DNA of 64,000 bases. It comes from Nitratireductor basaltis. Lineage in GTDB: Bacteria; Pseudomonadota; Alphaproteobacteria; Rhizobiales; Rhizobiaceae. The position numbers were made by a program, and so were the translations under genes. Below, one piece after another: positions 1-64,000 of this stretch. The DNA lies in NCBI RefSeq assembly GCF_000733725.1, contig NZ_JMQM01000001.1:310001-374000 (forward strand), in the 5' to 3' direction. Numbering within the stretch: position 1 is the first letter of the stretch; the number at the start of each line of letters is the position of its first letter. Under the pieces are notes generated by a model. The model worked only from the letters and a program-made list of their open reading frames with translations, was not told the DNA's origin and did no database searches.

Positions 1-274
1 CGGCTCAAGGTTTCAGTCGACGCCGCTAAATAGGTTGCAGTTTCCTGCGGCTCCAGCACGGTTGCCGCTGGCATCTCATGCAGCGCTTCATGCTCGAATT
101 GCGAACCCTGATCTGGTCGCGATGCTGCAGGCGGCCAAACAGAAGGATGTAGAGGTGAGCCGCGGCCTCAGCCTGCGCTCCGGGAACATGCCGACGGGAT
201 GAGCTTCAGCAGCACCTTCCGGGAACCCAAGTCATTATCGGCAGTTGTTCTGCAAGTGAAAGCAGCACCTGTAG
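1..274. other. Left-edge region, possible 3' end of an unrecognised gene
   Basis: A plus-strand frame is open from the window edge (base 2) to a TGA at 200-202, about 66 codons. Its second half reads plausibly as protein, but I recognise no family, and codon third positions are not strongly G/C-biased as in the neighbours. It may be the end of a gene that starts outside the window. Bases 203-274 lead into the next gene and I see no clear promoter or terminator in them. Confidence 0.25.
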
Positions 275-1327
275 ATGTCTGGGTACCCGAAGATGGATGT
301 AAGAAACGAGCAGGGTGTTGATCGCGCTACACAGGCTTTTCTTGCCGATGCTGCGCAGAAGGATTTCAGCAAGGCTGTCGACTATTTCCGGCACTCAGGC
401 CTCCTCGTGCTCGACGATTGGAAGGCTTCGGCACATGCGATGCGGCAGGTGGCTGCTGCCAATCTTTCGCTGGCCCGTCTCCTGGAAGGCCACGTCAATG
501 CGCGCCAACTGATCAAAGTCCATGCCGGGACAAGCCTTCGCGAGCGCTGTCTGGCGGAAATGGACGAAGGGCTGCTCTTTGGCGTCTGGGGTGCTGACAG
601 CGACACTCCTGTTTCTGCCTCGGGTGACACGCTTTCAGGCGCAAAGAGATTTGCGTCGGGATTGGGACAGGTTGATCGCGCCATTGTCTCGGCCAAAACC
701 GAGGATGGCCAGCAACTCTATGTAATCGACGCCTCCGATCACCGTCGGCAGGACGGGCGCGCATGGAACATGTCGGGCATGCGGGAAAGCTGCTCGGGCA
801 GTTTCGATTGCGAGGGCCTGCACGGCATTCGGCTTGGCAAACCGGACATCTACTGCGTGGAGCCGCATTTCCTCGGTGGAACATGGCGTATTGCGGCGGT
901 GACATTGGGCGGCGTTGTGGGTCTTCTGGAGCGCGCTTCGGCAGAGTTGCGCAGGCGGAAGCAGGATGAGGCGGAAGCCCATCTGCTGCGGCTGTCACCG
1001 ATTGCCGGGCAGGCAGTATCTGCGTGGGCTGCCATTCTTCGGGCAGGCGAGGTGGCCACCGGCGATGAAGGTGCTGCACAGCCGGAAGCTGCTGCCGTCC
1101 GCTCGCTCGCCGTGCGGCTTCTTTCAGAGGACATCGGTCAGGCGACGATATCAGCTGTCGAGCGCTCCATCGGCCTCTCCATGTTCGATGAAGAGAGCCA
1201 GATCGGCTGCATGGCGCGTGATCTGGCCTGCTATATGCGTCAGGCAGCGCGAGATGCGTTCTCCATCAAGGTTGGCCGCGCGCTCCTGATGGGAGAACGT
1301 CCGCTGGGAGATTGGCTGAATGGTTGA
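275..1327 (+). CDS. Acyl-CoA dehydrogenase-like flavoprotein, first gene of four-gene cassette
   Basis: A 350-residue protein that resembles the acyl-CoA dehydrogenase fold: helical N-terminal part, a central beta region around residues 100-185, and a long helical C-terminal half. It is somewhat shorter than the usual 380-400 residues, so substrate and electron acceptor cannot be assumed. The start at 275 has only a weak purine-rich stretch upstream; an in-frame ATG at 293 is an alternative. The next gene starts 8 bases before this one stops, indicating translational coupling with the PIG-L, methyltransferase and glycosyltransferase genes. The context suggests it modifies an acyl group or intermediate of the same unknown product rather than taking part in bulk fatty-acid oxidation. 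Confidence 0.72.
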   Translation: MSGYPKMDVRNEQGVDRATQAFLADAAQKDFSKAVDYFRHSGLLVLDDWKASAHAMRQVAAANLSLARLLEGHVNARQLIKVHAGTSLRERCLAEMDEGLLFGVWGADSDTPVSASGDTLSGAKRFASGLGQVDRAIVSAKTEDGQQLYVIDASDHRRQDGRAWNMSGMRESCSGSFDCEGLHGIRLGKPDIYCVEPHFLGGTWRIAAVTLGGVVGLLERASAELRRRKQDEAEAHLLRLSPIAGQAVSAWAAILRAGEVATGDEGAAQPEAAAVRSLAVRLLSEDIGQATISAVERSIGLSMFDEESQIGCMARDLACYMRQAARDAFSIKVGRALLMGERPLGDWLNG

Positions 1328-2039
1328 GCGCATCCGGCAGTCCAGCTTTCAGGATATTTCGGACGGGCAGCCGATTGTCGTGCTGGCTCCGCATCCCGAT
1401 GATGAGACGCTGGGCTGTGGTGGCTTGCTTCATGCGGCATTCGCCGGGCCGGGGGCCCGCGTCATATGCATGACCGATGGTGGTGCATCACATCCGAATT
1501 CGCGCAGATGGGACCGTGAGGCGCGAGCCCTTATGCGCGCCGGCGAACTCGAAGAGGCTATCGTAGCGCTTGGCGGTTCTCCTGAAGCCGTAATTCGGCT
1601 GGGCCTCCCGGATGCAGGGATGCTCGAGCTTGAACCGCAATATGAAGAGCTGGCGCAGACGATCACGCAGATTGCCGACCAGGCAGGCGCCCATGTGTTG
1701 GTCGCACCGGCACCAACCGATCCGCATTGCGATCATGAGGCGACGGCGCAGATTGCACAGATCGCCGCGCGCGCTGCTGATTTGCGGCTCCTCTACTACC
1801 CCATCTGGTCCGAATGGCACGATGTGGACTATCGCCATCGCCTCCCGCACCGCGTTGAGCACAGATTTGACATCTCCCGGGCGCGCGATGCGAAAGCTGC
1901 GGCAATCTCTGCCCATCGAAGCCAGCTTGGACAGGTGATCGATGACGATCCGGAAGGCTTCGTCCTGCCTGACGCTTTTCTCGAAAAGTTTCGAAGCGGT
2001 GAGGAGATATTCTTCGAGGATGCAACATGGCGGGGGTAG
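1320..2039 (+). CDS. PIG-L family (LmbE-type) N-deacetylase
   Basis: A 239-residue protein of the PIG-L/LmbE family of zinc-dependent deacetylases, which remove N-acetyl groups from N-acetylglucosaminyl compounds. The zinc site is visible: the motif APHPDDETLGCGG near residue 24 supplies His and Asp, and PTDPHCDHEAT near residue 137 supplies the third His. The length is normal and no signal peptide is seen, so it acts in the cytoplasm. It overlaps the gene before it by 8 bases and the gene after it by 13 bases. The amino group it exposes would be a natural substrate for the methyltransferase next door; that link is inference. Confidence 0.88.
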   Translation: MVERIRQSSFQDISDGQPIVVLAPHPDDETLGCGGLLHAAFAGPGARVICMTDGGASHPNSRRWDREARALMRAGELEEAIVALGGSPEAVIRLGLPDAGMLELEPQYEELAQTITQIADQAGAHVLVAPAPTDPHCDHEATAQIAQIAARAADLRLLYYPIWSEWHDVDYRHRLPHRVEHRFDISRARDAKAAAISAHRSQLGQVIDDDPEGFVLPDAFLEKFRSGEEIFFEDATWRG

Positions 2040-2584
2040 CCGAGCAGAGGCTGCAGCAACTTTATGCTGCAGGTGACGACCCTTGGAATTTTCGCCGCAG
2101 CGCTTATGAGCAGGCGAAGTTTCGCGCCACCCGTGCCGCACTTCCTCGCAGCCGCTACCAGTCAGCTCTCGAAGTGGGGTGTGGAAATGGCGAGCTGGCA
2201 AGGCATCTGTCGCCCGCCTGCGCTTCCTATACGGGTGTCGATGCAGTCGAGATCGCAGTTGAGGCTGCCAGGCGCACCGTACCGCGGGGCAGGTTCTTGC
2301 GTTCCTACCTTCCCGCCGAATTGCCTCATGGCGATTACGACCTGATCGTTCTATCGGAGGTGCTGTACTTCCTGGACGCTGCGGGCATTGCCAGCCTGGC
2401 CGCGCAGATCGGGCGCAAATGGCACGCCGCCGACATTGTCTGTGTTACCTGGCTCGGGCCCAGCGGAAACGCGCTGGAAGGGCGCGAAGCGCTTCAGCTG
2501 TTCGTTGAAGCGGTGGGCCGTGAGTTCAGCTGCGTGAGTGACGCCGGGCAATACCGCATCGACGTCTCGGAGGGCGGGCGGTGA
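2027..2584 (+). CDS. NodS-like SAM-dependent methyltransferase
   Basis: A 185-residue class I methyltransferase. The SAM-binding glycine motif EVGCGNGELARHL lies near residues 45-57, and the N-terminal stretch DDPWNFRRSAYEQ strongly recalls NodS, the rhizobial enzyme that N-methylates the deacetylated glucosamine of Nod factors. It lies between a PIG-L N-deacetylase and a glycosyltransferase with overlaps on both sides (13 and 4 bases). The family suggests N-methylation of an amino sugar or amine freed by the deacetylase. No other nod genes are in view, so this is not evidence for Nod factor synthesis. Confidence 0.82.
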   Translation: MAGVAEQRLQQLYAAGDDPWNFRRSAYEQAKFRATRAALPRSRYQSALEVGCGNGELARHLSPACASYTGVDAVEIAVEAARRTVPRGRFLRSYLPAELPHGDYDLIVLSEVLYFLDAAGIASLAAQIGRKWHAADIVCVTWLGPSGNALEGREALQLFVEAVGREFSCVSDAGQYRIDVSEGGR

Positions 2585-3576
2585 GAATCCGGGGTGAAAT
2601 CTTCTTTGCTGAAGCAGTGGCCCAGGCTTCCGCAGTCATAGTCATACCTGCATGCAACGAAGCGGAGCGTATCGGAGATTGTCTCGATGCACTTGCAGCA
2701 CAAGTTGATGCTGCCGCCACTGCAATTCACGTCTGCGTCAATAATTCGAACGACGACACGGTCGCCATCGTTCGTGACCGTGCTCGTCAGCACAGATTGC
2801 CTCTAGCGCTCAGCGAGGCATGCTTTTGCAGCGGTGGGGTCGGGCGGGCCCGGCGCCTCGGTCATCGGCTGGCCCTGCGCCATAGTCCCCGTGCGCAGGC
2901 TCTTCTGTCAACTGACGCAGATTGTCAGGCGGAGGCGAACTGGTCGAGGCAGATGCGCGCAGCACTTCAGTCCCACCCCGCCGTGCTGGGGCGGATCGAA
3001 GGGCTGAACGATCTTCCGGATGACCTGTTGCACAAGGTCTGGCGCGGCGGTGAACTTGAAGACCGCTATCTTCGCCTGTCCATGGAACTGGCGCAGCTTC
3101 TGCACGATGTATCCGACACGTTCGGCCTCAACAATGCCGGAGGTGCGAATCTGGGCATTCGACGTGACGTCTATCTGGGGATCGGAGGCTTCAGGGCTTT
3201 CGAGAGCCGCGAGGATCGTGACCTCATCGACCGTGTGATCTCGGCAGGGTATCGCCCGGCACGCGCCGATGAGGCGGTTGTGCGCGCGTCCATGCGTCCG
3301 GACGGCAGAGCGCCCGGCGGAATGGCAGACAAGATCGCCGCACGGCTGGCCGGCACGGATTTGGTGCTGGACTCCGCACTGGCGCCGTTGGAGGCAATGC
3401 TGAGCAAGTTCGGCCGCGGTAACTGCGTGGCGCCACAGGAACTGACCGCGGAACAGGCCGCAATTGACCTGCCGGTTCTGGCCTCACATGTCGCGCGGCT
3501 GAAAGGGATGACAGGCCCCGAGGCAAGAAGACAATATCTCGCTACTGCTAGTGGACGGGTTTCCGAGTGCGTGTGA
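2581..3576 (+). CDS. Family 2 glycosyltransferase
   Basis: A 331-residue GT-A fold glycosyltransferase. VIVIPACNEAERIGDCL near residue 20 is the nucleotide-sugar binding start of family 2 enzymes, and STDADC near residue 114 holds the DXD-like metal site. No membrane segments are evident, so it is probably soluble or peripheral. The start is a GTG overlapping the stop of the methyltransferase gene (GTGA). It is the last gene of the four-gene cassette; a 100-base spacer follows before mntR. The sugar donor and acceptor are unknown. Confidence 0.82.
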   Translation: MRIRGEIFFAEAVAQASAVIVIPACNEAERIGDCLDALAAQVDAAATAIHVCVNNSNDDTVAIVRDRARQHRLPLALSEACFCSGGVGRARRLGHRLALRHSPRAQALLSTDADCQAEANWSRQMRAALQSHPAVLGRIEGLNDLPDDLLHKVWRGGELEDRYLRLSMELAQLLHDVSDTFGLNNAGGANLGIRRDVYLGIGGFRAFESREDRDLIDRVISAGYRPARADEAVVRASMRPDGRAPGGMADKIAARLAGTDLVLDSALAPLEAMLSKFGRGNCVAPQELTAEQAAIDLPVLASHVARLKGMTGPEARRQYLATASGRVSECV

Positions 3577-3644
3577 GTGCCCGGTGCTCGATTGTGTGAG
3601 GGTCTATTTGTCGTTGATGAACAGTGCCATTGGGTTGCACATGA

Positions 3645-3658
3645 ATAGCCGTGGCTAT
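3645..3658. promoter_or_regulatory. Putative MntR box upstream of mntR
   Basis: The inverted repeat ATAGC-CGTG-GCTAT has perfect 5-base arms. The same ATAGC-N4-GCTA architecture, as in the known enterobacterial MntR box, recurs before sitA at 4402-4415. It lies 52 bases before the preferred mntR start, which fits autoregulation by manganese-loaded MntR. Confidence 0.65.
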
Positions 3659-3709
3659 AAAATTCACTGCTCATGATAAATGTTTGATCCGGAAGTGGAA
3701 TCATGGGCG

Positions 3710-4159
3710 ATGAGCAAACCAGCTATTGGCGCCGTATCCCGCGAAGCCGTGCCTGATGCCGACGCTCATGCCGAAGCCTTCCAAAAGACACGCGATGCTC
3801 GCCGAACGGAGCTCGTCGAAGACTATGTCGAGCTCATCGCCGACATCATCGAGGCCGAAGGTGAGGCGCGCCAGGTCGAGATAGCCCGCCGCCTTGGTGT
3901 TGCCCAGCCGACGGTAGCCAAGATGCTTAAACGACTGGCTGAGGACGGTTTCATCACACAGAAGCCCTATCGCGGTGTTTTTCTCACCGATGCAGGGTGG
4001 AAACTCGCGCGTGAATGCCGCGAGCGGCACGATATCGTCGAGGCTTTTCTGCGTGCCCTTGGCGTCAGTGCAGAAACCGCGAGAAATGACGCCGAGGGCA
4101 TGGAGCACTATGTCAGCGACGAGACGCTGCGCGCATTCGCACGCTTCGTGCGTCAGTAG
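3710..4159 (+). CDS. mntR: Manganese-responsive regulator MntR (DtxR family)
   Basis: A 149-residue DtxR-family metalloregulator. The N-terminal winged helix-turn-helix ([20 protein letters not shown], about residues 52-71) binds DNA. The helical dimerisation and metal-binding domain follows ([12 protein letters not shown] near the end). It lacks the SH3-like third domain, like MntR rather than DtxR. The chosen ATG has GGAA 9 bases upstream; an in-frame ATG at 3680 would add ten residues but lies inside the probable promoter. It is followed by a manganese-type ABC importer in the same direction with its own promoter. It would repress sitABCD, and probably itself, when Mn(II) is sufficient. 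Confidence 0.85.
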
Positions 4160-4374
4160 GCTGCTGCCCTGCCTGTTGGAGAGCACGCCCTAGCGAGGCT
4201 CCCGACAATTCGCCCGCGCCAACAATGCCTGGCAAGACCATGAGGACCAGCGCCGTCGTTCTTGCTTGTCACGAGGAACCTTAACCGTTTCCGCGCGTAG
4301 CTTGCGGGTGGAACTCGGGTGCTGGCCGCTTCTGCATTCCTGCTCCTGCCAGACTTGATCAAGTGCAATGTCTC

Positions 4375-4415
4375 TTGACTGCAGTGCCTTTGCTGTCGTT
4401 TATAGCACTTGCTAA
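4375..4415 (+). promoter_or_regulatory. sitA promoter with putative MntR box
   Basis: A -35-like TTGACT at 4375-4380 and a -10-like TTTATA at 4399-4404 (18-base spacer) are overlapped by the inverted repeat ATAGC-ACTT-GCTAA at 4402-4415. This near-perfect match to the ATAGC-N4-GCTAT element before mntR would block the -10 region when bound. The rest of the 297-base gap 4160-4456 holds nothing else I recognise. Confidence 0.6.
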
Positions 4416-4456
4416 ACTATGTAGTTGATGCATGTTGACATAGGGAAGGTTCAGTT

Positions 4457-5443
4457 ATGAAGCGTTTGCTGACGACGGCCGTTGCATCCGTGGTCGCAGC
4501 CTTGTCGCCCATCGCGGCCTACGCGCAACCCAAGCCGGTGAACGTTCTCGTGACGATCGGCATGATCGGTGATGTGGTCGAGAATGTCGGCGGTGACTGC
4601 GTTGAAGTCACGGCCATGATGGGACCGGGCGTGGACCCCCATCTGTATGAGCCAAGTTCGCGTGACGTGCGCAGCCTCCGCAGCGCGGATGTCATCTTCT
4701 TTTCCGGATATTCGCTCGAAGGTCAGCTCGGGGACGTGCTTGCACGCTTCGGTGAGCAGAAACCCACAATAGCAGTGGCACCATCGTCCATCGATACCGG
4801 AGATCTTATCACCGTCCAGGACGTATATGGGATCGATCCACATCTGTGGATGGATGCGAGCCTCTGGTCGCGGATCGCACCAACCATCGCCGGCACGCTG
4901 GCGGACGCGCAGCCCGAATGCGCTGACGATTTCAAGACAAACGCGCAAAACTATGTGGAGCAACTGACTGCTCTTCATGATTGGGTGAAGAAAGCCATCG
5001 CTTCCATTCCAGAAGGCCAGCGCAGCCTCGTCACGGCACATGATGCCTTCGCCTATTTTGGCCGGGCCTACGGTATCGAGGTCCTGGGCATCCAGGGGAT
5101 CAGCACGGAGTCCGAAGCGAGCGTCGCAGACATTCGTGCAACCGCCAAACAGGTGGCCGCTAAAGGGGTGCCTGCGATATTCGTCGAGAGCACGATCAAT
5201 CCGCGCACCATCCAGTCCGTCATCGACGCGGCGCGCGAGCAGGGCCATCAGGTAGAGATCGGCGGCGAGCTGTATTCCGACGCCATGGGCGAGACGGGGA
5301 CTGCAGGTGGCACCTATATCGGCATGATCTTTGAGAACACCCGCAACATCACCACGGCGTTGGGTGGACAATTGCCGGAAATTCCCGACGTGCTTTCCGG
5401 GTGGGCCGAGCAGTGGAACATCGCTGGGACTGGCGAAAACTGA
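4457..5443 (+). CDS. sitA: Manganese/iron ABC transporter substrate-binding protein (SitA type)
   Basis: A 328-residue periplasmic cluster A-I metal-binding protein. The signal peptide ends near AYAQP, residue 24. The four metal ligands of the Mn/Fe subgroup can be picked out: His in VDPHLYEP, His in IDPHLWMD, Glu in VESTINPR and Asp in LYSDAMG. There is no histidine-rich loop like that of zinc-binding ZnuA. A strong AGGGAAGG ribosome site precedes the ATG. It heads sitABCD and has a putative MntR box in its promoter, so manganese is the most likely cargo. Confidence 0.85.
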   Translation: MKRLLTTAVASVVAALSPIAAYAQPKPVNVLVTIGMIGDVVENVGGDCVEVTAMMGPGVDPHLYEPSSRDVRSLRSADVIFFSGYSLEGQLGDVLARFGEQKPTIAVAPSSIDTGDLITVQDVYGIDPHLWMDASLWSRIAPTIAGTLADAQPECADDFKTNAQNYVEQLTALHDWVKKAIASIPEGQRSLVTAHDAFAYFGRAYGIEVLGIQGISTESEASVADIRATAKQVAAKGVPAIFVESTINPRTIQSVIDAAREQGHQVEIGGELYSDAMGETGTAGGTYIGMIFENTRNITTALGGQLPEIPDVLSGWAEQWNIAGTGEN

Positions 5444-5528
5444 TTGGTTGCAGTTCGCAAGCCCGCGGCAAATATGATGATGATGGCGTCAAATGCCCGG
5501 GCGGGCGGAGCAGGAATGGTCATTTCCG

Positions 5529-6323
5529 ATGAATGAAAAGCCACATGAGCCGCAACTGGCGCTGCATGTCGAGGACCTGACCGTCAGCTATGACAGCAAG
5601 CCGGTCTTGTGGGATATCGATGTCGATATACCTCCTGGCGTCATGGCTGCGATCGTGGGGCCGAATGGAGCCGGCAAGAGCACCTTGATCAAATCGGTGC
5701 TGGGGCTTGTATCGCCCACGGCCGGCCATGTGCGGCTGTTTGGCCGGTCCTATGCCTCCCAGCGCCGTCGCGTGGGATATGTCCCGCAGCGGTCCTCGGT
5801 AGACTGGGACTTCCCCACCACAGTGCTCGATGTCGTCACCATGGGCCTTTATGGCCAACTCGGTTGGCTGCGCTGGCCAGGACGACGGGAACGCGATGCA
5901 GCCATGCATGCCTTGCGGCAGGTGGGAATGCAGGACTTTGCCAACCGCCAGATAAGCCAGTTGTCAGGCGGGCAGCAGCAGAGGGTCTTCCTTGCCCGCG
6001 CGCTGGTCCAGCAGGCAGACATCTACTTCCTCGATGAACCCATGGCGGGTGTCGATGCGACGACCGAACGGGCAATCGTCGATATCCTTCGTGAGCTGCG
6101 CGCGCAGGGCAAGACACTCATAGTGGTCCACCATGACCTGCAGACGGTGCGCAGCTATTTCGACTGGATGGTCATTCTCAATGTACGTGCCGTTGCCCAA
6201 GGCCCGGTCGATGCGGTCTATACGGCCGAGAATTTGCGCAAGGCCTATGGCGGTCAGATCGCCCTCATAGAGAGCGAGACGTTCACTACCGAGCAGGGTC
6301 CTGCCGTGGAGCGAAGGGGCTGA
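5529..6323 (+). CDS. sitB: Manganese ABC transporter ATP-binding protein (SitB type)
   Basis: A 264-residue ABC ATPase. Walker A is GPNGAGKST, the signature is LSGGQQQRV, Walker B is IYFLDEPMAGVD, and the switch His is in VVHHDLQ. It powers the metal importer with the two permeases downstream. The ATG at 5529 is preferred although AGGA lies 13 bases upstream; an in-frame ATG at 5493 adds 12 residues but has no visible ribosome site. The next gene starts 2 bases after the stop, so they are co-translated. Confidence 0.85.
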   Translation: MNEKPHEPQLALHVEDLTVSYDSKPVLWDIDVDIPPGVMAAIVGPNGAGKSTLIKSVLGLVSPTAGHVRLFGRSYASQRRRVGYVPQRSSVDWDFPTTVLDVVTMGLYGQLGWLRWPGRRERDAAMHALRQVGMQDFANRQISQLSGGQQQRVFLARALVQQADIYFLDEPMAGVDATTERAIVDILRELRAQGKTLIVVHHDLQTVRSYFDWMVILNVRAVAQGPVDAVYTAENLRKAYGGQIALIESETFTTEQGPAVERRG

Positions 6324-6325
6324 GA

Positions 6326-7462
6326 ATGCTGGAGCTGCTCTCAGACTACACGATCCAAACGGTGGCTATGGGGGCTGCCCTCATCGGATTGTCGAGCGGC
6401 GTTCTTGGCTGTTTCGCCGTATTGCGAAAGCAAAGCCTTCTTGGCGACACCCTCTCGCATGCCGCATTGCCGGGCGTATGCCTGGCCTTCATTATCGTGG
6501 GCAGCCGCGAGATCGGCAGCATCTTGCTGGGTGCTCTCGCCACCGGCGGGCTTGCCGCCTTGTTCATGCTTCTTCTGACCCGGCGCAGCCGCTTGAAGAC
6601 GGATGCGGGACTGGGCATAGCGCTCAGTGTCAGCTTTGCCATAGGCGTGGTGCTCCTGACCTATATCCAGGGGAGCGGGAACGCATCCCAGGGCGGTCTG
6701 GATTCGTTTCTCTTCGGGCAGGCAGCGGCAATTCTCAGGGCCGATCTCTGGGTGATGGGTGGCATCACCCTTGCAGCATTGGTGCTGGTCGGCCTCTTCT
6801 GGAAAGAGTTCAAGCTGGTGTCATTCGATCCCGGCTACGCAAGCTCCCTGGGCATGCCGGTCGCAGTTCTTGAAGCCCTCATGACCGTGATGGTGGCGCT
6901 CGCGGTTGTCGTTGGCCTGCAGATGGTCGGCGTGGTTCTCATGACCGCGATGATCATCGCGCCTGCGGTTGCTGCCAGGCAATGGACCGGACGGCTCGAA
7001 ACCATGACCTTGCTGTCGGTCCTCTTCGGCATGACGGCGGGTGTGGTGGGAGCAGTCCTGAGCGCCACAGCGCGAGGCCTCGCAACGGGCCCGCTGATCG
7101 TTCTGGCAATTTCCGTCGTGGTCTTCATTTCCCTGCTTCTTGCACCAGAGCGCGGCCTTTTGTGGGAAGGGGTGCGAAGGTGGCGCGAGCGGCGCGCTCT
7201 GCGCGGAAGGCAGGTCCTGACAACGCTTTATGCCCTGGCCGAAGAACATCGGGATCCGGCCTATCCCGCGGAACAGGGTATGATCGATGCCTATCACGGC
7301 ACGACAACCATTCAGGCCATCCGCAAGCTTGAAACGAGGGGGCTGGTCACACCCGTGCTGCATGAGCCGGAAATGACGCCACATTGGAGACTGACGCCCC
7401 AAGGCTTCGCTGAAGCAGAGCGCCTGATCACGCAGATGGGCGGAGGCGCGTCTGATGCTTGA
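6326..7462 (+). CDS. sitC: Manganese ABC permease with C-terminal winged-helix-like domain (SitC type)
   Basis: A 378-residue protein. Residues 1-285 form the usual ABC-3 family permease with about eight membrane helices. An extra 90-residue cytoplasmic tail follows, reading like a winged-helix domain: TLYALAEEHRD, IRKLETRGLVTPV and WRLTPQGFAEAERL resemble the N-terminal domain of DtxR/MntR repressors. Ordinary permeases of this family end near residue 285. Chlamydial YtgCR is a known permease fused to a DtxR-like repressor; here the tail lacks the dimerisation domain. It overlaps sitD by 8 bases. Whether the tail binds DNA, metal or the ATPase is unknown. Confidence 0.83.
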   Translation: MLELLSDYTIQTVAMGAALIGLSSGVLGCFAVLRKQSLLGDTLSHAALPGVCLAFIIVGSREIGSILLGALATGGLAALFMLLLTRRSRLKTDAGLGIALSVSFAIGVVLLTYIQGSGNASQGGLDSFLFGQAAAILRADLWVMGGITLAALVLVGLFWKEFKLVSFDPGYASSLGMPVAVLEALMTVMVALAVVVGLQMVGVVLMTAMIIAPAVAARQWTGRLETMTLLSVLFGMTAGVVGAVLSATARGLATGPLIVLAISVVVFISLLLAPERGLLWEGVRRWRERRALRGRQVLTTLYALAEEHRDPAYPAEQGMIDAYHGTTTIQAIRKLETRGLVTPVLHEPEMTPHWRLTPQGFAEAERLITQMGGGASDA

Positions 7463-8606
7463 ACAGTTGCTGGCCAACACGGCTTTCGTAATCATGCTGA
7501 CCGGAGCGCTCGTCGGCTGCGCTGCCGCACTGGTGGGAACATTTCTCGTCCTGCGCGGCAACAGCATGCTCTCCGATGCTATAAGCCACTCGATCATCTT
7601 CGGGATCGTTGTGGTGTGGTTGTTGACGCGCGTGACGAGCGGCCCTGTTCAGCTTGTCGGCGCTGCATTGACCGGCATATTGACGGTCTTCCTGACCGAG
7701 CTTCTGGCCGGCACGCGTCGGGTGAAATATGATGCGGCGATCGGCCTCGTCTTTCCGGTTCTCTTTTCCATCGGTGTGCTGCTGCTCAATCTCTATGCGC
7801 GCGACGTGCATATCGATCAGCACACCGTGCTTCTGGGGGAAATCGGTTTCGTCTGGCTCGACACGGTTTCGGTTGCCGGCCAAGAGGTTCCGCAGGCGCT
7901 TCTGTCCATGGGGGCTATGACGGTCGTGAACCTCCTTTTCGTCGTGCTTCTGTACAAGGAGCTGAAGGTTACGACCTTCGATCCGGGACTTGCGGCAGCA
8001 CTGGGTTTTGCACCGGCGATCATGTTCTATGCGCTTCTGTTTCTCACCAGCGCCACGGCGGTTGCAGCGTTCGATGCCGTGGGCGCGGTCCTGTTCATCG
8101 CATTCGTGATCGTTCCGCCTTCGGCCGCATATCTCCTGACGGATCGCCTATGGCTGATACTCGTGCTAGGCGCAGTCATCGCCATTGCTTCGAGCATCAG
8201 CGGCTATCTCATTGCAGTGGCGTGGAATGTCTCCATCGGCGGCATGATGGCAGTGATGACTGGGGTATTTCTTGCCCTCGCATTCCTGTTCGGGCCTCGC
8301 TACGGATTGGTGGCGCAGTCCAATCGCAGACGCAGCGAGATGCACGCCAATGAATTGCGCACACTGGCAGTGCATCTCTACAGCCACGAGAATTCATCAG
8401 AGCGCGAGGAAGAGAATGTCGCCCGCGCTTTGCAGACACATCTTGGATGGACACAGGAAACATCGAGACGCGTTGTTGCCGAAGGCATCGATCGTGACCT
8501 GATCCTGCGTGACGGCGCAATGCTTCTGCTCACGCCCAAAGGTCGCGCGACGGCCCAGTCTATTCTGGAGCCGTGGCGCCAGCAGGCCAGGACGGGTTCC
8601 GTCTAG
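7455..8606 (+). CDS. sitD: Second manganese ABC permease with C-terminal winged-helix-like domain (SitD type)
   Basis: A 383-residue ABC-3 family permease paralogous to sitC, with about eight membrane helices over residues 1-280. Its C-terminal tail (about residues 295-375) also looks winged-helical: ELRTLAVHLYSH, a helix pair around ARALQTHLGWTQETSRRVV, and LLLTPKGRATAQSIL. The pair would form the heterodimeric channel for sitA and sitB. Its stop is only 3 bases from the stop of the convergent CoA transferase gene, leaving no room for a separate terminator. Confidence 0.83.
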   Translation: MLEQLLANTAFVIMLTGALVGCAAALVGTFLVLRGNSMLSDAISHSIIFGIVVVWLLTRVTSGPVQLVGAALTGILTVFLTELLAGTRRVKYDAAIGLVFPVLFSIGVLLLNLYARDVHIDQHTVLLGEIGFVWLDTVSVAGQEVPQALLSMGAMTVVNLLFVVLLYKELKVTTFDPGLAAALGFAPAIMFYALLFLTSATAVAAFDAVGAVLFIAFVIVPPSAAYLLTDRLWLILVLGAVIAIASSISGYLIAVAWNVSIGGMMAVMTGVFLALAFLFGPRYGLVAQSNRRRSEMHANELRTLAVHLYSHENSSEREEENVARALQTHLGWTQETSRRVVAEGIDRDLILRDGAMLLLTPKGRATAQSILEPWRQQARTGSV

Positions 8607-8609
8607 AAC

Positions 8610-9824
8610 CTAGTGCGTCGCCCGCACGACCGAAGCTTCGAGCAGTTCTTCGATTTCACTGCCGCTGAAGCCTGCCTCCGCAAGCACGTCGCGGGTGTCC
8701 CCGCCGAGCAGCGGTGCGGGTCGTGCAACCTTGCAGGGGGTGCCGGTCAACTTTACCGGAAAGCCCAGCATGCGGATGGGGCCGTGATGAGGCTGCTCGA
8801 CCTCGATCACCATTTCCTGTGCCTGGACCTGCGGATCGTTGAAGGCCTCGGCCAGGTTCTGAACCTTTCCGCAGGGGACACCGGCAGCGTTGAGGTGATC
8901 TATCCATTCGTCCTGTGTGCCGTTTGACAGCGCCTGATCAATCAGCTGCGAGAGCTCGTCGCGTCGGGCAAAGCGTTTCTCGTTGGTGTCGTAACGTGGA
9001 TCATCCATCAGATGACCGAGCTGCAGCGCATTGAGGAAGCGCTGCAGGATCACGTCGTTGGAGGGGGCAACAGCGATCTGGCCGTCCCTGGCGGCGAAGA
9101 GACCATAGGGTGCGACAAGCGGATGGTCATTGCCGGTGCGCTCGGGCAGTTGCCCTGTGGCAAGATGCTCCGAGGCGAGATAGGCCATCATGCTGATTGC
9201 GCCATTCATCATGGCGGTCTCGACATGTTGGCCGACACCGTTCAGGTCGCGGGCCCGCAAGGCGCTGACGATGCCGAAGGCGCAGTAGAGGCCGGCAACA
9301 AGATCGGTGATCGGCTGGGCGACGCGCATGGGCGGCGTACCTTCCGCCCCGTTCACGCTCATCAGACCGCTCATGGCCTGGGCGATGAAGTCGAATGCGG
9401 GACGGTCGACATAGGGACCTGTGCTGCCATAGCCGTTGATGCTGGCCGTCACGAGCCTTGGATTGATCTTCTTCAGGCGCTCGGCACCGAAGCCCATCGC
9501 GGCAAGCACGCCGGGGCGGAAATTGTCTACCAGCACATCGGCTTCCTCGATCAGGCGCTCGAGAACACGTTTCCCTTCCTCGCGATAGAGGTCGAGAACC
9601 AGGGACTTCTTGTTGCGATTGAAGCTGGCATAGTACCAGGAAAAACCGTCCTTCAGCGTGCCCTGGGCCCGGGTGGGATCACCTTTTGCAGTCTCGATCT
9701 TGATGACTTCGGCACCCATGTCGCCAAGCATCATCGTACAGAACGGACCCGACAGCACGCGTGTGAGATCGATGACGCGGATGCCCTCCAGCGGTGGGTG
9801 CATTGCAGCGTTTGTTTCAGCCAT
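8610..9824 (-). CDS. Type III (CaiB/BaiF family) CoA transferase
   Basis: A 404-residue family III CoA transferase, moving CoA between organic acids. Family landmarks are RVIDLTRVLSGPFCTMMLGD near the N-terminus, VLVDNFRPGVLAAMGF near residue 105, and the catalytic Asp region RPAFDFIAQAMSG near residue 145. It overlaps the lyase-family gene by 8 bases, so the two are co-translated. Together they suggest activation of a C5-C6 branched acid to its CoA ester and retro-aldol cleavage, as in succinyl-CoA:itaconate/citramalate or HMG schemes. The exact acid is not determined by sequence. Confidence 0.85.
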   Translation of the reverse strand: MAETNAAMHPPLEGIRVIDLTRVLSGPFCTMMLGDMGAEVIKIETAKGDPTRAQGTLKDGFSWYYASFNRNKKSLVLDLYREEGKRVLERLIEEADVLVDNFRPGVLAAMGFGAERLKKINPRLVTASINGYGSTGPYVDRPAFDFIAQAMSGLMSVNGAEGTPPMRVAQPITDLVAGLYCAFGIVSALRARDLNGVGQHVETAMMNGAISMMAYLASEHLATGQLPERTGNDHPLVAPYGLFAARDGQIAVAPSNDVILQRFLNALQLGHLMDDPRYDTNEKRFARRDELSQLIDQALSNGTQDEWIDHLNAAGVPCGKVQNLAEAFNDPQVQAQEMVIEVEQPHHGPIRMLGFPVKLTGTPCKVARPAPLLGGDTRDVLAEAGFSGSEIEELLEASVVRATH

Positions 9825-10779
9825 TGGCCGTGGCCACCATATCCATCGGATGCGTCTTCAGCCTTGGTCCGGCTTTCATGACCTGGCCGGGCAGGGTGCG
9901 GCCGATCAGGCTTTCGGCCTGCTCGGCCGTGGTAACGAGTTTGTCTAGGTCAATGCCTGTCTCCACACCGCATTCATGCAGCATGTAGACGAGATCCTCG
10001 GTCGGGATGTTTCCGGTAGCGCGCGGCACGAATGGACAGCCGCCAAGGCCGCCTATGCTGGCTTCGAAGCGCGTAACCCCTTCCATCAGTCCCGTATAGG
10101 CGCAGACAAGGCCAACGCCCCGCGTGTTGTGGAAGTGCAGCGTGAGCTCGACTTCCGGTACCGCCTCACGCAAGGCGCGGCAACGTTCCTGCACCAGTGG
10201 AGGTGTGGCCATCCCTGTCGTGTCGCCGAGAGAGATTATCCGGATGCCCATGTCGCGATAGGCCTTTGCAATTCTGACCACATCTTCGACCGGAACATTG
10301 CCTTCGAAGGGGCAGCCGAATGATGTGGCAATCGCACCTTGCACCGGCACCGAGGCGGACTGAGCGAATGCGCAAATCTCGCCAAAACGTTCGAGCGAGG
10401 TCTCGCGTGGGCAGTTCACGTTTTTCAGGTTGTGGCTCTGGGAGGCAGACATGAAGAGGACCAGCGCATCGACACCGGCCTCCATTGCGCGCTCGGCACC
10501 CTTCATGTTGGGAACCAGAGCAGTGAATTTCGCACCGGTGCTACGGTCAACGCCATCCATGACCTCTCTAGCATCGCGCATTTGAGGAACGGCGCGGGGG
10601 GAGACGAAAGAGGTTGCTTCAAAGTGGCGGATGCCAGCTGCGACCAGATTGTTGATGAGCTCGACCTTGCGAGCAGTGGGCACGAAAACAGGCTCGGACT
10701 GCAGGCCGTCACGCGGCCCCACCTCCACGATTTCCACATGTTCCGGAAGCGGTGAATCAGCTTTGCCAGCCTGTCGCAA
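9817..10779 (-). CDS. Hydroxymethylglutaryl-CoA lyase family protein, TTG start
   Basis: A 320-residue HMG-CoA lyase family TIM barrel that cleaves 3-hydroxyacyl-CoAs to acetyl-CoA plus a ketoacid. Landmarks are VEVGPRDGLQSEP near residue 19, the metal-site segment SLGDTTGMATP, and the glycine loop GLGGCPFVP that carries the catalytic Cys. The start is a TTG at 10779, chosen because GGGAGG lies 8 bases upstream. The frame extends back to 11031, but that extension crosses the promoter and the divergent gntR gene and has no homologous look. It forms an operon with the CoA transferase. HMG-CoA and a related CoA thioester are both possible substrates. Confidence 0.85.
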   Translation of the reverse strand: MRQAGKADSPLPEHVEIVEVGPRDGLQSEPVFVPTARKVELINNLVAAGIRHFEATSFVSPRAVPQMRDAREVMDGVDRSTGAKFTALVPNMKGAERAMEAGVDALVLFMSASQSHNLKNVNCPRETSLERFGEICAFAQSASVPVQGAIATSFGCPFEGNVPVEDVVRIAKAYRDMGIRIISLGDTTGMATPPLVQERCRALREAVPEVELTLHFHNTRGVGLVCAYTGLMEGVTRFEASIGGLGGCPFVPRATGNIPTEDLVYMLHECGVETGIDLDKLVTTAEQAESLIGRTLPGQVMKAGPRLKTHPMDMVATANG

Positions 10780-10819
10780 TCTTTCTACCTCCCGACTGAT
10801 TGCCTTGGTCGACCATATT

Positions 10820-10847
10820 GGTATACCGTTGCCTCTCTTGCGGTCAA
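10820..10847 (-). promoter_or_regulatory. Lyase/CoA-transferase promoter with GntR-type operator
   Basis: On the minus strand TTGACC (10847-10842) and TATACC (10825-10820) are spaced by 16 bases and sit about 40 bases before the TTG start. The -10 is part of the perfect palindrome GGTATACC (10820-10827), which has the form expected for FCD-type GntR operators. The divergent GntR gene starts at 10893, so it is the natural binder and would also see its own upstream region. Confidence 0.55.
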
Positions 10848-10892
10848 TGTACGATCTGCTTTTGCCGCAAAGCTGTGTCGGGAGGGTGCCGG

Positions 10893-11582
10893 GTGGCCGA
10901 GAATGAGCCGGGAAATGAACCGCTTGCGATCCGCGCGCTGTCGCGTATGCGCGGTGACATCCTGTCGCTGCAACTGGCCCCGGGCGAAGTGACATCCGAG
11001 CGTGCGCTGGAGCAATTATACGGGGTTTCACGTACTCCGATCCGAGAGGCGCTCAAAGCGCTGATCGGCGAAGGCCTCGTTGTTCGTGCCGAGCGTGGCT
11101 ACGCGATCGCGCCCTTCGATCTCGATCAGCTTGAGGAAATATTCGAGTATCGCGAGGTCGTTGAGGATGCAGCAGTGCGCCTTGCGTGCCAGCGCCGAAC
11201 GGAAGACGAGCTTGACGCGATCAACGCGACCATCGATCGAGGATTGAGCGAGTTCACGCCTGACAGCTGGTTTGAAGCGGGGCTCGATTTCCATGTTCAG
11301 CTAGCCGCCTTGTCCGGAAATCGCTTCCTCAGGGAAGGGGTGCAGGATGCGGTGAACCGCACCATACGTGCACGATGGCTTGTTGCCAGCAGCGAGGCTT
11401 CACGCATCGAGGCTCATCGCGAACATAGCGAAATCATTTCATTGGTGCGGGAGCGTCGGGAGGACGATGCTGCCGAAGCCGTGAGGCGGCACGGGCGCGA
11501 AGTGCATCGCCAGATCGTCGAGGCACTGGAGGCATCGCGCCGCCTGTTTGGTGCGAGAGGTTTCGCATCCTCGAAAGGGTAA
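10893..11582 (+). CDS. GntR family regulator, FCD subfamily
   Basis: A 229-residue FadR/FCD-type regulator. The N-terminal winged helix includes SERALEQLYGVSRTPIREALKAL near residues 33-55. The C-terminal all-helical FCD ligand domain holds metal-binding His candidates in FHVQLAAL, EAHREHSEI and VRRHGREVHRQI. The GTG start at 10893 has GGGAGGG 6 bases upstream; longer frames from 10800 run through the promoter region. It is divergent from the lyase/CoA transferase pair and 29 bases upstream of tctC, so it probably controls both in response to an organic acid or its CoA ester. Confidence 0.85.
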   Translation: MAENEPGNEPLAIRALSRMRGDILSLQLAPGEVTSERALEQLYGVSRTPIREALKALIGEGLVVRAERGYAIAPFDLDQLEEIFEYREVVEDAAVRLACQRRTEDELDAINATIDRGLSEFTPDSWFEAGLDFHVQLAALSGNRFLREGVQDAVNRTIRARWLVASSEASRIEAHREHSEIISLVRERREDDAAEAVRRHGREVHRQIVEALEASRRLFGARGFASSKG

Positions 11583-11611
11583 TTCTGTTCAACTGCAATG
11601 GGAGGAAGATG

Positions 11612-12580
11612 ATGAGTAAATTGTCCCGAATGTTTGGTGCGGCCATCGTGTGGTCATCCCTGTCGGTCGCCGGAGCGGCGGCTGCCGAATGCATTGCGCC
11701 GGCTGATCCAGGTGGCGGCTGGGACTTCACCTGCCGCACCATCGGCAAGATGCTCTACGATATGGAGATCGTGCCGGATCCGGTTCAGGTCACGAACATG
11801 CCCGGCGGCGTTGGCGCTGTTGCCTACTCGAAAGTGATGTCCGCCCGCCCGGACGATGCGGATCTGCTGGTGGCAACCTCGACGGTTGGTGTCACTCAGA
11901 TCGCGCAGGGCAAATATCCGGCAGACACATCGGTCATGCGCTGGGTCGCCATGCTGGGTACCGATGTTGGCGTCATTCTCGTGCCGGCGGATTCGGAACT
12001 TAAGACCCTGGACGATCTCGTGGCCAAGCTGAAGGAAGATCCATCTTCGATTGCCTCTGCAGGTTCTTCGGGTGCGGGCGGCTGGGATCATATCCGCCTT
12101 CTGATGCTGGCCAAGGCTGCGGGCCTTTCCGGTGATGACTACAAGCAGATCCGTTGGGTTCAGTTCGACGGCGGAAGCCCTGCCGTGACGCAGATGCTGG
12201 GCGGACAGGTCGACATCGTTTCCACCGATCTGGGCGAGATTGCGGGCTTCGTGGAGTCGGGTGACGTTCGCATCCTTGCAGCCCTTTCGGATGAACGCGT
12301 ACCTGCATTTCCAGATTCCCCGACCGCTGCGGAGCAGGGGCTGGATGTAACCGGCTATAACTGGCGCGGTTTCTACACCGGTGGTGACGTCTCCGACGAA
12401 GCCTATGAGGAATGGGTGAGCCGACTGGAAAAACTCTACCAGACGGATGAGTGGAAAGAGACCGCCAAGAGCAACGGCCTCGTCCCGGTCTGGCGTGGTG
12501 GCGCAGAGTTCAACGACTATGTCGCCGAGCAGTCCGAACAGATGCGCCAGATTTCCCAGGAAATTGGAGTCATCAAGTGA
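11612..12580 (+). CDS. tctC: Tripartite tricarboxylate transporter substrate-binding protein (TctC family)
   Basis: A 322-residue periplasmic protein with a signal peptide ending near GAAAAE, residue 25. The family motif ADPGGGWDFTCR follows directly. TctC proteins bind citrate, other carboxylates or aromatic acids and deliver them to TctAB. The ATG at 11612 has GGGAGG six bases upstream; the ATG at 11609 is only three bases from it. It begins a tctCBA operon behind the GntR gene and opposite the CoA transferase and lyase, so its cargo is probably the acid those enzymes degrade. Confidence 0.88.
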   Translation: MSKLSRMFGAAIVWSSLSVAGAAAAECIAPADPGGGWDFTCRTIGKMLYDMEIVPDPVQVTNMPGGVGAVAYSKVMSARPDDADLLVATSTVGVTQIAQGKYPADTSVMRWVAMLGTDVGVILVPADSELKTLDDLVAKLKEDPSSIASAGSSGAGGWDHIRLLMLAKAAGLSGDDYKQIRWVQFDGGSPAVTQMLGGQVDIVSTDLGEIAGFVESGDVRILAALSDERVPAFPDSPTAAEQGLDVTGYNWRGFYTGGDVSDEAYEEWVSRLEKLYQTDEWKETAKSNGLVPVWRGGAEFNDYVAEQSEQMRQISQEIGVIK

Positions 12581-13008
12581 CAGACCGCATTGTCGGCGCG
12601 CTGATACTTGCGCTGTCAATCTGGTACGGCATAACCGCGGGCAGCTACGAGGCGAGCTTCGGCGACCCTCTTGGCCCCGCGGCCTTTCCGATCATGCTGT
12701 CCATTCCCGCTGCAGTGTTGAGCCTTGCGCTCATCCTGCGGCCGGATGCGGAGCCCAAATGGCCAAGCGCCTGGCCGATGATGAGGCAAGCCGCCGCGAT
12801 TGCCATTCTGCTTGGTTATGCCGGTTTTCTCGAAGTCGCAGGCTTTCCGCTCGCGACCTTCCTGGCTGTGGCGCTTATGGGCCGCCTCTTGCAGACGACA
12901 TGGCCGAAGGCCGTCGCATCGGGCGCGATCATGAGTGCCGTGCTTTTTCTGACCTTTGATTACGTGCTCGACCTGCCGCTTCCGCTTCTTCCAGAATTCA
13001 TGAGCTGA
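12577..13008 (+). CDS. tctB: Tripartite tricarboxylate transporter small membrane subunit (TctB family)
   Basis: A 143-residue protein with four predicted membrane helices, as expected for TctB. The GTG start overlaps the tctC stop (GTGA), which is why the protein begins with the membrane segment RIVGALILALSIWYGI. Longer upstream frames simply read tctC in another frame. tctA follows 3 bases downstream. It is a poorly conserved structural partner of the large permease. Confidence 0.83.
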   Translation: MTDRIVGALILALSIWYGITAGSYEASFGDPLGPAAFPIMLSIPAAVLSLALILRPDAEPKWPSAWPMMRQAAAIAILLGYAGFLEVAGFPLATFLAVALMGRLLQTTWPKAVASGAIMSAVLFLTFDYVLDLPLPLLPEFMS

Positions 13009-13011
13009 CAT

Positions 13012-14517
13012 ATGGGCTTTCTTGATGCGCTCCTGCAGGGATTTGCGGTCGCGCTTACCCCGACAAATCTGATGCTGGCCTTATTCGGCTGCTTTGCCGG
13101 AACAATCATCGGTGCGCTCCCGGGGCTGGGTCCGGTCAATGGCGTGGCTATTCTCATCCCATTGGCCTTCTCGCTTGGGCTGGAGCCGACCTCGGCGCTG
13201 ATCATGCTGTCATGCATCTATTACGGCTGCATGTATGGCGGGCGCATCTCCTCGATCATGCTCAACATTCCTGGCGACGAGCCAGCCATCATGACCACGC
13301 TGGATGGTTATCCCATGGCGCAGGCGGGCAAGGCATCGGAAGCCTTGGGAATCTCGGCTGTCGCCTCGTTCGTAGGTGCAACATTCGCCACGCTGGGATT
13401 GACGCTTTTTGCGCCCCTCCTGGCTAAGGCTGCCATTCATTTCGGCCCGGCCGACTATTTTGCTCTTTATGTGCTGGCCTTCGCCACGATCGGTGGCATC
13501 ACCTCGGTCAATCCGTTCAAGACACTGCTGGCTGCCTTTCTGGGGCTCATGGTTGCCAGCGTAGGCCTCGATCCGGCCACTGGAACGCCACGCTACACTT
13601 TCGGCTCCTATCACCTCTATGACGGCTTTGACCCGATCGTTGCCATTGTCGGCCTTTTCGCGATCAGCGAGGTGCTGGTCTATCTTGAGAGGCTGAACTT
13701 CTCGGAAGCGCGGATGGTGCCTCTGGGCCGGGCACTGCCGCGGATCAAGGACTTGCTATCAGGTGGATGGGCCAATCTGCGCGGGTCGGTGATCGGCTTC
13801 GTGTGCGGCATTCTTCCCGGTGCAGGTGCTTCGCTCGGCGCCTTCATGTCCTATATTTTCGAGCAGCGCTGGAGCGCGCGCGACGGCAATTTCGGCAAGG
13901 GCGATCCGCGTGGCATTGCCGCGCCGGAGGCTGGCAACAATGCGGCTTCGGGCGGCGCGCTCATCCCCATGCTGACGCTTGGCGTTCCAGGCAGCGGAAC
14001 GACAGCTGTGATGCTGGCGCTGCTGATCTCGCTCAACATTCAGCCCGGACCGTTGCTGTTCGATCGTCAGCCGGATCTTGTCTGGGGCCTTATCGCGGCA
14101 CTGTACATCGCCAATATCGTGCTTCTGGTGATGAACATCCCGATGATCGGGCTCTTCACGCGCATGCTGGCGATGCCGCAGTGGATCCTCATGCCTTTCG
14201 TGGTGATGGTCAGCTTTCTTGGCGTCTATTCCATCAGCCACTCCACCTTCGACCTTTTCGTCATGGTGGCCTTCGGCGTGATCGGTTACATCCTGCGGCT
14301 CATTGGCATTTCGCTGGTGCCGATCATCCTCGGTTTGCTGCTTGGAGCAGACATGGAGAACAATCTGCGGCGGGCGCTCTCCATCTCCAATGGCGATTTC
14401 ACGTTCCTTTTCCAAAGCCCGATCGCATTGGGCCTCTATGCAGTCACGGGGACCATGCTGACAATCGCCCTGGTGCTTTCGCTGCGCCGCGACAAGGACG
14501 TCCAGGCACAGGGTTGA
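13012..14517 (+). CDS. tctA: Tripartite tricarboxylate transporter large permease (TctA family)
   Basis: A 501-residue integral membrane permease with about eleven to twelve helices. Family landmarks are GALPGLGPVNGVAILIPL near residue 41, YYGCMYGGRISSIMLNIPGD near residue 70, and GNNAASGGALIPMLTLGVPG in the second repeat. It imports the carboxylate captured by TctC using an ion gradient. It ends the tctCBA operon and is followed by a convergent gene with a hairpin between them. Confidence 0.9.
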   Translation: MGFLDALLQGFAVALTPTNLMLALFGCFAGTIIGALPGLGPVNGVAILIPLAFSLGLEPTSALIMLSCIYYGCMYGGRISSIMLNIPGDEPAIMTTLDGYPMAQAGKASEALGISAVASFVGATFATLGLTLFAPLLAKAAIHFGPADYFALYVLAFATIGGITSVNPFKTLLAAFLGLMVASVGLDPATGTPRYTFGSYHLYDGFDPIVAIVGLFAISEVLVYLERLNFSEARMVPLGRALPRIKDLLSGGWANLRGSVIGFVCGILPGAGASLGAFMSYIFEQRWSARDGNFGKGDPRGIAAPEAGNNAASGGALIPMLTLGVPGSGTTAVMLALLISLNIQPGPLLFDRQPDLVWGLIAALYIANIVLLVMNIPMIGLFTRMLAMPQWILMPFVVMVSFLGVYSISHSTFDLFVMVAFGVIGYILRLIGISLVPIILGLLLGADMENNLRRALSISNGDFTFLFQSPIALGLYAVTGTMLTIALVLSLRRDKDVQAQG

Positions 14518-14536
14518 CCCGTGGTGACAGGAAAGC

Positions 14537-14569
14537 GCAGCCGGGGCTGAGAGAACCAGACCCGGCTGC
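14537..14569. terminator. Hairpin between convergent tctA and VOC gene
   Basis: A perfect 9-base stem, GCAGCCGGG pairing with CCCGGCTGC, has a 15-base loop. It has no long T run on either side, so it could be a bidirectional terminator or a transcript-end stabiliser. Confidence 0.5.
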
Positions 14570-14583
14570 ATCACCTTATGCGG

Positions 14584-14979
14584 CTACTTGAAGCGACCGC
14601 TGCGTTCGAGCACTTCTATCTCGTAACCGTCCGGATCCTTCACGAAGAAGAAGCGGGCGATCCGCGTCCCTGCGGGTGCAAAATCGACGATCTTGCGCGG
14701 TTCCAGACCTTCTGCGACGAAGCGAGCATGTTCCTCATCGAGATTGTCCACGGATACCGCAAGATGGCCGTAGCCATCGCCGAGATCATACGCTTCGGTA
14801 CGACCCTTGTTGACCGTGAGTTCCAGCTCGAATCCGCTTTCCGGGTTGCTCAGATAGATCAGCGTGAAGCTTTCGAAATCCAGCCTGTCGGCGACTTCCA
14901 GACCGAATGCGGTCCGGTAGAACGCGATCGACCGTTCTTCATCGAGAACACGGATCATGCTGTGAATTGCCTTGGCCAT
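14584..14979 (-). CDS. VOC superfamily protein (glyoxalase I / lactoylglutathione lyase-like)
   Basis: A 131-residue vicinal oxygen chelate protein with paired beta-alpha-beta-beta-beta modules. The first starts at HSMIRVLDEERSIAFYRTAF, and the metal-ligand Glu is in SGFELELTVN. A second metal site is GHLAVSVDN, with the last Glu in DGYEIEVLER. This pattern fits glyoxalase I, which isomerises the methylglyoxal-glutathione adduct. Other VOC activities are possible. The start at 14979 has GAGGG 8 bases upstream. It appears to be a single-gene unit. Confidence 0.8.
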   Translation of the reverse strand: MAKAIHSMIRVLDEERSIAFYRTAFGLEVADRLDFESFTLIYLSNPESGFELELTVNKGRTEAYDLGDGYGHLAVSVDNLDEEHARFVAEGLEPRKIVDFAPAGTRIARFFFVKDPDGYEIEVLERSGRFK

Positions 14980-15122
14980 GGATAAATCCCTCAAGCTGAA
15001 AATGATGGAGCGATTTAAGCCAAACCGGAGCGGCACGAAACCTTTGCAGCGACCAAAGTGCTACTGAACTTCGCTCGCCGACTTGTCGCTGCATAGGGTG
15101 GTCGTGATCATGAAGATGGAGT

Positions 15123-15154
15123 GAAACCGGCTTCCGTCGCCGGGAGCCGGTTTC
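15123..15154 (-). terminator. Hairpin downstream of the TRAP/nitrilase/RraA operon
   Basis: A 10-base perfect stem, GAAACCGGCT with AGCCGGTTTC, encloses a 12-base loop 38 bases beyond the stop of the RraA-like gene. It lies before the VOC gene and probably ends the operon. Confidence 0.55.
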
Positions 15155-15192
15155 GATACCTGGGGTTCGATGTGCCGTTGAGCTTGTCGGCG

Positions 15193-15852
15193 TCAGGCAT
15201 GCGCCTCCACGCGCGATTTTGCGCCTGATATCGCAGGCAGGCTTTCGCCGGCGTCGATGCGCTTGAGTAGCTCGATCTCTCTTTGCTGCATCTCGATGGC
15301 ACGATCAGCCACCGCATCCACATCGTCGGGCGACAGGATCAGAACACCGTTTTCGTCAGCGAGAACGGCATCGCCGGGATGCACGACCACACCGCCCACG
15401 CTGACAGGGATGTTCATCTCGCCGGAGATGCCCAGAAGCTTGGTGGTGATGGGCGAGGGCCCACGGCACCACATGGGGAAGCCGTGCCGCTCGAAGTCGG
15501 CGACATCGGTCGCCGGCCCGTCCACCACGGCGCCTGCAACCTTGCGTCCTGCCGCAGTGTGCGTGATCACGCCACCCCAGCAGGCATGACGGGTGTCCCC
15601 GGCGCGGTCGATGATGACGAAGTCACCTTCGCGCAGGTGATCCATGGCGTAGTGCAGCATGGTGCTGTCCGCATGAGGCAGACGCAGCGTTACTGCGGTG
15701 CCTGCGGCCCGAACCTTCGGCAACATGGAGCGCAAGCCACTGTCGAGGAAATTCGCGTGAAGGAAGTGTCCGACCGTTGCGGTCTCCACCTGCATCAACT
15801 TGTCGATCCTGGCCTTGTCGAGCTGACGGGGCATCTCGTTGAACTTGTACAT
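15193..15852 (-). CDS. RraA-like protein (HMG/CHA aldolase or oxaloacetate decarboxylase family)
   Basis: A 219-residue protein of the RraA fold, which includes class II 4-hydroxy-4-methyl-2-oxoglutarate aldolases and oxaloacetate decarboxylases. Family landmarks are ATVGHFLHANFLD near the start, DFVIIDRAGDTRHACWGGVI (substrate loop), GAVVDGPATDV (the DG..RD region), and VVVHPGDAVLADENGVLIL. The conserved Arg-Asp metal pair of true aldolases is not obvious at the usual place (TDVADFER), so a different reaction is possible. The ATG at 15852 has GAGGAG upstream. The nitrilase-family gene precedes it by 11 bases. Confidence 0.75.
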   Translation of the reverse strand: MYKFNEMPRQLDKARIDKLMQVETATVGHFLHANFLDSGLRSMLPKVRAAGTAVTLRLPHADSTMLHYAMDHLREGDFVIIDRAGDTRHACWGGVITHTAAGRKVAGAVVDGPATDVADFERHGFPMWCRGPSPITTKLLGISGEMNIPVSVGGVVVHPGDAVLADENGVLILSPDDVDAVADRAIEMQQREIELLKRIDAGESLPAISGAKSRVEAHA

Positions 15853-15863
15853 CTGAGGTCTCC

Positions 15864-16670
15864 TCAAGCCACGACGTGATGGTCGGCAACCGGCATTGCC
15901 TTGCGGATCTGCTCGGCATAGTCTGGATCGATGGTGGCACTTGCATGGCCGATCCGGTCGGAGCAGTCGGCGATTGTGACCCCCCAGGGGTCGATCACCA
16001 GAGAATGGCCGAAGCACAGCTTGCGGCCTTCGTCATGGCCGAAGATCTGCGCGGATGCGGCGACATAGGACTGCGTCTCGATGGCACGGGCGCATAGCAG
16101 CTGCTCCCAGTGATCCTTGCCCGTTTGCAGTGTGAACGCGGCAGGCAGCACGATGAGTTGAGCGCCCTTGTCTCGGAGCTTGCGGAAGAGCTCGGGGAAA
16201 CGCAGATCGTAGCAGATCGCGCAGCCCACCTTCACGCCTTCGAGGTCATAGACCACGACTTCCTCACCACGCTTCATGGTGTCGGATTCCAGATAGCTGT
16301 TGCCGCCGGGAACGTTGACGTCAAAGAGGTGGATTTTGCGGTAGCGGGCGATCTCCTTGCCTTCCCGGTTGAAGACAATGGTCGTGTTGTAGCATTTCTC
16401 ACCGGCAGCTTCGGCCATGGAGCCGGCATGGATATTCACCTTCAGCTCTGCGGCTAGCGCCGACATGGCACGATAGGCTTCGCCATCCGGGAAGGTTTCC
16501 GCATGGGCGCGGCGGCTTTCCACAGTGCCGCCCATATAGGTGAAGGTTTCGGGCAGCACCACGAGGTCGGGACTGTCCTGTTCCACCGCGCTGCGGATGA
16601 GGCGGGATGCGTCGGCAATATTCTTCGCCTTGTCATCCTGGGAGTTCATCTGAACCACTGAGATTTTCAT
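15864..16670 (-). CDS. Nitrilase superfamily amidohydrolase
   Basis: A 268-residue carbon-nitrogen hydrolase with the catalytic triad in view: Glu in VVLPETFTY, Lys in YRKIHLFDV and Cys in GCAICYDLRFPELFR. Length and motifs match the Nit1/Nit2 group, which includes omega-amidase and deaminated glutathione amidase; aliphatic amide substrates are likelier than nitriles. The start at 16670 follows the TRAP dctM gene in the same direction by 40 bases. Together with the RraA-like gene it suggests the TRAP cargo, or a product from it, carries an amide. Confidence 0.82.
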   Translation of the reverse strand: MKISVVQMNSQDDKAKNIADASRLIRSAVEQDSPDLVVLPETFTYMGGTVESRRAHAETFPDGEAYRAMSALAAELKVNIHAGSMAEAAGEKCYNTTIVFNREGKEIARYRKIHLFDVNVPGGNSYLESDTMKRGEEVVVYDLEGVKVGCAICYDLRFPELFRKLRDKGAQLIVLPAAFTLQTGKDHWEQLLCARAIETQSYVAASAQIFGHDEGRKLCFGHSLVIDPWGVTIADCSDRIGHASATIDPDYAEQIRKAMPVADHHVVA

Positions 16671-16710
16671 CGGTAATCCTTGCTTTTGGGTATCGGTTTG
16701 CGAACCGGCT

Positions 16711-17994
16711 TCACGCCGGTCCAAGGATGAGGTTCGGGAGGAAGAGAACGAGCTCCGGCACGAAGGTGATGAGAAGAAGTGCGGCGATGAGCGGCACGAG
16801 GAAGGGCAGGATCGCCACGGCCACCTTCTCGAATGGAACCTTGCCCACTTCGGCCACGATATAGAGCGCAATCCCCATTGGCGGTGTCGCGATACCGATC
16901 AGCAGGGCCAGCGTGATGATCAGGCCGAAGTGAATGCGGTCGATGCCGAACTGGTCGATGATCGGAAGCAGCATCGGGACCAGGATCAGCTTCGCAGGAA
17001 CACCTTCCACGAAACAGCCGACCACCAGCAGGAAGGCCAGGAGCAGGAGCAGGAACACTGCGCGCGATTCCGTCACCATGAGGACGTGATCGGCCAGTTG
17101 CTGCGGGATCTGCTCGATGGCGAGCAGCCAGCCCATGACGTGGGAAAAGCCGATGATGATCATGATGACGCTGGTGATGGTCATCGTTTCGGTCAGCGCC
17201 TTCCACAACATCGCGAAGGAGAAGGTGCGGTAAACAAAACCGAGGGCAATCGTGTAGACGCAGGCGAGCACGCCAGCTTCCGTTGCCGTTGTGAAGCCGG
17301 TGAGGATAGCGGTCAGGATGATGCCCGGGGCCACGAGTGCGGCGATGCCGTCGATCGCGGCGCGGCCGATCTGAGGCAGGCTCTTGCGCTCTTCGCGCGG
17401 GAATTCACGCTTGAGCGCCACCACATAATTGAAGGCCATCAGGGACAGGCCCACGATGATGCCCGGGATAATGCCGGCCAGAAACAGTCGCGCGACGGAT
17501 GTGTTGGACAGGAATGCGTAGACGACGAGACTGATGGATGGCGGAATTATGGGCCCGACCACCGCGCTGGCCGCGGTGAGCGCTGCCGCGAATGGCGCAG
17601 GATAGCCGCGTTCGCGCATCGCCTTGATCTCGATCGTGCCGAGACCCGCGCAGTCCGCAACGGCAGCTCCGGATACACCTGCAAACAGGAGCGAGGAGAC
17701 GACGTTCACCTGTGCCAAGCCGGCGCGCATATGCCCCACGAGGGCAGACGCGAAGTTGAAGATGCGGTCGGTCATGCCGACCCCGTTCATCAGGTTGCCG
17801 GCCATGATGAAGAAGGGAATGGCAAGCAGGGACGGATTGTCGACGCCGTCCAGCACCTGGAGCGGAATGATGTAGAGCGTGTCGGCAAAGCCCGCATAGA
17901 CGAGTGCGGAGAGGACAGCGATGCCGATTGCCATTGTGATCGGCACGCGCAGAAGGATGAGGGCGACGAAGCCCGCAAAAAGAAGCATGGTCAT
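16711..17994 (-). CDS. TRAP transporter large permease (DctM family)
   Basis: A 427-residue membrane protein with about twelve helices. DctM landmarks include PFFIMAGNLMNGVGMTDRIF near residue 54 and SGAAVADCAGLGTIEIKAM near residue 108. It forms the ion-coupled channel of a TRAP uptake system with the adjacent DctQ and DctP proteins. Gene order on this strand is dctP, dctQ, dctM, nitrilase, RraA-like, all closely spaced, so transport and breakdown are probably co-expressed. Confidence 0.9.
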   Translation of the reverse strand: MTMLLFAGFVALILLRVPITMAIGIAVLSALVYAGFADTLYIIPLQVLDGVDNPSLLAIPFFIMAGNLMNGVGMTDRIFNFASALVGHMRAGLAQVNVVSSLLFAGVSGAAVADCAGLGTIEIKAMRERGYPAPFAAALTAASAVVGPIIPPSISLVVYAFLSNTSVARLFLAGIIPGIIVGLSLMAFNYVVALKREFPREERKSLPQIGRAAIDGIAALVAPGIILTAILTGFTTATEAGVLACVYTIALGFVYRTFSFAMLWKALTETMTITSVIMIIIGFSHVMGWLLAIEQIPQQLADHVLMVTESRAVFLLLLLAFLLVVGCFVEGVPAKLILVPMLLPIIDQFGIDRIHFGLIITLALLIGIATPPMGIALYIVAEVGKVPFEKVAVAILPFLVPLIAALLLITFVPELVLFLPNLILGPA

Positions 17995-18006
17995 GGTTGC
18001 AGAGGC

Positions 18007-18510
18007 CTATATGTCGCCGGCGGGATGATGCGCAGGCGCATCATGTCCCTTCAGGGCGTGGATGAGGTCACTGAAAAACTGCAGCGCGATCAAGGCGCAT
18101 GAGACGAAGAACGGGATGGACAGCCAATATCGCTGCAGCCCAACCATCTCGATATTTCCCACCTGACGCTGGATAAGTGCAGGCGCTTCTCGAAGGATGA
18201 TGAGAAGCAGCGCGATAACCGCCAGATCGACCAGGATCCGCCCGATGCGCTGGGCCAAGGCAGGCATGGCCGACAGTAGGAAATCGACGGTTATATCCTT
18301 GTTTCGCCGATAGACGACGAAAAAGCCAAGGAAGGTCATCCAGACAAACAGGACGATATTGATGGGGAAGACCCAGACCACGCCCTGGCCCAGAAAGGCT
18401 CGGGAGGCGATGTTGAGCGTTGTAGTGATGAGCATCGCCAGCAACGCGGCATTCGCCCCCACAAGAAACAGCCGGTCTATGACGGCCAGTGCGCGGTCTA
18501 TCAAAGGCAT
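18007..18510 (-). CDS. TRAP transporter small permease (DctQ family)
   Basis: A 167-residue protein with four predicted membrane helices. The typical DctQ stretch VFPINIVLFVWMTFLGFFV lies in helix 2 and RNKDITVDFLL follows it. It bridges DctP and DctM. The spacing is 29 bases after dctP and 12 bases before dctM. Confidence 0.85.
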   Translation of the reverse strand: MPLIDRALAVIDRLFLVGANAALLAMLITTTLNIASRAFLGQGVVWVFPINIVLFVWMTFLGFFVVYRRNKDITVDFLLSAMPALAQRIGRILVDLAVIALLLIILREAPALIQRQVGNIEMVGLQRYWLSIPFFVSCALIALQFFSDLIHALKGHDAPAHHPAGDI

Positions 18511-18539
18511 TGAATTCCCCTCGGCTTGATCTCAAAGGA

Positions 18540-19547
18540 TCAGTTCGTCTCACGCGTGGAGCGGACGGCTTCGAGGAAGCCTTCCGGCAGTTCACCGGCT
18601 TCTTCCATCTTCTGGTAGAAGCTTTCCATCCGTGCGACGAAGTCGGAGGTGTCGGGCTCGAAATAGCTGACGTTCTTGGCCTTCATCGTCTCAAGGTCCT
18701 TCTCGGCAGCTTCCATCATGCGCTTCTCGGATTCGGCTGCCATGTCGGCGAAAGCTTCAAGAACCTGGCTGCGCAGTTCGTCCGACAGGGCGTTCCAGCG
18801 CTTGGCATTCGTCATGAAGGCCATGCCCTGCGGATACTCGTCGTGACGGATGACGTGGGGAGCAACCTCATAGAACTTCATCGGCTCGACGAGCGCGATC
18901 GGACTGTTCACCGCATCGACGATGCCACGGCTGATGGACTCGTAGACTTCAGTCCAGGCGAGGGTGCGAACCTCCGCCCCAAGATGACGCCATGCTTCTG
19001 CGGCGAGCTCATCGGGATGCATGCGCAGGCGCGTGCCCTGCATCTCGTCGAGGGACTCCCATGGCTTGTCTGTTACCATTACGCGGTAGGGGCCGCGCAC
19101 GAAGGCTGTCGGCGAGCCGATGAGTGCGATGCCTGCTTCTTCCTCGATGGTCTTGAACCAGCCCTTCACGAGATCGGTTTCCATGAACCGAGCCCAATGC
19201 TCGCGATCATCGAACAGGAAGGGAGCCGAGGTGAACTTCACGTCCGGCACCCATTTCTGCAGATAGCTGCTGCCTTCGGGATAGACGTTGACGGTTCCGA
19301 TCTGAAGCTGCTCGAGCACGGTATCGTCGGAGCCGAGCTGCTCGTTCGGGAAGACTTTCACGGTCAGCTCGCCGCCGGTTTTCTCGTCAACCTTGTCGGC
19401 AAAATACTGGAAAAGCTGACCCTCGATGCTGTCTGGCGGCATCTTGTGCGCCATGCGCCAGGTTTCCGCCTGAGCGGTGGCCATCAGACCGGTTCCGAGA
19501 GCGGATGCCACCAAGGCGGCCATGCAAGTGCGGATTATGCGTTTCAT
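18540..19547 (-). CDS. TRAP transporter substrate-binding protein (DctP family)
   Basis: A 335-residue periplasmic protein with a signal peptide ending near AQAET, residue 28. DctP-family features are WRMAHKMPPDSIEGQ at the start of the mature protein and QGTRLRMHPDE near residue 175, where the Arg normally pairs with a ligand carboxylate. The cargo is therefore expected to be a carboxylate. It is the first gene of the operon; a LysR gene lies 94 bases upstream on the same strand. Confidence 0.88.
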   Translation of the reverse strand: MKRIIRTCMAALVASALGTGLMATAQAETWRMAHKMPPDSIEGQLFQYFADKVDEKTGGELTVKVFPNEQLGSDDTVLEQLQIGTVNVYPEGSSYLQKWVPDVKFTSAPFLFDDREHWARFMETDLVKGWFKTIEEEAGIALIGSPTAFVRGPYRVMVTDKPWESLDEMQGTRLRMHPDELAAEAWRHLGAEVRTLAWTEVYESISRGIVDAVNSPIALVEPMKFYEVAPHVIRHDEYPQGMAFMTNAKRWNALSDELRSQVLEAFADMAAESEKRMMEAAEKDLETMKAKNVSYFEPDTSDFVARMESFYQKMEEAGELPEGFLEAVRSTRETN

Positions 19548-19641
19548 CCTGTTCCCCTTTTTTATGTTTGGTTCAGGGCAGGATTGGTGAGGGGACTAAA
19601 AAAGTCCAAATCAAAAAGATGGGGCTCTGTGATAGATTTTT

Positions 19642-20559
19642 TCAATCAGCAAGGACGAGACCGTCCTCGGGATTGGCTTCCGCCCAGGCGCGGGCCTGCT
19701 GCTGCGCCATGCGCGCGAATTCGTTCTTCAGCGCCATGCGAGGAGAAACTTCGGTCACCGCATAAAAGTTGAGCGGAGGAAACGCAACATCGACCTTGAT
19801 CTCGTGGAGTCTGCCTGAGCCAAGCTCCTCGCGGACCACCGCGCGCGGCATGGGCGCGATACCAAGGCCCTCTCCCGCCATTTTGACGATGGTCGCTATG
19901 GAATTCATGGGATGAATATTGGGTCTGATCTTCGAGTGGAGTTTCAGATGCCGCTCCAACTCCCGATAGGGCAGGGAGCTCTGCGGGAATGTGAGGATCG
20001 GCATGTCGAGAAGCGTGTTGAGCGTGGCTTTCTCGATTGGGAAGGCAGTCGGACTCGCCACCCAAGCTATCGGAAATGCGCAGAGTGGCTCGAAACGCAG
20101 CATCATGTCCGGCTTGTCCTTCATGGCAAGACCGACATCAACACTGTGGTCGCGGACGGCCTGAAGGACGCCTGCGGAGGTGGTCGCCAGAATCTCCAGA
20201 TTGATGCGCGGATAGGCGGAGCGGAATGCCTCCATGAGGTGGATGAACCAGGAATGGATGATGGTGCCTGCGACACCGATCCGCAGCGACCCCGTCAGTT
20301 CCGCATTGGGACCGACGAGCCACTTCATCTCATTGGTGATCTCTATCACGGCTTCGGCATGCGGCAGCAGGAGCCGGCCTTCCCGCGTCAGATGCACGCT
20401 GCGCTTGGAGCGTTCGAAAAGGCGGGTGCCAAGTTCCGCCTCAAGCGCGTTGATGCGCGAGGATATGACGGGCTGGGACGTGTGAAGAAGATCCGCCGCC
20501 TTGCGGAAATTTCGGACTTTCGCCAGACACACAAAGGTCTCGAAAAATCGCAGCTGCAC
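19642..20559 (-). CDS. LysR family transcriptional regulator
   Basis: A 305-residue LysR regulator. The N-terminal helix-turn-helix is FRKAADLLHTSQPVISSRIN near residues 18-37, followed by the linker helix and two-lobed ligand domain. It is encoded on the same strand and directly upstream of the TRAP dctP gene, so it may be co-oriented control of that operon. The usual divergent arrangement of LysR with its target is absent on the other side, where the gamma-glutamylation operon ends with a hairpin. Confidence 0.87.
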   Translation of the reverse strand: MQLRFFETFVCLAKVRNFRKAADLLHTSQPVISSRINALEAELGTRLFERSKRSVHLTREGRLLLPHAEAVIEITNEMKWLVGPNAELTGSLRIGVAGTIIHSWFIHLMEAFRSAYPRINLEILATTSAGVLQAVRDHSVDVGLAMKDKPDMMLRFEPLCAFPIAWVASPTAFPIEKATLNTLLDMPILTFPQSSLPYRELERHLKLHSKIRPNIHPMNSIATIVKMAGEGLGIAPMPRAVVREELGSGRLHEIKVDVAFPPLNFYAVTEVSPRMALKNEFARMAQQQARAWAEANPEDGLVLAD

Positions 20560-20587
20560 GGTCTGTCTGCTTCCTCCCCCGGTAGGT

Positions 20588-20609
20588 GGCCCGGCGCAAA
20601 GGCCGGGCC
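20588..20609 (-). terminator. Hairpin after the eight-gene deoR-to-ADH operon
   Basis: A perfect stem GGCCCGGC with GCCGGGCC and a 6-base loop lies 10 bases beyond the alcohol dehydrogenase stop. It has no T tract but is the only strong hairpin at the end of this operon. Confidence 0.5.
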
Positions 20610-20618
20610 GGTCTCTCG

Positions 20619-21764
20619 TTACAGCACCTTTTCGAACAGATGGCGCAGGTTCTCGCGGTCGAGCGGGACAGGGTTTCCGCCGCAGGACGGGTCTTCAAGC
20701 GCCATTGCAACCAGATCGTCGAGGCGATCCTGCGTCGCGCCCATCTCGCTCAGCTTGCGCGGAATGGCGAAGCTGTCATTGAAGGACTGCACGAATTCGC
20801 AGAACCCCGCAAAGCCGCCCGAGATCCCAAGATAACCTGCGGCCCGGTCAAAGCGGTCGCGGATTTCTGGGGCGTTGAACGCCAAGACCGCTGGCATGCA
20901 AACGGCATTGGTGGTCCCGTGGTGGGTGTTGAAGAGCGCACCAATCGGATGGCTCATCGCGTGGATGGCACCAAGGCCCTTTTGGAAGGCCGTTGCTCCC
21001 ATCATGGCAGCCGACATCATCTGGGCGCGCGCTTCGAGATCATTGCCGTCGGCATAGGCGCGCGGCAGATATTCGATCACGAGGCGCATACCCTCCAGCG
21101 CTATTCCCTGGCTCATCGGGTGGTAATGCGGGCTGGAATAGGCTTCCACGCAATGAGCGAAGGCATCAAGACCGGTACCGGCCGTGATGAAGGGAGGCAT
21201 TCCGACAGTCAGTTCGGGGTCACAGATCACGACACTTGGAAGCACCTTCGGATGGAAGATAATTTTCTTCACGTGGGTCTGCGAGTTCGTGATGACGCTT
21301 GCACGTCCCACTTCCGAGCCGGTTCCTGCAGTTGTCGGGACGGCGACGATGGGAGCAATGGCATCCGCGTTCGCCCTTGTCCACCAGTCGCCGATATCCT
21401 CGAAATCCCAGACTGGCCGCTTCTGACCGGCCATGAATGCGACCATCTTGCCGAGATCCAGCCCGGAGCCGCCGCCAAAAGCGATCACACCGTCGTGGCC
21501 GCCGGCCTTGTATACCGCGATCCCTTCCTCGAGATTCTTCTCGTTGGGGTTCGCATCAACCTGGCTGAAGAGCGCGCGGCCCAGTCCCGCCTCTTCCATG
21601 ATGTCGAGCGCGCGCGCCGTAATGGGCAGGTTGGCCAGCCCCTTGTCGGTGACCAGCAGCGGGCGCTTGATGCCGGCCTGGGCGCAGGCTGCGGGCAGTT
21701 CGGCGATGCGTCCCGCACCAAATTTGATGGCTGTCGGGTAGGACCAGTTTCCGGTGAGACTCAC
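20619..21764 (-). CDS. Iron-containing (group III) alcohol dehydrogenase
   Basis: A 381-residue NAD(P)-dependent iron alcohol dehydrogenase. Nucleotide-binding GGGSGLDLGKM is near residue 97. The metal ligands are in GTGLDAFAHCVEAY (Asp, His) and in GAIHAMSHPIGALFNTHHG (two further His). The GTG start overlaps the stop of the aldehyde dehydrogenase gene (GTGA); longer frames begin inside that gene. It is the last gene of the eight-gene operon. In context it would oxidise the alcohol group of a gamma-glutamylated amino alcohol to the aldehyde. Confidence 0.87.
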   Translation of the reverse strand: MSLTGNWSYPTAIKFGAGRIAELPAACAQAGIKRPLLVTDKGLANLPITARALDIMEEAGLGRALFSQVDANPNEKNLEEGIAVYKAGGHDGVIAFGGGSGLDLGKMVAFMAGQKRPVWDFEDIGDWWTRANADAIAPIVAVPTTAGTGSEVGRASVITNSQTHVKKIIFHPKVLPSVVICDPELTVGMPPFITAGTGLDAFAHCVEAYSSPHYHPMSQGIALEGMRLVIEYLPRAYADGNDLEARAQMMSAAMMGATAFQKGLGAIHAMSHPIGALFNTHHGTTNAVCMPAVLAFNAPEIRDRFDRAAGYLGISGGFAGFCEFVQSFNDSFAIPRKLSEMGATQDRLDDLVAMALEDPSCGGNPVPLDRENLRHLFEKVL

Positions 21765-23140
21765 GATGTGACCTTCTTCAGATGATAGGATTTCGGCCGG
21801 GTCAGGTTGTGGTAGCCAATCACGGAAAGGCCGCCACCGCGCCCGGTATTCTTGCAGCCGGTCCAGCACAGACCCGGATCGAGATAGTCCGCGCGGTTCA
21901 TGAATACGGTGCCGGTCTGCACCTGGTCGCCGACGCGCGCAGCACGGTCCAGATCACGCGTCCACAGGCTGGCGGTCAGACCATACTCACTGTCATTCAT
22001 GAGGCGAATGGCTTCCGCGTCATCCTTGACCGGCATTATGCCGACAACAGGCCCGAAGCTCTCGTCGCGCATCACACGCATGTCATGGCTGACATTGGTC
22101 AGGATCTGGGGCGTCAGATAGGCACCACCGTCATCTTCTGCGAAGCGCTCGATATGAGCCTTCGCACCGCTTGCGACGGCCTCATCGACCTGCGCGCGCA
22201 CTTCTGCGGCGAAACGGGGATGAGCCATCGGTCCGAGCGTCGTGTCGGGATCGAGAGGGTTTCCCAGCTTGTAGCCGTTCACGATCTCAACGGCCTTCTC
22301 GACAAATGCATCGAAAAGGCTCTCATGCACATAGATGCGTTCGATGCCGCAGCAGCACTGGCCGGTGTTGAACATGGCCGCGTCGACAAGACCTGCGACA
22401 GCGGCGTCCAGATCCGCATCCTCCATGACATAGCCGGGGTCCTTGCCGCCCAGCTCGGTGCTCACGCCGGTGAAGGTGCCGGCAGCGGCACGCTCCATGG
22501 CAGCACCGCCACCAACAGAACCGGTGAAGTTGATAAAGTCGAACGCCTTTTCGCCGATCAGGCTCGACGTGGTGTCGTGGTCGAGAAAGACATTGGCGAA
22601 CACATCTTCCGGCACACCGGCCTGATGGAAAGCGCGCGCCATGCGCTCACCGACCAGCAGTGTCTGGGTGGCATGCTTGAGCACCACGGTGTTGCCAGCG
22701 ATCAGCGCCGGGGCAACGGTATTGATCGCAGTCATGTAGGGGTAGTTCCACGGTGCGACCACGAAGACAACGCCGTGCGGCACGCGGCGAATATAGCGTT
22801 TGAACTGCGCGTCTTCGCCAACCTCTATATCTGCAAGCGAATCCGCTGCGATCTGCGCCATGTGGCTCGCACGCTCGTTGAAGCCACCGAACTCCCCGCC
22901 ATAGCGCACGGGCCGGCCCATCATGCGAGCAAGTTCAGGTACAATCTCGTCATTCTGCGCGCCGATGGCGGCAACGCCCGCCATGACAAGCTCGACCCGT
23001 TCGGCCAGCGGCCGAGCGGCCCAGGCAGGCTGTGCGTCGCGAACGCGCCTGATCTCGGCGCGAGCGGCCTCAAGCGAGAGCGCTTCGCGCTCCGCGAAGA
23101 CCGACCCATCAATGGGTGAAATGCAGCGCAATGTTGTCAT
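21761..23140 (-). CDS. Aldehyde dehydrogenase family protein
   Basis: A 459-residue NAD(P)-dependent aldehyde dehydrogenase. Cofactor site VVAPWNYPY is near residue 128. The catalytic Glu is in TELGGKDPGYV and the nucleophilic Cys in the run GQCCCGIERIYVHE near residue 275. It overlaps the alcohol dehydrogenase gene by 4 bases and the glutamine synthetase-like gene by 4 bases. In the proposed pathway it converts the gamma-glutamyl aldehyde to the acid, as PuuC does in the putrescine route. Confidence 0.9.
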   Translation of the reverse strand: MTTLRCISPIDGSVFAEREALSLEAARAEIRRVRDAQPAWAARPLAERVELVMAGVAAIGAQNDEIVPELARMMGRPVRYGGEFGGFNERASHMAQIAADSLADIEVGEDAQFKRYIRRVPHGVVFVVAPWNYPYMTAINTVAPALIAGNTVVLKHATQTLLVGERMARAFHQAGVPEDVFANVFLDHDTTSSLIGEKAFDFINFTGSVGGGAAMERAAAGTFTGVSTELGGKDPGYVMEDADLDAAVAGLVDAAMFNTGQCCCGIERIYVHESLFDAFVEKAVEIVNGYKLGNPLDPDTTLGPMAHPRFAAEVRAQVDEAVASGAKAHIERFAEDDGGAYLTPQILTNVSHDMRVMRDESFGPVVGIMPVKDDAEAIRLMNDSEYGLTASLWTRDLDRAARVGDQVQTGTVFMNRADYLDPGLCWTGCKNTGRGGGLSVIGYHNLTRPKSYHLKKVTS

Positions 23141-24513
23141 GCCCGTTCAAATCCTCTGGCAATTTCCCAATCGGTGACCACCTGGTCGAATGCTTCAATC
23201 TCAACTTCGGCCGCGCGGCAATAGTGATCGACGACATCGTCGCCCATGGCGCCGCGCAACATGGCCGAGTCTTTCAGCTTTTCACGTGCCTCCCGCAGAT
23301 TATGCGGGATGGAAGCGGTGTTGCCGCGATAGACATCGCCGCGCGCTGGCGGCTCCAGCTCCAGACCTTCCTCTATTCCCGCCATGCCCGCGGCAAGCTG
23401 GGCGGCGAGTGCGAGATAGGGGTTCAGGTCCGATCCGCCTATACGGCACTCCATGCGCACCCCCTTGGTGCCTGCGCCACAAAGGCGGAAACCCGCGGTG
23501 CGGTTGTCGACGGACCAGATGATGCGGGTGGGCGCAAAGGTGCCCTTCATGAAGCGCTTGTAGCTGTTGATATAAGGCGCCAGGAAATAGGTGTAATCGG
23601 CGGCATATTTCAGGAGACCCGCCGTATAGCTCTTCATGAGCTTGCTCATGCCGAGTTCGTCAGCTTCATCGAAGAAGGCATTGCGGCCGTCTTTCCAAAG
23701 AGACTGATGGACGTGGCTCGACGAGCCCACGCGGTCATGCCGCCACTTCGGCAGGAACGAAGCTGCGTGCCCCTGCGCGTGGGCGATCTCCTTCACCGCG
23801 TGCTTGGCGATGGTGTGATGGTCGGCCGTGGCAAGCGCATCGGCATAGCGGATATTGAGCTCTTCCTGTCCCGCTTCCGCCTCGCCCTTTGAATTTTCGA
23901 TCGGAATGCCCGCGCGCCACAGATGATTGCGGATGGGACGCATGACATGCTCTTCGCGCGTGGTTTGAAGGATGTGGTAATCCTCATTGTAGCCGCTGAT
24001 GGGCTGGAGATCGCGGAAGCCTGTCTTGCGGATTTCGTCGAAGCTCTTTTCGAAGAGGAAGAACTCCAATTCCGTTGCCATCATCGGGTCGAAGCCCATG
24101 GCTGCCAATCTTTCGACCTGCCGCTTCAGAATGGCGCGGGGGGCATGGGTGATGGCTTCATGCCCATGATGATCGAGGATGTCGCACAACACCATCGCCG
24201 TGCCTTCGAGCCACGGCACGGGGCGGATCGTGGTCAGGTCCGGCTTCATCATGTAGTCGCCGTAACCGCCTTCCCAGGAGGTGGCGGCATAGCCGTCGGG
24301 GGTTGCCATCTCCAGATCGGTCGCCAGGAGATAGTTGCAGCAATGGCTCTCGTCATAGGCACTCTCGACAAAGTGGGCGGCGAGGTATCGCTTGCCCATG
24401 AGACGGCCCTGCATGTCTGGGAAGCAGACAAGAACCGTGTCTATGGCTCCACTTTCCACGGCGGATTGTAGTGCCTCGAAAGTCATGACTGGCTTCATGG
24501 AAGGTGCCTTCAT
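23137..24513 (-). CDS. Glutamine synthetase-like gamma-glutamyl amide ligase
   Basis: A 458-residue member of the glutamine synthetase family, related to PuuA and gamma-glutamyl amine ligases. The metal Glu is in MATELEFFLFEK, His in GSSSHVHQSLW, the substrate Arg region is in RTAGFRLCG, and MECRIGGSDLNPYLALAAQL is typical of the PuuA-like group. Such enzymes join the gamma-carboxyl of glutamate to an amine with ATP. The ATG at 24513 overlaps the preceding stop (ATGA). It lies between an amidohydrolase and aldehyde/alcohol dehydrogenases, so it most likely activates an imported amine or amino alcohol rather than ammonia. Confidence 0.87.
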   Translation of the reverse strand: MKAPSMKPVMTFEALQSAVESGAIDTVLVCFPDMQGRLMGKRYLAAHFVESAYDESHCCNYLLATDLEMATPDGYAATSWEGGYGDYMMKPDLTTIRPVPWLEGTAMVLCDILDHHGHEAITHAPRAILKRQVERLAAMGFDPMMATELEFFLFEKSFDEIRKTGFRDLQPISGYNEDYHILQTTREEHVMRPIRNHLWRAGIPIENSKGEAEAGQEELNIRYADALATADHHTIAKHAVKEIAHAQGHAASFLPKWRHDRVGSSSHVHQSLWKDGRNAFFDEADELGMSKLMKSYTAGLLKYAADYTYFLAPYINSYKRFMKGTFAPTRIIWSVDNRTAGFRLCGAGTKGVRMECRIGGSDLNPYLALAAQLAAGMAGIEEGLELEPPARGDVYRGNTASIPHNLREAREKLKDSAMLRGAMGDDVVDHYCRAAEVEIEAFDQVVTDWEIARGFERA

Positions 24514-25286
24514 CAAATATCGGAAAGGATCGCGCCAAGGCTTTCCGCCAGAAGCGCGTGGATATCGGTTCGTTTGTCGGGATCGGTCAGCAAATCGTTA
24601 CGGACCTCGATCATGACATAGGGGAATGGACCACTTTCGAGCTGGCGTTCGATCGTATGCAGCACACCATCCTTCGGCGCGTAGGGTTCGTTCAGGCGGA
24701 CATCATAAGCGGAGCGGGCACTGCAGTCTGTCGCGAGCGCTTGGGCCAGAGAAGCATCTTCACCATGGAGGAAGCCGATCTCCACCTCTCTCTTCACGCC
24801 ATGGAATACGGGTGTGTAGCTGTGGACGGTGACCAGCACCGGTGGCTTTCTGTCGACTTGCCTTTTGGCGATTAGTCTGTGAACCGCCTGCTGGAAAGGT
24901 TCATAGAGCGCCGATGCGCGCTCCTGTCTTTCGCGCTGCGTTATCCAGCGATTGCCAGGTATCGGGCAGACTTCCGTCTCGTGAGGCATGGCGGAAACGG
25001 CATGCGGAGGACGGTTGCAGTCATAGACGAGGCGGGAGAAACGGGCGGCCACGAGCGGCGCATCGAAAGCGTCCGACAGGCTCACTGCAAGCTCACGAGC
25101 GCCGGGATCCCAGGCGACATGGCTTTCCAGTTGCGCGGAGGTCAGACCCAGATCACCGAGTTTTTCGGGCACGCGGTTGGAGGCATGTTCACAGACGAGC
25201 ACGATCCGGCTCGCTCCATCCGGGTTGATCACCTCGAAGGGCGCACCGTCAGCTTCGCTCAGGAACGGCTTGGTGGCAGGCATCAT
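24513..25286 (-). CDS. N-formylglutamate amidohydrolase family protein
   Basis: A 257-residue protein of the N-formylglutamate amidohydrolase family. Zinc-site candidates are in VLVCEHASNRVPE near residue 30, VAWDPGARELA, and VTVHSYTPVF near residue 153. No histidine-degradation genes are near, so the usual role in histidine catabolism is unlikely. In this operon it would suit hydrolysis of the gamma-glutamyl amide after oxidation, freeing the amino acid and glutamate. ATGs at 25286 and 25283 are both possible; no good ribosome site distinguishes them. Its stop overlaps the start of the ligase gene. Confidence 0.8.
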   Translation of the reverse strand: MMPATKPFLSEADGAPFEVINPDGASRIVLVCEHASNRVPEKLGDLGLTSAQLESHVAWDPGARELAVSLSDAFDAPLVAARFSRLVYDCNRPPHAVSAMPHETEVCPIPGNRWITQRERQERASALYEPFQQAVHRLIAKRQVDRKPPVLVTVHSYTPVFHGVKREVEIGFLHGEDASLAQALATDCSARSAYDVRLNEPYAPKDGVLHTIERQLESGPFPYVMIEVRNDLLTDPDKRTDIHALLAESLGAILSDI

Positions 25287-25335
25287 CACAACAGGAAATG
25301 GTGGCCGGGCGAAAAATTCCGCCCGGCCAGAACCA

Positions 25336-26379
25336 TCAGGAGTAACGATAGGGCACGCCGGCCTTTTCCATCACCTGCTGATACTTCTTGAAGATTTCGA
25401 CGACCTTCGCCGCGCGTTCGTTCTTTGCGGCCAGCTCGTCCCAGAAGGATGCGCTGTCGGCAACCACGCCTTCCCATTCCTCTGCCGGGATGGTCGTGAG
25501 TTCGAGCTTGTCGCCATTGACGCGAAGATCGGCCTCGCCACCCCAGTACCAGACCTGGCGGTAGTAGTGCGACTGGTCCATCGTGATCTTGAAGAGCTCC
25601 TGCAGATGCGGCGGCACCTTGGCCCAGCTCTCCGAATTGGCGAAATAGCTTCCGCACCAAGCGCCGGTGACGTTGTTGAGGAGCGCATATTTGCAGATGT
25701 CGGCCCAGCCCACCTCGTATGCTTCGGTGAAGCCGCACCATGCGACGCCGTCGAGCTCACCGGTCTGCAGCGCGACTTCCACATCTTCCCATGGCACTGT
25801 TACGGGGATGAGGCCGTAGCGGGCAAGGAAGCGGCCAGCGGTTGGCACCCCGAAGACGCGCAGGCCGGCCATGTCCTTGACCGAGCGGATCGGGCGATCA
25901 ACGGTAAAGATGTGCAGCGGGTCCCATGCGCCGGCACCCAGCCACTCGACATTCTCGATCTCGTCATAGGCTTCCTGCCAGATCTGGTTCAGGCCATAGC
26001 GCTGAAACAGGACCGGAAGGTCGAGGCTGTAGCGAGTGGAAAAGGGGAAGTAGCCGCCGAAATCGGCAACATCGGCTGGCGAGGCCATGGTCGCATCGTC
26101 GGACTGAACCGCGTCGAGCGTGCCATTCTGCAATGCGCGGAAAAGCTCATTGGTGGGCACAAGCTGGTCGGCATAGAACAGCTCGATTTCCATCTCGCCA
26201 TTGGCCGCCTTGTTGAAGGCCTCGATCTGCGGCTTGATGACATGGGCACCGAGCGGCGGGCCGGAATAGGTCTGCAGCCGCCATTTGATAGGAGCCTGCG
26301 AGCGCACGATGCCCGGCGTGGCGAGAGCTGCAGCACCGCCCACGCCCGCCGTTGTCAGAAATTTGCGTCTTGTGGTCAT
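25336..26379 (-). CDS. TRAP transporter substrate-binding protein (DctP family), Tat signal
   Basis: A 347-residue periplasmic protein. The N-terminus TTRRKFLTTAGVGGAAALA is a twin-arginine signal followed by a cleavage region near RSQAP, so it is exported folded. The mature start IKWRLQTYSGPPLGAH resembles TRAP binders that dimerise, such as keto-acid binding TakP. The ligand-gripping Arg is probably in AGLRVFGVPTA. The 26379 start is preferred; the frame extends further upstream into the spacer. It follows dctM by 44 bases and precedes the amidohydrolase by about 50. Confidence 0.87.
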   Translation of the reverse strand: MTTRRKFLTTAGVGGAAALATPGIVRSQAPIKWRLQTYSGPPLGAHVIKPQIEAFNKAANGEMEIELFYADQLVPTNELFRALQNGTLDAVQSDDATMASPADVADFGGYFPFSTRYSLDLPVLFQRYGLNQIWQEAYDEIENVEWLGAGAWDPLHIFTVDRPIRSVKDMAGLRVFGVPTAGRFLARYGLIPVTVPWEDVEVALQTGELDGVAWCGFTEAYEVGWADICKYALLNNVTGAWCGSYFANSESWAKVPPHLQELFKITMDQSHYYRQVWYWGGEADLRVNGDKLELTTIPAEEWEGVVADSASFWDELAAKNERAAKVVEIFKKYQQVMEKAGVPYRYS

Positions 26380-26423
26380 TGTCGTTCTCCTCTGAGGTTT
26401 TTTGTTTGGTATTGTTCTTGTTG

Positions 26424-27746
26424 TTATCGTCCGTAGACGTAGTTCGGCAGCCACATCGCAAGATCCGGGAAGACCATCACCAGCGTGAGCGCCAGCATCA
26501 TCACCATAACGAACGGGATGATGGAGCTATAGATATCCTTGAGCTTGATCTCAGGCGGTGCCATGGCGCGCATGAGGAAGAGATTGTACCCGAAGGGTGG
26601 TGTCATATAGGCGATCTGGGTCGTGATCGTGTAGAGCACGCCATACCAGATGAGGTCGAAACCGAGCGCCTTCACGAGCGGCACATAGAGTGGTGCCACG
26701 ATGACCAGCATGGCCGTGTCGTCGAGGAACGTTCCCATCAGGATGAAGGACAACTGCATCAGGATCAGGATGACCCACGGGTTGAGGCCAAGCTGCTCGG
26801 TGAACAGCCCGTCGATCGCCTTTACCGCGCCAAGCCCATCGAACACGGCTCCAAAGCCGAGAGCCGCCAGCACGATCCAGAGGAACATGCAGGAGACGCC
26901 AAGCGTCTGCTTGAGCGAGTTCTCGAATACTTCCCAGGTCATGCGTCGCTTCAGAACGGCAGCGACAAAGGCTGCCATCGCGCCGATGGCCGAACTTTCG
27001 ACGAGTGAGGTCCAGCCGTTGAGGAAAGGCACCATCATGGAAGCGAAAATGCCGATCGGCAGCAGGCCAGCCAGGAGCAGGCGGTATTTCTCCGCCTTGG
27101 AGATGTCCGCGTCAGCGGACTTGATTGCGGGTCCGAGTTCCGGCTGCAGCTTGCAGCGGATATAGATGTAGAGGATGAAAAGCACGGCCATCATGAGGCC
27201 CGGAACAACGCCTGCAAGCCAAAGCTGCCCGACCGGCTGGCGCGCGATCATGGCGTAGAGCACAAGCACCACCGAGGGCGGGACAAGGATCCCCAGACTG
27301 GACCCCGCCTGGATGACGCCCGTCACCATCCGCTTGTCGTAGTTGCGCTTGAGAAGTTCAGGCAGCGCGATGGTAGCGCCAATGGCCATTCCCGCGACGC
27401 TCAGCCCGTTCATGGCCGAGATCAGTACCATCAGGCCGATCGTTCCGATGGCAAGTCCGCCACGAACCGGTCCCATCCAGACATGGAACATGCGGTAGAG
27501 ATCATCGGCGATCTTGCTCTCGCTCAGCACGAAACCCATGAAAATGAACATGGGGAGGGTGAGCATCGGGTACCATTTCATGAGCTTCATGACGGCCGAA
27601 AACGGAAGTTCCGATCCGCCGGGACCCCAGAGCAGGAGCGCTGCAATGGTGGCGATGCCGCCGATGGCGCCGAAGACACGCTGGCCGGTCATCAGCATCA
27701 ACATCATGGAGGCGAACATCAGGAGTGCGATCAACTCATAGGACAT
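26424..27746 (-). CDS. TRAP transporter large permease (DctM family)
   Basis: A 440-residue membrane protein with about twelve helices. Landmarks are LPMFIFMGFVLSESKIADDL near residue 65, NGLSVAGMAIGATIALPEL near residue 108 and SSLGILVPPSVVLVLY near residue 140. The start at 27746 overlaps the dctQ stop by one base (TGATG). It belongs to the same operon as deoR, dctQ, dctP and the gamma-glutamylation enzymes. Confidence 0.9.
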   Translation of the reverse strand: MSYELIALLMFASMMLMLMTGQRVFGAIGGIATIAALLLWGPGGSELPFSAVMKLMKWYPMLTLPMFIFMGFVLSESKIADDLYRMFHVWMGPVRGGLAIGTIGLMVLISAMNGLSVAGMAIGATIALPELLKRNYDKRMVTGVIQAGSSLGILVPPSVVLVLYAMIARQPVGQLWLAGVVPGLMMAVLFILYIYIRCKLQPELGPAIKSADADISKAEKYRLLLAGLLPIGIFASMMVPFLNGWTSLVESSAIGAMAAFVAAVLKRRMTWEVFENSLKQTLGVSCMFLWIVLAALGFGAVFDGLGAVKAIDGLFTEQLGLNPWVILILMQLSFILMGTFLDDTAMLVIVAPLYVPLVKALGFDLIWYGVLYTITTQIAYMTPPFGYNLFLMRAMAPPEIKLKDIYSSIIPFVMVMMLALTLVMVFPDLAMWLPNYVYGR

Positions 27747-28255
27747 CAGACTTCTTCCCCGCGCAGCTTGGCAATATCCTTGATGAGCTCCGATATCGCC
27801 TGCAGGAGCATGAGAAAGATCCCGAAACACATGATGGATTTGATCGGCCACATCAAAGGCCGCCAGAGGCTGGGACTGCGTTCCTGATATTCGACCGCAT
27901 ACATGGTCGAGCTGATGCCGCCATAGAGCAGCACACCGAGATAGAAGATCAGCAGAAGGACGGTGAAGCTGTCGAAGGCGGCTTTCTTCTGCGTACTCCA
28001 GTTCGAATAAAACAGATCCATTCGAACATTGGAGCCCATCTGCATCGAGTAGGGGCCACCCACCAGATAGTAGGTCACCAGCGCAAACTGGGCCATTTCC
28101 AGTGTCCAGAATGCCGGTACGACAAAGATTGCTTTCGAAATGGTGGACCAGAGCAGCACGGCGACCATGATGAAGAAGCCATACATCATCAAGCGCCCGG
28201 CATAGTAGTTGAACCCGTCAACATAGCGGACATAGGCGCGGAAGAATTTTGGCAT
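27746..28255 (-). CDS. TRAP transporter small permease (DctQ family)
   Basis: A 169-residue protein with four membrane helices, including a C-terminal hydrophobic helix in IMCFGIFLMLLQAISELI. The ATG at 28255 has GGAG 9 bases upstream; a TTG at 28276 would start inside the last codons of deoR and is less likely. It is the small membrane partner of the DctM and DctP proteins encoded downstream. Confidence 0.83.
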   Translation of the reverse strand: MPKFFRAYVRYVDGFNYYAGRLMMYGFFIMVAVLLWSTISKAIFVVPAFWTLEMAQFALVTYYLVGGPYSMQMGSNVRMDLFYSNWSTQKKAAFDSFTVLLLIFYLGVLLYGGISSTMYAVEYQERSPSLWRPLMWPIKSIMCFGIFLMLLQAISELIKDIAKLRGEEV

Positions 28256-28272
28256 TGAAGCGAGCTCCGAAT

Positions 28273-29061
28273 TCAATGGACGCTGACCTTCGCCGCCCTC
28301 AATGCCGCGAGGAGTTCGGGATCAGGTTCTTGATTAAGGAAAAGATGTCGCACCTGAGTCAAGTCGCACACGCGATAGGCAGCCGTGCGATTTTGCTTGG
28401 AGTGATCGAGCACGAGCGAAAGGTTGCCGCCATGTCGAACCATGGCGCGGGCAAGCTGGGCCTCCTCGAAATCAGCGTCATAGGCGCCTGCCGCGTCCAG
28501 GGCGCTGACGGTCAGGACAATGTGATCCGGTCGGTATTCGGCGATCTCGGCGCAGGCGCGCGGGCCATAGGTCTGGTCGTTGCCGACACGAAACGTGCCA
28601 CCTAACAGCACTGCCTGCGACCCGTTTTGCGCATTCGCAATGACATGGGCGATGCGCAGCGAATTGGTGATGACGGTCAGGTCGCGCAATCGCGTGAGTG
28701 CCTCGGCGCATAGAAGCGTGGTCGAACCTGTATCGATCATGATCGTCTCGCCGGGCTGGATCATGCGCGCAAGCTTCTCGGCTATTTCACGCTTCGCCTG
28801 AGCGTTTTTTGCCAGACGGTCCTCGAAAGCGCCTTCTTCATTGGCCTGGCGCACCGCGCCGCCATGCACCTTGCGGATGCGGCCCTGTTCAGCGAGCAGA
28901 TTGAGGTCGCGCCGGACCGTTTCGACCGAAGCGCCGAATTTCTCTGCAAGCTCCTCAACTGTCGCACGACCGCGCTTCTCCACGAATTCATGGAGAGCGG
29001 CCTGTCGCACGGACGGCCGCATTGTTTTCAGCTTGGGTCGAATCTTGTTGTTGTTCCCCAT
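28273..29061 (-). CDS. DeoR/GlpR family transcriptional regulator
   Basis: A 262-residue DeoR-family repressor. The N-terminal helix-turn-helix is VEELAEKFGASVETVRRDLN near residue 35, followed by the characteristic IRKVHGGAV. The C-terminal sugar-phosphate-sensing domain includes IDTGSTTLLCAEAL near residue 98 and TNSLRIAHV. An ATG 13 codons inside is an alternative start. It heads the minus-strand TRAP/gamma-glutamyl operon and is divergent from the GlpA-like/kinase operon. It could control both, with a phosphorylated metabolite as the likely inducer. Confidence 0.87.
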   Translation of the reverse strand: MGNNNKIRPKLKTMRPSVRQAALHEFVEKRGRATVEELAEKFGASVETVRRDLNLLAEQGRIRKVHGGAVRQANEEGAFEDRLAKNAQAKREIAEKLARMIQPGETIMIDTGSTTLLCAEALTRLRDLTVITNSLRIAHVIANAQNGSQAVLLGGTFRVGNDQTYGPRACAEIAEYRPDHIVLTVSALDAAGAYDADFEEAQLARAMVRHGGNLSLVLDHSKQNRTAAYRVCDLTQVRHLFLNQEPDPELLAALRAAKVSVH

Positions 29062-29130
29062 ATGCCAGAGCCTATTCGCATATGCACTGATGTCCAGTCC
29101 AATTTCCAGTTTCAGTCACTTTTTTCAAAA

Positions 29131-29157
29131 TGTTCAATTATAACAATGCTATACAAT
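29131..29157. promoter_or_regulatory. Divergent deoR / GlpA-like promoter region with inverted repeat
   Basis: A TATAAT on the minus strand (29142-29137) is a good -10 for deoR. TACAAT at 29152-29157 is a plus-strand -10 candidate for the GlpA-like gene. The spaced inverted repeat TGTT-N7-AACA (29131-29145) covers the minus-strand -10 and is a candidate DeoR operator. -35 elements are weak on both strands. Confidence 0.45.
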
Positions 29158-29287
29158 CTCTCATTAATTGACTGATTACTACCGAGCAGTCAAAATCGGC
29201 GTCGGGCTGCTTGAAGTCGCGGTCCGCTGCGTTCATATTGGATTTCCTGCCTCTGCATGAGGCGCCTCCAACAGAAGGCTCGGCCAA

Positions 29288-30673
29288 ATGCCTGCCAGTA
29301 CTGCTCCCCAATCCTCCTATGACGTCGCGATAATCGGCGCGGGGGTGGTTGGCTGTGCAATTGCAAGGCGGCTGACACTTGATGGGGCCAGGGTGGTGGT
29401 GCTGGAAAAGGCCCTGGATGTGCTGGACGGCGCTTCGAAGGGCAACTCTGCAATCCTGCACACCGGCTTCGATGCGCCGCCGGGTTCGCTCGAGCAGGCA
29501 TGTATTGCGGCAGGTTACGGCGAATATCTGCAGATAGCAAAAGCCTTGGGGCTGCCGGTGCTGCGCACGGGCGCGATGGTTCTGGCATGGACACCGGAAC
29601 AGGAAGAGCAGCTTCCCGCGCTTATCGAAAAGGCGCATCTGAACGGGGTAGAAGATGTTGCGCCACTGACGCGCGCTCAGATCCTGGAGCGTGAACCTCA
29701 TCTCTCGCCTCAGGTTCGTGCGGGTTTCGAAATACCGGGGGAATATCTCATCGATCCATGGGCGTCCGCCCATGCCTATATCCTGCAGGCGCTTGCCAAT
29801 GGGGCGGAGCTTTTCAGGGGCACTGAAGTGCTTGCAGGTGTGTATGAAGACGGTTGGCGGCTGAAGACGACCGGCGGTCCGGTGGCAGCGGCTCATGTGG
29901 TCAACTGCGCCGGTCTTTACGGGGATCTGGTGGATGATCGGCTTCTGGGCGAGAAGAGTTTCACCATTCGCCCGCGCAAGGGGCAGTTTCTGGTGTTCGA
30001 CAAGGCGGCGTCCGATCTTGTCTCCACCACAATCCTTCCGGTCCCGACAAAGACCACCAAAGGTGTCGTTGTCTGCAGGACCGTTTTCGGCAATGTGCTG
30101 GTTGGCCCCACAGCTGAAGACCAGGAAAGCCGCACGGATGCCTCGACGGACAGGGAGGCGCTTGAACGCCTGCGCCGGAAGGGTATCGAGATGCTGCCCG
30201 AGCTTTCGGACTGCGAAGTCACCACGGCTTATGCTGGCTTGCGACCGGCCTGCGAAAAGCAGGATTACCAGATCGCACATCATTCAGCCCGTTCCTATGT
30301 CACGGTTGGTGCAATCCGCTCGACCGGGCTCAGCTCCGCGCTCGGGATTGCACGGCATGTGGCAGGATTGCTGCAGCTTTCGCGCGATGCTCTGGCCGAT
30401 CCGGCGATCCCTCTTGTGGACCGGCTTTCCGATTATCACCCGCGCGACTGGCAGGAGAAGGACAATGGCGGAATTGTCTGCCACTGCGAACTGGTGACCA
30501 GGCGCGAAATCGAAAGGGTCCTGTCCGGCCCCATGCCGCCTGCAACCTTGCAGGGGCTGAAACGGCGGACGAGGGCCATGATGGGTCGTTGCCAGGGTTT
30601 CTACTGCACTGCCGAGATTGCGGAGATCACAGGGGACAGGCTGCAGGTTCCGATTGGACATGATGATGCGTGA
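29288..30673 (+). CDS. GlpA-like FAD-dependent oxidoreductase with BFD [2Fe-2S] domain
   Basis: A 461-residue protein. Residues 1-370 form a DAO/GlpA-type FAD oxidoreductase with VAIIGAGVVGCAIARRL near residue 13. The C-terminal 70 residues carry a BFD-like [2Fe-2S] domain with Cys ligands in IVCHCELV and RCQGFYC. This architecture matches GlpA of the anaerobic glycerol-3-phosphate dehydrogenase and related polyol-phosphate or hydroxyacid dehydrogenases. AGAAGG precedes the ATG. It overlaps the next flavoprotein gene by 14 bases and is followed by an FGGY kinase, suggesting oxidation of a phosphorylated polyol. Confidence 0.85.
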   Translation: MPASTAPQSSYDVAIIGAGVVGCAIARRLTLDGARVVVLEKALDVLDGASKGNSAILHTGFDAPPGSLEQACIAAGYGEYLQIAKALGLPVLRTGAMVLAWTPEQEEQLPALIEKAHLNGVEDVAPLTRAQILEREPHLSPQVRAGFEIPGEYLIDPWASAHAYILQALANGAELFRGTEVLAGVYEDGWRLKTTGGPVAAAHVVNCAGLYGDLVDDRLLGEKSFTIRPRKGQFLVFDKAASDLVSTTILPVPTKTTKGVVVCRTVFGNVLVGPTAEDQESRTDASTDREALERLRRKGIEMLPELSDCEVTTAYAGLRPACEKQDYQIAHHSARSYVTVGAIRSTGLSSALGIARHVAGLLQLSRDALADPAIPLVDRLSDYHPRDWQEKDNGGIVCHCELVTRREIERVLSGPMPPATLQGLKRRTRAMMGRCQGFYCTAEIAEITGDRLQVPIGHDDA

Positions 30674-31892
30674 GGCAAGCTGCACGGTAGCGGTGGTGGG
30701 TGGCGGCACTGCAGGTCTCGCGCTCGCCCGTGAGCTCAAGCGCCTCGATGCCGGCTCCGTCGTGGTTCTTGAACGTGAAGCCCAGGCCGGAGGCACGCCC
30801 CGTCACTGCGGCCATTATCCCTTTGGTATCCTTGAATATAACCGGCTGATGAAGGGGCCGGACTACGCAAGGCGCAATTGGGAGGAGGCGGAAACCGCCG
30901 GTGTGGAGATCCGCACGGGAACGAGCGTTACCAAGCTGTTGCCGGGTGGAAGTCTGGAAGTGGTGGACAATGAGGGCGTCTACAGGTTGAACGCCGAGCG
31001 GGTGGTGTTGTGCACGGGCGTGCGCGAAAGCAGCCGTCCGCAGCGTTTCGTCGGCGGGGACAGGCCGCTTGGGGTTATCACCACCGGCGCCCTTCAGTCA
31101 TCGGTGTATCTGAAGGGGATACGACCATTCGAAAGGCCTGTGATCTTCGGCTCCGAACTCGTCTCCTTCTCCTCCCTTCAGACCTGCGCCCATCTCGGCA
31201 TCAAGCCGGTCGCCATGGTTGAGGAGGAAGAACGCATCCGCGCACGCGGTGTGTTCACGCCCTATCTTTGGCTCAAGCATGTGCCGCTTCATGTCGGCGT
31301 TTCCAATCCACGGATTTTGGGGCGTGAGCGGGTGGAAGCCCTGGAATTTACCGATCACAAGGGACGAGCGAGAAGGATCGAAACCGACGGCATCATCATT
31401 TCCGGTCGCTTCCGTCCGGAAGCGGCACTGTTGCACCGCAGCCACCTCGAAGTTGACGGAGGGACGGGTGGTCCTGCCGTCGATCAATACGGGCGGTGTT
31501 CAGACCCTGCATATTTCTCGGCAGGCAATCTTCTGCGCCCGGCTGAAACATCAAGCTGGTGTCATGCAGAGGCGCGGGAGATCGCCATCGGCATTGCCGC
31601 TGATCTGAGGCAACCATCGAAATCCGAGAGCGTAGAGCTTCATATAAAGGACAACAGGATCTCATTCGTCATGCCTCAGTCTCTATGCCTGACGGGGGGC
31701 AGGGCCGGCATGAGCAATGTCTATCTTGGTCTGAACATGCCCGTCGATGCCAAGCTCGCAGCCTACAGCTCCGGGCGGCTGTTGTGGTCGCAGCGTTTGC
31801 GCAGTCGGCCTGTCAGGCGGATAACGATCCCTGTGGCCAAGCTTCTCGATGCAGGGCCGGATGGTCCGGTGGAACTGACGCTGGAAGACTGA
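30660..31892 (+). CDS. NAD(P)/FAD-dependent oxidoreductase partner subunit
   Basis: A 410-residue flavoprotein with an FAD motif VAVVGGGTAGLALAREL near residue 10. A second dinucleotide region lies around RPVIFGSELVSFSSLQ, and an ERVVLCTGVRES strand is typical of the thioredoxin-reductase-like fold. The last 90 residues do not look like this fold and may correspond to a DUF1667-like extra domain; that is tentative. It pairs with the GlpA-like subunit upstream, where electrons would pass between flavins through the [2Fe-2S] centre. The FGGY kinase starts 4 bases downstream. Confidence 0.8.
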   Translation: MMMREASCTVAVVGGGTAGLALARELKRLDAGSVVVLEREAQAGGTPRHCGHYPFGILEYNRLMKGPDYARRNWEEAETAGVEIRTGTSVTKLLPGGSLEVVDNEGVYRLNAERVVLCTGVRESSRPQRFVGGDRPLGVITTGALQSSVYLKGIRPFERPVIFGSELVSFSSLQTCAHLGIKPVAMVEEEERIRARGVFTPYLWLKHVPLHVGVSNPRILGRERVEALEFTDHKGRARRIETDGIIISGRFRPEAALLHRSHLEVDGGTGGPAVDQYGRCSDPAYFSAGNLLRPAETSSWCHAEAREIAIGIAADLRQPSKSESVELHIKDNRISFVMPQSLCLTGGRAGMSNVYLGLNMPVDAKLAAYSSGRLLWSQRLRSRPVRRITIPVAKLLDAGPDGPVELTLED

Positions 31893-31896
31893 CGCA

Positions 31897-33333
31897 ATGA
31901 GACTTGCGGGCATAGACCAGGGCACGACGAGTACCCGCGCATTGGCGACAAGAGCGGACGGCTCTATCGAAGTCGTCCATTCGGCGAGCCACAAGCAGTA
32001 TTACCCCCGCGATGGCTGGGTCGAGCATGATCCCGAAGAGCTGATAGCCAATATCCGGAAATGCGCGGATGCCGTTTCGGATGCGGACGCGCTTGGTATC
32101 GACAATCAGGGTGAGAGTTGCATCGCCTGGGATGCGCGCAGCAAGGAGGCGCTCTCCCCGGTCATCGTGTGGCAGGACAGTCGCACGCTTCAGGCCTTGG
32201 AAAGGCTCAGGGAAGACGGTTTTGAAGCTGAGACGCTGGAAAGAGCGGGGCTTCCCATGGATCCGTATTTTTCCGCCAGCAAGCTTGGCTGGATTGTCAA
32301 TAATGTTCCAGCCGCACGCGAGGCGCGGAAGAATGGAACGCTGCGTCTTGGAACAACGGATGCGTTCTTTCTCGACCGCCTGACCGGCACGTTTGCAACT
32401 GACGTTTCGACGGCCAGCCGGACCTCACTGATGAATCTTCGCACGCTGGAGTGGGATCCGGTGCTTTGCGACCTTTTCGGCGTGCCCATCGAATGCCTGC
32501 CGCCGATCCGCTCGACCACGGGCGATTTCGGCGCGCTTGGCACCGCTGCCGGTCATCTGCCCGTGACGGCCAGCGTGGTTGATCAGCAGGCTGCTCTCTA
32601 TGGCTTTGGCTGCCGGCAGAAAGGTGATGCCAAGATCACCTTCGGGACGGGCGCATTCGCGCTGATGGTGACTGGCGAGGAGATCATTCGCAGGCCTGAT
32701 CTGGGCTTGCTCCCGACGGTCGGATGGCAATTGCAGGGGAGTGATGCGGTCTATGCGCTGGACGGTGGCGTCTTTACCGCGAGCGCTGCGGTAAACTGGG
32801 CAAAGTCTCTCGGACTGTTCTCCGATTTCGCCAAGATCGATACTTTCGGGAACAACAGCGCTGCCGAGGGTGGTCTCTTCTTTGTTCCAGCTCTGGCGGG
32901 GCTGGGCTGTCCCTACTGGCAACCGCGTGCGCGTGGCCTCTGGTCGGGACTGTCACTCGAACATGGTCCCGATGTCATGGTCCAGTCGATACTTGAAGGG
33001 GTGGCTCTGCGCTCTTGTCAGGTGATGGAGGCGATGGACCGGTGCGTGCCGCTTGCGCACGGCATATGCATTGACGGCGGAATGAGCCGCAACACCTATT
33101 TTACCCAGTTCCTTGCGGATGTTTCGGGACGCACGATATCGCCCGCGATCATGCCTGAAGTCACCGGGCTTGGCACGATCTGTCTTGCTGGCGATGCGCC
33201 GGGCATAGCCTATGATGCAGCAGTGCCGTGCGGCAGCATTCAGCCCAAGCGCGATCTTCGGCATCTGCTGCCCCGATTTGCGGATATCGTGTCGCTTTCC
33301 CTGAAGGGCAGTCGTGATCTTTCTTCGGGATGA
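31897..33333 (+). CDS. FGGY family carbohydrate kinase (glycerol kinase-like)
   Basis: A 478-residue FGGY kinase. The N-terminal phosphate loop GIDQGTTSTRAL is as in glycerol kinase, with IVWQDSRT near residue 90 and YFSASKLGWI near residue 125. The C-terminal ATPase domain has ITFGTGAFALM and ICIDGGMSRN. Glycerol kinase usually has R-T in the WQDRRT motif; here it is WQDSRT, so glycerol itself is uncertain and another polyol such as a tetritol is possible. It is co-operonic with the GlpA-like redox pair. Confidence 0.85.
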   Translation: MRLAGIDQGTTSTRALATRADGSIEVVHSASHKQYYPRDGWVEHDPEELIANIRKCADAVSDADALGIDNQGESCIAWDARSKEALSPVIVWQDSRTLQALERLREDGFEAETLERAGLPMDPYFSASKLGWIVNNVPAAREARKNGTLRLGTTDAFFLDRLTGTFATDVSTASRTSLMNLRTLEWDPVLCDLFGVPIECLPPIRSTTGDFGALGTAAGHLPVTASVVDQQAALYGFGCRQKGDAKITFGTGAFALMVTGEEIIRRPDLGLLPTVGWQLQGSDAVYALDGGVFTASAAVNWAKSLGLFSDFAKIDTFGNNSAAEGGLFFVPALAGLGCPYWQPRARGLWSGLSLEHGPDVMVQSILEGVALRSCQVMEAMDRCVPLAHGICIDGGMSRNTYFTQFLADVSGRTISPAIMPEVTGLGTICLAGDAPGIAYDAAVPCGSIQPKRDLRHLLPRFADIVSLSLKGSRDLSSG

Positions 33334-33529
33334 AGTCTGGCTTCCCGGTTGTGCTTGAGCCCGTCTATTGGATATCCAAGCTTGATTTAGAGCCTAGGCG
33401 GGAGCAGAAACCGTCTAGTTTCAACAAAATCTTGCGGTCAAGGCTGGTGGAGGCTTGATGATGCAGATGAACATCGCATCTTCGCTCATATCAGGCGCGC
33501 AAGGCTGGCTGGCGCGGTAAGGGTTGACC

Positions 33530-34324
33530 ATGGCGACCATCCTCATTCATCCAGACACGCAGTCTGCGATCAGGGCCACGGCAGAACGTCTCCTGCAGGC
33601 TGTTCAGGGAGATCACGATGCGGTCCTGGGCCTGGCCACCGGCGGAACGATGGAGCCGGTATATCATCAGCTTGTGCGAAGGGCGGATGAGGCGCGTCTC
33701 TCCTTTGCAGGCGTGACCACCTTCAATCTGGACGAATATGTCGGGCTGGCGGCAGACCATCCGCAGTCCTATCGAAGCACGATGAACCGCCTGCTGTTCG
33801 ATCACGTGGACATTCCGCGCAACCAGACATATCTGCCGCGCGGCGATGCGCAGGACCCATCGGCCGAGGCGATTGCCTATGAGGCGGCGATCGAGGCTGC
33901 AGGCGGTATCGATCTTCAGCTTCTGGGCATTGGCCGGAACGGACATCTGGGTTTCAACGAGCCGTCGTCCTCGCTCGCATCCAGAACACGCATCAAGAAG
34001 CTGGCCCGCTCCACCCTGGAGGCCAATGCACGGTTCTTCGGTGCTGGCGAGCGAATGCCCACCCATGCGATCACCATGGGCATCGGCACGATCATGAAGG
34101 CGCGCAAGTTGCTGATGCTGGCAATGGGTGCCAGCAAGGCGGATGCGGTCGCAGCTGCTCTCGAAGGACCTGTGACGGCTGCCTGCCCTGCCTCCATCCT
34201 GCAGTTCCACCCCGATGTGACGGTTGTTCTCGACCAGGAAGCTGCCTCCTGCCTGAAACTGCGCGACTTCTATGAGGATATCCATCCTGGCGGACAGGAG
34301 GTCTATTTTGCCGGCAACAGCTGA
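33530..34324 (+). CDS. nagB: Glucosamine-6-phosphate deaminase
   Basis: A 264-residue NagB-type isomerase/deaminase that converts glucosamine 6-phosphate to fructose 6-phosphate and ammonia. Key features are LGLATGGTMEPVY (phosphate loop), FNLDEYVGL with the catalytic Asp, and LGIGRNGHLGFNEPSSS with the His/Glu pair. AAGGG lies 6 bases before the ATG; an upstream in-frame TTG is less likely. nagA overlaps its end. The 196-base gap after the kinase gene shows no obvious terminator, so it may be a separate unit. Confidence 0.9.
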   Translation: MATILIHPDTQSAIRATAERLLQAVQGDHDAVLGLATGGTMEPVYHQLVRRADEARLSFAGVTTFNLDEYVGLAADHPQSYRSTMNRLLFDHVDIPRNQTYLPRGDAQDPSAEAIAYEAAIEAAGGIDLQLLGIGRNGHLGFNEPSSSLASRTRIKKLARSTLEANARFFGAGERMPTHAITMGIGTIMKARKLLMLAMGASKADAVAAALEGPVTAACPASILQFHPDVTVVLDQEAASCLKLRDFYEDIHPGGQEVYFAGNS

Positions 34325-35501
34325 GTATGTTCTCGAGGCATCCACGATCTATCCGGGAGGGGGGGAGGCTCCACTTTCAAATTGCACGGTGCATGTGCGC
34401 GATGGCTTGATTGCTGGTATCGGAGCGTCCGCTGGTTCCCAGAACCTGCCGCGGATCAGGTGTTCCGTCCTTGCCCCCGGCTTCATCGATATCCAGATCA
34501 ACGGAGCAGGCGATGGCCAGTTCAACGATGCGCCGGATACCGCAACGCTGAAACGCATGGTTCAAGGGGCAGCCAAGGGTGGAACTGCCCATCTGCTCGC
34601 GACCTATATCACAGCACCCGGCTTCGGATACCGACAAGCCATGGAAGCGGTGGAGCGCGCGAGGGAGGGGAGGCTGCCCGGACTTCTGGGACTGCATCTG
34701 GAAGGTCCTTTCATAAGCCCCAGGCGCCCGGGCATCCACCCTGCCAAGGCCATTCGCCCATTGGGTGATCGAGATTTCGACATACTGCTGGGGTCAGGTG
34801 ATCATCCGCGGCTCATCACCCTTGCGCCGGAAGAATGCGCGCCGGGTGCCATCGAGCGTCTGGCAAGTGCGGGTTGGCGTGTTTTCCTTGGCCACAGCCT
34901 TGCGTCATACGAATTGATCCAATCGCGCATAGCCGAGGGCCTTTCAGGCGCAACGCACCTCTTCAATGCGATGCCCCCTCTAGCCGGACGGGAGCCGGGG
35001 CCGGTCGGTGCCGTTCTTGACGGCAGTTTACCGTTTGCGGGGCTGATTGCCGACGGCATCCATGTGCACCCGGCCAATCTTGCACTCGCATATTCCTGCG
35101 CGGGACCGGACCGTCTCTGTCTTGTCAGTGATGCCATGCTGACATTGGGCGGAACCGCGACCGAGTTCAGCATTGGCGACAAGCGTGTCCATCTGCGCGA
35201 TGGCAGGCTCGTGGATGATCAGGGCACGCTCGGCGGAGCGAATCTGGCGATGGATGAGGCGGTGCGCAACATGATCCGGCTGACAAGCGCGCGACCGCAG
35301 GATGCGCTGGCCATGGCGTCCACCACTCCTGCAAAAGCATTGGGGCTTGAGAATGAGCTCGGATATATCCGTCCGGGTCATCGGGCCAGTTTCACCATCT
35401 GCGATACCGACTTGAAGGCCAGTGCTACCATCAGTGACGGCGTGCTTCTGCACCGGGAATTCGACAGCCGCAGGGATGAGCAGTGGGCAATACTCGACTG
35501 A
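34308..35501 (+). CDS. nagA: N-acetylglucosamine-6-phosphate deacetylase, TTG start
   Basis: A 397-residue metal-dependent amidohydrolase that removes the acetyl group from GlcNAc 6-phosphate. The metal and substrate segments are clear: HLEGPFISPRRPGIHPA with the Glu ligand, FLGHSLA and ATHLFNAMPPL with His ligands, and LVSDAML with the catalytic Asp. The best start is a TTG at 34308 with AGGAGG six bases upstream; this overlaps nagB by 17 bases. An ATG at 34272 would sit deeper in nagB without a ribosome site. No PTS component is nearby, so GlcNAc 6-phosphate must come from elsewhere. Confidence 0.88.
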   Translation: MPATAEYVLEASTIYPGGGEAPLSNCTVHVRDGLIAGIGASAGSQNLPRIRCSVLAPGFIDIQINGAGDGQFNDAPDTATLKRMVQGAAKGGTAHLLATYITAPGFGYRQAMEAVERAREGRLPGLLGLHLEGPFISPRRPGIHPAKAIRPLGDRDFDILLGSGDHPRLITLAPEECAPGAIERLASAGWRVFLGHSLASYELIQSRIAEGLSGATHLFNAMPPLAGREPGPVGAVLDGSLPFAGLIADGIHVHPANLALAYSCAGPDRLCLVSDAMLTLGGTATEFSIGDKRVHLRDGRLVDDQGTLGGANLAMDEAVRNMIRLTSARPQDALAMASTTPAKALGLENELGYIRPGHRASFTICDTDLKASATISDGVLLHREFDSRRDEQWAILD

Positions 35502-35624
35502 AGAATTTCAGGAAGCGCCAGACGGCCTGCGAAAGCATTTTTGCTTGCAATCGCTTCGGTCCCGGGATGGGTTGATGCACCGATTCGCAATTGCCGAAGA
35601 ATTTGAATGCGAGGGAGCCAAACC

Positions 35625-35858
35625 GTGAGTGAGCCGACTGTAACTGAAGCGATCGACAATATTTATGCGTCCCTCCATGCGGACAACGAGGATATCGACG
35701 AACATATTGCCGAGCTGAAAGCAGCAATGGCTCGTGAAGGTGTGAAGGAAGCCGTTTTCGATCCGTCCAGACTGGCCCAGAACAACCGCGCTGGACGCAA
35801 GACCATGCAGGCCTATTTTCGCCAGCGCGGTGTAAAGGTGAAGTTTTCGGCCGATTAG
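35625..35858 (+). CDS. Small hypothetical protein
   Basis: A 77-residue soluble protein I do not recognise. It is acidic in the first half and basic at the end (RAGRKTMQAYFRQRGVKVKF). It has no signal peptide or membrane segment and is mostly helical by eye. The GTG at 35625 has GGGAG 7 bases upstream, a good reason to accept it over longer frames. Its stop overlaps the convergent amidase stop by 4 bases. Confidence 0.6.
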   Translation: MSEPTVTEAIDNIYASLHADNEDIDEHIAELKAAMAREGVKEAVFDPSRLAQNNRAGRKTMQAYFRQRGVKVKFSAD

Positions 35859-37243
35859 GACGTCACAAGCGATCTGGATCGAGGATCTCTTGTCGATCTC
35901 AGATCCCTGCGTTCCGCGGTCCGTCCGAGTTGCAGCAGCAGGTTTTCGCAATGGTGCGGTCCCATGAACTGTACGCCGAAGGGCAGACCGGATGAATGCA
36001 CGCCTGCCGGAACGGTCAAGGCAGGCATTCCGGTCAGGTTTGCGACAGCGTTCAGCCGGACATAGGCCTCGACCACAGATTCACTGGTTCCGTCCGGCCA
36101 ATCAAAAGTCTCCTGGTCTCGCCGAGCGGCAACCTGCGGGACCGTCGGCACGATCAGCGCGTCAACCTGATAGAAGATGTTGGACCATACTGTGCGCAAT
36201 CTTGCTTGTGCCTGTTTCGCTGCCAGATAATCCTGCGCGGGCAAGAGGCTTCCGGTCTCCAGAAGAACGCGGACGTCATCACCATATAGCCCCGGCATCG
36301 AACGTATGTTTTCGCGGTGCACGAATGCAGCTTCCGGCAGCATGACGCCCCATTGAGCCGGCATGATCGTTTCAGTTGCCGGGATGGTGATTTCCACCAG
36401 TTCGGCACCGGCATCGGCGAGCGAAGCCTGCAGGTTTTGCATGACGGTTTCGATTTCGGGATCCAGCCGGTCGTAGAAGTAGTTCCCTGGCACGCCGAGT
36501 TTCACACCCCTGAGATCATCCTTTTTCACCTGTCTTGCCACTGCCGTATCCGCCTTCCCGGCGGATGCGAGAAGCTGGAACATCAGGTCCGCATCCAAGA
36601 CTGTCCGTGTGATCGGGCCAACGTGATCGAGCGAAGCTGCCAGGGGATAGATGCCGTCAAGCGAGATGCGGTCCTGCGTGGGTTTCAATCCCACGACACC
36701 ACACAGTGCTGCGGGCACTCGAATTGAACCTCCCGTGTCCGTCCCGAGAGCGGCAATCGCACCACCATAGGCCACCGCCGCAGCCGAACCTCCACTCGAG
36801 CCGCCGGGGGTGTGGTCGGGATTCCACGGATTTGCCGTCTGCGGGGTGGTCAGACCGAACGCGAGTTCATGAGTGTGGGTTTTACCGATGATGATGGCAC
36901 CGGCCTCGCGCAACCGTGTGGTCACATGCGCATCATGACGGGCAATATGGCCCTCCTGCACGCGTGAGCTTGCACTTGTGGGGTACCCGGCGATGTCGAT
37001 CAGGTCTTTCAGGGCGACGGGTATACCGTGCAGGGGTGAGATCGGTTTTCCGGTCATCAGTTCCTGCTCGGCACGCATGGCTTCCTTCCGGGCCTCGTCG
37101 AACCGAAGCAAGGCAAATGCCCCGACATCATCATCGATTTCGAGGATACGGTCGATGACCCCATTCACAAGTTCGACCGGCGACAGCTCTTTGTGAGCTA
37201 TCAGCTCTGCGGCTTCGGCTATGGAGAGTTCAAAGGTTTTCAT
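35855..37243 (-). CDS. Amidase (amidase signature family, AtzE/GatA-like)
   Basis: A 462-residue amidase signature enzyme with the Ser-Ser-Lys triad: Lys in VALKDLIDIAG near residue 73, the glycine/serine motif GGSSGGSAAAVAYG near residue 147, and nucleophilic Ser in GTDTGGSIRVPAALCG. The N-terminus overlaps the AtzG-like gene by 14 bases, as in AtzE/AtzG pairs where the small protein is needed for a stable enzyme. Substrates may include biuret-like compounds or other amides. It is the last gene of an operon led by an MFS transporter. Confidence 0.87.
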   Translation of the reverse strand: MKTFELSIAEAAELIAHKELSPVELVNGVIDRILEIDDDVGAFALLRFDEARKEAMRAEQELMTGKPISPLHGIPVALKDLIDIAGYPTSASSRVQEGHIARHDAHVTTRLREAGAIIIGKTHTHELAFGLTTPQTANPWNPDHTPGGSSGGSAAAVAYGGAIAALGTDTGGSIRVPAALCGVVGLKPTQDRISLDGIYPLAASLDHVGPITRTVLDADLMFQLLASAGKADTAVARQVKKDDLRGVKLGVPGNYFYDRLDPEIETVMQNLQASLADAGAELVEITIPATETIMPAQWGVMLPEAAFVHRENIRSMPGLYGDDVRVLLETGSLLPAQDYLAAKQAQARLRTVWSNIFYQVDALIVPTVPQVAARRDQETFDWPDGTSESVVEAYVRLNAVANLTGMPALTVPAGVHSSGLPFGVQFMGPHHCENLLLQLGRTAERRDLRSTRDPRSRSLVTS

Positions 37244-37418
37244 CGCTGGAGCTTTCCGTATGCGAGCTGGTTTTCGATGCGGGGTCCTCAAGCTTCTGTA
37301 TGAAGTTGCGGATGTGGGTCAGCGTGGCCGCAACCAGTTCCAGTCGATCTTCGGCAAGAGGCAGATGCTGCTGGCGGGCAAGTTCGGCTATTACTTCCGG
37401 GCTATAGGGGGGGATCAT
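37230..37418 (-). CDS. AtzG-like small amidase partner (DUF4089/GatC-like)
   Basis: A 62-residue protein that resembles the short AtzG/DUF4089 family, a GatC-like subunit that wraps around an AtzE-type amidase. It has LPLAEDRLELVAATLTHIRNF as the central amphipathic helices. It overlaps the MFS gene by 4 bases and the amidase gene by 14 bases. The size, context and helix pattern support the call; no catalytic residues are expected. Confidence 0.72.
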   Translation of the reverse strand: MIPPYSPEVIAELARQQHLPLAEDRLELVAATLTHIRNFIQKLEDPASKTSSHTESSSDENL

Positions 37419-38626
37419 GCTGATTGCTCCACCGGTACGAACCGGCTCTTGAAGAGGTTGAGGGCGAGGGAAAGGGCGGCAAGTGCGATGATGGCCGCAC
37501 CGAATATCGTTGCGGTTTCAAACAGTCCTGCGCGCTGCGCCATGAAGCCTGCGATCAGAGCCGGCAAGGCATTGGCGATATAGCTTTCAGTGTAGAACGC
37601 CGCGAGCAGGCCTGCGCGTTGTTCGGGGTTGGCGAGGGCCGCAAGGCTTCGCATGGCGCCAAGAAATCCCGCGCCGAAACCGAAGCCGGAGACGACTGTC
37701 CCTGTCATCAAGGTCACCATGCTGTCCATGTGAAGGCTCGCCAGTATGATGGCGGGACCAAGGATCATTGCGAGGCTGCCTGCCAGAAGTGCCGTTCTTG
37801 CTTCCTGCCCGCGCAGCGCCACAATCGCGAGAGCGCCCGCCAAAGTCAGTCCGGCCACTACAGCACCGCCAAGCGTTTGCACATGGTCATCGGCGATCTC
37901 GACGATCAGAGAGGGCATCAGGGACAGGAAGAAGCCGCCCAATGCCCAGACCGCGATATTGATCGGGGACACGATCAGAAATGTGCGCCGAGCGTGCGAA
38001 GGGACGTCCATGCGCAGGCGGGGTTTCCAGGGCCCGGCTGAAAGGGAAGGGGAGGTTTCCGTGCTTCGGACAGTACGCAGGGTCTGTACGGTGAAAAGGA
38101 GCACCAAAAGCACGAAGCCGAGATGGAGAGGAGCCGGAGCCATCTGCGCGAGCAGGCCGGATCCAAGCGCTCCAACGCCCATCCCGATCATCGGCGCTAT
38201 GCTGTTGATCGTGGCGCCCTTCTTCTGGTCGAGGTCGAGAAGTGCTGCGGCAAGCGCGGTGGTCGCCAGGCCTGTTGCAAAACCCTGAACGATGCGCGCG
38301 ACAATCAGCCAGTTGCTGTCGCGCGCCAGCAGGAAAATTCCCATGGCCGAAAGCTGAATGCTCAGTGCCAGCAGGATGACCGCGCGTCGGCCGAAACGGT
38401 TCGACATCGTGCCAAAGAACAGAAGGCCGACGAGCAGTGCCAGTGCGTAAACCGCGAACACCAGAGTAATGGTAAAGGCCGAGAAGCCCCATTGCGCCTG
38501 ATAAAGTGGATACAGCGGAGCTGGCACACTGGAGGCGGCAAGGAAGGCTATCAGGGTCAGCGCGTGTAGGCCCAGTCCCGGTTTCTGCCGGGAATGAGCA
38601 TGTGTTTGTCCGGTAGTGGAGGTCAT
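37415..38626 (-). CDS. MFS transporter
   Basis: A 403-residue major facilitator protein with twelve predicted helices. The loop FGTMSNRFGRRAVILL between helices 2 and 3 is the classical MFS signature. The direction of transport is not readable from sequence. A divergent TetR regulator with a palindrome between the two suggests it is an inducible efflux pump or substrate porter. The amidase pair is expressed from the same transcript. Confidence 0.87.
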   Translation of the reverse strand: MTSTTGQTHAHSRQKPGLGLHALTLIAFLAASSVPAPLYPLYQAQWGFSAFTITLVFAVYALALLVGLLFFGTMSNRFGRRAVILLALSIQLSAMGIFLLARDSNWLIVARIVQGFATGLATTALAAALLDLDQKKGATINSIAPMIGMGVGALGSGLLAQMAPAPLHLGFVLLVLLFTVQTLRTVRSTETSPSLSAGPWKPRLRMDVPSHARRTFLIVSPINIAVWALGGFFLSLMPSLIVEIADDHVQTLGGAVVAGLTLAGALAIVALRGQEARTALLAGSLAMILGPAIILASLHMDSMVTLMTGTVVSGFGFGAGFLGAMRSLAALANPEQRAGLLAAFYTESYIANALPALIAGFMAQRAGLFETATIFGAAIIALAALSLALNLFKSRFVPVEQSA

Positions 38627-38678
38627 TGGAGATTCCCATGTAAAAGCTAATTTTTTGCGTTATAGTGAAGACGAAGAC

Positions 38679-38701
38679 TTAATGCAAATATTTTGCTTTA
38701 A
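38679..38701. promoter_or_regulatory. TetR-type operator between MFS and tetR genes
   Basis: A 23-base near-perfect palindrome has core GCAAATATTTTGC at 38684-38696 and TTAA at both ends. It lies in the 100-base AT-rich gap between divergent genes. It is the obvious binding site for the TetR protein encoded at 38727. Confidence 0.65.
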
Positions 38702-38726
38702 GCGAGTCAGGTTTTTTTGACGGGAC

Positions 38727-39311
38727 ATGCAAGTGATTGAAAAGACTAAAAATAACGAGGTAGCCGGTAGCGTTGCCGCGCGACCTGGTGGGCGATCGGC
38801 CCGCATTCAGGCAGCGATCTTCAAGGCAGTGGAGGAGTTGAGGCAGGCGCCAGACGGTCCTGACATGACGGTGCCTGCTATTGCGGCGCGAGCAGGCGTT
38901 ACACCTTCCACCATCTATCGACGCTGGGGTTCACTGAACGAGCTTCTGGCGCAGGTCGCAGCCAAGAACCTGCGCCCGGATGCGCCGCCGGAGGCTACCG
39001 GTGACTGGCGTAAAGACCTGGAGATCTGGTTGCACCAGTTCGTCGAGGAGATGTCCTCAGAGCCCGGCCGTGCGATGCTGCGCGAAGTTCTCGGTGGTGA
39101 GCGCGAGGAGAATGCGGGCCAGTGCTCCGCATATACACGCCAGCAACTCGATGCGATCCTTGATCGTGCAGGTGATGGTTCTCAGGCGCCAACCACGGAC
39201 AAGCTGCTGGATGGTGTCATCGCACCGGTCATGTATCGCATCCTTTTCACCAGTGCTGCACCCGATCATGACTATGCGTGCGCATTGCTGCAGCGAACAC
39301 TGGAAGCTTGA
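38727..39311 (+). CDS. TetR/AcrR family transcriptional regulator
   Basis: A 194-residue regulator. The N-terminal helix-turn-helix, with VPAIAARAGVTPSTIYRRWG near residues 49-68, is typical of TetR. The C-terminal ligand domain is unrelated to any I can name. It is divergent from the MFS gene with a palindrome in the gap. It probably represses the MFS/amidase operon and itself until an effector binds. Confidence 0.87.
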   Translation: MQVIEKTKNNEVAGSVAARPGGRSARIQAAIFKAVEELRQAPDGPDMTVPAIAARAGVTPSTIYRRWGSLNELLAQVAAKNLRPDAPPEATGDWRKDLEIWLHQFVEEMSSEPGRAMLREVLGGEREENAGQCSAYTRQQLDAILDRAGDGSQAPTTDKLLDGVIAPVMYRILFTSAAPDHDYACALLQRTLEA

Positions 39312-39317
39312 GGCAGT

Positions 39318-40955
39318 TCAGCTTGCGGGACCGAACGTCTCATGATGAACCTGCTCCGTGGAGATGCCGCGCTCTTCCAATCCTTTTGTCAGGGATGAAA
39401 CAAAGCCGACCGGACCGCAGATCATGAATTGAGCTTCTGGTCCTGCACCCAGGGAGATCAGGTCTTCTGCCGACACGTGCCCTTTTATCGCAGTGGCAGG
39501 AAGAGGGAGATCCTGCGGGCGCGGTGCGGAAATGCATGTGCGCAGCGTAAGGTTAGTGGCCCGTGATGCCAGTTCGGCTATCTCGTCGCGGAAGGGATGC
39601 AGCGTACCGTCTCGCACGCCTTGTACGAAGAAGATGGGTCGTGAAGTTCCTGTCCGGATCAGATCATGAAGCATTGCCATCATCGGCGTCACGCCAACAC
39701 CGGCACTGACCAGCACAAGTGGCGTCTCGCCGGGTGGTGCAAGGAAATCACCTGAAGGCGAGCCAGCCTGCACCGTGTCACCGATCGCCAGATGATCGTG
39801 CATGTGGACTGATGCAAGTCCCGTCGGCTCGCGTTTGACGCTGATGCGATAATGCCGTTGCGAGGTTGAACCCGACAATGAATAGCTGCGGCGTACAGGT
39901 GTCGCATGGCCGGGAATTTCAAGTTCAAGCGGCAAATGCTGGCCGGGCAGGAATGAGGGGAGTGGAGTGTCATCCACGGAGGCCAGATAGAAGGACGTGA
40001 TTTCGCCGGTCTCGGCGACCTTTGCCTCGATGCGCAACTGGCGCATGTGCGACTTGTTGGCGTGCCAGCGTAGCGAGATGGCGCCCGGCCGCTCGACGAC
40101 CTGCTCGATCGTGACGACCACTTCGCGACGTGCCTGCGGGTCGCGACTCCCATTTCCATCCCATAGAACTTCCGCGCGTCCCGTCACATGCAATAGTCCG
40201 CCGCTCTCGAAGTCGACGAAGAGCATTCCGATGCGTGGATCGCGAAGCAGATTTCCGATCGTATTGAAAAAATTGTTCCCCGCATAATCGGGGAAGCGCA
40301 GTTTGCCATCACCAGTGATCTCGACAAAGCCGGGCGCACCTCCTCGGTGCGATGCGTCAAAACCCGACGTGCCCTGGCCATCCGTTCCCACCAGTCCGGA
40401 ACCGACGAAAAAAGTGTCTGATTTGGAGATCCATTCTTTCTGAGGCGCAGTCAGATGCCTGGACCTCCTGGCGCGAATTGCCGGACCAATGGTGGGTTCC
40501 ACACGGAACAATTCGCGCTCGCGAATGTATTGCGGGCAGTTGCCGAAGCTTTGCGCCACTTCGAGCATGAAACCACCCCCATCCTGCCGCAATCGACCGT
40601 TGACGCGATTGCGCCGGCGGGTTGCCAGTTCTATGCCCAGCACGCCCAGCTCGGCACCCGTGGTGAAGCCCGGTCCGAGGGGATCATCCGGGCCAGGACC
40701 TTTCGGCAGGAACAGGCAGCGCGGATCCGCAGAGGCTGCATCTCCCTCTTCCATCTCGATGAGAGAAACCCAGCGGCGACCGGCCTCATCGGCTCCGGCA
40801 ATGATGAGAAACGGCAAAGCGGCGAAGAACGCGCGATGCTGTTCAGGCATGAAGTCCCGGATGAACCGGCTTGCCTGCGCAGCGTTCTGCGCCACTCCGG
40901 CACGCTTTTGTGCCGTGAGTTCGCCGGCATGGAATGGACTGTGCAACTGTAACAT
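39318..40955 (-). CDS. Fusion of PPOX-like flavin domain and ferredoxin reductase-type domain
   Basis: A 545-residue protein in two parts. Residues about 40-290 resemble the pyridoxamine 5'-phosphate oxidase-like split beta-barrel (FMN or similar binding). Residues about 305-410 form an FAD-binding reductase domain with RRSYSLSG at 355, and 411-540 the NAD-binding domain with SAGVGVTPMMAM and MICGPVGFVSSL. No [2Fe-2S] domain follows, unlike many three-part homologues. It probably passes electrons from NAD(P)H through FAD to a bound flavin. The start at 40955 has GAGGTG upstream. It follows the GST gene by 18 bases. Confidence 0.8.
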   Translation of the reverse strand: MLQLHSPFHAGELTAQKRAGVAQNAAQASRFIRDFMPEQHRAFFAALPFLIIAGADEAGRRWVSLIEMEEGDAASADPRCLFLPKGPGPDDPLGPGFTTGAELGVLGIELATRRRNRVNGRLRQDGGGFMLEVAQSFGNCPQYIRERELFRVEPTIGPAIRARRSRHLTAPQKEWISKSDTFFVGSGLVGTDGQGTSGFDASHRGGAPGFVEITGDGKLRFPDYAGNNFFNTIGNLLRDPRIGMLFVDFESGGLLHVTGRAEVLWDGNGSRDPQARREVVVTIEQVVERPGAISLRWHANKSHMRQLRIEAKVAETGEITSFYLASVDDTPLPSFLPGQHLPLELEIPGHATPVRRSYSLSGSTSQRHYRISVKREPTGLASVHMHDHLAIGDTVQAGSPSGDFLAPPGETPLVLVSAGVGVTPMMAMLHDLIRTGTSRPIFFVQGVRDGTLHPFRDEIAELASRATNLTLRTCISAPRPQDLPLPATAIKGHVSAEDLISLGAGPEAQFMICGPVGFVSSLTKGLEERGISTEQVHHETFGPAS

Positions 40956-40973
40956 TCAGGCACCTCGCCGGCG

Positions 40974-41615
40974 TCAGGCGAGGGCAGGCGAGCGCGCCAT
41001 CGCGACAAATCCAGGCAACGCCTCGATATTCTGCAGCCAGGAGCGGATGGAAGGGTAGGGCTCCAGAGAGACACCGCCTTCCGGTGCATGGGCGATATAG
41101 CTGTAGGCCGCAATATCCGCCAGCGTGGCCCGTTCCAGTGCAAGCCATTCACGTCCCTCCAGACGCGCTTCCATTACTGCGAACAGCGCATGTGCTTTCT
41201 CAACTGCGCCTTGGTGGTCGAGCGGAACGCCGAAAAGCGTGGCCAGGCGAGCCGAGCAGGGGCCTTGAAAGATTTCACCGGCAGCCACAGACAGCCACCG
41301 TTGTACTTCCGCGCGTTCCAATGGATCACGTCCGGCCCAGTTGTTCAGATCGCCATAGCGGTCAGCCAGGTAGACAAGGATAGCATTGGAATCGCTGAGC
41401 GATATCCCGTTATCCTCGATCGCGGGTACCTGACCGAACGGACTGATCTTCACGTAATCCGGTGCCTTGTGGGCGCCATTTGCCATGTCCAGGTCGACGG
41501 TCTGATAGGGGACGTTTAACAGTGCCAGCATCAGCTCCACGCGATGGCAGTGCCCCGATTTCGGGTTCCGATAGAGCTTCACGGCGTCACCATGGTGTGC
41601 GTCTCGTCTCGACAT
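40974..41615 (-). CDS. Glutathione S-transferase
   Basis: A 213-residue glutathione S-transferase. The N-terminal thioredoxin-like domain has YRNPKSGHCHRVELMLALL and the cis-Pro region GQVPAIEDNG, with LSDSNAILVYLADRYG binding glutathione. A helical C-terminal domain follows. The start is the ATG at 41615 with AGGTAGG upstream. It is co-transcribed with the flavin reductase fusion and divergent from a LysR gene. This suggests an inducible detoxification or reductive ring or bond-cleaving function; the substrate is unknown. Confidence 0.87.
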   Translation of the reverse strand: MSRRDAHHGDAVKLYRNPKSGHCHRVELMLALLNVPYQTVDLDMANGAHKAPDYVKISPFGQVPAIEDNGISLSDSNAILVYLADRYGDLNNWAGRDPLERAEVQRWLSVAAGEIFQGPCSARLATLFGVPLDHQGAVEKAHALFAVMEARLEGREWLALERATLADIAAYSYIAHAPEGGVSLEPYPSIRSWLQNIEALPGFVAMARSPALA

Positions 41616-41744
41616 GATCCTACCTTTCACATTCTCGAATTCGGCATTTGCCGGATGAATGTGAAAAGTAGTAGCTGCCGATTTTGGAATTAATCCCATA
41701 TATGTGAACTTCATCATTGCAGAAAATGAAACAATGAGACCCGT

Positions 41745-42650
41745 ATGGATCGGCTGCAGGCACTGAAGGTATTTGTCATGGTGGCGCAGGCGGAGAGTTT
41801 CACCGCGGGCGCAAGGACGCTTGGCCTCAGCGGATCTTCCGCCACGCGCGCTATCAATGAACTTGAGGAAAGTCTGAAGGCCCGCCTGTTCACGCGTACG
41901 ACACGCCGTGTGCGGCTGACGGAGGTTGGCAGAGACTTTCTTGAGGAAGTGCGCGATGTGCTGGCTCAGCTGCAGGCTGCCGAGAGCGCTGTGACGGGTG
42001 CTGCGGAAAAGCCGGCGGGGCAGCTTCGTATCACCTGCCCGCAGGAGCTGGGGCGCATCTACATTGCGCCACTCGTTGCCGAGTTTCTCGAAGCCTTCCC
42101 GGAGGTCAGCGCCCAGTTGCTGCTGGTGGACCGAAATGTCAATCTGGTCGAGGAAGGATATGATGCAGCGGTGCGGATAGGAGATTTGCCCTCCTCGGGT
42201 CTCACGGCGTTGCGTGTCGGGGCTGTGCGCCGCGTTCTGTGCGGCTCACCGGAATATTTTTCGCGCTTTGGACAGCCCCTGCAACCAGCGGACCTCGGCA
42301 GGAGCCATCGTCTGATCCTGACAGGCGCCACGCGGCGTGAATGGCGGTTCGGCCATGACCAGCGCATGGTGGTGCGGGTGGAGCCCCGGCTCGTCGTCAA
42401 CAGCGTGGCCGCTTCCATCGAGATCGCGCGAAAAGGGTGGGGGATTTGCCGCGCATTGTCCTATCAGGTTGCCGATGACGTCGAGGCGGGCCGTCTTGTA
42501 TTGGCGCTTGAAGACCATGAGCCTTCCCCGGCTCCGGTTCAGATCGTTTATCCGCAAGGTCGCAAAAGTCCGGCGAAGCTGCGCGCCTTTATCGACTTCG
42601 CCAGCGAGCGACTGCGCAAGATCCCGGCGTTGAGGCTTGACGGGCGATGA
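41745..42650 (+). CDS. LysR family transcriptional regulator
   Basis: A 301-residue LysR regulator with helix-turn-helix FTAGARTLGLSGSSATRAIN near residues 20-39. The C-terminal half has the PA-domain-like pattern starting LRITCPQELGRIYIAPLVAEF. It is divergent from the GST and flavin reductase operon across 129 bases and probably activates it. A T-N11-A element may be present, but none stands out. Confidence 0.87.
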   Translation: MDRLQALKVFVMVAQAESFTAGARTLGLSGSSATRAINELEESLKARLFTRTTRRVRLTEVGRDFLEEVRDVLAQLQAAESAVTGAAEKPAGQLRITCPQELGRIYIAPLVAEFLEAFPEVSAQLLLVDRNVNLVEEGYDAAVRIGDLPSSGLTALRVGAVRRVLCGSPEYFSRFGQPLQPADLGRSHRLILTGATRREWRFGHDQRMVVRVEPRLVVNSVAASIEIARKGWGICRALSYQVADDVEAGRLVLALEDHEPSPAPVQIVYPQGRKSPAKLRAFIDFASERLRKIPALRLDGR

Positions 42651-42772
42651 TCGAGCGTCGCATGCAGCAGCATTCGAGGCGTAGGCCTTGCTGGTGCGGA
42701 GGGTGATATCGGGCGAGTGCACCCCAAAAGCAAGTGCGAAAATGAACTGGTGATTGGCAGTCACTTCTGCCT

Positions 42773-42803
42773 GTCAACTGGTTATACCACTTGAGAAGTC
42801 AAC
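42773..42803 (+). promoter_or_regulatory. GntR operator upstream of the apiose-locus regulator
   Basis: GTCAACTGGTTATACCA at 42773-42789 contains the odd palindrome TGGTTATACCA, a classical FCD-GntR pattern. A second GTCAAC follows at 42798-42803. The GTCAACTGGT half recurs before other genes of the D-apiose locus, which points to autoregulation and common control. Confidence 0.6.
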
Positions 42804-42853
42804 TCCCGACGCGGTACACTGCAAATCATTTACCGCAGGAAAGCTCCGCATCC

Positions 42854-43582
42854 ATGGCTATTCAGGAAGCAACCAACTCTGATCGAATTGTGCGCAGGAA
42901 ACTGTCAGACGAAGTGTTTGACCGCCTGCGGGCAATGATCCTGACCGGGGAGTTGCGGCCTGGAGATACGGTGCCTTCCGAACGCGATCTGATGGCGCGC
43001 TTCGGTGTCGGGCGTCCTGCCGTGCGCGAGGCGCTTCAGACCATGCATATCATGGGGCTGATCACGGTTTCCCATGGTGAGCGCAGCCGGGTGAACGAAC
43101 TTACGCCAACAATGGCTTTCCAGCAGGTAGACGCCGTCGCGCAACTGCTGCTGACCGCAGAGCCGGAAAACCTCGAACATCTCAAGGAAGCGCGAAAGCT
43201 GTTCGAGGTCGGTATCATAAAGGCCGCAGCGGTGAAGCGTACCGAAGCTGACATCGAAGAACTGCGACAGCTCCTGAAAGAGCAGCGAAGCAAGCTCGGG
43301 AACGCGCCCGACTTCATCCGCGGCGATATCGCGTTTCACACGAAAATTGCCTCGATCTCGGGTAATCCGATGATTACGGCGGTGGCAAGCGCAATGCTGA
43401 AATGGCTTTTCCATTACCACACTTCGCTTCTGCACTGGTCAGGTCGCGAAGATGTGACTTTGGACGAGCACGAGCGGATCATCGACGCATTGGCCAAGGG
43501 CGATGCCGATCTCTGCGCCGAGATCATGACGGTGCATCTCGATCGGTCCGATGCCTATTACCGTCATCACCGTCGAGCGTGA
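42854..43582 (+). CDS. GntR family regulator (FCD subfamily) of the D-apiose locus
   Basis: A 242-residue GntR regulator. The winged helix-turn-helix runs through LSDEVFDRLRAMILTGEL and SERDLMARFGVGRPAVREAL, near residues 17-65. The FCD ligand domain follows, with His ligand candidates in IAFHTKIAS and MTVHLDRSDAYYRHH. The ATG at 42854 is chosen over a longer frame from 42791. It lies at the end of the D-apiose gene group and shares its upstream motif with apnO, lerI/oiaK and oiaX, so it is the likely repressor of the locus. Confidence 0.85.
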   Translation: MAIQEATNSDRIVRRKLSDEVFDRLRAMILTGELRPGDTVPSERDLMARFGVGRPAVREALQTMHIMGLITVSHGERSRVNELTPTMAFQQVDAVAQLLLTAEPENLEHLKEARKLFEVGIIKAAAVKRTEADIEELRQLLKEQRSKLGNAPDFIRGDIAFHTKIASISGNPMITAVASAMLKWLFHYHTSLLHWSGREDVTLDEHERIIDALAKGDADLCAEIMTVHLDRSDAYYRHHRRA

Positions 43583-43613
43583 TCCTCCGGCTGTCGCCTC
43601 AAGCGAAGCTTGC

Positions 43614-45464
43614 TCAACCCGAGAACGGGATCTGTTCAACGGCATAGGGCGCGAGCGTCAGGCTTGTGCCGGATGCCACATCCACCTGCAGGTTCCGCTC
43701 CGTGAGATTGGCGATCAACAGCATGTCGCCAACCGCCAGGGACGCTACTTCATCCGCATTGCTGGTATGGACGGTTCTCGCCGGTCGCCCGGCCAACCTC
43801 GACAATTGGCAAAGCAGGGACCCTAGGGGCGTTAGGGAGTCCCGCTGGGCAATGCCGCGCAGGCCCGCACCGGCGGACGGGGTCCAGACTTTGATCCCGA
43901 AGGGAAGTGTGGCCGCGAGATAGCCCAAGGTATAGGCTGCGGCGAACTGAGCACTATGGCGCGGGTCCTCGTTTGCCATGCAAATGCGTTCACCGCTAGG
44001 GTTGTTCATTGTGCGCGAACCATATGGGTTCTGCCGCATCGGAATCGACGACAGGCCAAGCCTGTAGGCCTTTCGGCCGATAATCGCGCGCGTGGAGCGG
44101 AATATCCATGGCAGAGCCGACAGGGTTTGCATGACACTCCTGTCGTCGGCTGCGTGCACGATCGGATTCGTCCCATGCGCAACATAATCCAGATGTCGCA
44201 GGGGCGGGCGCTTTCGATTGAGCTCGGTGAAGTATGAAAGCATACCTCCGCCCAGGACTATCCCGGGGAATGCGTCGCGCGCTTCCCTGTAGATCTCTTC
44301 AAGAGGTGGGCAGTCCGGCCAGGTGCTGCCTGGGGGCGTCGACTGGCGGTCTACCGAGGGGCATACGAACAGAGAGGCAGGGAAAAGCCCCACCCGTTTC
44401 ACTTCGGCGGCCAAAGCCTGGAACTCGGCGGCGAGTGAGCCTTCGCAAGCTACAGCGTATTCGATATCCACATCCGCATTCAGCAGTTTTGCAAGTTCTG
44501 CGAATGGTTGCAGGTTGAGCTCTCCGGCGACCGCATCGATATGTGCTGTCAATCGTTGCGGGCGAACTGCTGAAATGTGCTCGGGCCTGTCCAGCGCCTC
44601 GCGCGCTTCATCCGATGTCAGCACCAGGGCCAGTTGCGGTATGCGCCCCTCGGCCTCCTTGGCCACTTTCAGTACGGGCCGCTTTCCCGTCGCTGCGACA
44701 TTCGAGCGACCGGAGAAGGAAACGGCAATGGATTGGGACAGTGTTTCTTCAGAACGGATCAGGTAAGGCCACGGCAAGGCGAGCGGGCGATTGTAGGTCT
44801 TGAAGGATGCGTCCGACCATTGGCGCTGATCCTCCATCTCGAACACGTCGCCTGCCATTTCGCAGCGGGTCTCGACACCTGATTGCCGGTGCGTGATCGC
44901 GACGATGTCCATGAAAGGCTGCCACGGCTCGATTTCGTTCGGCAGCGAAGTGTCCTCGCTGCTGCCGTCCGAGTGCTCCACCCGAACTGGACAGCCGGAA
45001 GCGGAGACGGGGTGCAGAATGGTGAAACCGGCACGATTGGTTTCAAAGTCTCCCCGTGCCTTCGCTTTCGAGAGAAAGCGCAATCCGCTGTCTGAAGCTT
45101 CGATCTTGAGAACGGCATCAAGGTGAGCATCGCCGTTGGTGAAGCGGGCGCTCCAGCTCAGCTCCAGCCGACCATTATCCCTTCGCTCCTCAACCGGCCC
45201 CAGAGCGGCCGCGATCGTCCCCCAGTCCCGGTCACGGACAGGGAAGGTGATGCCGCGCACGACCTCGACCCCATCGAATGATATCTGCGAGATGCCACCC
45301 TCGACCAGATCGAAGGCTAAACGCCCGATTTCATAGCGCACTGATATCGGACGGGGAGCGGTGGTCCCGAAAAGGCGCGTCAGCTCCGCGTCCGTGAATG
45401 AAGGTTCGCTCATGCTGCCGGTCCCGGAGCGTTGCCAGTCTGCGGTTCGAAGATATGCATGCAT
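43614..45464 (-). CDS. apnL: D-apionate lactonase
   Basis: A 616-residue protein that resembles the D-apionate lactonases described with the D-apiose pathways, which open D-apiono-1,4-lactone to D-apionate. The fold is a glycoside-hydrolase-like TIM barrel with flanking beta domains. No signal peptide is seen. I cannot name the catalytic residues from sequence alone. The start at 45464 is close to a GAGGAG; ATG at 45413 is an alternative. It follows apnO by 27 bases in one operon, which agrees with lactonase feeding the oxidoisomerase. Confidence 0.8.
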   Translation of the reverse strand: MHAYLRTADWQRSGTGSMSEPSFTDAELTRLFGTTAPRPISVRYEIGRLAFDLVEGGISQISFDGVEVVRGITFPVRDRDWGTIAAALGPVEERRDNGRLELSWSARFTNGDAHLDAVLKIEASDSGLRFLSKAKARGDFETNRAGFTILHPVSASGCPVRVEHSDGSSEDTSLPNEIEPWQPFMDIVAITHRQSGVETRCEMAGDVFEMEDQRQWSDASFKTYNRPLALPWPYLIRSEETLSQSIAVSFSGRSNVAATGKRPVLKVAKEAEGRIPQLALVLTSDEAREALDRPEHISAVRPQRLTAHIDAVAGELNLQPFAELAKLLNADVDIEYAVACEGSLAAEFQALAAEVKRVGLFPASLFVCPSVDRQSTPPGSTWPDCPPLEEIYREARDAFPGIVLGGGMLSYFTELNRKRPPLRHLDYVAHGTNPIVHAADDRSVMQTLSALPWIFRSTRAIIGRKAYRLGLSSIPMRQNPYGSRTMNNPSGERICMANEDPRHSAQFAAAYTLGYLAATLPFGIKVWTPSAGAGLRGIAQRDSLTPLGSLLCQLSRLAGRPARTVHTSNADEVASLAVGDMLLIANLTERNLQVDVASGTSLTLAPYAVEQIPFSG

Positions 45465-45491
45465 CTCCTCTGGAAACTCCGTCTCCGCGCC

Positions 45492-46316
45492 TCAGGTGAT
45501 ACGCTGTATGCTGGCTGCAATCTCCTCGGCCTCAAAGACGCGCTTCCAGTCGTCGCGCATGAGTGCCGGCTTGCCGTACTCGATTGCCTTGTTGCAGGCG
45601 TCCGAGAATACGCCGTCGACTTCCTTGAAGATGACCGCACCAAGGATGTTCATGTGACCAAGCAGGAAGTCGCGGGCTGCTTCCGCAGGTACACCCCGTC
45701 TGACGACCTCGTCCATGGCCTCGCGCATCACGTCGAGCAGCGAGGCGCAGACGGTTTCCGACAGGCCCGGTTCGAGCATTGCCATCTGTTCGACGGTCAC
45801 GCGATGCGAGCGGAAGACCGGGGCGTAGATCGCCTTGCCAACCTTTTCGCCCAGCGCATAGTCCTCTTCCGGACCCTGCATGAGCGCGTTGACGATGGCC
45901 TGCTTGGCCGCCACACCACCGAAATAATCGTGCCGACCTTCATAGGTCTCCTCATCATTGAAGATGGGAGGATGGCAGGGGTGGGTCACGAAGTAGGTGA
46001 CGTCCTTGCGATCCGGCAGATGTCCGGCGAAGGGGCCTGCCGCGTCGAGGCAGACGACCATTGCCCCGCTCTCCACGCGGTCGATGATCTGGCTCGATAC
46101 GGCCCTGATGGCGGTGTCCGGTACAGCAAGGACAATCACCCTTGCATTGGCCAGAGCCTCGTCAGCGCTTACACAATCGACTCCCACAGCGTCCTTCAGA
46201 CGTGCCTGTCCCGCATCCGATACCTCCACATGGGCCACATCGAAATCGGTATTCACGAGGTTCTTCGAAAGGCGCACGCCCATTTTCCCGCCCGCACCGA
46301 ACAAAGCCAGTTTCAT
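45492..46316 (-). CDS. apnO: D-apionate oxidoisomerase
   Basis: A 274-residue NAD-dependent enzyme of the phosphogluconate-dehydrogenase-like fold. The dinucleotide motif LFGAGGKMGVRLSKNL is at the very N-terminus, and the central region HPCHPPIFNDEETYEGRHDY is distinctive for this family. It oxidises and rearranges D-apionate to 3-oxo-isoapionate. A GTCAAC element and a GGTATGATGA half-site lie upstream at 46336-46365, so the regulator at 42854 probably controls it. It is followed by apnL on the same strand. Confidence 0.83.
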   Translation of the reverse strand: MKLALFGAGGKMGVRLSKNLVNTDFDVAHVEVSDAGQARLKDAVGVDCVSADEALANARVIVLAVPDTAIRAVSSQIIDRVESGAMVVCLDAAGPFAGHLPDRKDVTYFVTHPCHPPIFNDEETYEGRHDYFGGVAAKQAIVNALMQGPEEDYALGEKVGKAIYAPVFRSHRVTVEQMAMLEPGLSETVCASLLDVMREAMDEVVRRGVPAEAARDFLLGHMNILGAVIFKEVDGVFSDACNKAIEYGKPALMRDDWKRVFEAEEIAASIQRIT

Positions 46317-46335
46317 TGTGAAGAGCCTCCAAAGC

Positions 46336-46365
46336 TGTCAACATATATACTGGTATGATGAGATA
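46336..46365. promoter_or_regulatory. GntR-type operator upstream of apnO
   Basis: TGTCAAC at 46336-46342 is followed, after 8 AT-rich bases, by TGGTATGATGA at 46351-46361. These are the two halves of the shared locus motif with wider spacing. It lies about 20-50 bases before the apnO start. The TATATA in between may serve as the -10 region. Confidence 0.5.
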
Positions 46366-46691
46366 CTAATCGCCCGGTGGTGTCAAGGAGAGGGGAGGCT
46401 GCGTCACAGCTCATGACATAATGTGCTGGGGGCAGAACATGGCCCTTCATGTGCAGGGAGGGCGATGAACGAGGGCACTTGAATTTCATTGAATCGGGTC
46501 TGAACCGCAGAGGCATTCCGAGTGTGAGCGGGCGTAGCGCAAGCGCGTCGAGACATGCATCTTCCGGGACGCGGATGCGCGAACGCCTGGAGCGGACGTC
46601 CGGGGCTAGCGGGCGACAGAAGTACCAGCCCCGACGCGGACTGATTGCCACCGTCGGCTACGGCAGATGGCTGTTGCCGGGGGGCTGCGAA
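46366..46691. other. Spacer with no recognisable gene between apnO and derI
   Basis: About 326 bases between the apnO operator and the end of the rpiB-like gene. Open frames are present on both strands but none has a good ribosome site or a recognisable product. I see no terminator, repeat or mobile element. It may be a remnant or a regulatory leader. Confidence 0.5.
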
Positions 46692-47156
46692 CTACCGGTG
46701 CTGATGATACTTTGCGTCGAGCGCATCAATGGCTTGGACATTGGCCGCGGAGCGTCCCTGTGGATCGAATTCCTGGGCAAGCCAATGATCAGCAATGGAC
46801 TTGGCGAGCTCCAGCCCCACCACCCGCGAGCCCATGGTGATGATCTGTGCATTGTTCGACAATGCCGCACGTTCTGCCGAATAGGTGTCATGGGTTTGTG
46901 CGGCGCGGATGCCTGGAACCTTGTTGGCCGAGAGACAGACACCTATCCCCGTGCCGCAGCAAAGAATGGCGCGGTCGTAGTTTCCCTCCAGAATGCCCTG
47001 GCATACCCGGTCGGCAAGCTCGGCATAATATTCGGTGCCGCCACCTGGGGCATCGCTGGCTTCGGTGACTGCCAGTCCGTCCCGGTCCTTCAGGTAGTCG
47101 TAAAGGGCACGGGCAAGGGGCGCTCCGGCACTATCTCCTGCGATGATAAGCTTCAT
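46692..47156 (-). CDS. derI: RpiB-like D-erythrulose-4-phosphate isomerase
   Basis: A 154-residue RpiB/LacAB family isomerase. Active-site segments are visible: [15 protein letters not shown] with the Asp, [20 protein letters not shown] with the catalytic Cys, and [20 protein letters not shown] with the His. In the D-apiose pathway, DerI converts D-erythrulose 4-phosphate to D-erythrose 4-phosphate. The ATG overlaps the stop of the TIM-like gene (ATGA), the same pairing as EryH/EryI of Brucella erythritol catabolism. Ribose-5-phosphate isomerase activity cannot be excluded. Confidence 0.83.
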
Positions 47157-47929
47157 GCTGTAGTCTTCCTTTTTTCGGCAATGGCACAACGGGAAAGGAT
47201 GTCGAGATAGCCCTCCACACTCCAGGCGGCCCGGCCAATGAAGAGGCCATCGACATCCGGACATGTGACAAGTTCGGTGCAATTGGCGGCGTTGACGCTG
47301 CCGCCATAAAGGCAGGGAACGGGCTGCCCGCTGAGCTCGACTGCAACCTTTCGGATCCTGGCATGGCGCGCCCGGACGTAATCCGGCGGGGCTGGGGTGC
47401 CGCCGTCGCCGATGGCCCATACCGGCTCGTAGGCGAATAGCAGGGGGTTTTTGAAGTCTTCGTCTTCCAGAAATGAGAGTGCGGCTTCTACCTGTGTCTT
47501 CAGCACGTGGTCGGCTTCGCCCTGCAGCTTTTGTGCAGCGGTTTCCCCGATGCAGATCAGCGGTATCAGGCCGTGGTCAATCGCGGCCTTGACCTTGCGA
47601 CCAACGGCATCGTCAGTCTCGTTGAAGTGCGTGCGTCGTTCCGAATGGCCAAGTTCCACAATCCTGGCACCGCAGTCGGCCAGCATGGGCGCGGAGACTT
47701 CACCCGTCCAGGCACCGGATGGCTCCCAGTGCATGTTCTGGGCGCCGACGAGAATGTCTGTTCCCTCCAGCAGCTCGGCGACTTCACGGATATAGGGGAA
47801 GGGCGGAATGATGAAGCGCTGCACATGCTTTGCGCCCTGTGTGCCGGCCAGTCGTTGCGCGTAGCGGCGCGCTTCCTCGCCGGACTTGTTCATTTTCCAG
47901 CTCGTGCCAATCCACAGCTTCTCCGCCAT
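47153..47929 (-). CDS. lerI: Triosephosphate isomerase-like L-erythrulose-1-phosphate isomerase
   Basis: A 258-residue TIM-barrel isomerase with [10 protein letters not shown] (Lys), LGHSERR (His), [12 protein letters not shown] (catalytic Glu) and YGGSVNAAN. The N-terminus [12 protein letters not shown] resembles EryH, which isomerises L-erythrulose 1-phosphate, more than central-metabolism TpiA. It would receive the product of OiaX. The start at 47929 matches the usual protein length; in-frame ATGs at 47935 and 47950 are alternatives. It overlaps derI by 4 bases and is divergent from oiaK. Confidence 0.85.
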
Positions 47930-47986
47930 CGCCATCGATCTCTTCGCCATTGCAGTTCGGCCAGCTTGTTGAGGTAGCCATCTCTC

Positions 47987-48003
47987 GTCAACTGGTATAA
48001 TGA
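47987..48003. promoter_or_regulatory. GntR-type operator and -10 between lerI and oiaK
   Basis: The element GTCAACTGGTATAATGA includes a plus-strand TATAAT -10 box at 47996-48001, 28 bases before oiaK. It is shared with the regulator's own promoter and with oiaX. On the minus strand TATACC may serve lerI (TTGTCA with a 15-base spacer). A repressor bound here would silence both directions. Confidence 0.65.
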
Positions 48004-48029
48004 GATAATCATAATGACAAGGAGATATC

Positions 48030-49412
48030 ATGTCACGAAGTTTTGCGGAGGCTGAATTTTCTCAGGCGCCGTGGATCACTTGGCTGGGAGATGATTTCAC
48101 CGGTTCGGCCGCGGTAATGGAGGCACTTGCCTTTTCCGGGGTACCAGCGGTTCTGTTCACTCAAATGCCATCCGCGGAATTGCTGGAGCGCTTTTCCCAC
48201 TGCAGAGGCATCGGTCTTGCCACAACTGCACGCAGCCATACGCCGCAATGGATGGAGGCGGAGCTGCCGGGGCTCTTCGAATTCCTCGACCGTCTCGGCG
48301 CGCCGCTCTTGCACTACAAGATCTGTTCGACCTTCGATTCTTCGCCAGCTATCGGCTCGATTGGCAAAGCTGCGGAGATCGCATTGTCCACAATACCGTC
48401 ACAGGTCGTCCCGATGGTGACAGCTGCGCCGCAAATGCGCCGGTACCAGGCATTTGGCCATCTGTTTGCCAGTACGTATGACGGTGTCTGGCGCATCGAC
48501 CGGCACCCGGTCATGTCCCGGCATCCGGTCACGCCAATCGCGGATTCGGATCTGCTGCGGCATTTGTCGCTGCAAACAAAACTGCAATCAGGGCTTATCG
48601 ACCTCGAGGCGCTGGGCGGTGATGCGCAGCAGCGTCTTGAAGAGCTGGTGGACAAGGGCTGCCGCATCGTTTCCATCGACAGCATGGATGCGAAGAGCGA
48701 GGAAGCGGCCGGGCGGCTTATCTGGGAAAACCGAGAGCGGGCAGGGCTGGTGTTGGGAAGCCAGGGTGTCGAATACGCGCTGGTACGGCACTGGAAGCGT
48801 CTGGGCCTGCTCGACGAAGCACCTGAACCTACCGGCGCTGGCAAGGTCGACCGTGTGGCAGCGGTTTCCGGTTCGGTCTCGCCCATGACTGCAGCGCAAT
48901 TGGGTCGGGCGGAAAAGGACGGCTTTTATCTGCTTGCCATGGATGCGGGGCGCCTGCTTGGATCGCAGGCGGAACGTGAGGCCGAGGAGCAGCGCCTTGT
49001 CAGTGAAGCGGTAAGCGCGGCCGAAGCGGGACAAAGCCCGCTTGTCTATTCGGCGGCCGGCCCGGATGACCCCGCCGTCGAGCGCTTCAGGAATGCCGTC
49101 GCAGACAGAGGGTTCGACACAGACGAAGCCAATGAAATTGTGGGTACGAGCCTCGGACGCATTCTGGATGCTATCCTGACCCATACGCGGATACGCCGGG
49201 CGATAATCAGTGGCGGAGATACGTCAGGCCATGCATTGAAGGCGCTGAAGCTCGGTGCGCTGGTCGCGCTCGCACCGACGATTCCGGGGGCTGCGTTGAA
49301 CAAGGCCTACGGTGATGGCGCCCATGACGGCCTGCAAATAGCCTTGAAGGGGGGACAGATGGGCACCGAAGACTTTTTCTCCTGGGTGCGTGATGGCGGC
49401 GGGCCACGTTGA
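48030..49412 (+). CDS. oiaK: 3-oxo-isoapionate kinase
   Basis: A 460-residue four-carbon acid sugar kinase family (DUF1537) protein. The N-terminal WLGDDFTGSAAVMEAL and YKICSTFDSSPAIGSIGKA carry the sugar-acid site, and IISGGDTSGHALKAL near the C-terminus holds the ATP-binding glycines. In this locus it would phosphorylate 3-oxo-isoapionate to its 4-phosphate, the substrate of the RuBisCO-like enzyme. AAGGAG lies 5 bases before the ATG. It is transcribed away from lerI and converges on apsD. Confidence 0.85.
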   Translation: MSRSFAEAEFSQAPWITWLGDDFTGSAAVMEALAFSGVPAVLFTQMPSAELLERFSHCRGIGLATTARSHTPQWMEAELPGLFEFLDRLGAPLLHYKICSTFDSSPAIGSIGKAAEIALSTIPSQVVPMVTAAPQMRRYQAFGHLFASTYDGVWRIDRHPVMSRHPVTPIADSDLLRHLSLQTKLQSGLIDLEALGGDAQQRLEELVDKGCRIVSIDSMDAKSEEAAGRLIWENRERAGLVLGSQGVEYALVRHWKRLGLLDEAPEPTGAGKVDRVAAVSGSVSPMTAAQLGRAEKDGFYLLAMDAGRLLGSQAEREAEEQRLVSEAVSAAEAGQSPLVYSAAGPDDPAVERFRNAVADRGFDTDEANEIVGTSLGRILDAILTHTRIRRAIISGGDTSGHALKALKLGALVALAPTIPGAALNKAYGDGAHDGLQIALKGGQMGTEDFFSWVRDGGGPR

Positions 49413-49414
49413 AA

Positions 49415-49443
49415 AACGGCCCAGGCTTTCAGCCTGGACCGTT
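49415..49443. terminator. Bidirectional terminator between oiaK and apsD
   Basis: A 13-base stem with one mismatch, AACGGCCCAGGCT facing AGCCTGGACCGTT, has a 3-base loop. The right arm ends 3 bases before the apsD stop and the left arm starts 2 bases after the oiaK stop. A and T runs flank the stem, so it can work in both directions. Confidence 0.75.
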
Positions 49444-49446
49444 CCT

Positions 49447-50463
49447 TCAGATCTCGCTGAGTTCCACGGTGCGGTGCTCTTTGGCGGAGCGATAGGCCGC
49501 TTCCACCAGTGCGAGAGTGCGCAAGTTGTCCTGCCCTGAAGTCTCCGGCTCTTCGCCCCGGGTCACGCATTCCAGAAAATGCTTCTGTATGAGAAGCACA
49601 CTCTCCTGGATGTTGTGCCAAGGCTTTTCGGCCCAAGGCAATAATGGTGGCGAAACGTCTTCCACATGGCTCCCGTCACGCTCGATGGTCATGCTGTAAC
49701 CCGCGTCGAGACGCAGCGTGCCCTTCTCGCCGTCGATTTCCAGAATGGTTTCGGGAAAGGTCTCGCGGGTGCGGCGGGTGGCATAGGAGCAATCCACGAC
49801 GCTGGTGACGCCCTGCTCATGCTCCAGCAACATTGTTGCTACATCCTCACCACGGATCGCCTGGTTGATCCGCGTTGTTGTCGCGGTGATGCGTGTGGCG
49901 TCGCCGAAAAGGGCCCGCGCGATGTCGAGGATGTGAATGCCGAGATCCTCGATGATGAAGCGCTCACCTTCAGCCAGATAGGGCTGACCCGAATAGACGT
50001 CATAGCCGGAGCGGAAGGAAATGCGCCCAAAGAAGGGTGTGCCTATGGCGCCATTGCGTACCGCTTGAATGGCGCTGCGAACCGCTGACTGCCACCGGAA
50101 GTTCTCGTGTACCATGAGCACACGTCCTGCGCCGTGGACGGCAGCAACCATTGCACGGGCGTCTTCCATGGTTTCGGCAAACGGCTTCTGGCAGATAACG
50201 TGCACGCCAGCCCTGGCGGCTGCTTCGACCAATGGACGGTGGCTCTGGACCGTGGTCGCGATATCGACGAAGTCGAGGTCTTCCGAAGCGAGCATTTCCT
50301 CGGCATCGGTATATGTACGCCCCACGCCGAATGCCTCTGCCGTTTCACTCAGGCGTTTCACGTCGCGATCACAAAGGGCCACGATTTCGACGCCCTCCAG
50401 GTCCCGCCACGCATGCATCTGGTTCTGGGCAAAGAACCCGCAGCCTATCAATGCCCCCTTCAT
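49447..50463 (-). CDS. apsD: D-apiose dehydrogenase (Gfo/Idh/MocA family)
   Basis: A 338-residue NAD(P)-dependent sugar dehydrogenase. The nucleotide motif is GALIGCGFFAQNQMHAW. The family EKP motif appears here as CQKPFAETMEDA near residue 96, and the catalytic His is in EDLGIHILDIARALF near residue 177. It would oxidise D-apiose to D-apiono-1,4-lactone, the substrate of ApnL. It follows the importer genes on the same strand, 20 bases after the permease, so uptake and first oxidation are probably co-transcribed. Confidence 0.83.
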   Translation of the reverse strand: MKGALIGCGFFAQNQMHAWRDLEGVEIVALCDRDVKRLSETAEAFGVGRTYTDAEEMLASEDLDFVDIATTVQSHRPLVEAAARAGVHVICQKPFAETMEDARAMVAAVHGAGRVLMVHENFRWQSAVRSAIQAVRNGAIGTPFFGRISFRSGYDVYSGQPYLAEGERFIIEDLGIHILDIARALFGDATRITATTTRINQAIRGEDVATMLLEHEQGVTSVVDCSYATRRTRETFPETILEIDGEKGTLRLDAGYSMTIERDGSHVEDVSPPLLPWAEKPWHNIQESVLLIQKHFLECVTRGEEPETSGQDNLRTLALVEAAYRSAKEHRTVELSEI

Positions 50464-50482
50464 GCAAAACTCCGTTGCTTGC

Positions 50483-51547
50483 TTACTTGCTTGCATTTGC
50501 CTGCGCGCGCAGCGCCACGGCCGACTGGACGCGCTGTTGCGCCTGGTCGACGACGACTGCCGCAATGATCACGAGGCCCTTGATGACCGTTTGCCAGAAG
50601 GCCGAAACACCCATCATGACCAGGCCGTCGGAAAGCACACCGATGACGAATGCGCCAACGATCGTACCGGCGATGCGTCCACGTCCACCCGACATGGATG
50701 TTCCACCGAGGACGGCGGCCGCGATGGCGTTCAGCTCGAAAGTCTCGCCGGTCGCGGGATGCGCAGCGACAAGCTGCGATGCGATGATGATGCCGACGAG
50801 CGCTGCACACAAGCCGGAGAACATGTAGACGAAGAACTTAACCTTGGTCACGGGCACGCCCGAAAGGCTTGCCGCGCGCTCGTTGCCTCCCACCGCGTAG
50901 ATATAGCGCCCGAGCGGCGTGCGGGTGGCGATGTAGGCTGCGACGAGGCCCAGCACGATCAGCATCCAGATGGATACGGGAATACCCAGAACATTGCCGG
51001 CGCCGATCCACCGGAATGTTTCCGATCCATATTCGGGGTTTCCGTTCAGGTTCGGGAAGGTGCGGCCGTCGGAGGAAAGCATTGCCGCGCCGCGGGCCAC
51101 GTAAAGCGTTCCCAGCGTGGCTATGAAGGGTGCGACATTAAGCTTTGTGATCAGGAAGCCGTTGATGGCACCGATGAGGATGCCCACGAGAACCACGAGC
51201 AGGCAGATTTCCAGCGTGTTGAACTGGATGGACCAGCCCAGCCCGAAATCCACGCCATGCAAGATGAGCCAGCCTGCCACCATGCCGCACAGCCCCACCG
51301 TGGAGCCGACCGAGAGGTCAATTCCGCCTGACACGATGACAAAGGTCATGCCGATGGCCAGGAACGCGTTCAGCGCCACATGCTTGGACATAATCACCAT
51401 ATTTGCCGTCGACAAGAAGTTCGGCGCTGCGAAGGCGAAAAACGTAAAGACAAGGATCAGCGCGATGAAGGTACGCGCCTTGAGAAGCAGCAGAAGAAAT
51501 TCGGTGTTGTCGCGCTCCCGCGGCTGTGCCAGGGTCTGTTCACTCAT
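50483..51547 (-). CDS. Ribose-type sugar ABC transporter permease
   Basis: A 354-residue RbsC-family membrane protein with about ten helices. The conserved cytoplasmic loops include GIDLSVGSTVGLCGMVAG near residue 70 and VGGNERAASLSGVPVTKVK near residue 220. It homodimerises to form the channel for the RbsA-like ATPase. The ATG at 51547 overlaps the ATPase stop by one base; a GTG at 51550 is also possible. Locus context makes D-apiose the best guess for cargo. Confidence 0.88.
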   Translation of the reverse strand: MSEQTLAQPRERDNTEFLLLLLKARTFIALILVFTFFAFAAPNFLSTANMVIMSKHVALNAFLAIGMTFVIVSGGIDLSVGSTVGLCGMVAGWLILHGVDFGLGWSIQFNTLEICLLVVLVGILIGAINGFLITKLNVAPFIATLGTLYVARGAAMLSSDGRTFPNLNGNPEYGSETFRWIGAGNVLGIPVSIWMLIVLGLVAAYIATRTPLGRYIYAVGGNERAASLSGVPVTKVKFFVYMFSGLCAALVGIIIASQLVAAHPATGETFELNAIAAAVLGGTSMSGGRGRIAGTIVGAFVIGVLSDGLVMMGVSAFWQTVIKGLVIIAAVVVDQAQQRVQSAVALRAQANASK

Positions 51548-53088
51548 CACGCATGTTCCTTGAAATGCTCTGCAGGCTCGTGCCCGAGCGACGAAGCCTT
51601 CACCAATGCCGTTTCACTTGCGGTCCTGCCGTCGAATTCACCGGTAATCCGCCCGTTCGACATCACGATTATTCGGTCGGACAGGGCCAGGACCTCTTCG
51701 AGATCCGAGGTGACGAAAACAATGCCCAGTCCGTCGGCAGCCAGCTTCCGCATCACGCGGAAAACCTCTGCTTTCGCGCCGATGTCGATGCCGCGAGAGG
51801 GTTCATCCATCAGCAGCACCTTGGGGCCGGTCATCAACGCCTTGGAGATCACGACCTTCTGCTGATTGCCGCCTGAAAGGGAAGAAACCTCATGATCAAC
51901 CGAGGCGATCTTCACCGTCATGCGCTTGACATAGTCGGCAACGATCTGTGTCTCCTTTTTCAGCGACATGTGCAGCCCCCGGGTAAATTTTCCCAGGCTC
52001 GACAGCGTCATGTTTTCCCGCGTCGACAGGATCTGCACGAGCCCGTCTCGCTTCCGGTCCTCGGGGATCAGGGCAATGCCACGTTTGATGCGCCCGGCGA
52101 TGCTGGAACCGCTGAGTTCTGTTCCTTCGACGAAGAACCGGCCCTCGCAATGCGGGTGCCGGCCCATGATGCATTCCAGGAGCTCGGTGCGTCCTGCGCC
52201 CATGAGCCCGTAGATGCCAAGGATTTCGCCCTGGCGCAGGGAAAAGGATACATCCTCCACAGCCATGCCGCCGCTGGCTCGAGGGAGCGAAACATTTTCG
52301 GTGCGCAGCACTTCCTCGCCCAGCGGGTGCTCTTCCGCCTTGGCGAATTCCTTGGAACTGTCACCGATCATGTTGCGCACGATCCAGTCGATATCCACGC
52401 CATCCATGGAGCGCGTGCCGGTGATAACGCCGTCCCTGAGGACGGTGATGTAGTCTCCGATCCGGATCAGCTCTTCGAGGCGATGCGAGATATAGACGAT
52501 GCCGACGCCATTCCTCTTCAGATCGGCGATGACCTTGAACAGGATTTCGACTTCTGCTGCCGACAGGGCGGATGTGGGCTCGTCGAGGATGAGAATGCGT
52601 GCATCCTGGGCCAGACTCTTGGCGATCTCGACGATCTGCTGTTGGCCTACCTGAAGGTCACCGACCAGCGTGTCAGGGTCGATATCGTGCTCCAGCCGCT
52701 CCATGAGCTTGCGCGCCTCGCGCTTTTGAGCGGAGGCATCGATGTCGATGCCGGCGCGCGTCTTCTCGCGCGCGATGAAAATGTTTTCTGCAACCGTCAT
52801 GTTCGGGAACAGGTTCAGTTCCTGGAAGACGATGCCAATGCCGTGTCGGGCCGCCTCGTCGGTGGAGTGAAACCGCACTTCCTCTTCACCCATGAAGATG
52901 CGCCCGAGGGTGAGTTGCTCTACCCCGGCAATCACCTTCATCATGGTCGACTTGCCGGCACCGTTTTCGCCCACAAGCACGTTTACGGCGCCCATCCGCA
53001 GGTCGAAATCAACATATTTGAGCGCGGTCGTGCCGGGATAGACTTTCACGCCTTGCCTGATGGACAGGCCGATTGGATGCTCGGTCAT
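51547..53088 (-). CDS. Ribose-type sugar ABC transporter ATPase (two ABC domains)
   Basis: A 513-residue RbsA/MglA-type protein with tandem ABC domains. The first has Walker A VGENGAGKSTM, Walker B ILDEPTSALS and the signature LQVGQQQIVE. The second has the degenerate Walker A YGLMGAGRTELLE, the signature SLSGGNQQKVV and Walker B LLMDEPSRGID. This asymmetry is normal for the family. It overlaps the permease gene by one base and the DUF2291 gene by 4 bases. Confidence 0.9.
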   Translation of the reverse strand: MTEHPIGLSIRQGVKVYPGTTALKYVDFDLRMGAVNVLVGENGAGKSTMMKVIAGVEQLTLGRIFMGEEEVRFHSTDEAARHGIGIVFQELNLFPNMTVAENIFIAREKTRAGIDIDASAQKREARKLMERLEHDIDPDTLVGDLQVGQQQIVEIAKSLAQDARILILDEPTSALSAAEVEILFKVIADLKRNGVGIVYISHRLEELIRIGDYITVLRDGVITGTRSMDGVDIDWIVRNMIGDSSKEFAKAEEHPLGEEVLRTENVSLPRASGGMAVEDVSFSLRQGEILGIYGLMGAGRTELLECIMGRHPHCEGRFFVEGTELSGSSIAGRIKRGIALIPEDRKRDGLVQILSTRENMTLSSLGKFTRGLHMSLKKETQIVADYVKRMTVKIASVDHEVSSLSGGNQQKVVISKALMTGPKVLLMDEPSRGIDIGAKAEVFRVMRKLAADGLGIVFVTSDLEEVLALSDRIIVMSNGRITGEFDGRTASETALVKASSLGHEPAEHFKEHA

Positions 53089-53741
53089 TGCGCGGTTCCG
53101 AAACTCAGGGTCGTCGGAACGATCTCGGGACGGTCACTGCCGTTGCGCATGGTGAAGACACCCTCGAAGGACACATCCATCCCGACAAGGTCACTTTCCG
53201 GCAAGGAGATGCGCTTGTGCGCAGCAGTGTTCAGCCCGTTTGCAAGCTTCGCGAATTCGATCTGGTCGCGGAAATCAGTGAACACGATGAATGGCATCGC
53301 GTCGCGTATTGCGGTGCCCCGGATGACGGGCCCGAGCTGAACGGTAACGTCTGCCTCGCCGTCCTCGTCGGTGTCCAGCTGCATCTTGGCGGCACGGCTT
53401 TCCGTATTCGCCTCGACAATTTTTCCGGTGCCACTGACAACGAAATTCCAGGGGTTTGCTTCACCCTCGGGCCGCAGGCCATATTGATCACCCGCAGCGT
53501 CAAGACCATTCTCGAGTGCGGCGCGCAGATCCGCCAGCGGCACGCTCTTCTCCTTGATGAGCGGTAGCACTTTCGGCTCCCACATCTCCTCCGCCAGAAC
53601 TTCCATCCGCTCTGCGTCGGTTTGGGGTGCTTTTGCCGCCTCAGCTGCTTTTTCCTCGTCCTCGAAGACGAGTTCGCAGCCCGGGAGCATCACCACGAGC
53701 GCGAGCGCCGCCAGTGTGGAACGGATCGAGATCCTATTCAT
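53085..53741 (-). CDS. DUF2291 family lipoprotein of sugar ABC operon
   Basis: A 218-residue predicted lipoprotein. The signal peptide ends with the lipobox LPGC at about residue 22, and the mature protein starts CELVFEDEEK. It contains DTDEDGEADVTVQLGPVIRG and other segments typical of DUF2291, a family often found beside ribose-type ABC importers and of unknown role. It lies between the binding-protein gene and the ATPase gene, overlapping the latter by 4 bases, so it is probably a periplasmic accessory of the transporter. AGAGG precedes its ATG. Confidence 0.78.
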   Translation of the reverse strand: MNRISIRSTLAALALVVMLPGCELVFEDEEKAAEAAKAPQTDAERMEVLAEEMWEPKVLPLIKEKSVPLADLRAALENGLDAAGDQYGLRPEGEANPWNFVVSGTGKIVEANTESRAAKMQLDTDEDGEADVTVQLGPVIRGTAIRDAMPFIVFTDFRDQIEFAKLANGLNTAAHKRISLPESDLVGMDVSFEGVFTMRNGSDRPEIVPTTLSFGTAQ

Positions 53742-53759
53742 CACGCGCCTCTGTATTTG

Positions 53760-53792
53760 GCCCGGCAAATGGCCTGAGGCCATATGCCGGGC
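53760..53792 (-). terminator. Intra-operon hairpin after the sugar-binding protein gene
   Basis: A nearly continuous stem is formed by GCCCGGCA with TGCCGGGC outside and ATGGCC with GGCCAT inside, around a TGA loop. It lies 21 bases after the binding-protein stop. Such hairpins commonly stabilise or attenuate transcripts so that the binding protein exceeds the membrane subunits. Confidence 0.65.
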
Positions 53793-53813
53793 AGCAGTCA
53801 ATCCTGGAAGATA

Positions 53814-54818
<1,005 letters not shown>

Positions 54819-54833
54819 TCAAAAGCTGGAGGA

Positions 54834-54863
54834 TTTACGTCACCTTGTCAACAGGTATAATGA
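54834..54863 (+). promoter_or_regulatory. oiaX promoter and GntR-type operator
   Basis: TTTACG at 54834-54839 and TATAAT at 54856-54861 form a promoter with a 16-base spacer, 29 bases before the oiaX ATG. The element GTCAACAGGTATAATGA at 54847-54863 overlaps the -10 and matches the one before oiaK at 15 or more of 17 bases. Confidence 0.65.
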
Positions 54864-54889
54864 GTATCGTAGTCACGGCAGGAAATCCC

Positions 54890-56143
54890 ATGAGAGACGA
54901 CGAAATCCAAGTCACCTACCGCCTTGAAACTGCAGGCGAGGTGGAGGCGCTGGCCACCAAGATCGCCTCTGACCAGTCAACGGGGACGTTCACCGCGCTG
55001 CCCGGTGAAACGGAAGAGGTGCGCGCGAGATGTGCGGCCCGCGTGGTCTCGGTAACGCATCTTGAGCCATTGGCCGTGCCGTCCATCCCGCAACCGGGTG
55101 AAGCAGGGCCGTTCAATCGGGCAGATGTCGTGATCAGCTACCCGCTTGAGGCGGTGGGGACCGATTTCGCAGCCCTGCAGACGATCACGATTGGCGGCGT
55201 GTTCGCCGTTCGAGGCCTCAGCGGTGTGCGGGTCATGGACATGGCGTTGCCGTCGGCATTCGCGACCCACCCTGGCCCCCAATTCGGTATCGAGGGATCC
55301 CGTCGGCTCACCGGGGTGGAGGAGGGGCCCATCATCGCCTCAATCATCAAGCCGTCGCTGGGGCTTCTCCCGGAGGAAACGGCGGCTGCGGTGCGCGTGT
55401 TGTGTGATGCGGGCGTCGACTTCATCAAGGATGATGAAAAGCTGATGAGCCCCGGATACTCATCCCTGGACAAACGCATATCCGCCGTCATGCCGGTGAT
55501 CCTCGATCACGAGCAGCGAACGGGAAAGAAGGTCATGTATGCCTTCGGCATATCGTCTGCCGATCCGGAGCGGCTGATGCGCAATCACGATATGGTGGTC
55601 GAAGCCGGGGGCAATGCCGCCGTCATCAACATCAACTCGATCGGCTATGGCGGGATGAGTTTTCTGCGCAAGCGCTCGGCACTGTGCCTTCACGCACACC
55701 GCAACGGCTGGGATGCGCTCACCCGGCATCCGGGACTAGGGATGGAATTTCGTCCTTACCAGAAGATCTGGCGCCTGCTCGGCGTGGATCAGTTCCAGAT
55801 CAACGGAATCCGTGCGAAATACTGGGAGCCTGACGAGAGCTTCGTGCGCTCGTTCCACGACTGCATGACTCCTATCTTCTCAAACGCGGACAGGCCCTTG
55901 CCGGTTGTCTGTTCCGGACAATGGGGTGGACAGGCCGTCGATACCTTCGAACGCACCGGTCGGACGCTCGATCTCATGTATCTTGGCGGCGGCGGCATTC
56001 ACGGCCATCCGATGGGAGCGGCTGCGGGTGTCCGTGCCATGCGACAGGCCTGGGAGGCGGCGAGCCGCGAGCTGTCGCTTCAGGAGATGGCGAAGGACCA
56101 CCCGGAACTCAAGGCGTCCCTGGAAACCTTCGGCCAGGACTGA
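54890..56143 (+). CDS. oiaX: RuBisCO-like 3-oxo-isoapionate-4-phosphate decarboxylase
   Basis: A 417-residue member of the RuBisCO superfamily. The barrel has IIASIIKPSLGLLPEE near residue 163 and the carbamylated-Lys metal site FIKDDEKLMSP near residue 180, with HAHRNGWDAL and CSGQWGGQ further on. The RuBisCO loop-6 Lys is not in its usual setting and no other Calvin cycle genes are present, so it is not a CO2-fixing enzyme. The neighbouring LerI and DerI favour OiaX (decarboxylation to L-erythrulose 1-phosphate) over OiaT (hydrolysis). The ATG at 54890 has AGGA upstream; an ATG at 54860 lies in the -10 region. Confidence 0.83.
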   Translation: MRDDEIQVTYRLETAGEVEALATKIASDQSTGTFTALPGETEEVRARCAARVVSVTHLEPLAVPSIPQPGEAGPFNRADVVISYPLEAVGTDFAALQTITIGGVFAVRGLSGVRVMDMALPSAFATHPGPQFGIEGSRRLTGVEEGPIIASIIKPSLGLLPEETAAAVRVLCDAGVDFIKDDEKLMSPGYSSLDKRISAVMPVILDHEQRTGKKVMYAFGISSADPERLMRNHDMVVEAGGNAAVININSIGYGGMSFLRKRSALCLHAHRNGWDALTRHPGLGMEFRPYQKIWRLLGVDQFQINGIRAKYWEPDESFVRSFHDCMTPIFSNADRPLPVVCSGQWGGQAVDTFERTGRTLDLMYLGGGGIHGHPMGAAAGVRAMRQAWEAASRELSLQEMAKDHPELKASLETFGQD

Positions 56144-56426
56144 TAGGGGCGGAGGTGTCAGTCTCCCCTCCACCTGTGGGCTGCCGGGAATTCATCGTTC
56201 CGGAATGGGCTGGAACTGTCACTTGAAGACAAGCGTTCAGCATTTGCCTCTCGAGGGCGCTGAAACGGCAGTTTGATGCACGAGCACCGTGCATTGGATT
56301 TCCGGCTGCAAGGCAGGATTTCGGGCCTGCCCCATTCGGCAAATCAATGCGTTTGCAAACGGTTCGACTATGGCAGATAGATGGATTCAGGACTGAGCGG
56401 TGGTCCTGGTGCCCGGAGACAAATTG

Positions 56427-59400
56427 ATGTCTGAGACATTGTCGATCGACAGTTCTATCGATTTCGCAGCGATCGTAGAACATTGCGAAGATGCGATCAT
56501 CAGCCTGTCTCTGGATGGTACCATCACGAGTTGGAATCGTGGCGCGACGAAGCTTTTCGGCTACGAAGCGAAGGTGATGGTCGGTACCTCTATCACACGG
56601 CTTATCCCCGTCGAGCGACATGCAGAGGAGGACGAAATCCTCTCCCGCATAAGTAAGGGGGAAAACGTATCGCATTTCGAAACGCGCCGCCTCACGAAGG
56701 ATGGGCGGGAGCTCGATATTTCTCTGACTGTTTCGCCGATCAAGGATCAGAGCGGGAATGTCATCGGGGCTTCGAAGATTGCACGCGACATCACTGCCCG
56801 CAAACGCCTGGAGGCCGGGCACCAAAAGCTCATCGATTGCGCGCGGCTGGTCGGGCGCCCCTTCCTTGACGCGGTGGTCGAGGCATTGGCCGAGGCATTG
56901 GAAGTGCGCTGGGTTCTTCTGTGTGATCTTCACCCGGAAGAACCAGGCAGGGCACGTGTGCTTGCGGGATGGACCGACGGCCATCCACAGGAATACTACG
57001 AGTATGAGCTTCGTGGCACGCCCTGCGCCAATGTGCTGAGAGACGAGGCCTGTTTTTATCCCGCGAATGTCTCGGCCTATTTTCCAGAGGATCCGCTTCT
57101 CGGTGAAATGGGGGTCGAGACCTATCTGGGGGTTCCGCTGCGTGGTGCGGAGGGAGAAACCTTCGGCTTGCTTGCAGTCCTCAATGACAAGCCGATCGAT
57201 CCCGAACTTCAGCCTCGCCACACCCTTGATCTGTTTGCAGGCCGTGTGGCTGCGGAACTGCAACGTATCGCCACCTCCTCGATCAATGAAAGGCTGGGCC
57301 GGATCGTGGAGGATGCGGCCAGTGAGACCTATGTTTTCGACGTCGAAACGCTCAAGTTCATTCTCGTCAACAGGGGCGCGCGCGAGAATATCGGCTATTC
57401 CATGGAGGAGTTGCGAGAGCTAACCCCGCTGGACATCAAGCCCGCGCTGTCGGCCGACGAATTCGACCAGCTCATCGAGCCGTTGCGCAATCGCTCGATC
57501 GAGGTGCAGCAGTTCCAGACGATCCATCGGCGCAAGGATGGCAGCGAGTACAATGTTTCCGTCTCGCTCCAGCTTCTTGAAGATGAGACCCGCCCCGTAT
57601 TCTTTGCGGCAATCGAGGACACGACCGACAGGGATATTGCTCTATCGGGCTACAAACAGGCCACCCAACGCCTGGACACGATCCTGAACAACACCACCAT
57701 GGCCGTGTTCCTGATGGATGATCGGCAGGAATGCATCTACATGAATCCTGCAGCCGAGACCTTGACGGGCTACAGCTTCGAAGAGACGCGTGGTCGTCCG
57801 CTGCATGATGTGATCCACCACACCTATCCCGATGGACGACCATTTCCGCTTGCGGAATGTGCGATCGATCGTGCTTTCCCCGAAGACAATCAGGTTCAGG
57901 GCGAGGAAATGTTCATCCACAAGGACGGAACTTTCTTTCCTGTTGCCTTCACAGCGAGTCCCATCCGCAATGAAGACGGTTTGCCCGTCGGCACCGTCAT
58001 CGAAGTGCGGGAAATCACGGCTGAATTGCGCGCCCGGGAGGCCATGGCGAGCTTCAATGAAGCACTCAAGAAGCGTGTCGAGGAAGAAGTCGCTGAACGC
58101 GCGGTTGTCGAAGAGCAACTTCGACAGGCACAGAAGATGGAAGCGATCGGCCAACTGACCGGTGGCATCGCACACGATTTCAACAACCTGCTGCAGGTGA
58201 TCGGCGGAAATATTCAGCTGTTGATGCGCGAACTTGCGGGCAATCCCCGCGCCGAGGAGCGTCTCCAGAATGCCCTGGCAGGTGTCAACCGAGGCGGCAA
58301 ACTGGCTTCGCATCTGCTCGCTTTCGGCCGCCGACAGCCCCTGGCACCCAAAGCGGTCAATCTGGGGCGGTTGCTGCGTGGAATGGACGATCTGCTACGG
58401 CGGGCCGTGGGTGAGGGCGTGAAAGTCGCAATTCACGCACCTGAAGGCTTGTGGAATTCATTGATCGACGAGGCACAGGTCGAAAACGCCATCCTCAATC
58501 TTGCGATCAATGCCCGCGATGCGATGGATGGACAGGGTTCCCTGTCGATCGAAATCAGCAACACGCAACTGGACGCCCGTTACGCCAGCCGACATCCCGA
58601 TGTCGAGGCCGGTGAATATGTGCAGCTCAGCATCACCGATACGGGATGCGGTATCCCTTCCGACATTCTCGACCAGGTGTTCGATCCCTTCTTCACCACC
58701 AAGCCACCTGGAAAGGGATCCGGTCTCGGGCTGAGCATGGTCTATGGACTGACGAAACAGTCGAACGGGCATATCAGCGTCAGTAGCGAGGTCGGACAGG
58801 GTACGACGTTCAAGATCTATTTCCCCCGTACGCATCAGCAGGAGGAAGAAGCCAGCCTTGCTAAGGCTGCAGAGTCGGTGCGTGGCGGAAGCGAGACCAT
58901 TCTCGTTGTCGAAGACGACGAAGATGTGCGCAAGACCGTGACGGAAATGCTGTGCGAGCTTGGTTACAACGTGCTGGAAGCCGCCGACGCGGATAGAGGT
59001 TTGAAGGTTGTCGAAAGCGGAGCCCCGTTGGATCTGCTTTTCACGGATGTCGTGATGCCGGGGACCCTCAGCAGTCGCGACCTGGCGCAGCGTGCAAAGG
59101 AACTTGTTCCGGGACTGAAGGTGCTCTTCACCTCTGGCTATGCGGAAGATGGCATCATCCATGGCGGCCGTCTGGATGAGGCGGTGGAACTTCTGAGCAA
59201 GCCCTACACCCATGAGGAGCTGGTCCATCGATTGCGCACTCTTCTCGATGCGCCAGGTGGAAGGGAGGAGATGCAGTTTTCGGAAAGCGGGACGGCAGAG
59301 GGCAGTGTCCCCCTGAGCGTGCTCCTCGTCGAAGACGAGCCTCTGATCCGGATGACGGGGGTCGAGATGCTTTCGGAAATCGGGCTGACCGTGTTCGAAG

Positions 59401-59663
59401 CCGAAACGGCAAAGGAAGCACTGCAGGTTCTCGAGAACACGAGGATCGATGTCATGATTACCGATCTCGGTCTTCCGGATGTCTCTGGCGAAACGCTTGT
59501 CTCTGAAGTTCAGGAGAAGTGGCCGTCCATCAGGATCATCGTCGCTTCGGGTTTTGCAAGCAATGAGGCTCTGGAAGGCAAGGTTGACGGAGGGGAAATC
59601 GGATGGCTGGCGAAACCCTACGGCGTTGATGACGTCAGGCGTGCTCTCTATCCCTGCGACTGA
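56427..59663 (+). CDS. Hybrid sensor histidine kinase with PAS, GAF and two receiver domains
   Basis: A 1078-residue soluble sensor. Domains in order: PAS (about 10-125), GAF (130-285), PAS (285-405), PAS (415-540), a coiled coil, HisKA with phospho-acceptor His583 in GGIAHDFNN, and HATPase with [19 protein letters not shown] and [11 protein letters not shown]. Receiver 1 has acceptor Asp874 and receiver 2 has Asp1013. There is no membrane segment or DNA-binding output, so phosphate must pass to another protein. GGAG lies 8 bases before the ATG. No partner regulator is in the window. Confidence 0.87.
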
Positions 59664-59975
59664 TCTCGCGGTTCCGCTCGCCTCTGATCGGCCGCGCTGA
59701 GGAGCTTTTGGCTCCATCAAGGCAGGCAATTGCGTCATGGTCGCGTACCCGGTTCCCGGGTGCGGAGATCGACCTGTTGCTGCAGACATCAAGCGCAGTT
59801 TCTACACAAAACTCCCGAAGCCGTCGGTAGCGGTCGCACTGCGGCGTTCAATGGCCGATGGCGGGTGGCTGCAAAGCAGAATTGCGGTCGAAACTGCCGC
59901 GTGCACGGACGGGGGTATTGCGCCGGCTCAATTCAGCAGCCTTAATGTAAGGCTGAAATGAAATGGGAGGATCAA
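59664..59975. other. 312-base intergenic region upstream of ugpB
   Basis: No gene, hairpin or repeat is evident. I looked for a Pho box (paired CTGTCAT-like repeats), expected if the ugp operon were phosphate-controlled, and did not see one. Short frames present have no ribosome sites. Confidence 0.5.
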
Positions 59976-61286
59976 ATGAACCGCAAGACACTCGCCCTGG
60001 GCATTGCGTCGACCATGCTGACGCTGAATGTCGCGCAGGCCGCCACCGAGATCGACTTCTGGCATGCCTTCACAGGTCGCCTGGGAGAGCTTCTTAACGA
60101 GCAGGTGGAAACCTTCAACTCAAGCCAGGAAGAGTACAAGGTCAATGCCACCCACAAAGGCAACTACTCCGAAACGCTGAACGCGGGCATCGCCGCCTTC
60201 CGCGCCGGTGAGCAGCCGCATATCCTGCAGGTGTTCGAGGTTGGCACGGCAACCATGATGGCTGCCGAAGGTGCCATCAAACCGGTCTACGAGGTGATGG
60301 AAGAAGCCGGCGGAGATTGGGATCCGGACGGTTATCTTTCTGCCGTGAAGGGCTACTACACCACAACCGACGGCCAGATGCTGTCCTTGCCCTATAATTC
60401 ATCCACGCCCGTGCTCTATGTGAACCTCGATCTGCTCGAAGAGGCGGGGATAGACCCAGGTGTGGACCTGTCCACCTGGGAGAAGGTGGGCGAAACGCTC
60501 GACAAGTTGAAGGAGGCGGGTATCAGCTGCCCCATGACGACCGCCTGGCAAAGCTGGGTGCATCTGGAAAATCTGAGCGCCTATCATGATCAGCCATTTG
60601 CCACCAAGGAGAACGGTTTTGCAGGCGTGGATACCGAGCTGAGCTTCAATGGCCCGGTCCAGGTCAAGCATGTCGAGGCGCTTGGAAACTGGGCGCAGGA
60701 GGGCAAGTTCATCTATACCGGTCGCCGCAATGAGGGCGGGGCGAATTTCCGCGGTGGCGAATGCGCCCTGTTTACGGAAAGCTCCGCTGGCTATGCCGGG
60801 GTCAAGGCCGAGGCTGATTTCGATTTCGAGATTCGGCCCCTGCCCTATTGGAGCGAGGTTGAAGGTGCTCCGCAAAACACCATCATCGGAGGCGCGTCGC
60901 TTTGGGTTCTTTCGGGCCATGAATCCGAGGAATACAATGCTGTGGCAGAGTTCCTGAAGTTCCTGTCCTCGTCCGATATCCAGGCCCAGTGGCACCAGAA
61001 CACGGGCTATCTGCCGATCACGACGGCAGCCGCTGAACAGACGCGTGAAGAAGGGTTCTATGACGAGAATCCCGGCACGGATGTTGCGGGCAAGCAGATG
61101 ACTGCCAAGGAACCGACACCCAATTCGAAAGGCCTGCGCCTGGGCAGCTTCGACCAGATCCGCGGCATCATCGACGAGGAACTGGAGGCAGTCTGGTCAG
61201 GTGACAAATCCGCACAGGCGGCTCTCGATTCCGCCGTTGAGCGTGGAAACCAGCTCCTGCGGCGCTTCGAGCGTGCGAACCAGTAA
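59976..61286 (+). CDS. ugpB: Glycerol-3-phosphate type ABC substrate-binding protein
   Basis: A 436-residue periplasmic binding protein of the UgpB group. The signal peptide ends near AQAATEI, residue 22. The mature start EIDFWHAFTGRLGELLNEQV and LSLPYNSSTPVLYVNLDLL near residue 140 are typical of UgpB. The ATG at 59976 has GGGAGG 6 bases upstream and is preferred over the ATG at 59958. It begins ugpBAEC. Expected cargo is sn-glycerol 3-phosphate or glycerophosphodiesters. Confidence 0.88.
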   Translation: MNRKTLALGIASTMLTLNVAQAATEIDFWHAFTGRLGELLNEQVETFNSSQEEYKVNATHKGNYSETLNAGIAAFRAGEQPHILQVFEVGTATMMAAEGAIKPVYEVMEEAGGDWDPDGYLSAVKGYYTTTDGQMLSLPYNSSTPVLYVNLDLLEEAGIDPGVDLSTWEKVGETLDKLKEAGISCPMTTAWQSWVHLENLSAYHDQPFATKENGFAGVDTELSFNGPVQVKHVEALGNWAQEGKFIYTGRRNEGGANFRGGECALFTESSAGYAGVKAEADFDFEIRPLPYWSEVEGAPQNTIIGGASLWVLSGHESEEYNAVAEFLKFLSSSDIQAQWHQNTGYLPITTAAAEQTREEGFYDENPGTDVAGKQMTAKEPTPNSKGLRLGSFDQIRGIIDEELEAVWSGDKSAQAALDSAVERGNQLLRRFERANQ

Positions 61287-61305
61287 GACCGGTTCATGAA
61301 GTGAC

Positions 61306-61333
61306 GGTGTCCCGGACCTTGTGCCGGGACACC
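61306..61333 (+). terminator. Hairpin between ugpB and ugpA
   Basis: A perfect 10-base stem, GGTGTCCCGG with CCGGGACACC, has an 8-base loop. It lies 19 bases after ugpB, and probably attenuates or protects the transcript so that UgpB exceeds the membrane components. Confidence 0.65.
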
Positions 61334-61358
61334 CACAGTCGCGCCAAGCGGGGTCTAA

Positions 61359-62240
61359 ATGGAAAAACGTGTCATCTTCCGCGGGAAAGTGTTGCCTTTG
61401 GCGTTGGTCTTTCCGCAGGTTCTCATCACTGCCGTGTTCTTTTTCTGGCCGGCCGGGCAGGCGATCTGGCAATCATTGTTCATCCCCGACCCCTTTGGCT
61501 TGAGTTCGCAATTCGTGGGGCTCGACAATTTTCGCTATCTTCTGTCCGATCCCTATTATCGGAACTCATTCCTGACCACGGCGATATTTTCGCTGTCGGT
61601 GACGTTTCTTTCGATGGGAATCGCGCTCCTGCTCGCGATCCTCGCCGACCGGCTGATCAAGAGTTCAGGTACATATCGCACCCTCCTGATCTGGCCTTAC
61701 GCAGTGGCGCCAGCAGTGGCCGGCGTGCTGTGGATGTTCATGTTCAACACCCGCGTGGGTATCGTAAGCTGGTATCTTGGCAAGCTGGGCTATGACTGGA
61801 ACCACGTGCTCAATGGCGGTGAGGCCATGGGGCTGGTGGTGGTTGCCTCTGCATGGGGGCGCATCAGCTACAACTTCCTCTTTTTCCTCGCAGGGCTGCA
61901 GGCAATCCCCAAATCTGTCATCGAAGCAGCTGCTATAGATGGCGCGCATTTCTGGACAAGATTCAGGACGATCGTCTTTCCGCTTCTGTCGCCGATCACC
62001 TTCTTCCTGCTGGTCGTCAATGTCATCTATGCCTTCTTCGAGACCTTCGGCGTGATCCATACGATCACGGCAGGCGGGCCTCAGCAGTCCACGACAATCC
62101 TGGTCTACAAGGTCTATGCGGATGGATTTGTCGGTCAGGATCTTGGCTCCTCGGCAGCCCAATCCGTCATCCTGCTTGTTCTTGTGGGCCTGCTGACCGT
62201 CATCCAGTTCAAGTTCATCGAGCGAAAGGTGCATTACTGA
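61359..62240 (+). CDS. ugpA: Glycerol-3-phosphate type ABC permease UgpA
   Basis: A 293-residue inner membrane permease with six helices. The EAA motif is [20 protein letters not shown] near residue 188. The N-terminal segment [21 protein letters not shown] is typical of UgpA. Its stop overlaps the ugpE start by one base (TGATG). Confidence 0.88.
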
Positions 62241-63085
62241 TGGCTGGAATGGTCGAAAAACGTGGCAGGTCACTTTGGCTGAGCCATGCCGTTCTGATCC
62301 TGGGCGTGGCGATGATCTGCTTCCCGATCTGGCTGGCCTTTGTCGCATCCACCGTGAGCCAGCCTGAAATCGCGCGTCCGCCCATGCCGCTTTGGCCGGG
62401 TGATCAGTTCATCGAAAACTATCGAAAGGCGCTGTTCGCCGGCGTGAACGCCCCGGTCTCGATCATGCTTTTGAACTCGCTGGTCATGGCGATCGGCATT
62501 TCGGTGGGAAAGATCGTGATCTCGCTCCTGTCGGCCTTTGCCATCGTGTATTTCCGCTTCCCCTTCCGAATGCTCTTCTTCTGGCTGATATTTCTGACGC
62601 TGATGCTGCCGGTGGAGGTGCGTATCGTTCCTACCTATGAGGTGGTTGCAGGGCTGGGGCTGCTCAACAGCTATTCGGGCCTGATCTTTCCGCTAATCGC
62701 GTCAGCCACGGCGACCTTCCTGTTCCGGCAGTTCTTCCTGACAGTGCCGGACGAGCTTGCTGAGGCTGCGCGTATCGATGGAGCGAGCGCCATGCGCTTC
62801 TTCCGCGATATCCTGCTGCCAATGTCGCGAACGAATATCGCGGCCCTATTCGTCATCCTCTTCATCTATGGCTGGAACCAGTATCTCTGGCCCCTCCTGA
62901 TCACCACCGATCCCAGCATGAACACCGTGGTCATGGGCATCAAACAGATGTTCCCCAGCGGCGACGACATTGCGGATTGGCCCGTGATCATGGCCACGTC
63001 AATTCTAGCGATGCTGCCGCCGGTCGCCGTGGTCATTGGAATGCAGAAACTCTTCGTGCGCGGTCTGCTGGAAAGCGAGAAGTAA
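62240..63085 (+). CDS. ugpE: Glycerol-3-phosphate type ABC permease UgpE
   Basis: A 281-residue inner membrane permease with six helices and the EAA motif [20 protein letters not shown] near residue 174. The ATG at 62240 overlaps the ugpA stop; longer upstream frames read ugpA out of frame. It forms the heterodimeric channel with UgpA. The stop overlaps the ugpC start by one base. Confidence 0.88.
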
Positions 63086-64000
63086 TGGCTACTGTCAAAC
63101 TCAGCGATGTACGCAAATCATTCGGCAAGAACGAAGTCATCCATGGCATTGATCTCGACATCGCCGATGGCGAATTCATCGTCATTGTCGGGCCTTCGGG
63201 GTGCGGAAAGTCGACCCTGTTGCGGATGGTAGCCGGTCTTGAGACCGTCAGCTCCGGCGAAATCCATATCGACGGCCGTCGCGTGAATGATCTTGAGCCC
63301 ATGGAGCGCGACATTGCCATGGTCTTCCAGAACTATGCGCTCTACCCGCACATGAACGTTTACGACAACATGGCCTACGGCCTGCGTATAACCGGCAAGC
63401 CCAAGGAGGAGATCAGGGAGCGGGTGCATCAGGCGGCCGCACTCCTCCAGATCGAGGACTATCTTGAGCGCAAACCACGGGAGCTGTCGGGAGGGCAGCG
63501 GCAACGCGTTGCCATGGGGCGTGCAATCGTGCGCAAGCCTGCGGTCTTCCTGTTTGACGAACCACTGTCCAATCTGGATGCGAAGCTGCGCGTCCAGATG
63601 CGGCTGGAGATCAAACAGTTGCAGAAGGAACTCGGTGTCACATCGCTCTACGTCACGCATGACCAGGTGGAGGCCATGACGCTGGCCGACCGGGTCATCA
63701 TCATGAATGAAGGCAGAGCCGAGCAAGTCGGAACACCGCTGGAGCTCTACGCCAATCCGGCGACCCGCTTCGTTGGCGGGTTCATCGGCTCTCCGCCCAT
63801 GAATTTCATCAAGGTACAGGAACGGCGGCTGGGCGATTATCCGCTCCGGCCAGACGCAGACAGTATCGGGATCAGACCGGAGCATATGCGTTTCGTGAAT
63901 GACGGCGCCAAAATGCTCGGGGGGAGGGTCAAGTTCCTGGAGGCGCTCGGTGCGGAAACGCTGGTGCATGTGGAACTGGAAAACGGCAATCTCGTCACGG
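63085..64000 (+). CDS. ugpC: Glycerol-3-phosphate type ABC ATPase, truncated by window end
   Basis: The first 305 codons of an MalK/UgpC-type ATPase; the frame remains open at the window edge. Walker A is GPSGCGKST near residue 38, the Q-loop is in [12 protein letters not shown], the signature is [11 protein letters not shown], Walker B is [12 protein letters not shown], and the His switch is in [10 protein letters not shown]. The C-terminal TOBE domain has begun ([11 protein letters not shown]). It drives the UgpAE channel. Confidence 0.88.

Follow-up and report, generated by a model that had tools for sequence, protein, structure and literature searches.

A block of genes at positions 42854-56143 of a 64,000-nucleotide stretch of the Nitratireductor basaltis genome (the window) raises the questions of which sugar it serves and by which route, and in particular whether its RuBisCO-like protein acts as a decarboxylase. 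An initial annotation had read the block as a complete pathway from D-apiose to D-erythrose 4-phosphate with its own importer and regulator. Judged by its genes, the locus is very probably devoted to the uptake and breakdown of the plant sugar D-apiose by a pathway of the oxidative, OiaX type.

Gene content and proposed route

Inspection of the open reading frames (ORFs) bore out that both ends of the block coincide with gene ends, but placed twelve protein genes between them rather than the thirteen first counted; a search for a thirteenth gene in the block found none, and the scanned pair of longer overlapping opposite-strand ORFs (45432-46358 and 46449-47210) gave no Pfam match at E 1e-5. 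Every enzyme family named by the initial annotation is present, and support for each enzyme name comes from its top-scoring family, from a relative of solved structure or from the counterpart in a Rhizobium etli locus. Start codons are our choice from the ORF data. Ten of the twelve proteins were scanned against NCBIfam and Pfam; the importer permease and ATPase are named after their R. etli counterparts. By arrangement, the genes fall into six transcription units, including two divergent pairs:

42854-43582, + strand: repressor of the NanR type (GntR/FCD), probably regulating the locus (NCBIfam NanR, 294.3 bits; 6on4)
43614-45413, - strand: ApnL, predicted D-apionate lactonase, D-apionolactone to D-apionate (NCBIfam ApnL, 698 bits, cut-off 750)
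45492-46316, - strand: ApnO, predicted D-apionate oxidoisomerase (PF16896, 246 bits; 5t57, 430 bits)
46692-47156, - strand: DerI, predicted D-erythrulose-4-phosphate isomerase, RpiB family (NCBIfam DerI, 260.2 bits)
47153-47929, - strand: LerI, predicted L-erythrulose-1-phosphate isomerase, TIM family (11ef, 327 bits)
48030-49412, + strand: OiaK, predicted 3-oxo-isoapionate kinase (best NCBIfam family OiaK, 488 bits, cut-off 700)
49447-50463, - strand: ApsD, predicted D-apiose dehydrogenase, Gfo/Idh/MocA family (5uhw, 444 bits; Pfam GFO_IDH_MocA)
50483-51547, - strand: sugar ABC importer permease (71% identical to the annotated R. etli p42f permease)
51547-53088, - strand: sugar ABC importer ATPase (61% identical to the annotated R. 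etli p42f ATPase)
53085-53741, - strand: DUF2291 predicted periplasmic lipoprotein, probable importer part (PF10054, 180 bits)
53814-54758, - strand: importer solute-binding protein (5ibq, 510 bits; 4ry0, 509 bits)
54890-56143, + strand: OiaX, predicted 3-oxo-isoapionate-4-phosphate decarboxylase, a RuBisCO-like protein (NCBIfam OiaX, 778 bits)

With the reaction order taken from the published route and from NCBIfam nomenclature, the ribose-type ABC importer would bring in D-apiose, which ApsD would oxidize to a lactone that ApnL would open to D-apionate. ApnO would convert the latter to 3-oxo-isoapionate, OiaK would phosphorylate it and OiaX would decarboxylate the OiaK product to L-erythrulose 1-phosphate, from which LerI and DerI would lead through D-erythrulose 4-phosphate to D-erythrose 4-phosphate, for entry into central metabolism. 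Observed here are the genes present, their families, the clade, the co-occurrence and synteny of the genes and the conserved site; all substrates and reactions, and the binding of the regulator to its site, we infer.

A predicted operator for the NanR-type regulator

The regulator exceeds the NCBIfam NanR subfamily cut-off of 260 bits, and its best solved relative is E. coli NanR (6on4, 125 bits). A NanR-like site is found at three control regions of the locus, with a variant at a fourth:

46352-46362, + strand: predicted NanR-type operator GGTATRATGAG, 36 bp upstream of the ApnO start
47994-48004, + strand: predicted NanR-type operator between the TIM and OiaK genes, 36 bp upstream of the OiaK start
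54854-54864, + strand: predicted NanR-type operator between the solute-binding protein and OiaX genes, 36 bp upstream of the OiaX start
42778-42789, + strand: variant of the site, CTGGTTATACCA, ahead of the regulator gene, read by eye and departing from the consensus

Through the shared site AACtGGTATRATGAGta, the repressor would probably silence the gene sets until a sugar of the pathway is present, and the variant site hints at possible autoregulation. The spacing of 36 bp common to the three sites is compatible with an operator and with a promoter -10 element alike.

The 3.55 Mb genome has three copies of GGTATRATGAG, all of them within the locus. Across 81 OiaX loci, 97 of 102 occurrences of the shorter GGTATRATGA lie within 220 bp before pathway genes, a zone with 7% of the bases, whereas the count for the reversed pattern is 0. 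It is unlikely that this motif is a mere -10 element and not a regulator site: although TGGTATAAT also fits an extended -10 box, the AAC and GAGta flanks show conservation, 64% of the 97 sites have G at position 6, the sites stand in both orientations relative to the genes and at varying distances from the start codon, and the longer form is confined to its three copies in the genome. Flanks, orientations and distances thus disfavour a -10 box as the whole of the conserved motif.

For a regulator site, comparison with the E. coli sialic acid repressor NanR reveals both likeness and difference. The two regulators share an NCBIfam subfamily and a GGTATA-like half site but that repressor acts on (GGTATA)3 before another gene set and binds a single GGTATA poorly (PMC8012715), whereas each site predicted here carries one GGTATR and none the two or more GGTATA repeats seen in E. 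coli. The difference concerns the type of operator and leaves the family assignment of the protein untouched. A literature search that covered subscription journals in part found no paper on an apiose operator; one may nonetheless exist.

OiaX and the two isomerases

The RuBisCO-like protein exceeds the NCBIfam equivalog cut-off for OiaX (778.2 versus 700 bits) and superposes on 3nwr with a VIA-align Z of 50.8 (rmsd 1.5, 397 aligned). The initial annotation had named the phylogeny of this protein as one test of its reading, and the tree places it in the OiaX clade, whose 16 rows, supported at 100/100, include the annotated OiaX of R. etli. Of 103 proteins, 34 entered this tree, L089 and L090 not among them, nor the assayed proteins of the original pathway paper or the assayed K84 protein; from the RuBisCO-like set, L088 was dropped as short and L001 and L082, from the genome itself, were left out.

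The carbamylated lysine and metal ligands of RuBisCO (KxDE) are kept, as FIKDDE, in the window protein and in all 82 proteins of the OiaX set. Two RuBisCO histidines, H325 and H327 of form I, which adjoin loop 6, are Gln in 82 of 82 OiaX-set proteins and His in all 30 sister proteins checked, these being the best matches to a single sister query. In the mtnW outgroup, the same positions hold neither His nor Gln.

The sister clade, we infer, holds OiaT, the transcarboxylase/hydrolase that yields 3-phosphoglycerate and glycolate. Were the window protein such an enzyme, its TIM and RpiB neighbours would serve another purpose. Such an assignment gains some room from one report, in which RuBisCO-like proteins are described both as decarboxylating and as transcarboxylating/hydrolysing one and the same substrate (PMC6302742), but it is most improbable given that the protein passes the OiaX cut-off, that its clade is separate and fully supported, that the isomerase genes lie in the same locus under the same predicted control site, and that DerI follows OiaX from genome to genome. 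Among 249 genomes of the order, OiaX is over its cut-off in 19, DerI in 26 and both in 18; the match lists behind these figures were limited in length, and a genome absent from them was scored as lacking such a protein, in agreement with the tally of 19. DerI over its cut-off is thus found in 18 of the 19 OiaX genomes (all except G262) versus 8 of the 230 others (Fisher p 2.5e-20, relatedness ignored), and in none of the 31 genomes that have only sister-type RuBisCO-like proteins.

For OiaX as a decarboxylase, the two isomerases supply the final steps. DerI is above its NCBIfam cut-off of 240 bits, and the best solved relative of LerI is 11ef, itself named L-erythrulose-1-phosphate isomerase (327 bits; next 173), although its label in the NCBIfam scan is triose-phosphate isomerase, with no LerI match. 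Neither appears to be a housekeeping copy, since the genome has a second RpiB-family gene and another TIM elsewhere; 11ef is absent from the 60 matches of the latter that were listed, out of 186. The same pair is known from the final steps of the Brucella erythritol pathway, whereas here it sits within an apiose locus.

The sugar served, related loci and meaning

ApsD is closest to 5uhw, which we take to be an apiose dehydrogenase (444 bits; next 116), and ApnO, 72% identical to its R. etli counterpart, to 5t57; the NCBIfam scan gave no pathway-specific family for ApsD, ApnO or the TIM. OiaK is below its equivalog cut-off, as is the R. etli kinase (474 bits). ApnL is the least certain step, since it falls below the equivalog cut-off, whereas the R. 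etli protein, at 45% identity, reaches 1050 bits with the ApnL family; the match of the window protein is nonetheless nearly full-length and the sole NCBIfam one at E 0.001. The solute-binding protein shares 79% identity with its R. etli counterpart, which, behind a tag, forms the chain of 5ibq, a structure presumably holding D-apiose; it also superposes on 4ry0 (VIA-align Z 44.2, 287 aligned, rmsd 1.4), whose title gives a ribose transporter, RHE_PF00037 of R. etli CFN 42. That the locus serves some other branched or acid sugar (D-apionate alone, D-hamamelose or ribose), its apiose enzymes being look-alikes, is scarcely credible: the ribose title of the nearest PDB entry and the want of specific NCBIfam matches for ApsD and ApnO favour it, but ApsD matches 5uhw far better than any other dehydrogenase, and the best families of ApnL, OiaK and OiaX are all apiose families.

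A genome-wide search for an apiosidase gave no PF13204 match, and the host may therefore take up apiose freed by others; life on plant matter, as the initial annotation proposed, is plausible. A plasmid search with positions 36000-60000 counted three Klebsiella records, of which the one listed covers 260 bases within the ATPase gene (74% identity); bands of >90% identity held few records, and the one traced was a 51-base piece (92%) in the same gene.

Counterparts of all twelve genes, 36-79% identical, lie together on R. etli CFN 42 plasmid p42f (NC_007766.1), whose annotation names oiaX and NanR and leaves the ApnL counterpart hypothetical; the window locus is therefore a further example of a described type. 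It differs in layout: its six transcription units contrast with an R. etli run of eleven co-directional genes, which has a divergently transcribed regulator at its side and DhaK and DhaL next in line. The oxidative D-apiose pathways, reportedly set out by Carter et al. 2018 (cited in PMC6302742), share the RuBisCO-like decarboxylase acting on 3-oxo-isoapionate 4-phosphate and the enzyme families as NCBIfam names them; with no chemical difference shown, the window adds another genome. Nor does a gap-free chain appear unusual, as had been claimed: at least 10 of the 81 fetched OiaX loci have all twelve genes within flanks of up to 10 kb, with identity floors for gene presence set by us, and, by hand count, 8 of the 19 OiaX genomes have DerI no more than 10 kb from OiaX. 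The 81-locus counts lean to close relatives, because the best 80 of 409 relatives were kept.

In summary, the locus is a further complete instance of a pathway already described, and is outweighed by its by-products: a two-residue signature that sets the OiaX set apart from its sisters, the close coupling of OiaX to DerI, and the operator prediction. As a tentative proposal, the Gln pair would make the enzyme a plain decarboxylase rather than a transcarboxylase/hydrolase, and so decide the need for LerI and DerI, with an undescribed, apiose-specific NanR operator controlling the route. The predicted operator could serve to find the apiose regulon in other genomes and, if it is true that the signature sets decarboxylation against transcarboxylation, it would offer a compact, testable case of a RuBisCO relative changing its chemistry.

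Gene content and family assignment of the block

Twelve protein genes, rather than the thirteen counted in the initial annotation, lie at positions 42854-56143 of the window; the block itself and the D-apiose pathway that had been read into it hold up in substance, in both gene content and families.

Products of the block in gene order, with strand, NCBIfam score or nearest solved relative
NanR, regulator (plus strand): 294 bits, passing the cut-off of 260
ApnL (minus strand): best NCBIfam family, 698 bits, under the cut-off of 750
ApnO (minus strand): nearest solved relative 5t57, 430 bits
DerI, isomerase of the RpiB family (minus strand): 260 bits, passing the cut-off of 240
LerI, isomerase of the TIM family (minus strand): nearest solved relative 11ef, named L-erythrulose-1-phosphate isomerase, 327 bits; next 173
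OiaK (plus strand): best NCBIfam family, 488 bits, under the cut-off of 700
ApsD (minus strand): nearest solved relative 5uhw, 444 bits; next 116
Importer permease, ATPase and DUF2291 protein (minus strand)
Importer solute-binding protein (minus strand): nearest solved relatives 5ibq, 510 bits, and 4ry0, 509 bits
OiaX, RuBisCO-like protein (plus strand): 778 bits, passing the cut-off of 700; nearest solved relative 3nwr, 320 bits

The OiaK cut-off is strict, as the Rhizobium etli kinase at the corresponding place likewise scores just 474 bits as OiaK in NCBIfam; the ApnL of the window, on the other hand, is itself the divergent one, because R. etli ApnL reaches 1050 bits. Among the solved relatives, we take 5uhw to be D-apiose dehydrogenase and 5ibq to be a structure holding D-apiose; behind its tag, the 5ibq chain is identical to the binding protein of R. 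etli plasmid p42f, and 4ry0 carries RHE_PF00037 of R. etli in its title.

Elsewhere in the window, a single ORF at 39318-40955 combines a pyridoxamine-oxidase-like domain with an FAD/NAD-binding reductase part, and a DeoR-family regulator is grouped with glycerol-3-phosphate-oxidase-like and glycerol-kinase-like genes at 28273-33333, none of which scores above NCBIfam cut-offs. OiaX is followed at 56400-59663 by a hybrid histidine kinase of 1087 residues with PAS, GAF and two receiver domains.

Identity of the RuBisCO-like protein

A tree of 34 rows places the window protein together with R. etli OiaX in a 16-row clade with support of 100/100, rather than in another RuBisCO-like group, and sister RuBisCO-like proteins from the window's own genus lie apart from it; among the 16 genomes of the genus, that of the window included, only the window's has a protein that passes the OiaX cut-off. 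The window protein retains the catalytic lysine and the metal ligands (FIKDDE), and the positions of form I H325 and H327 are both occupied by Gln in all 82 proteins of the OiaX set, including the window's (DQFQxNG). His stands at both positions in the 16 sister proteins among the remaining rows of the same comparison, as well as in 30 of 30 additional ones. The AlphaFold model of the window protein (mean pLDDT 89.8) finds its best match in 3nwr (VIA-align Z 50.8, rmsd 1.5, 397 aligned).

Across 249 genomes of the order, with presence defined as a score over the NCBIfam cut-off, OiaX occurs in 19 and DerI in 26, the latter being found in 18 of the 19 OiaX genomes versus 8 of the 230 others (Fisher p 2.5e-20, genomes counted as unrelated). 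DerI over the cut-off is found in none of the 31 genomes with sister-type proteins only (about 360-466 bits), some of which have weaker RpiB-family matches. In 8 of the 19 OiaX genomes, as read by hand from coordinates, no more than 10 kb separates OiaX from DerI.

In loci from Azospirillum and Alloyangia (L102 and L104), sister genes of the DHMHVHG type stand beside TRAP transporter, VOC-family and kinase genes, a context different from that of the apiose-type locus of the window. A Haloarcula plasmid locus (L105) encodes at its positions 7001-8245 a RuBisCO-like protein that shares 49% identity with that of the window, with TRAP genes upstream and a four-carbon acid sugar kinase after it.

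Related loci and a predicted control site

Like the block of the window, the p42f locus of R. etli CFN 42 groups the whole twelve-gene set, its products being 36-79% identical to those of the window, and oiaX and NanR are named in its annotation. The complete chain had initially been called unusual, a view not sustained by the 81 fetched loci (R. etli and, with flanks of up to 10 kb, the best 80 of the 409 from named genomes): all twelve genes are present in at least 10 of them and nine core genes in at least 38, at least 11 of which also have both isomerases, these counts being lower bounds because the flanks are cut.

The motif GGTATRATGAG has three copies in the whole genome, every one in this locus and starting 36 bp ahead of the start codons of ApnO, OiaK and OiaX; the reversed motif has none in the genome. 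Two of the sites have divergent genes on either side and could therefore act on the TIM-RpiB and importer-ApsD units as well; the regulator gene is preceded by a variant, CTGGTTATACCA. Throughout the 81 loci, 97 of 102 occurrences of GGTATRATGA fall within 220 bp before pathway genes, regions that make up 119,117 of 1,615,163 bases, and 64 loci have one or more in these regions. The site, with the consensus tcAACtGGTATrATGAGta, stands in either orientation and at differing distances, and is also present in 11 of 30 short sister-type loci. Its likeness to the Escherichia coli NanR operator is partial, because E. coli NanR targets (GGTATA)3 and binds a single repeat poorly (PMC8012715).

Of the fetched loci, 70 contain both ApnO and OiaK; in 45 of these the two genes are adjacent and divergent, often with one site between them. 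At 46316-48030 of the window, the TIM and RpiB genes lie between them and there are two copies of the site, an arrangement that would result if the isomerase genes had been inserted there and the control region duplicated.

Proposed use of D-apiose by the host

The D-apiose pathway predicted here is one already on record, reportedly described by Carter et al. in 2018, as cited in PMC6302742. That the host lives on plant matter, as initially proposed, is a guess; since the genome contains no apiosidase-family match, use of free apiose fits.
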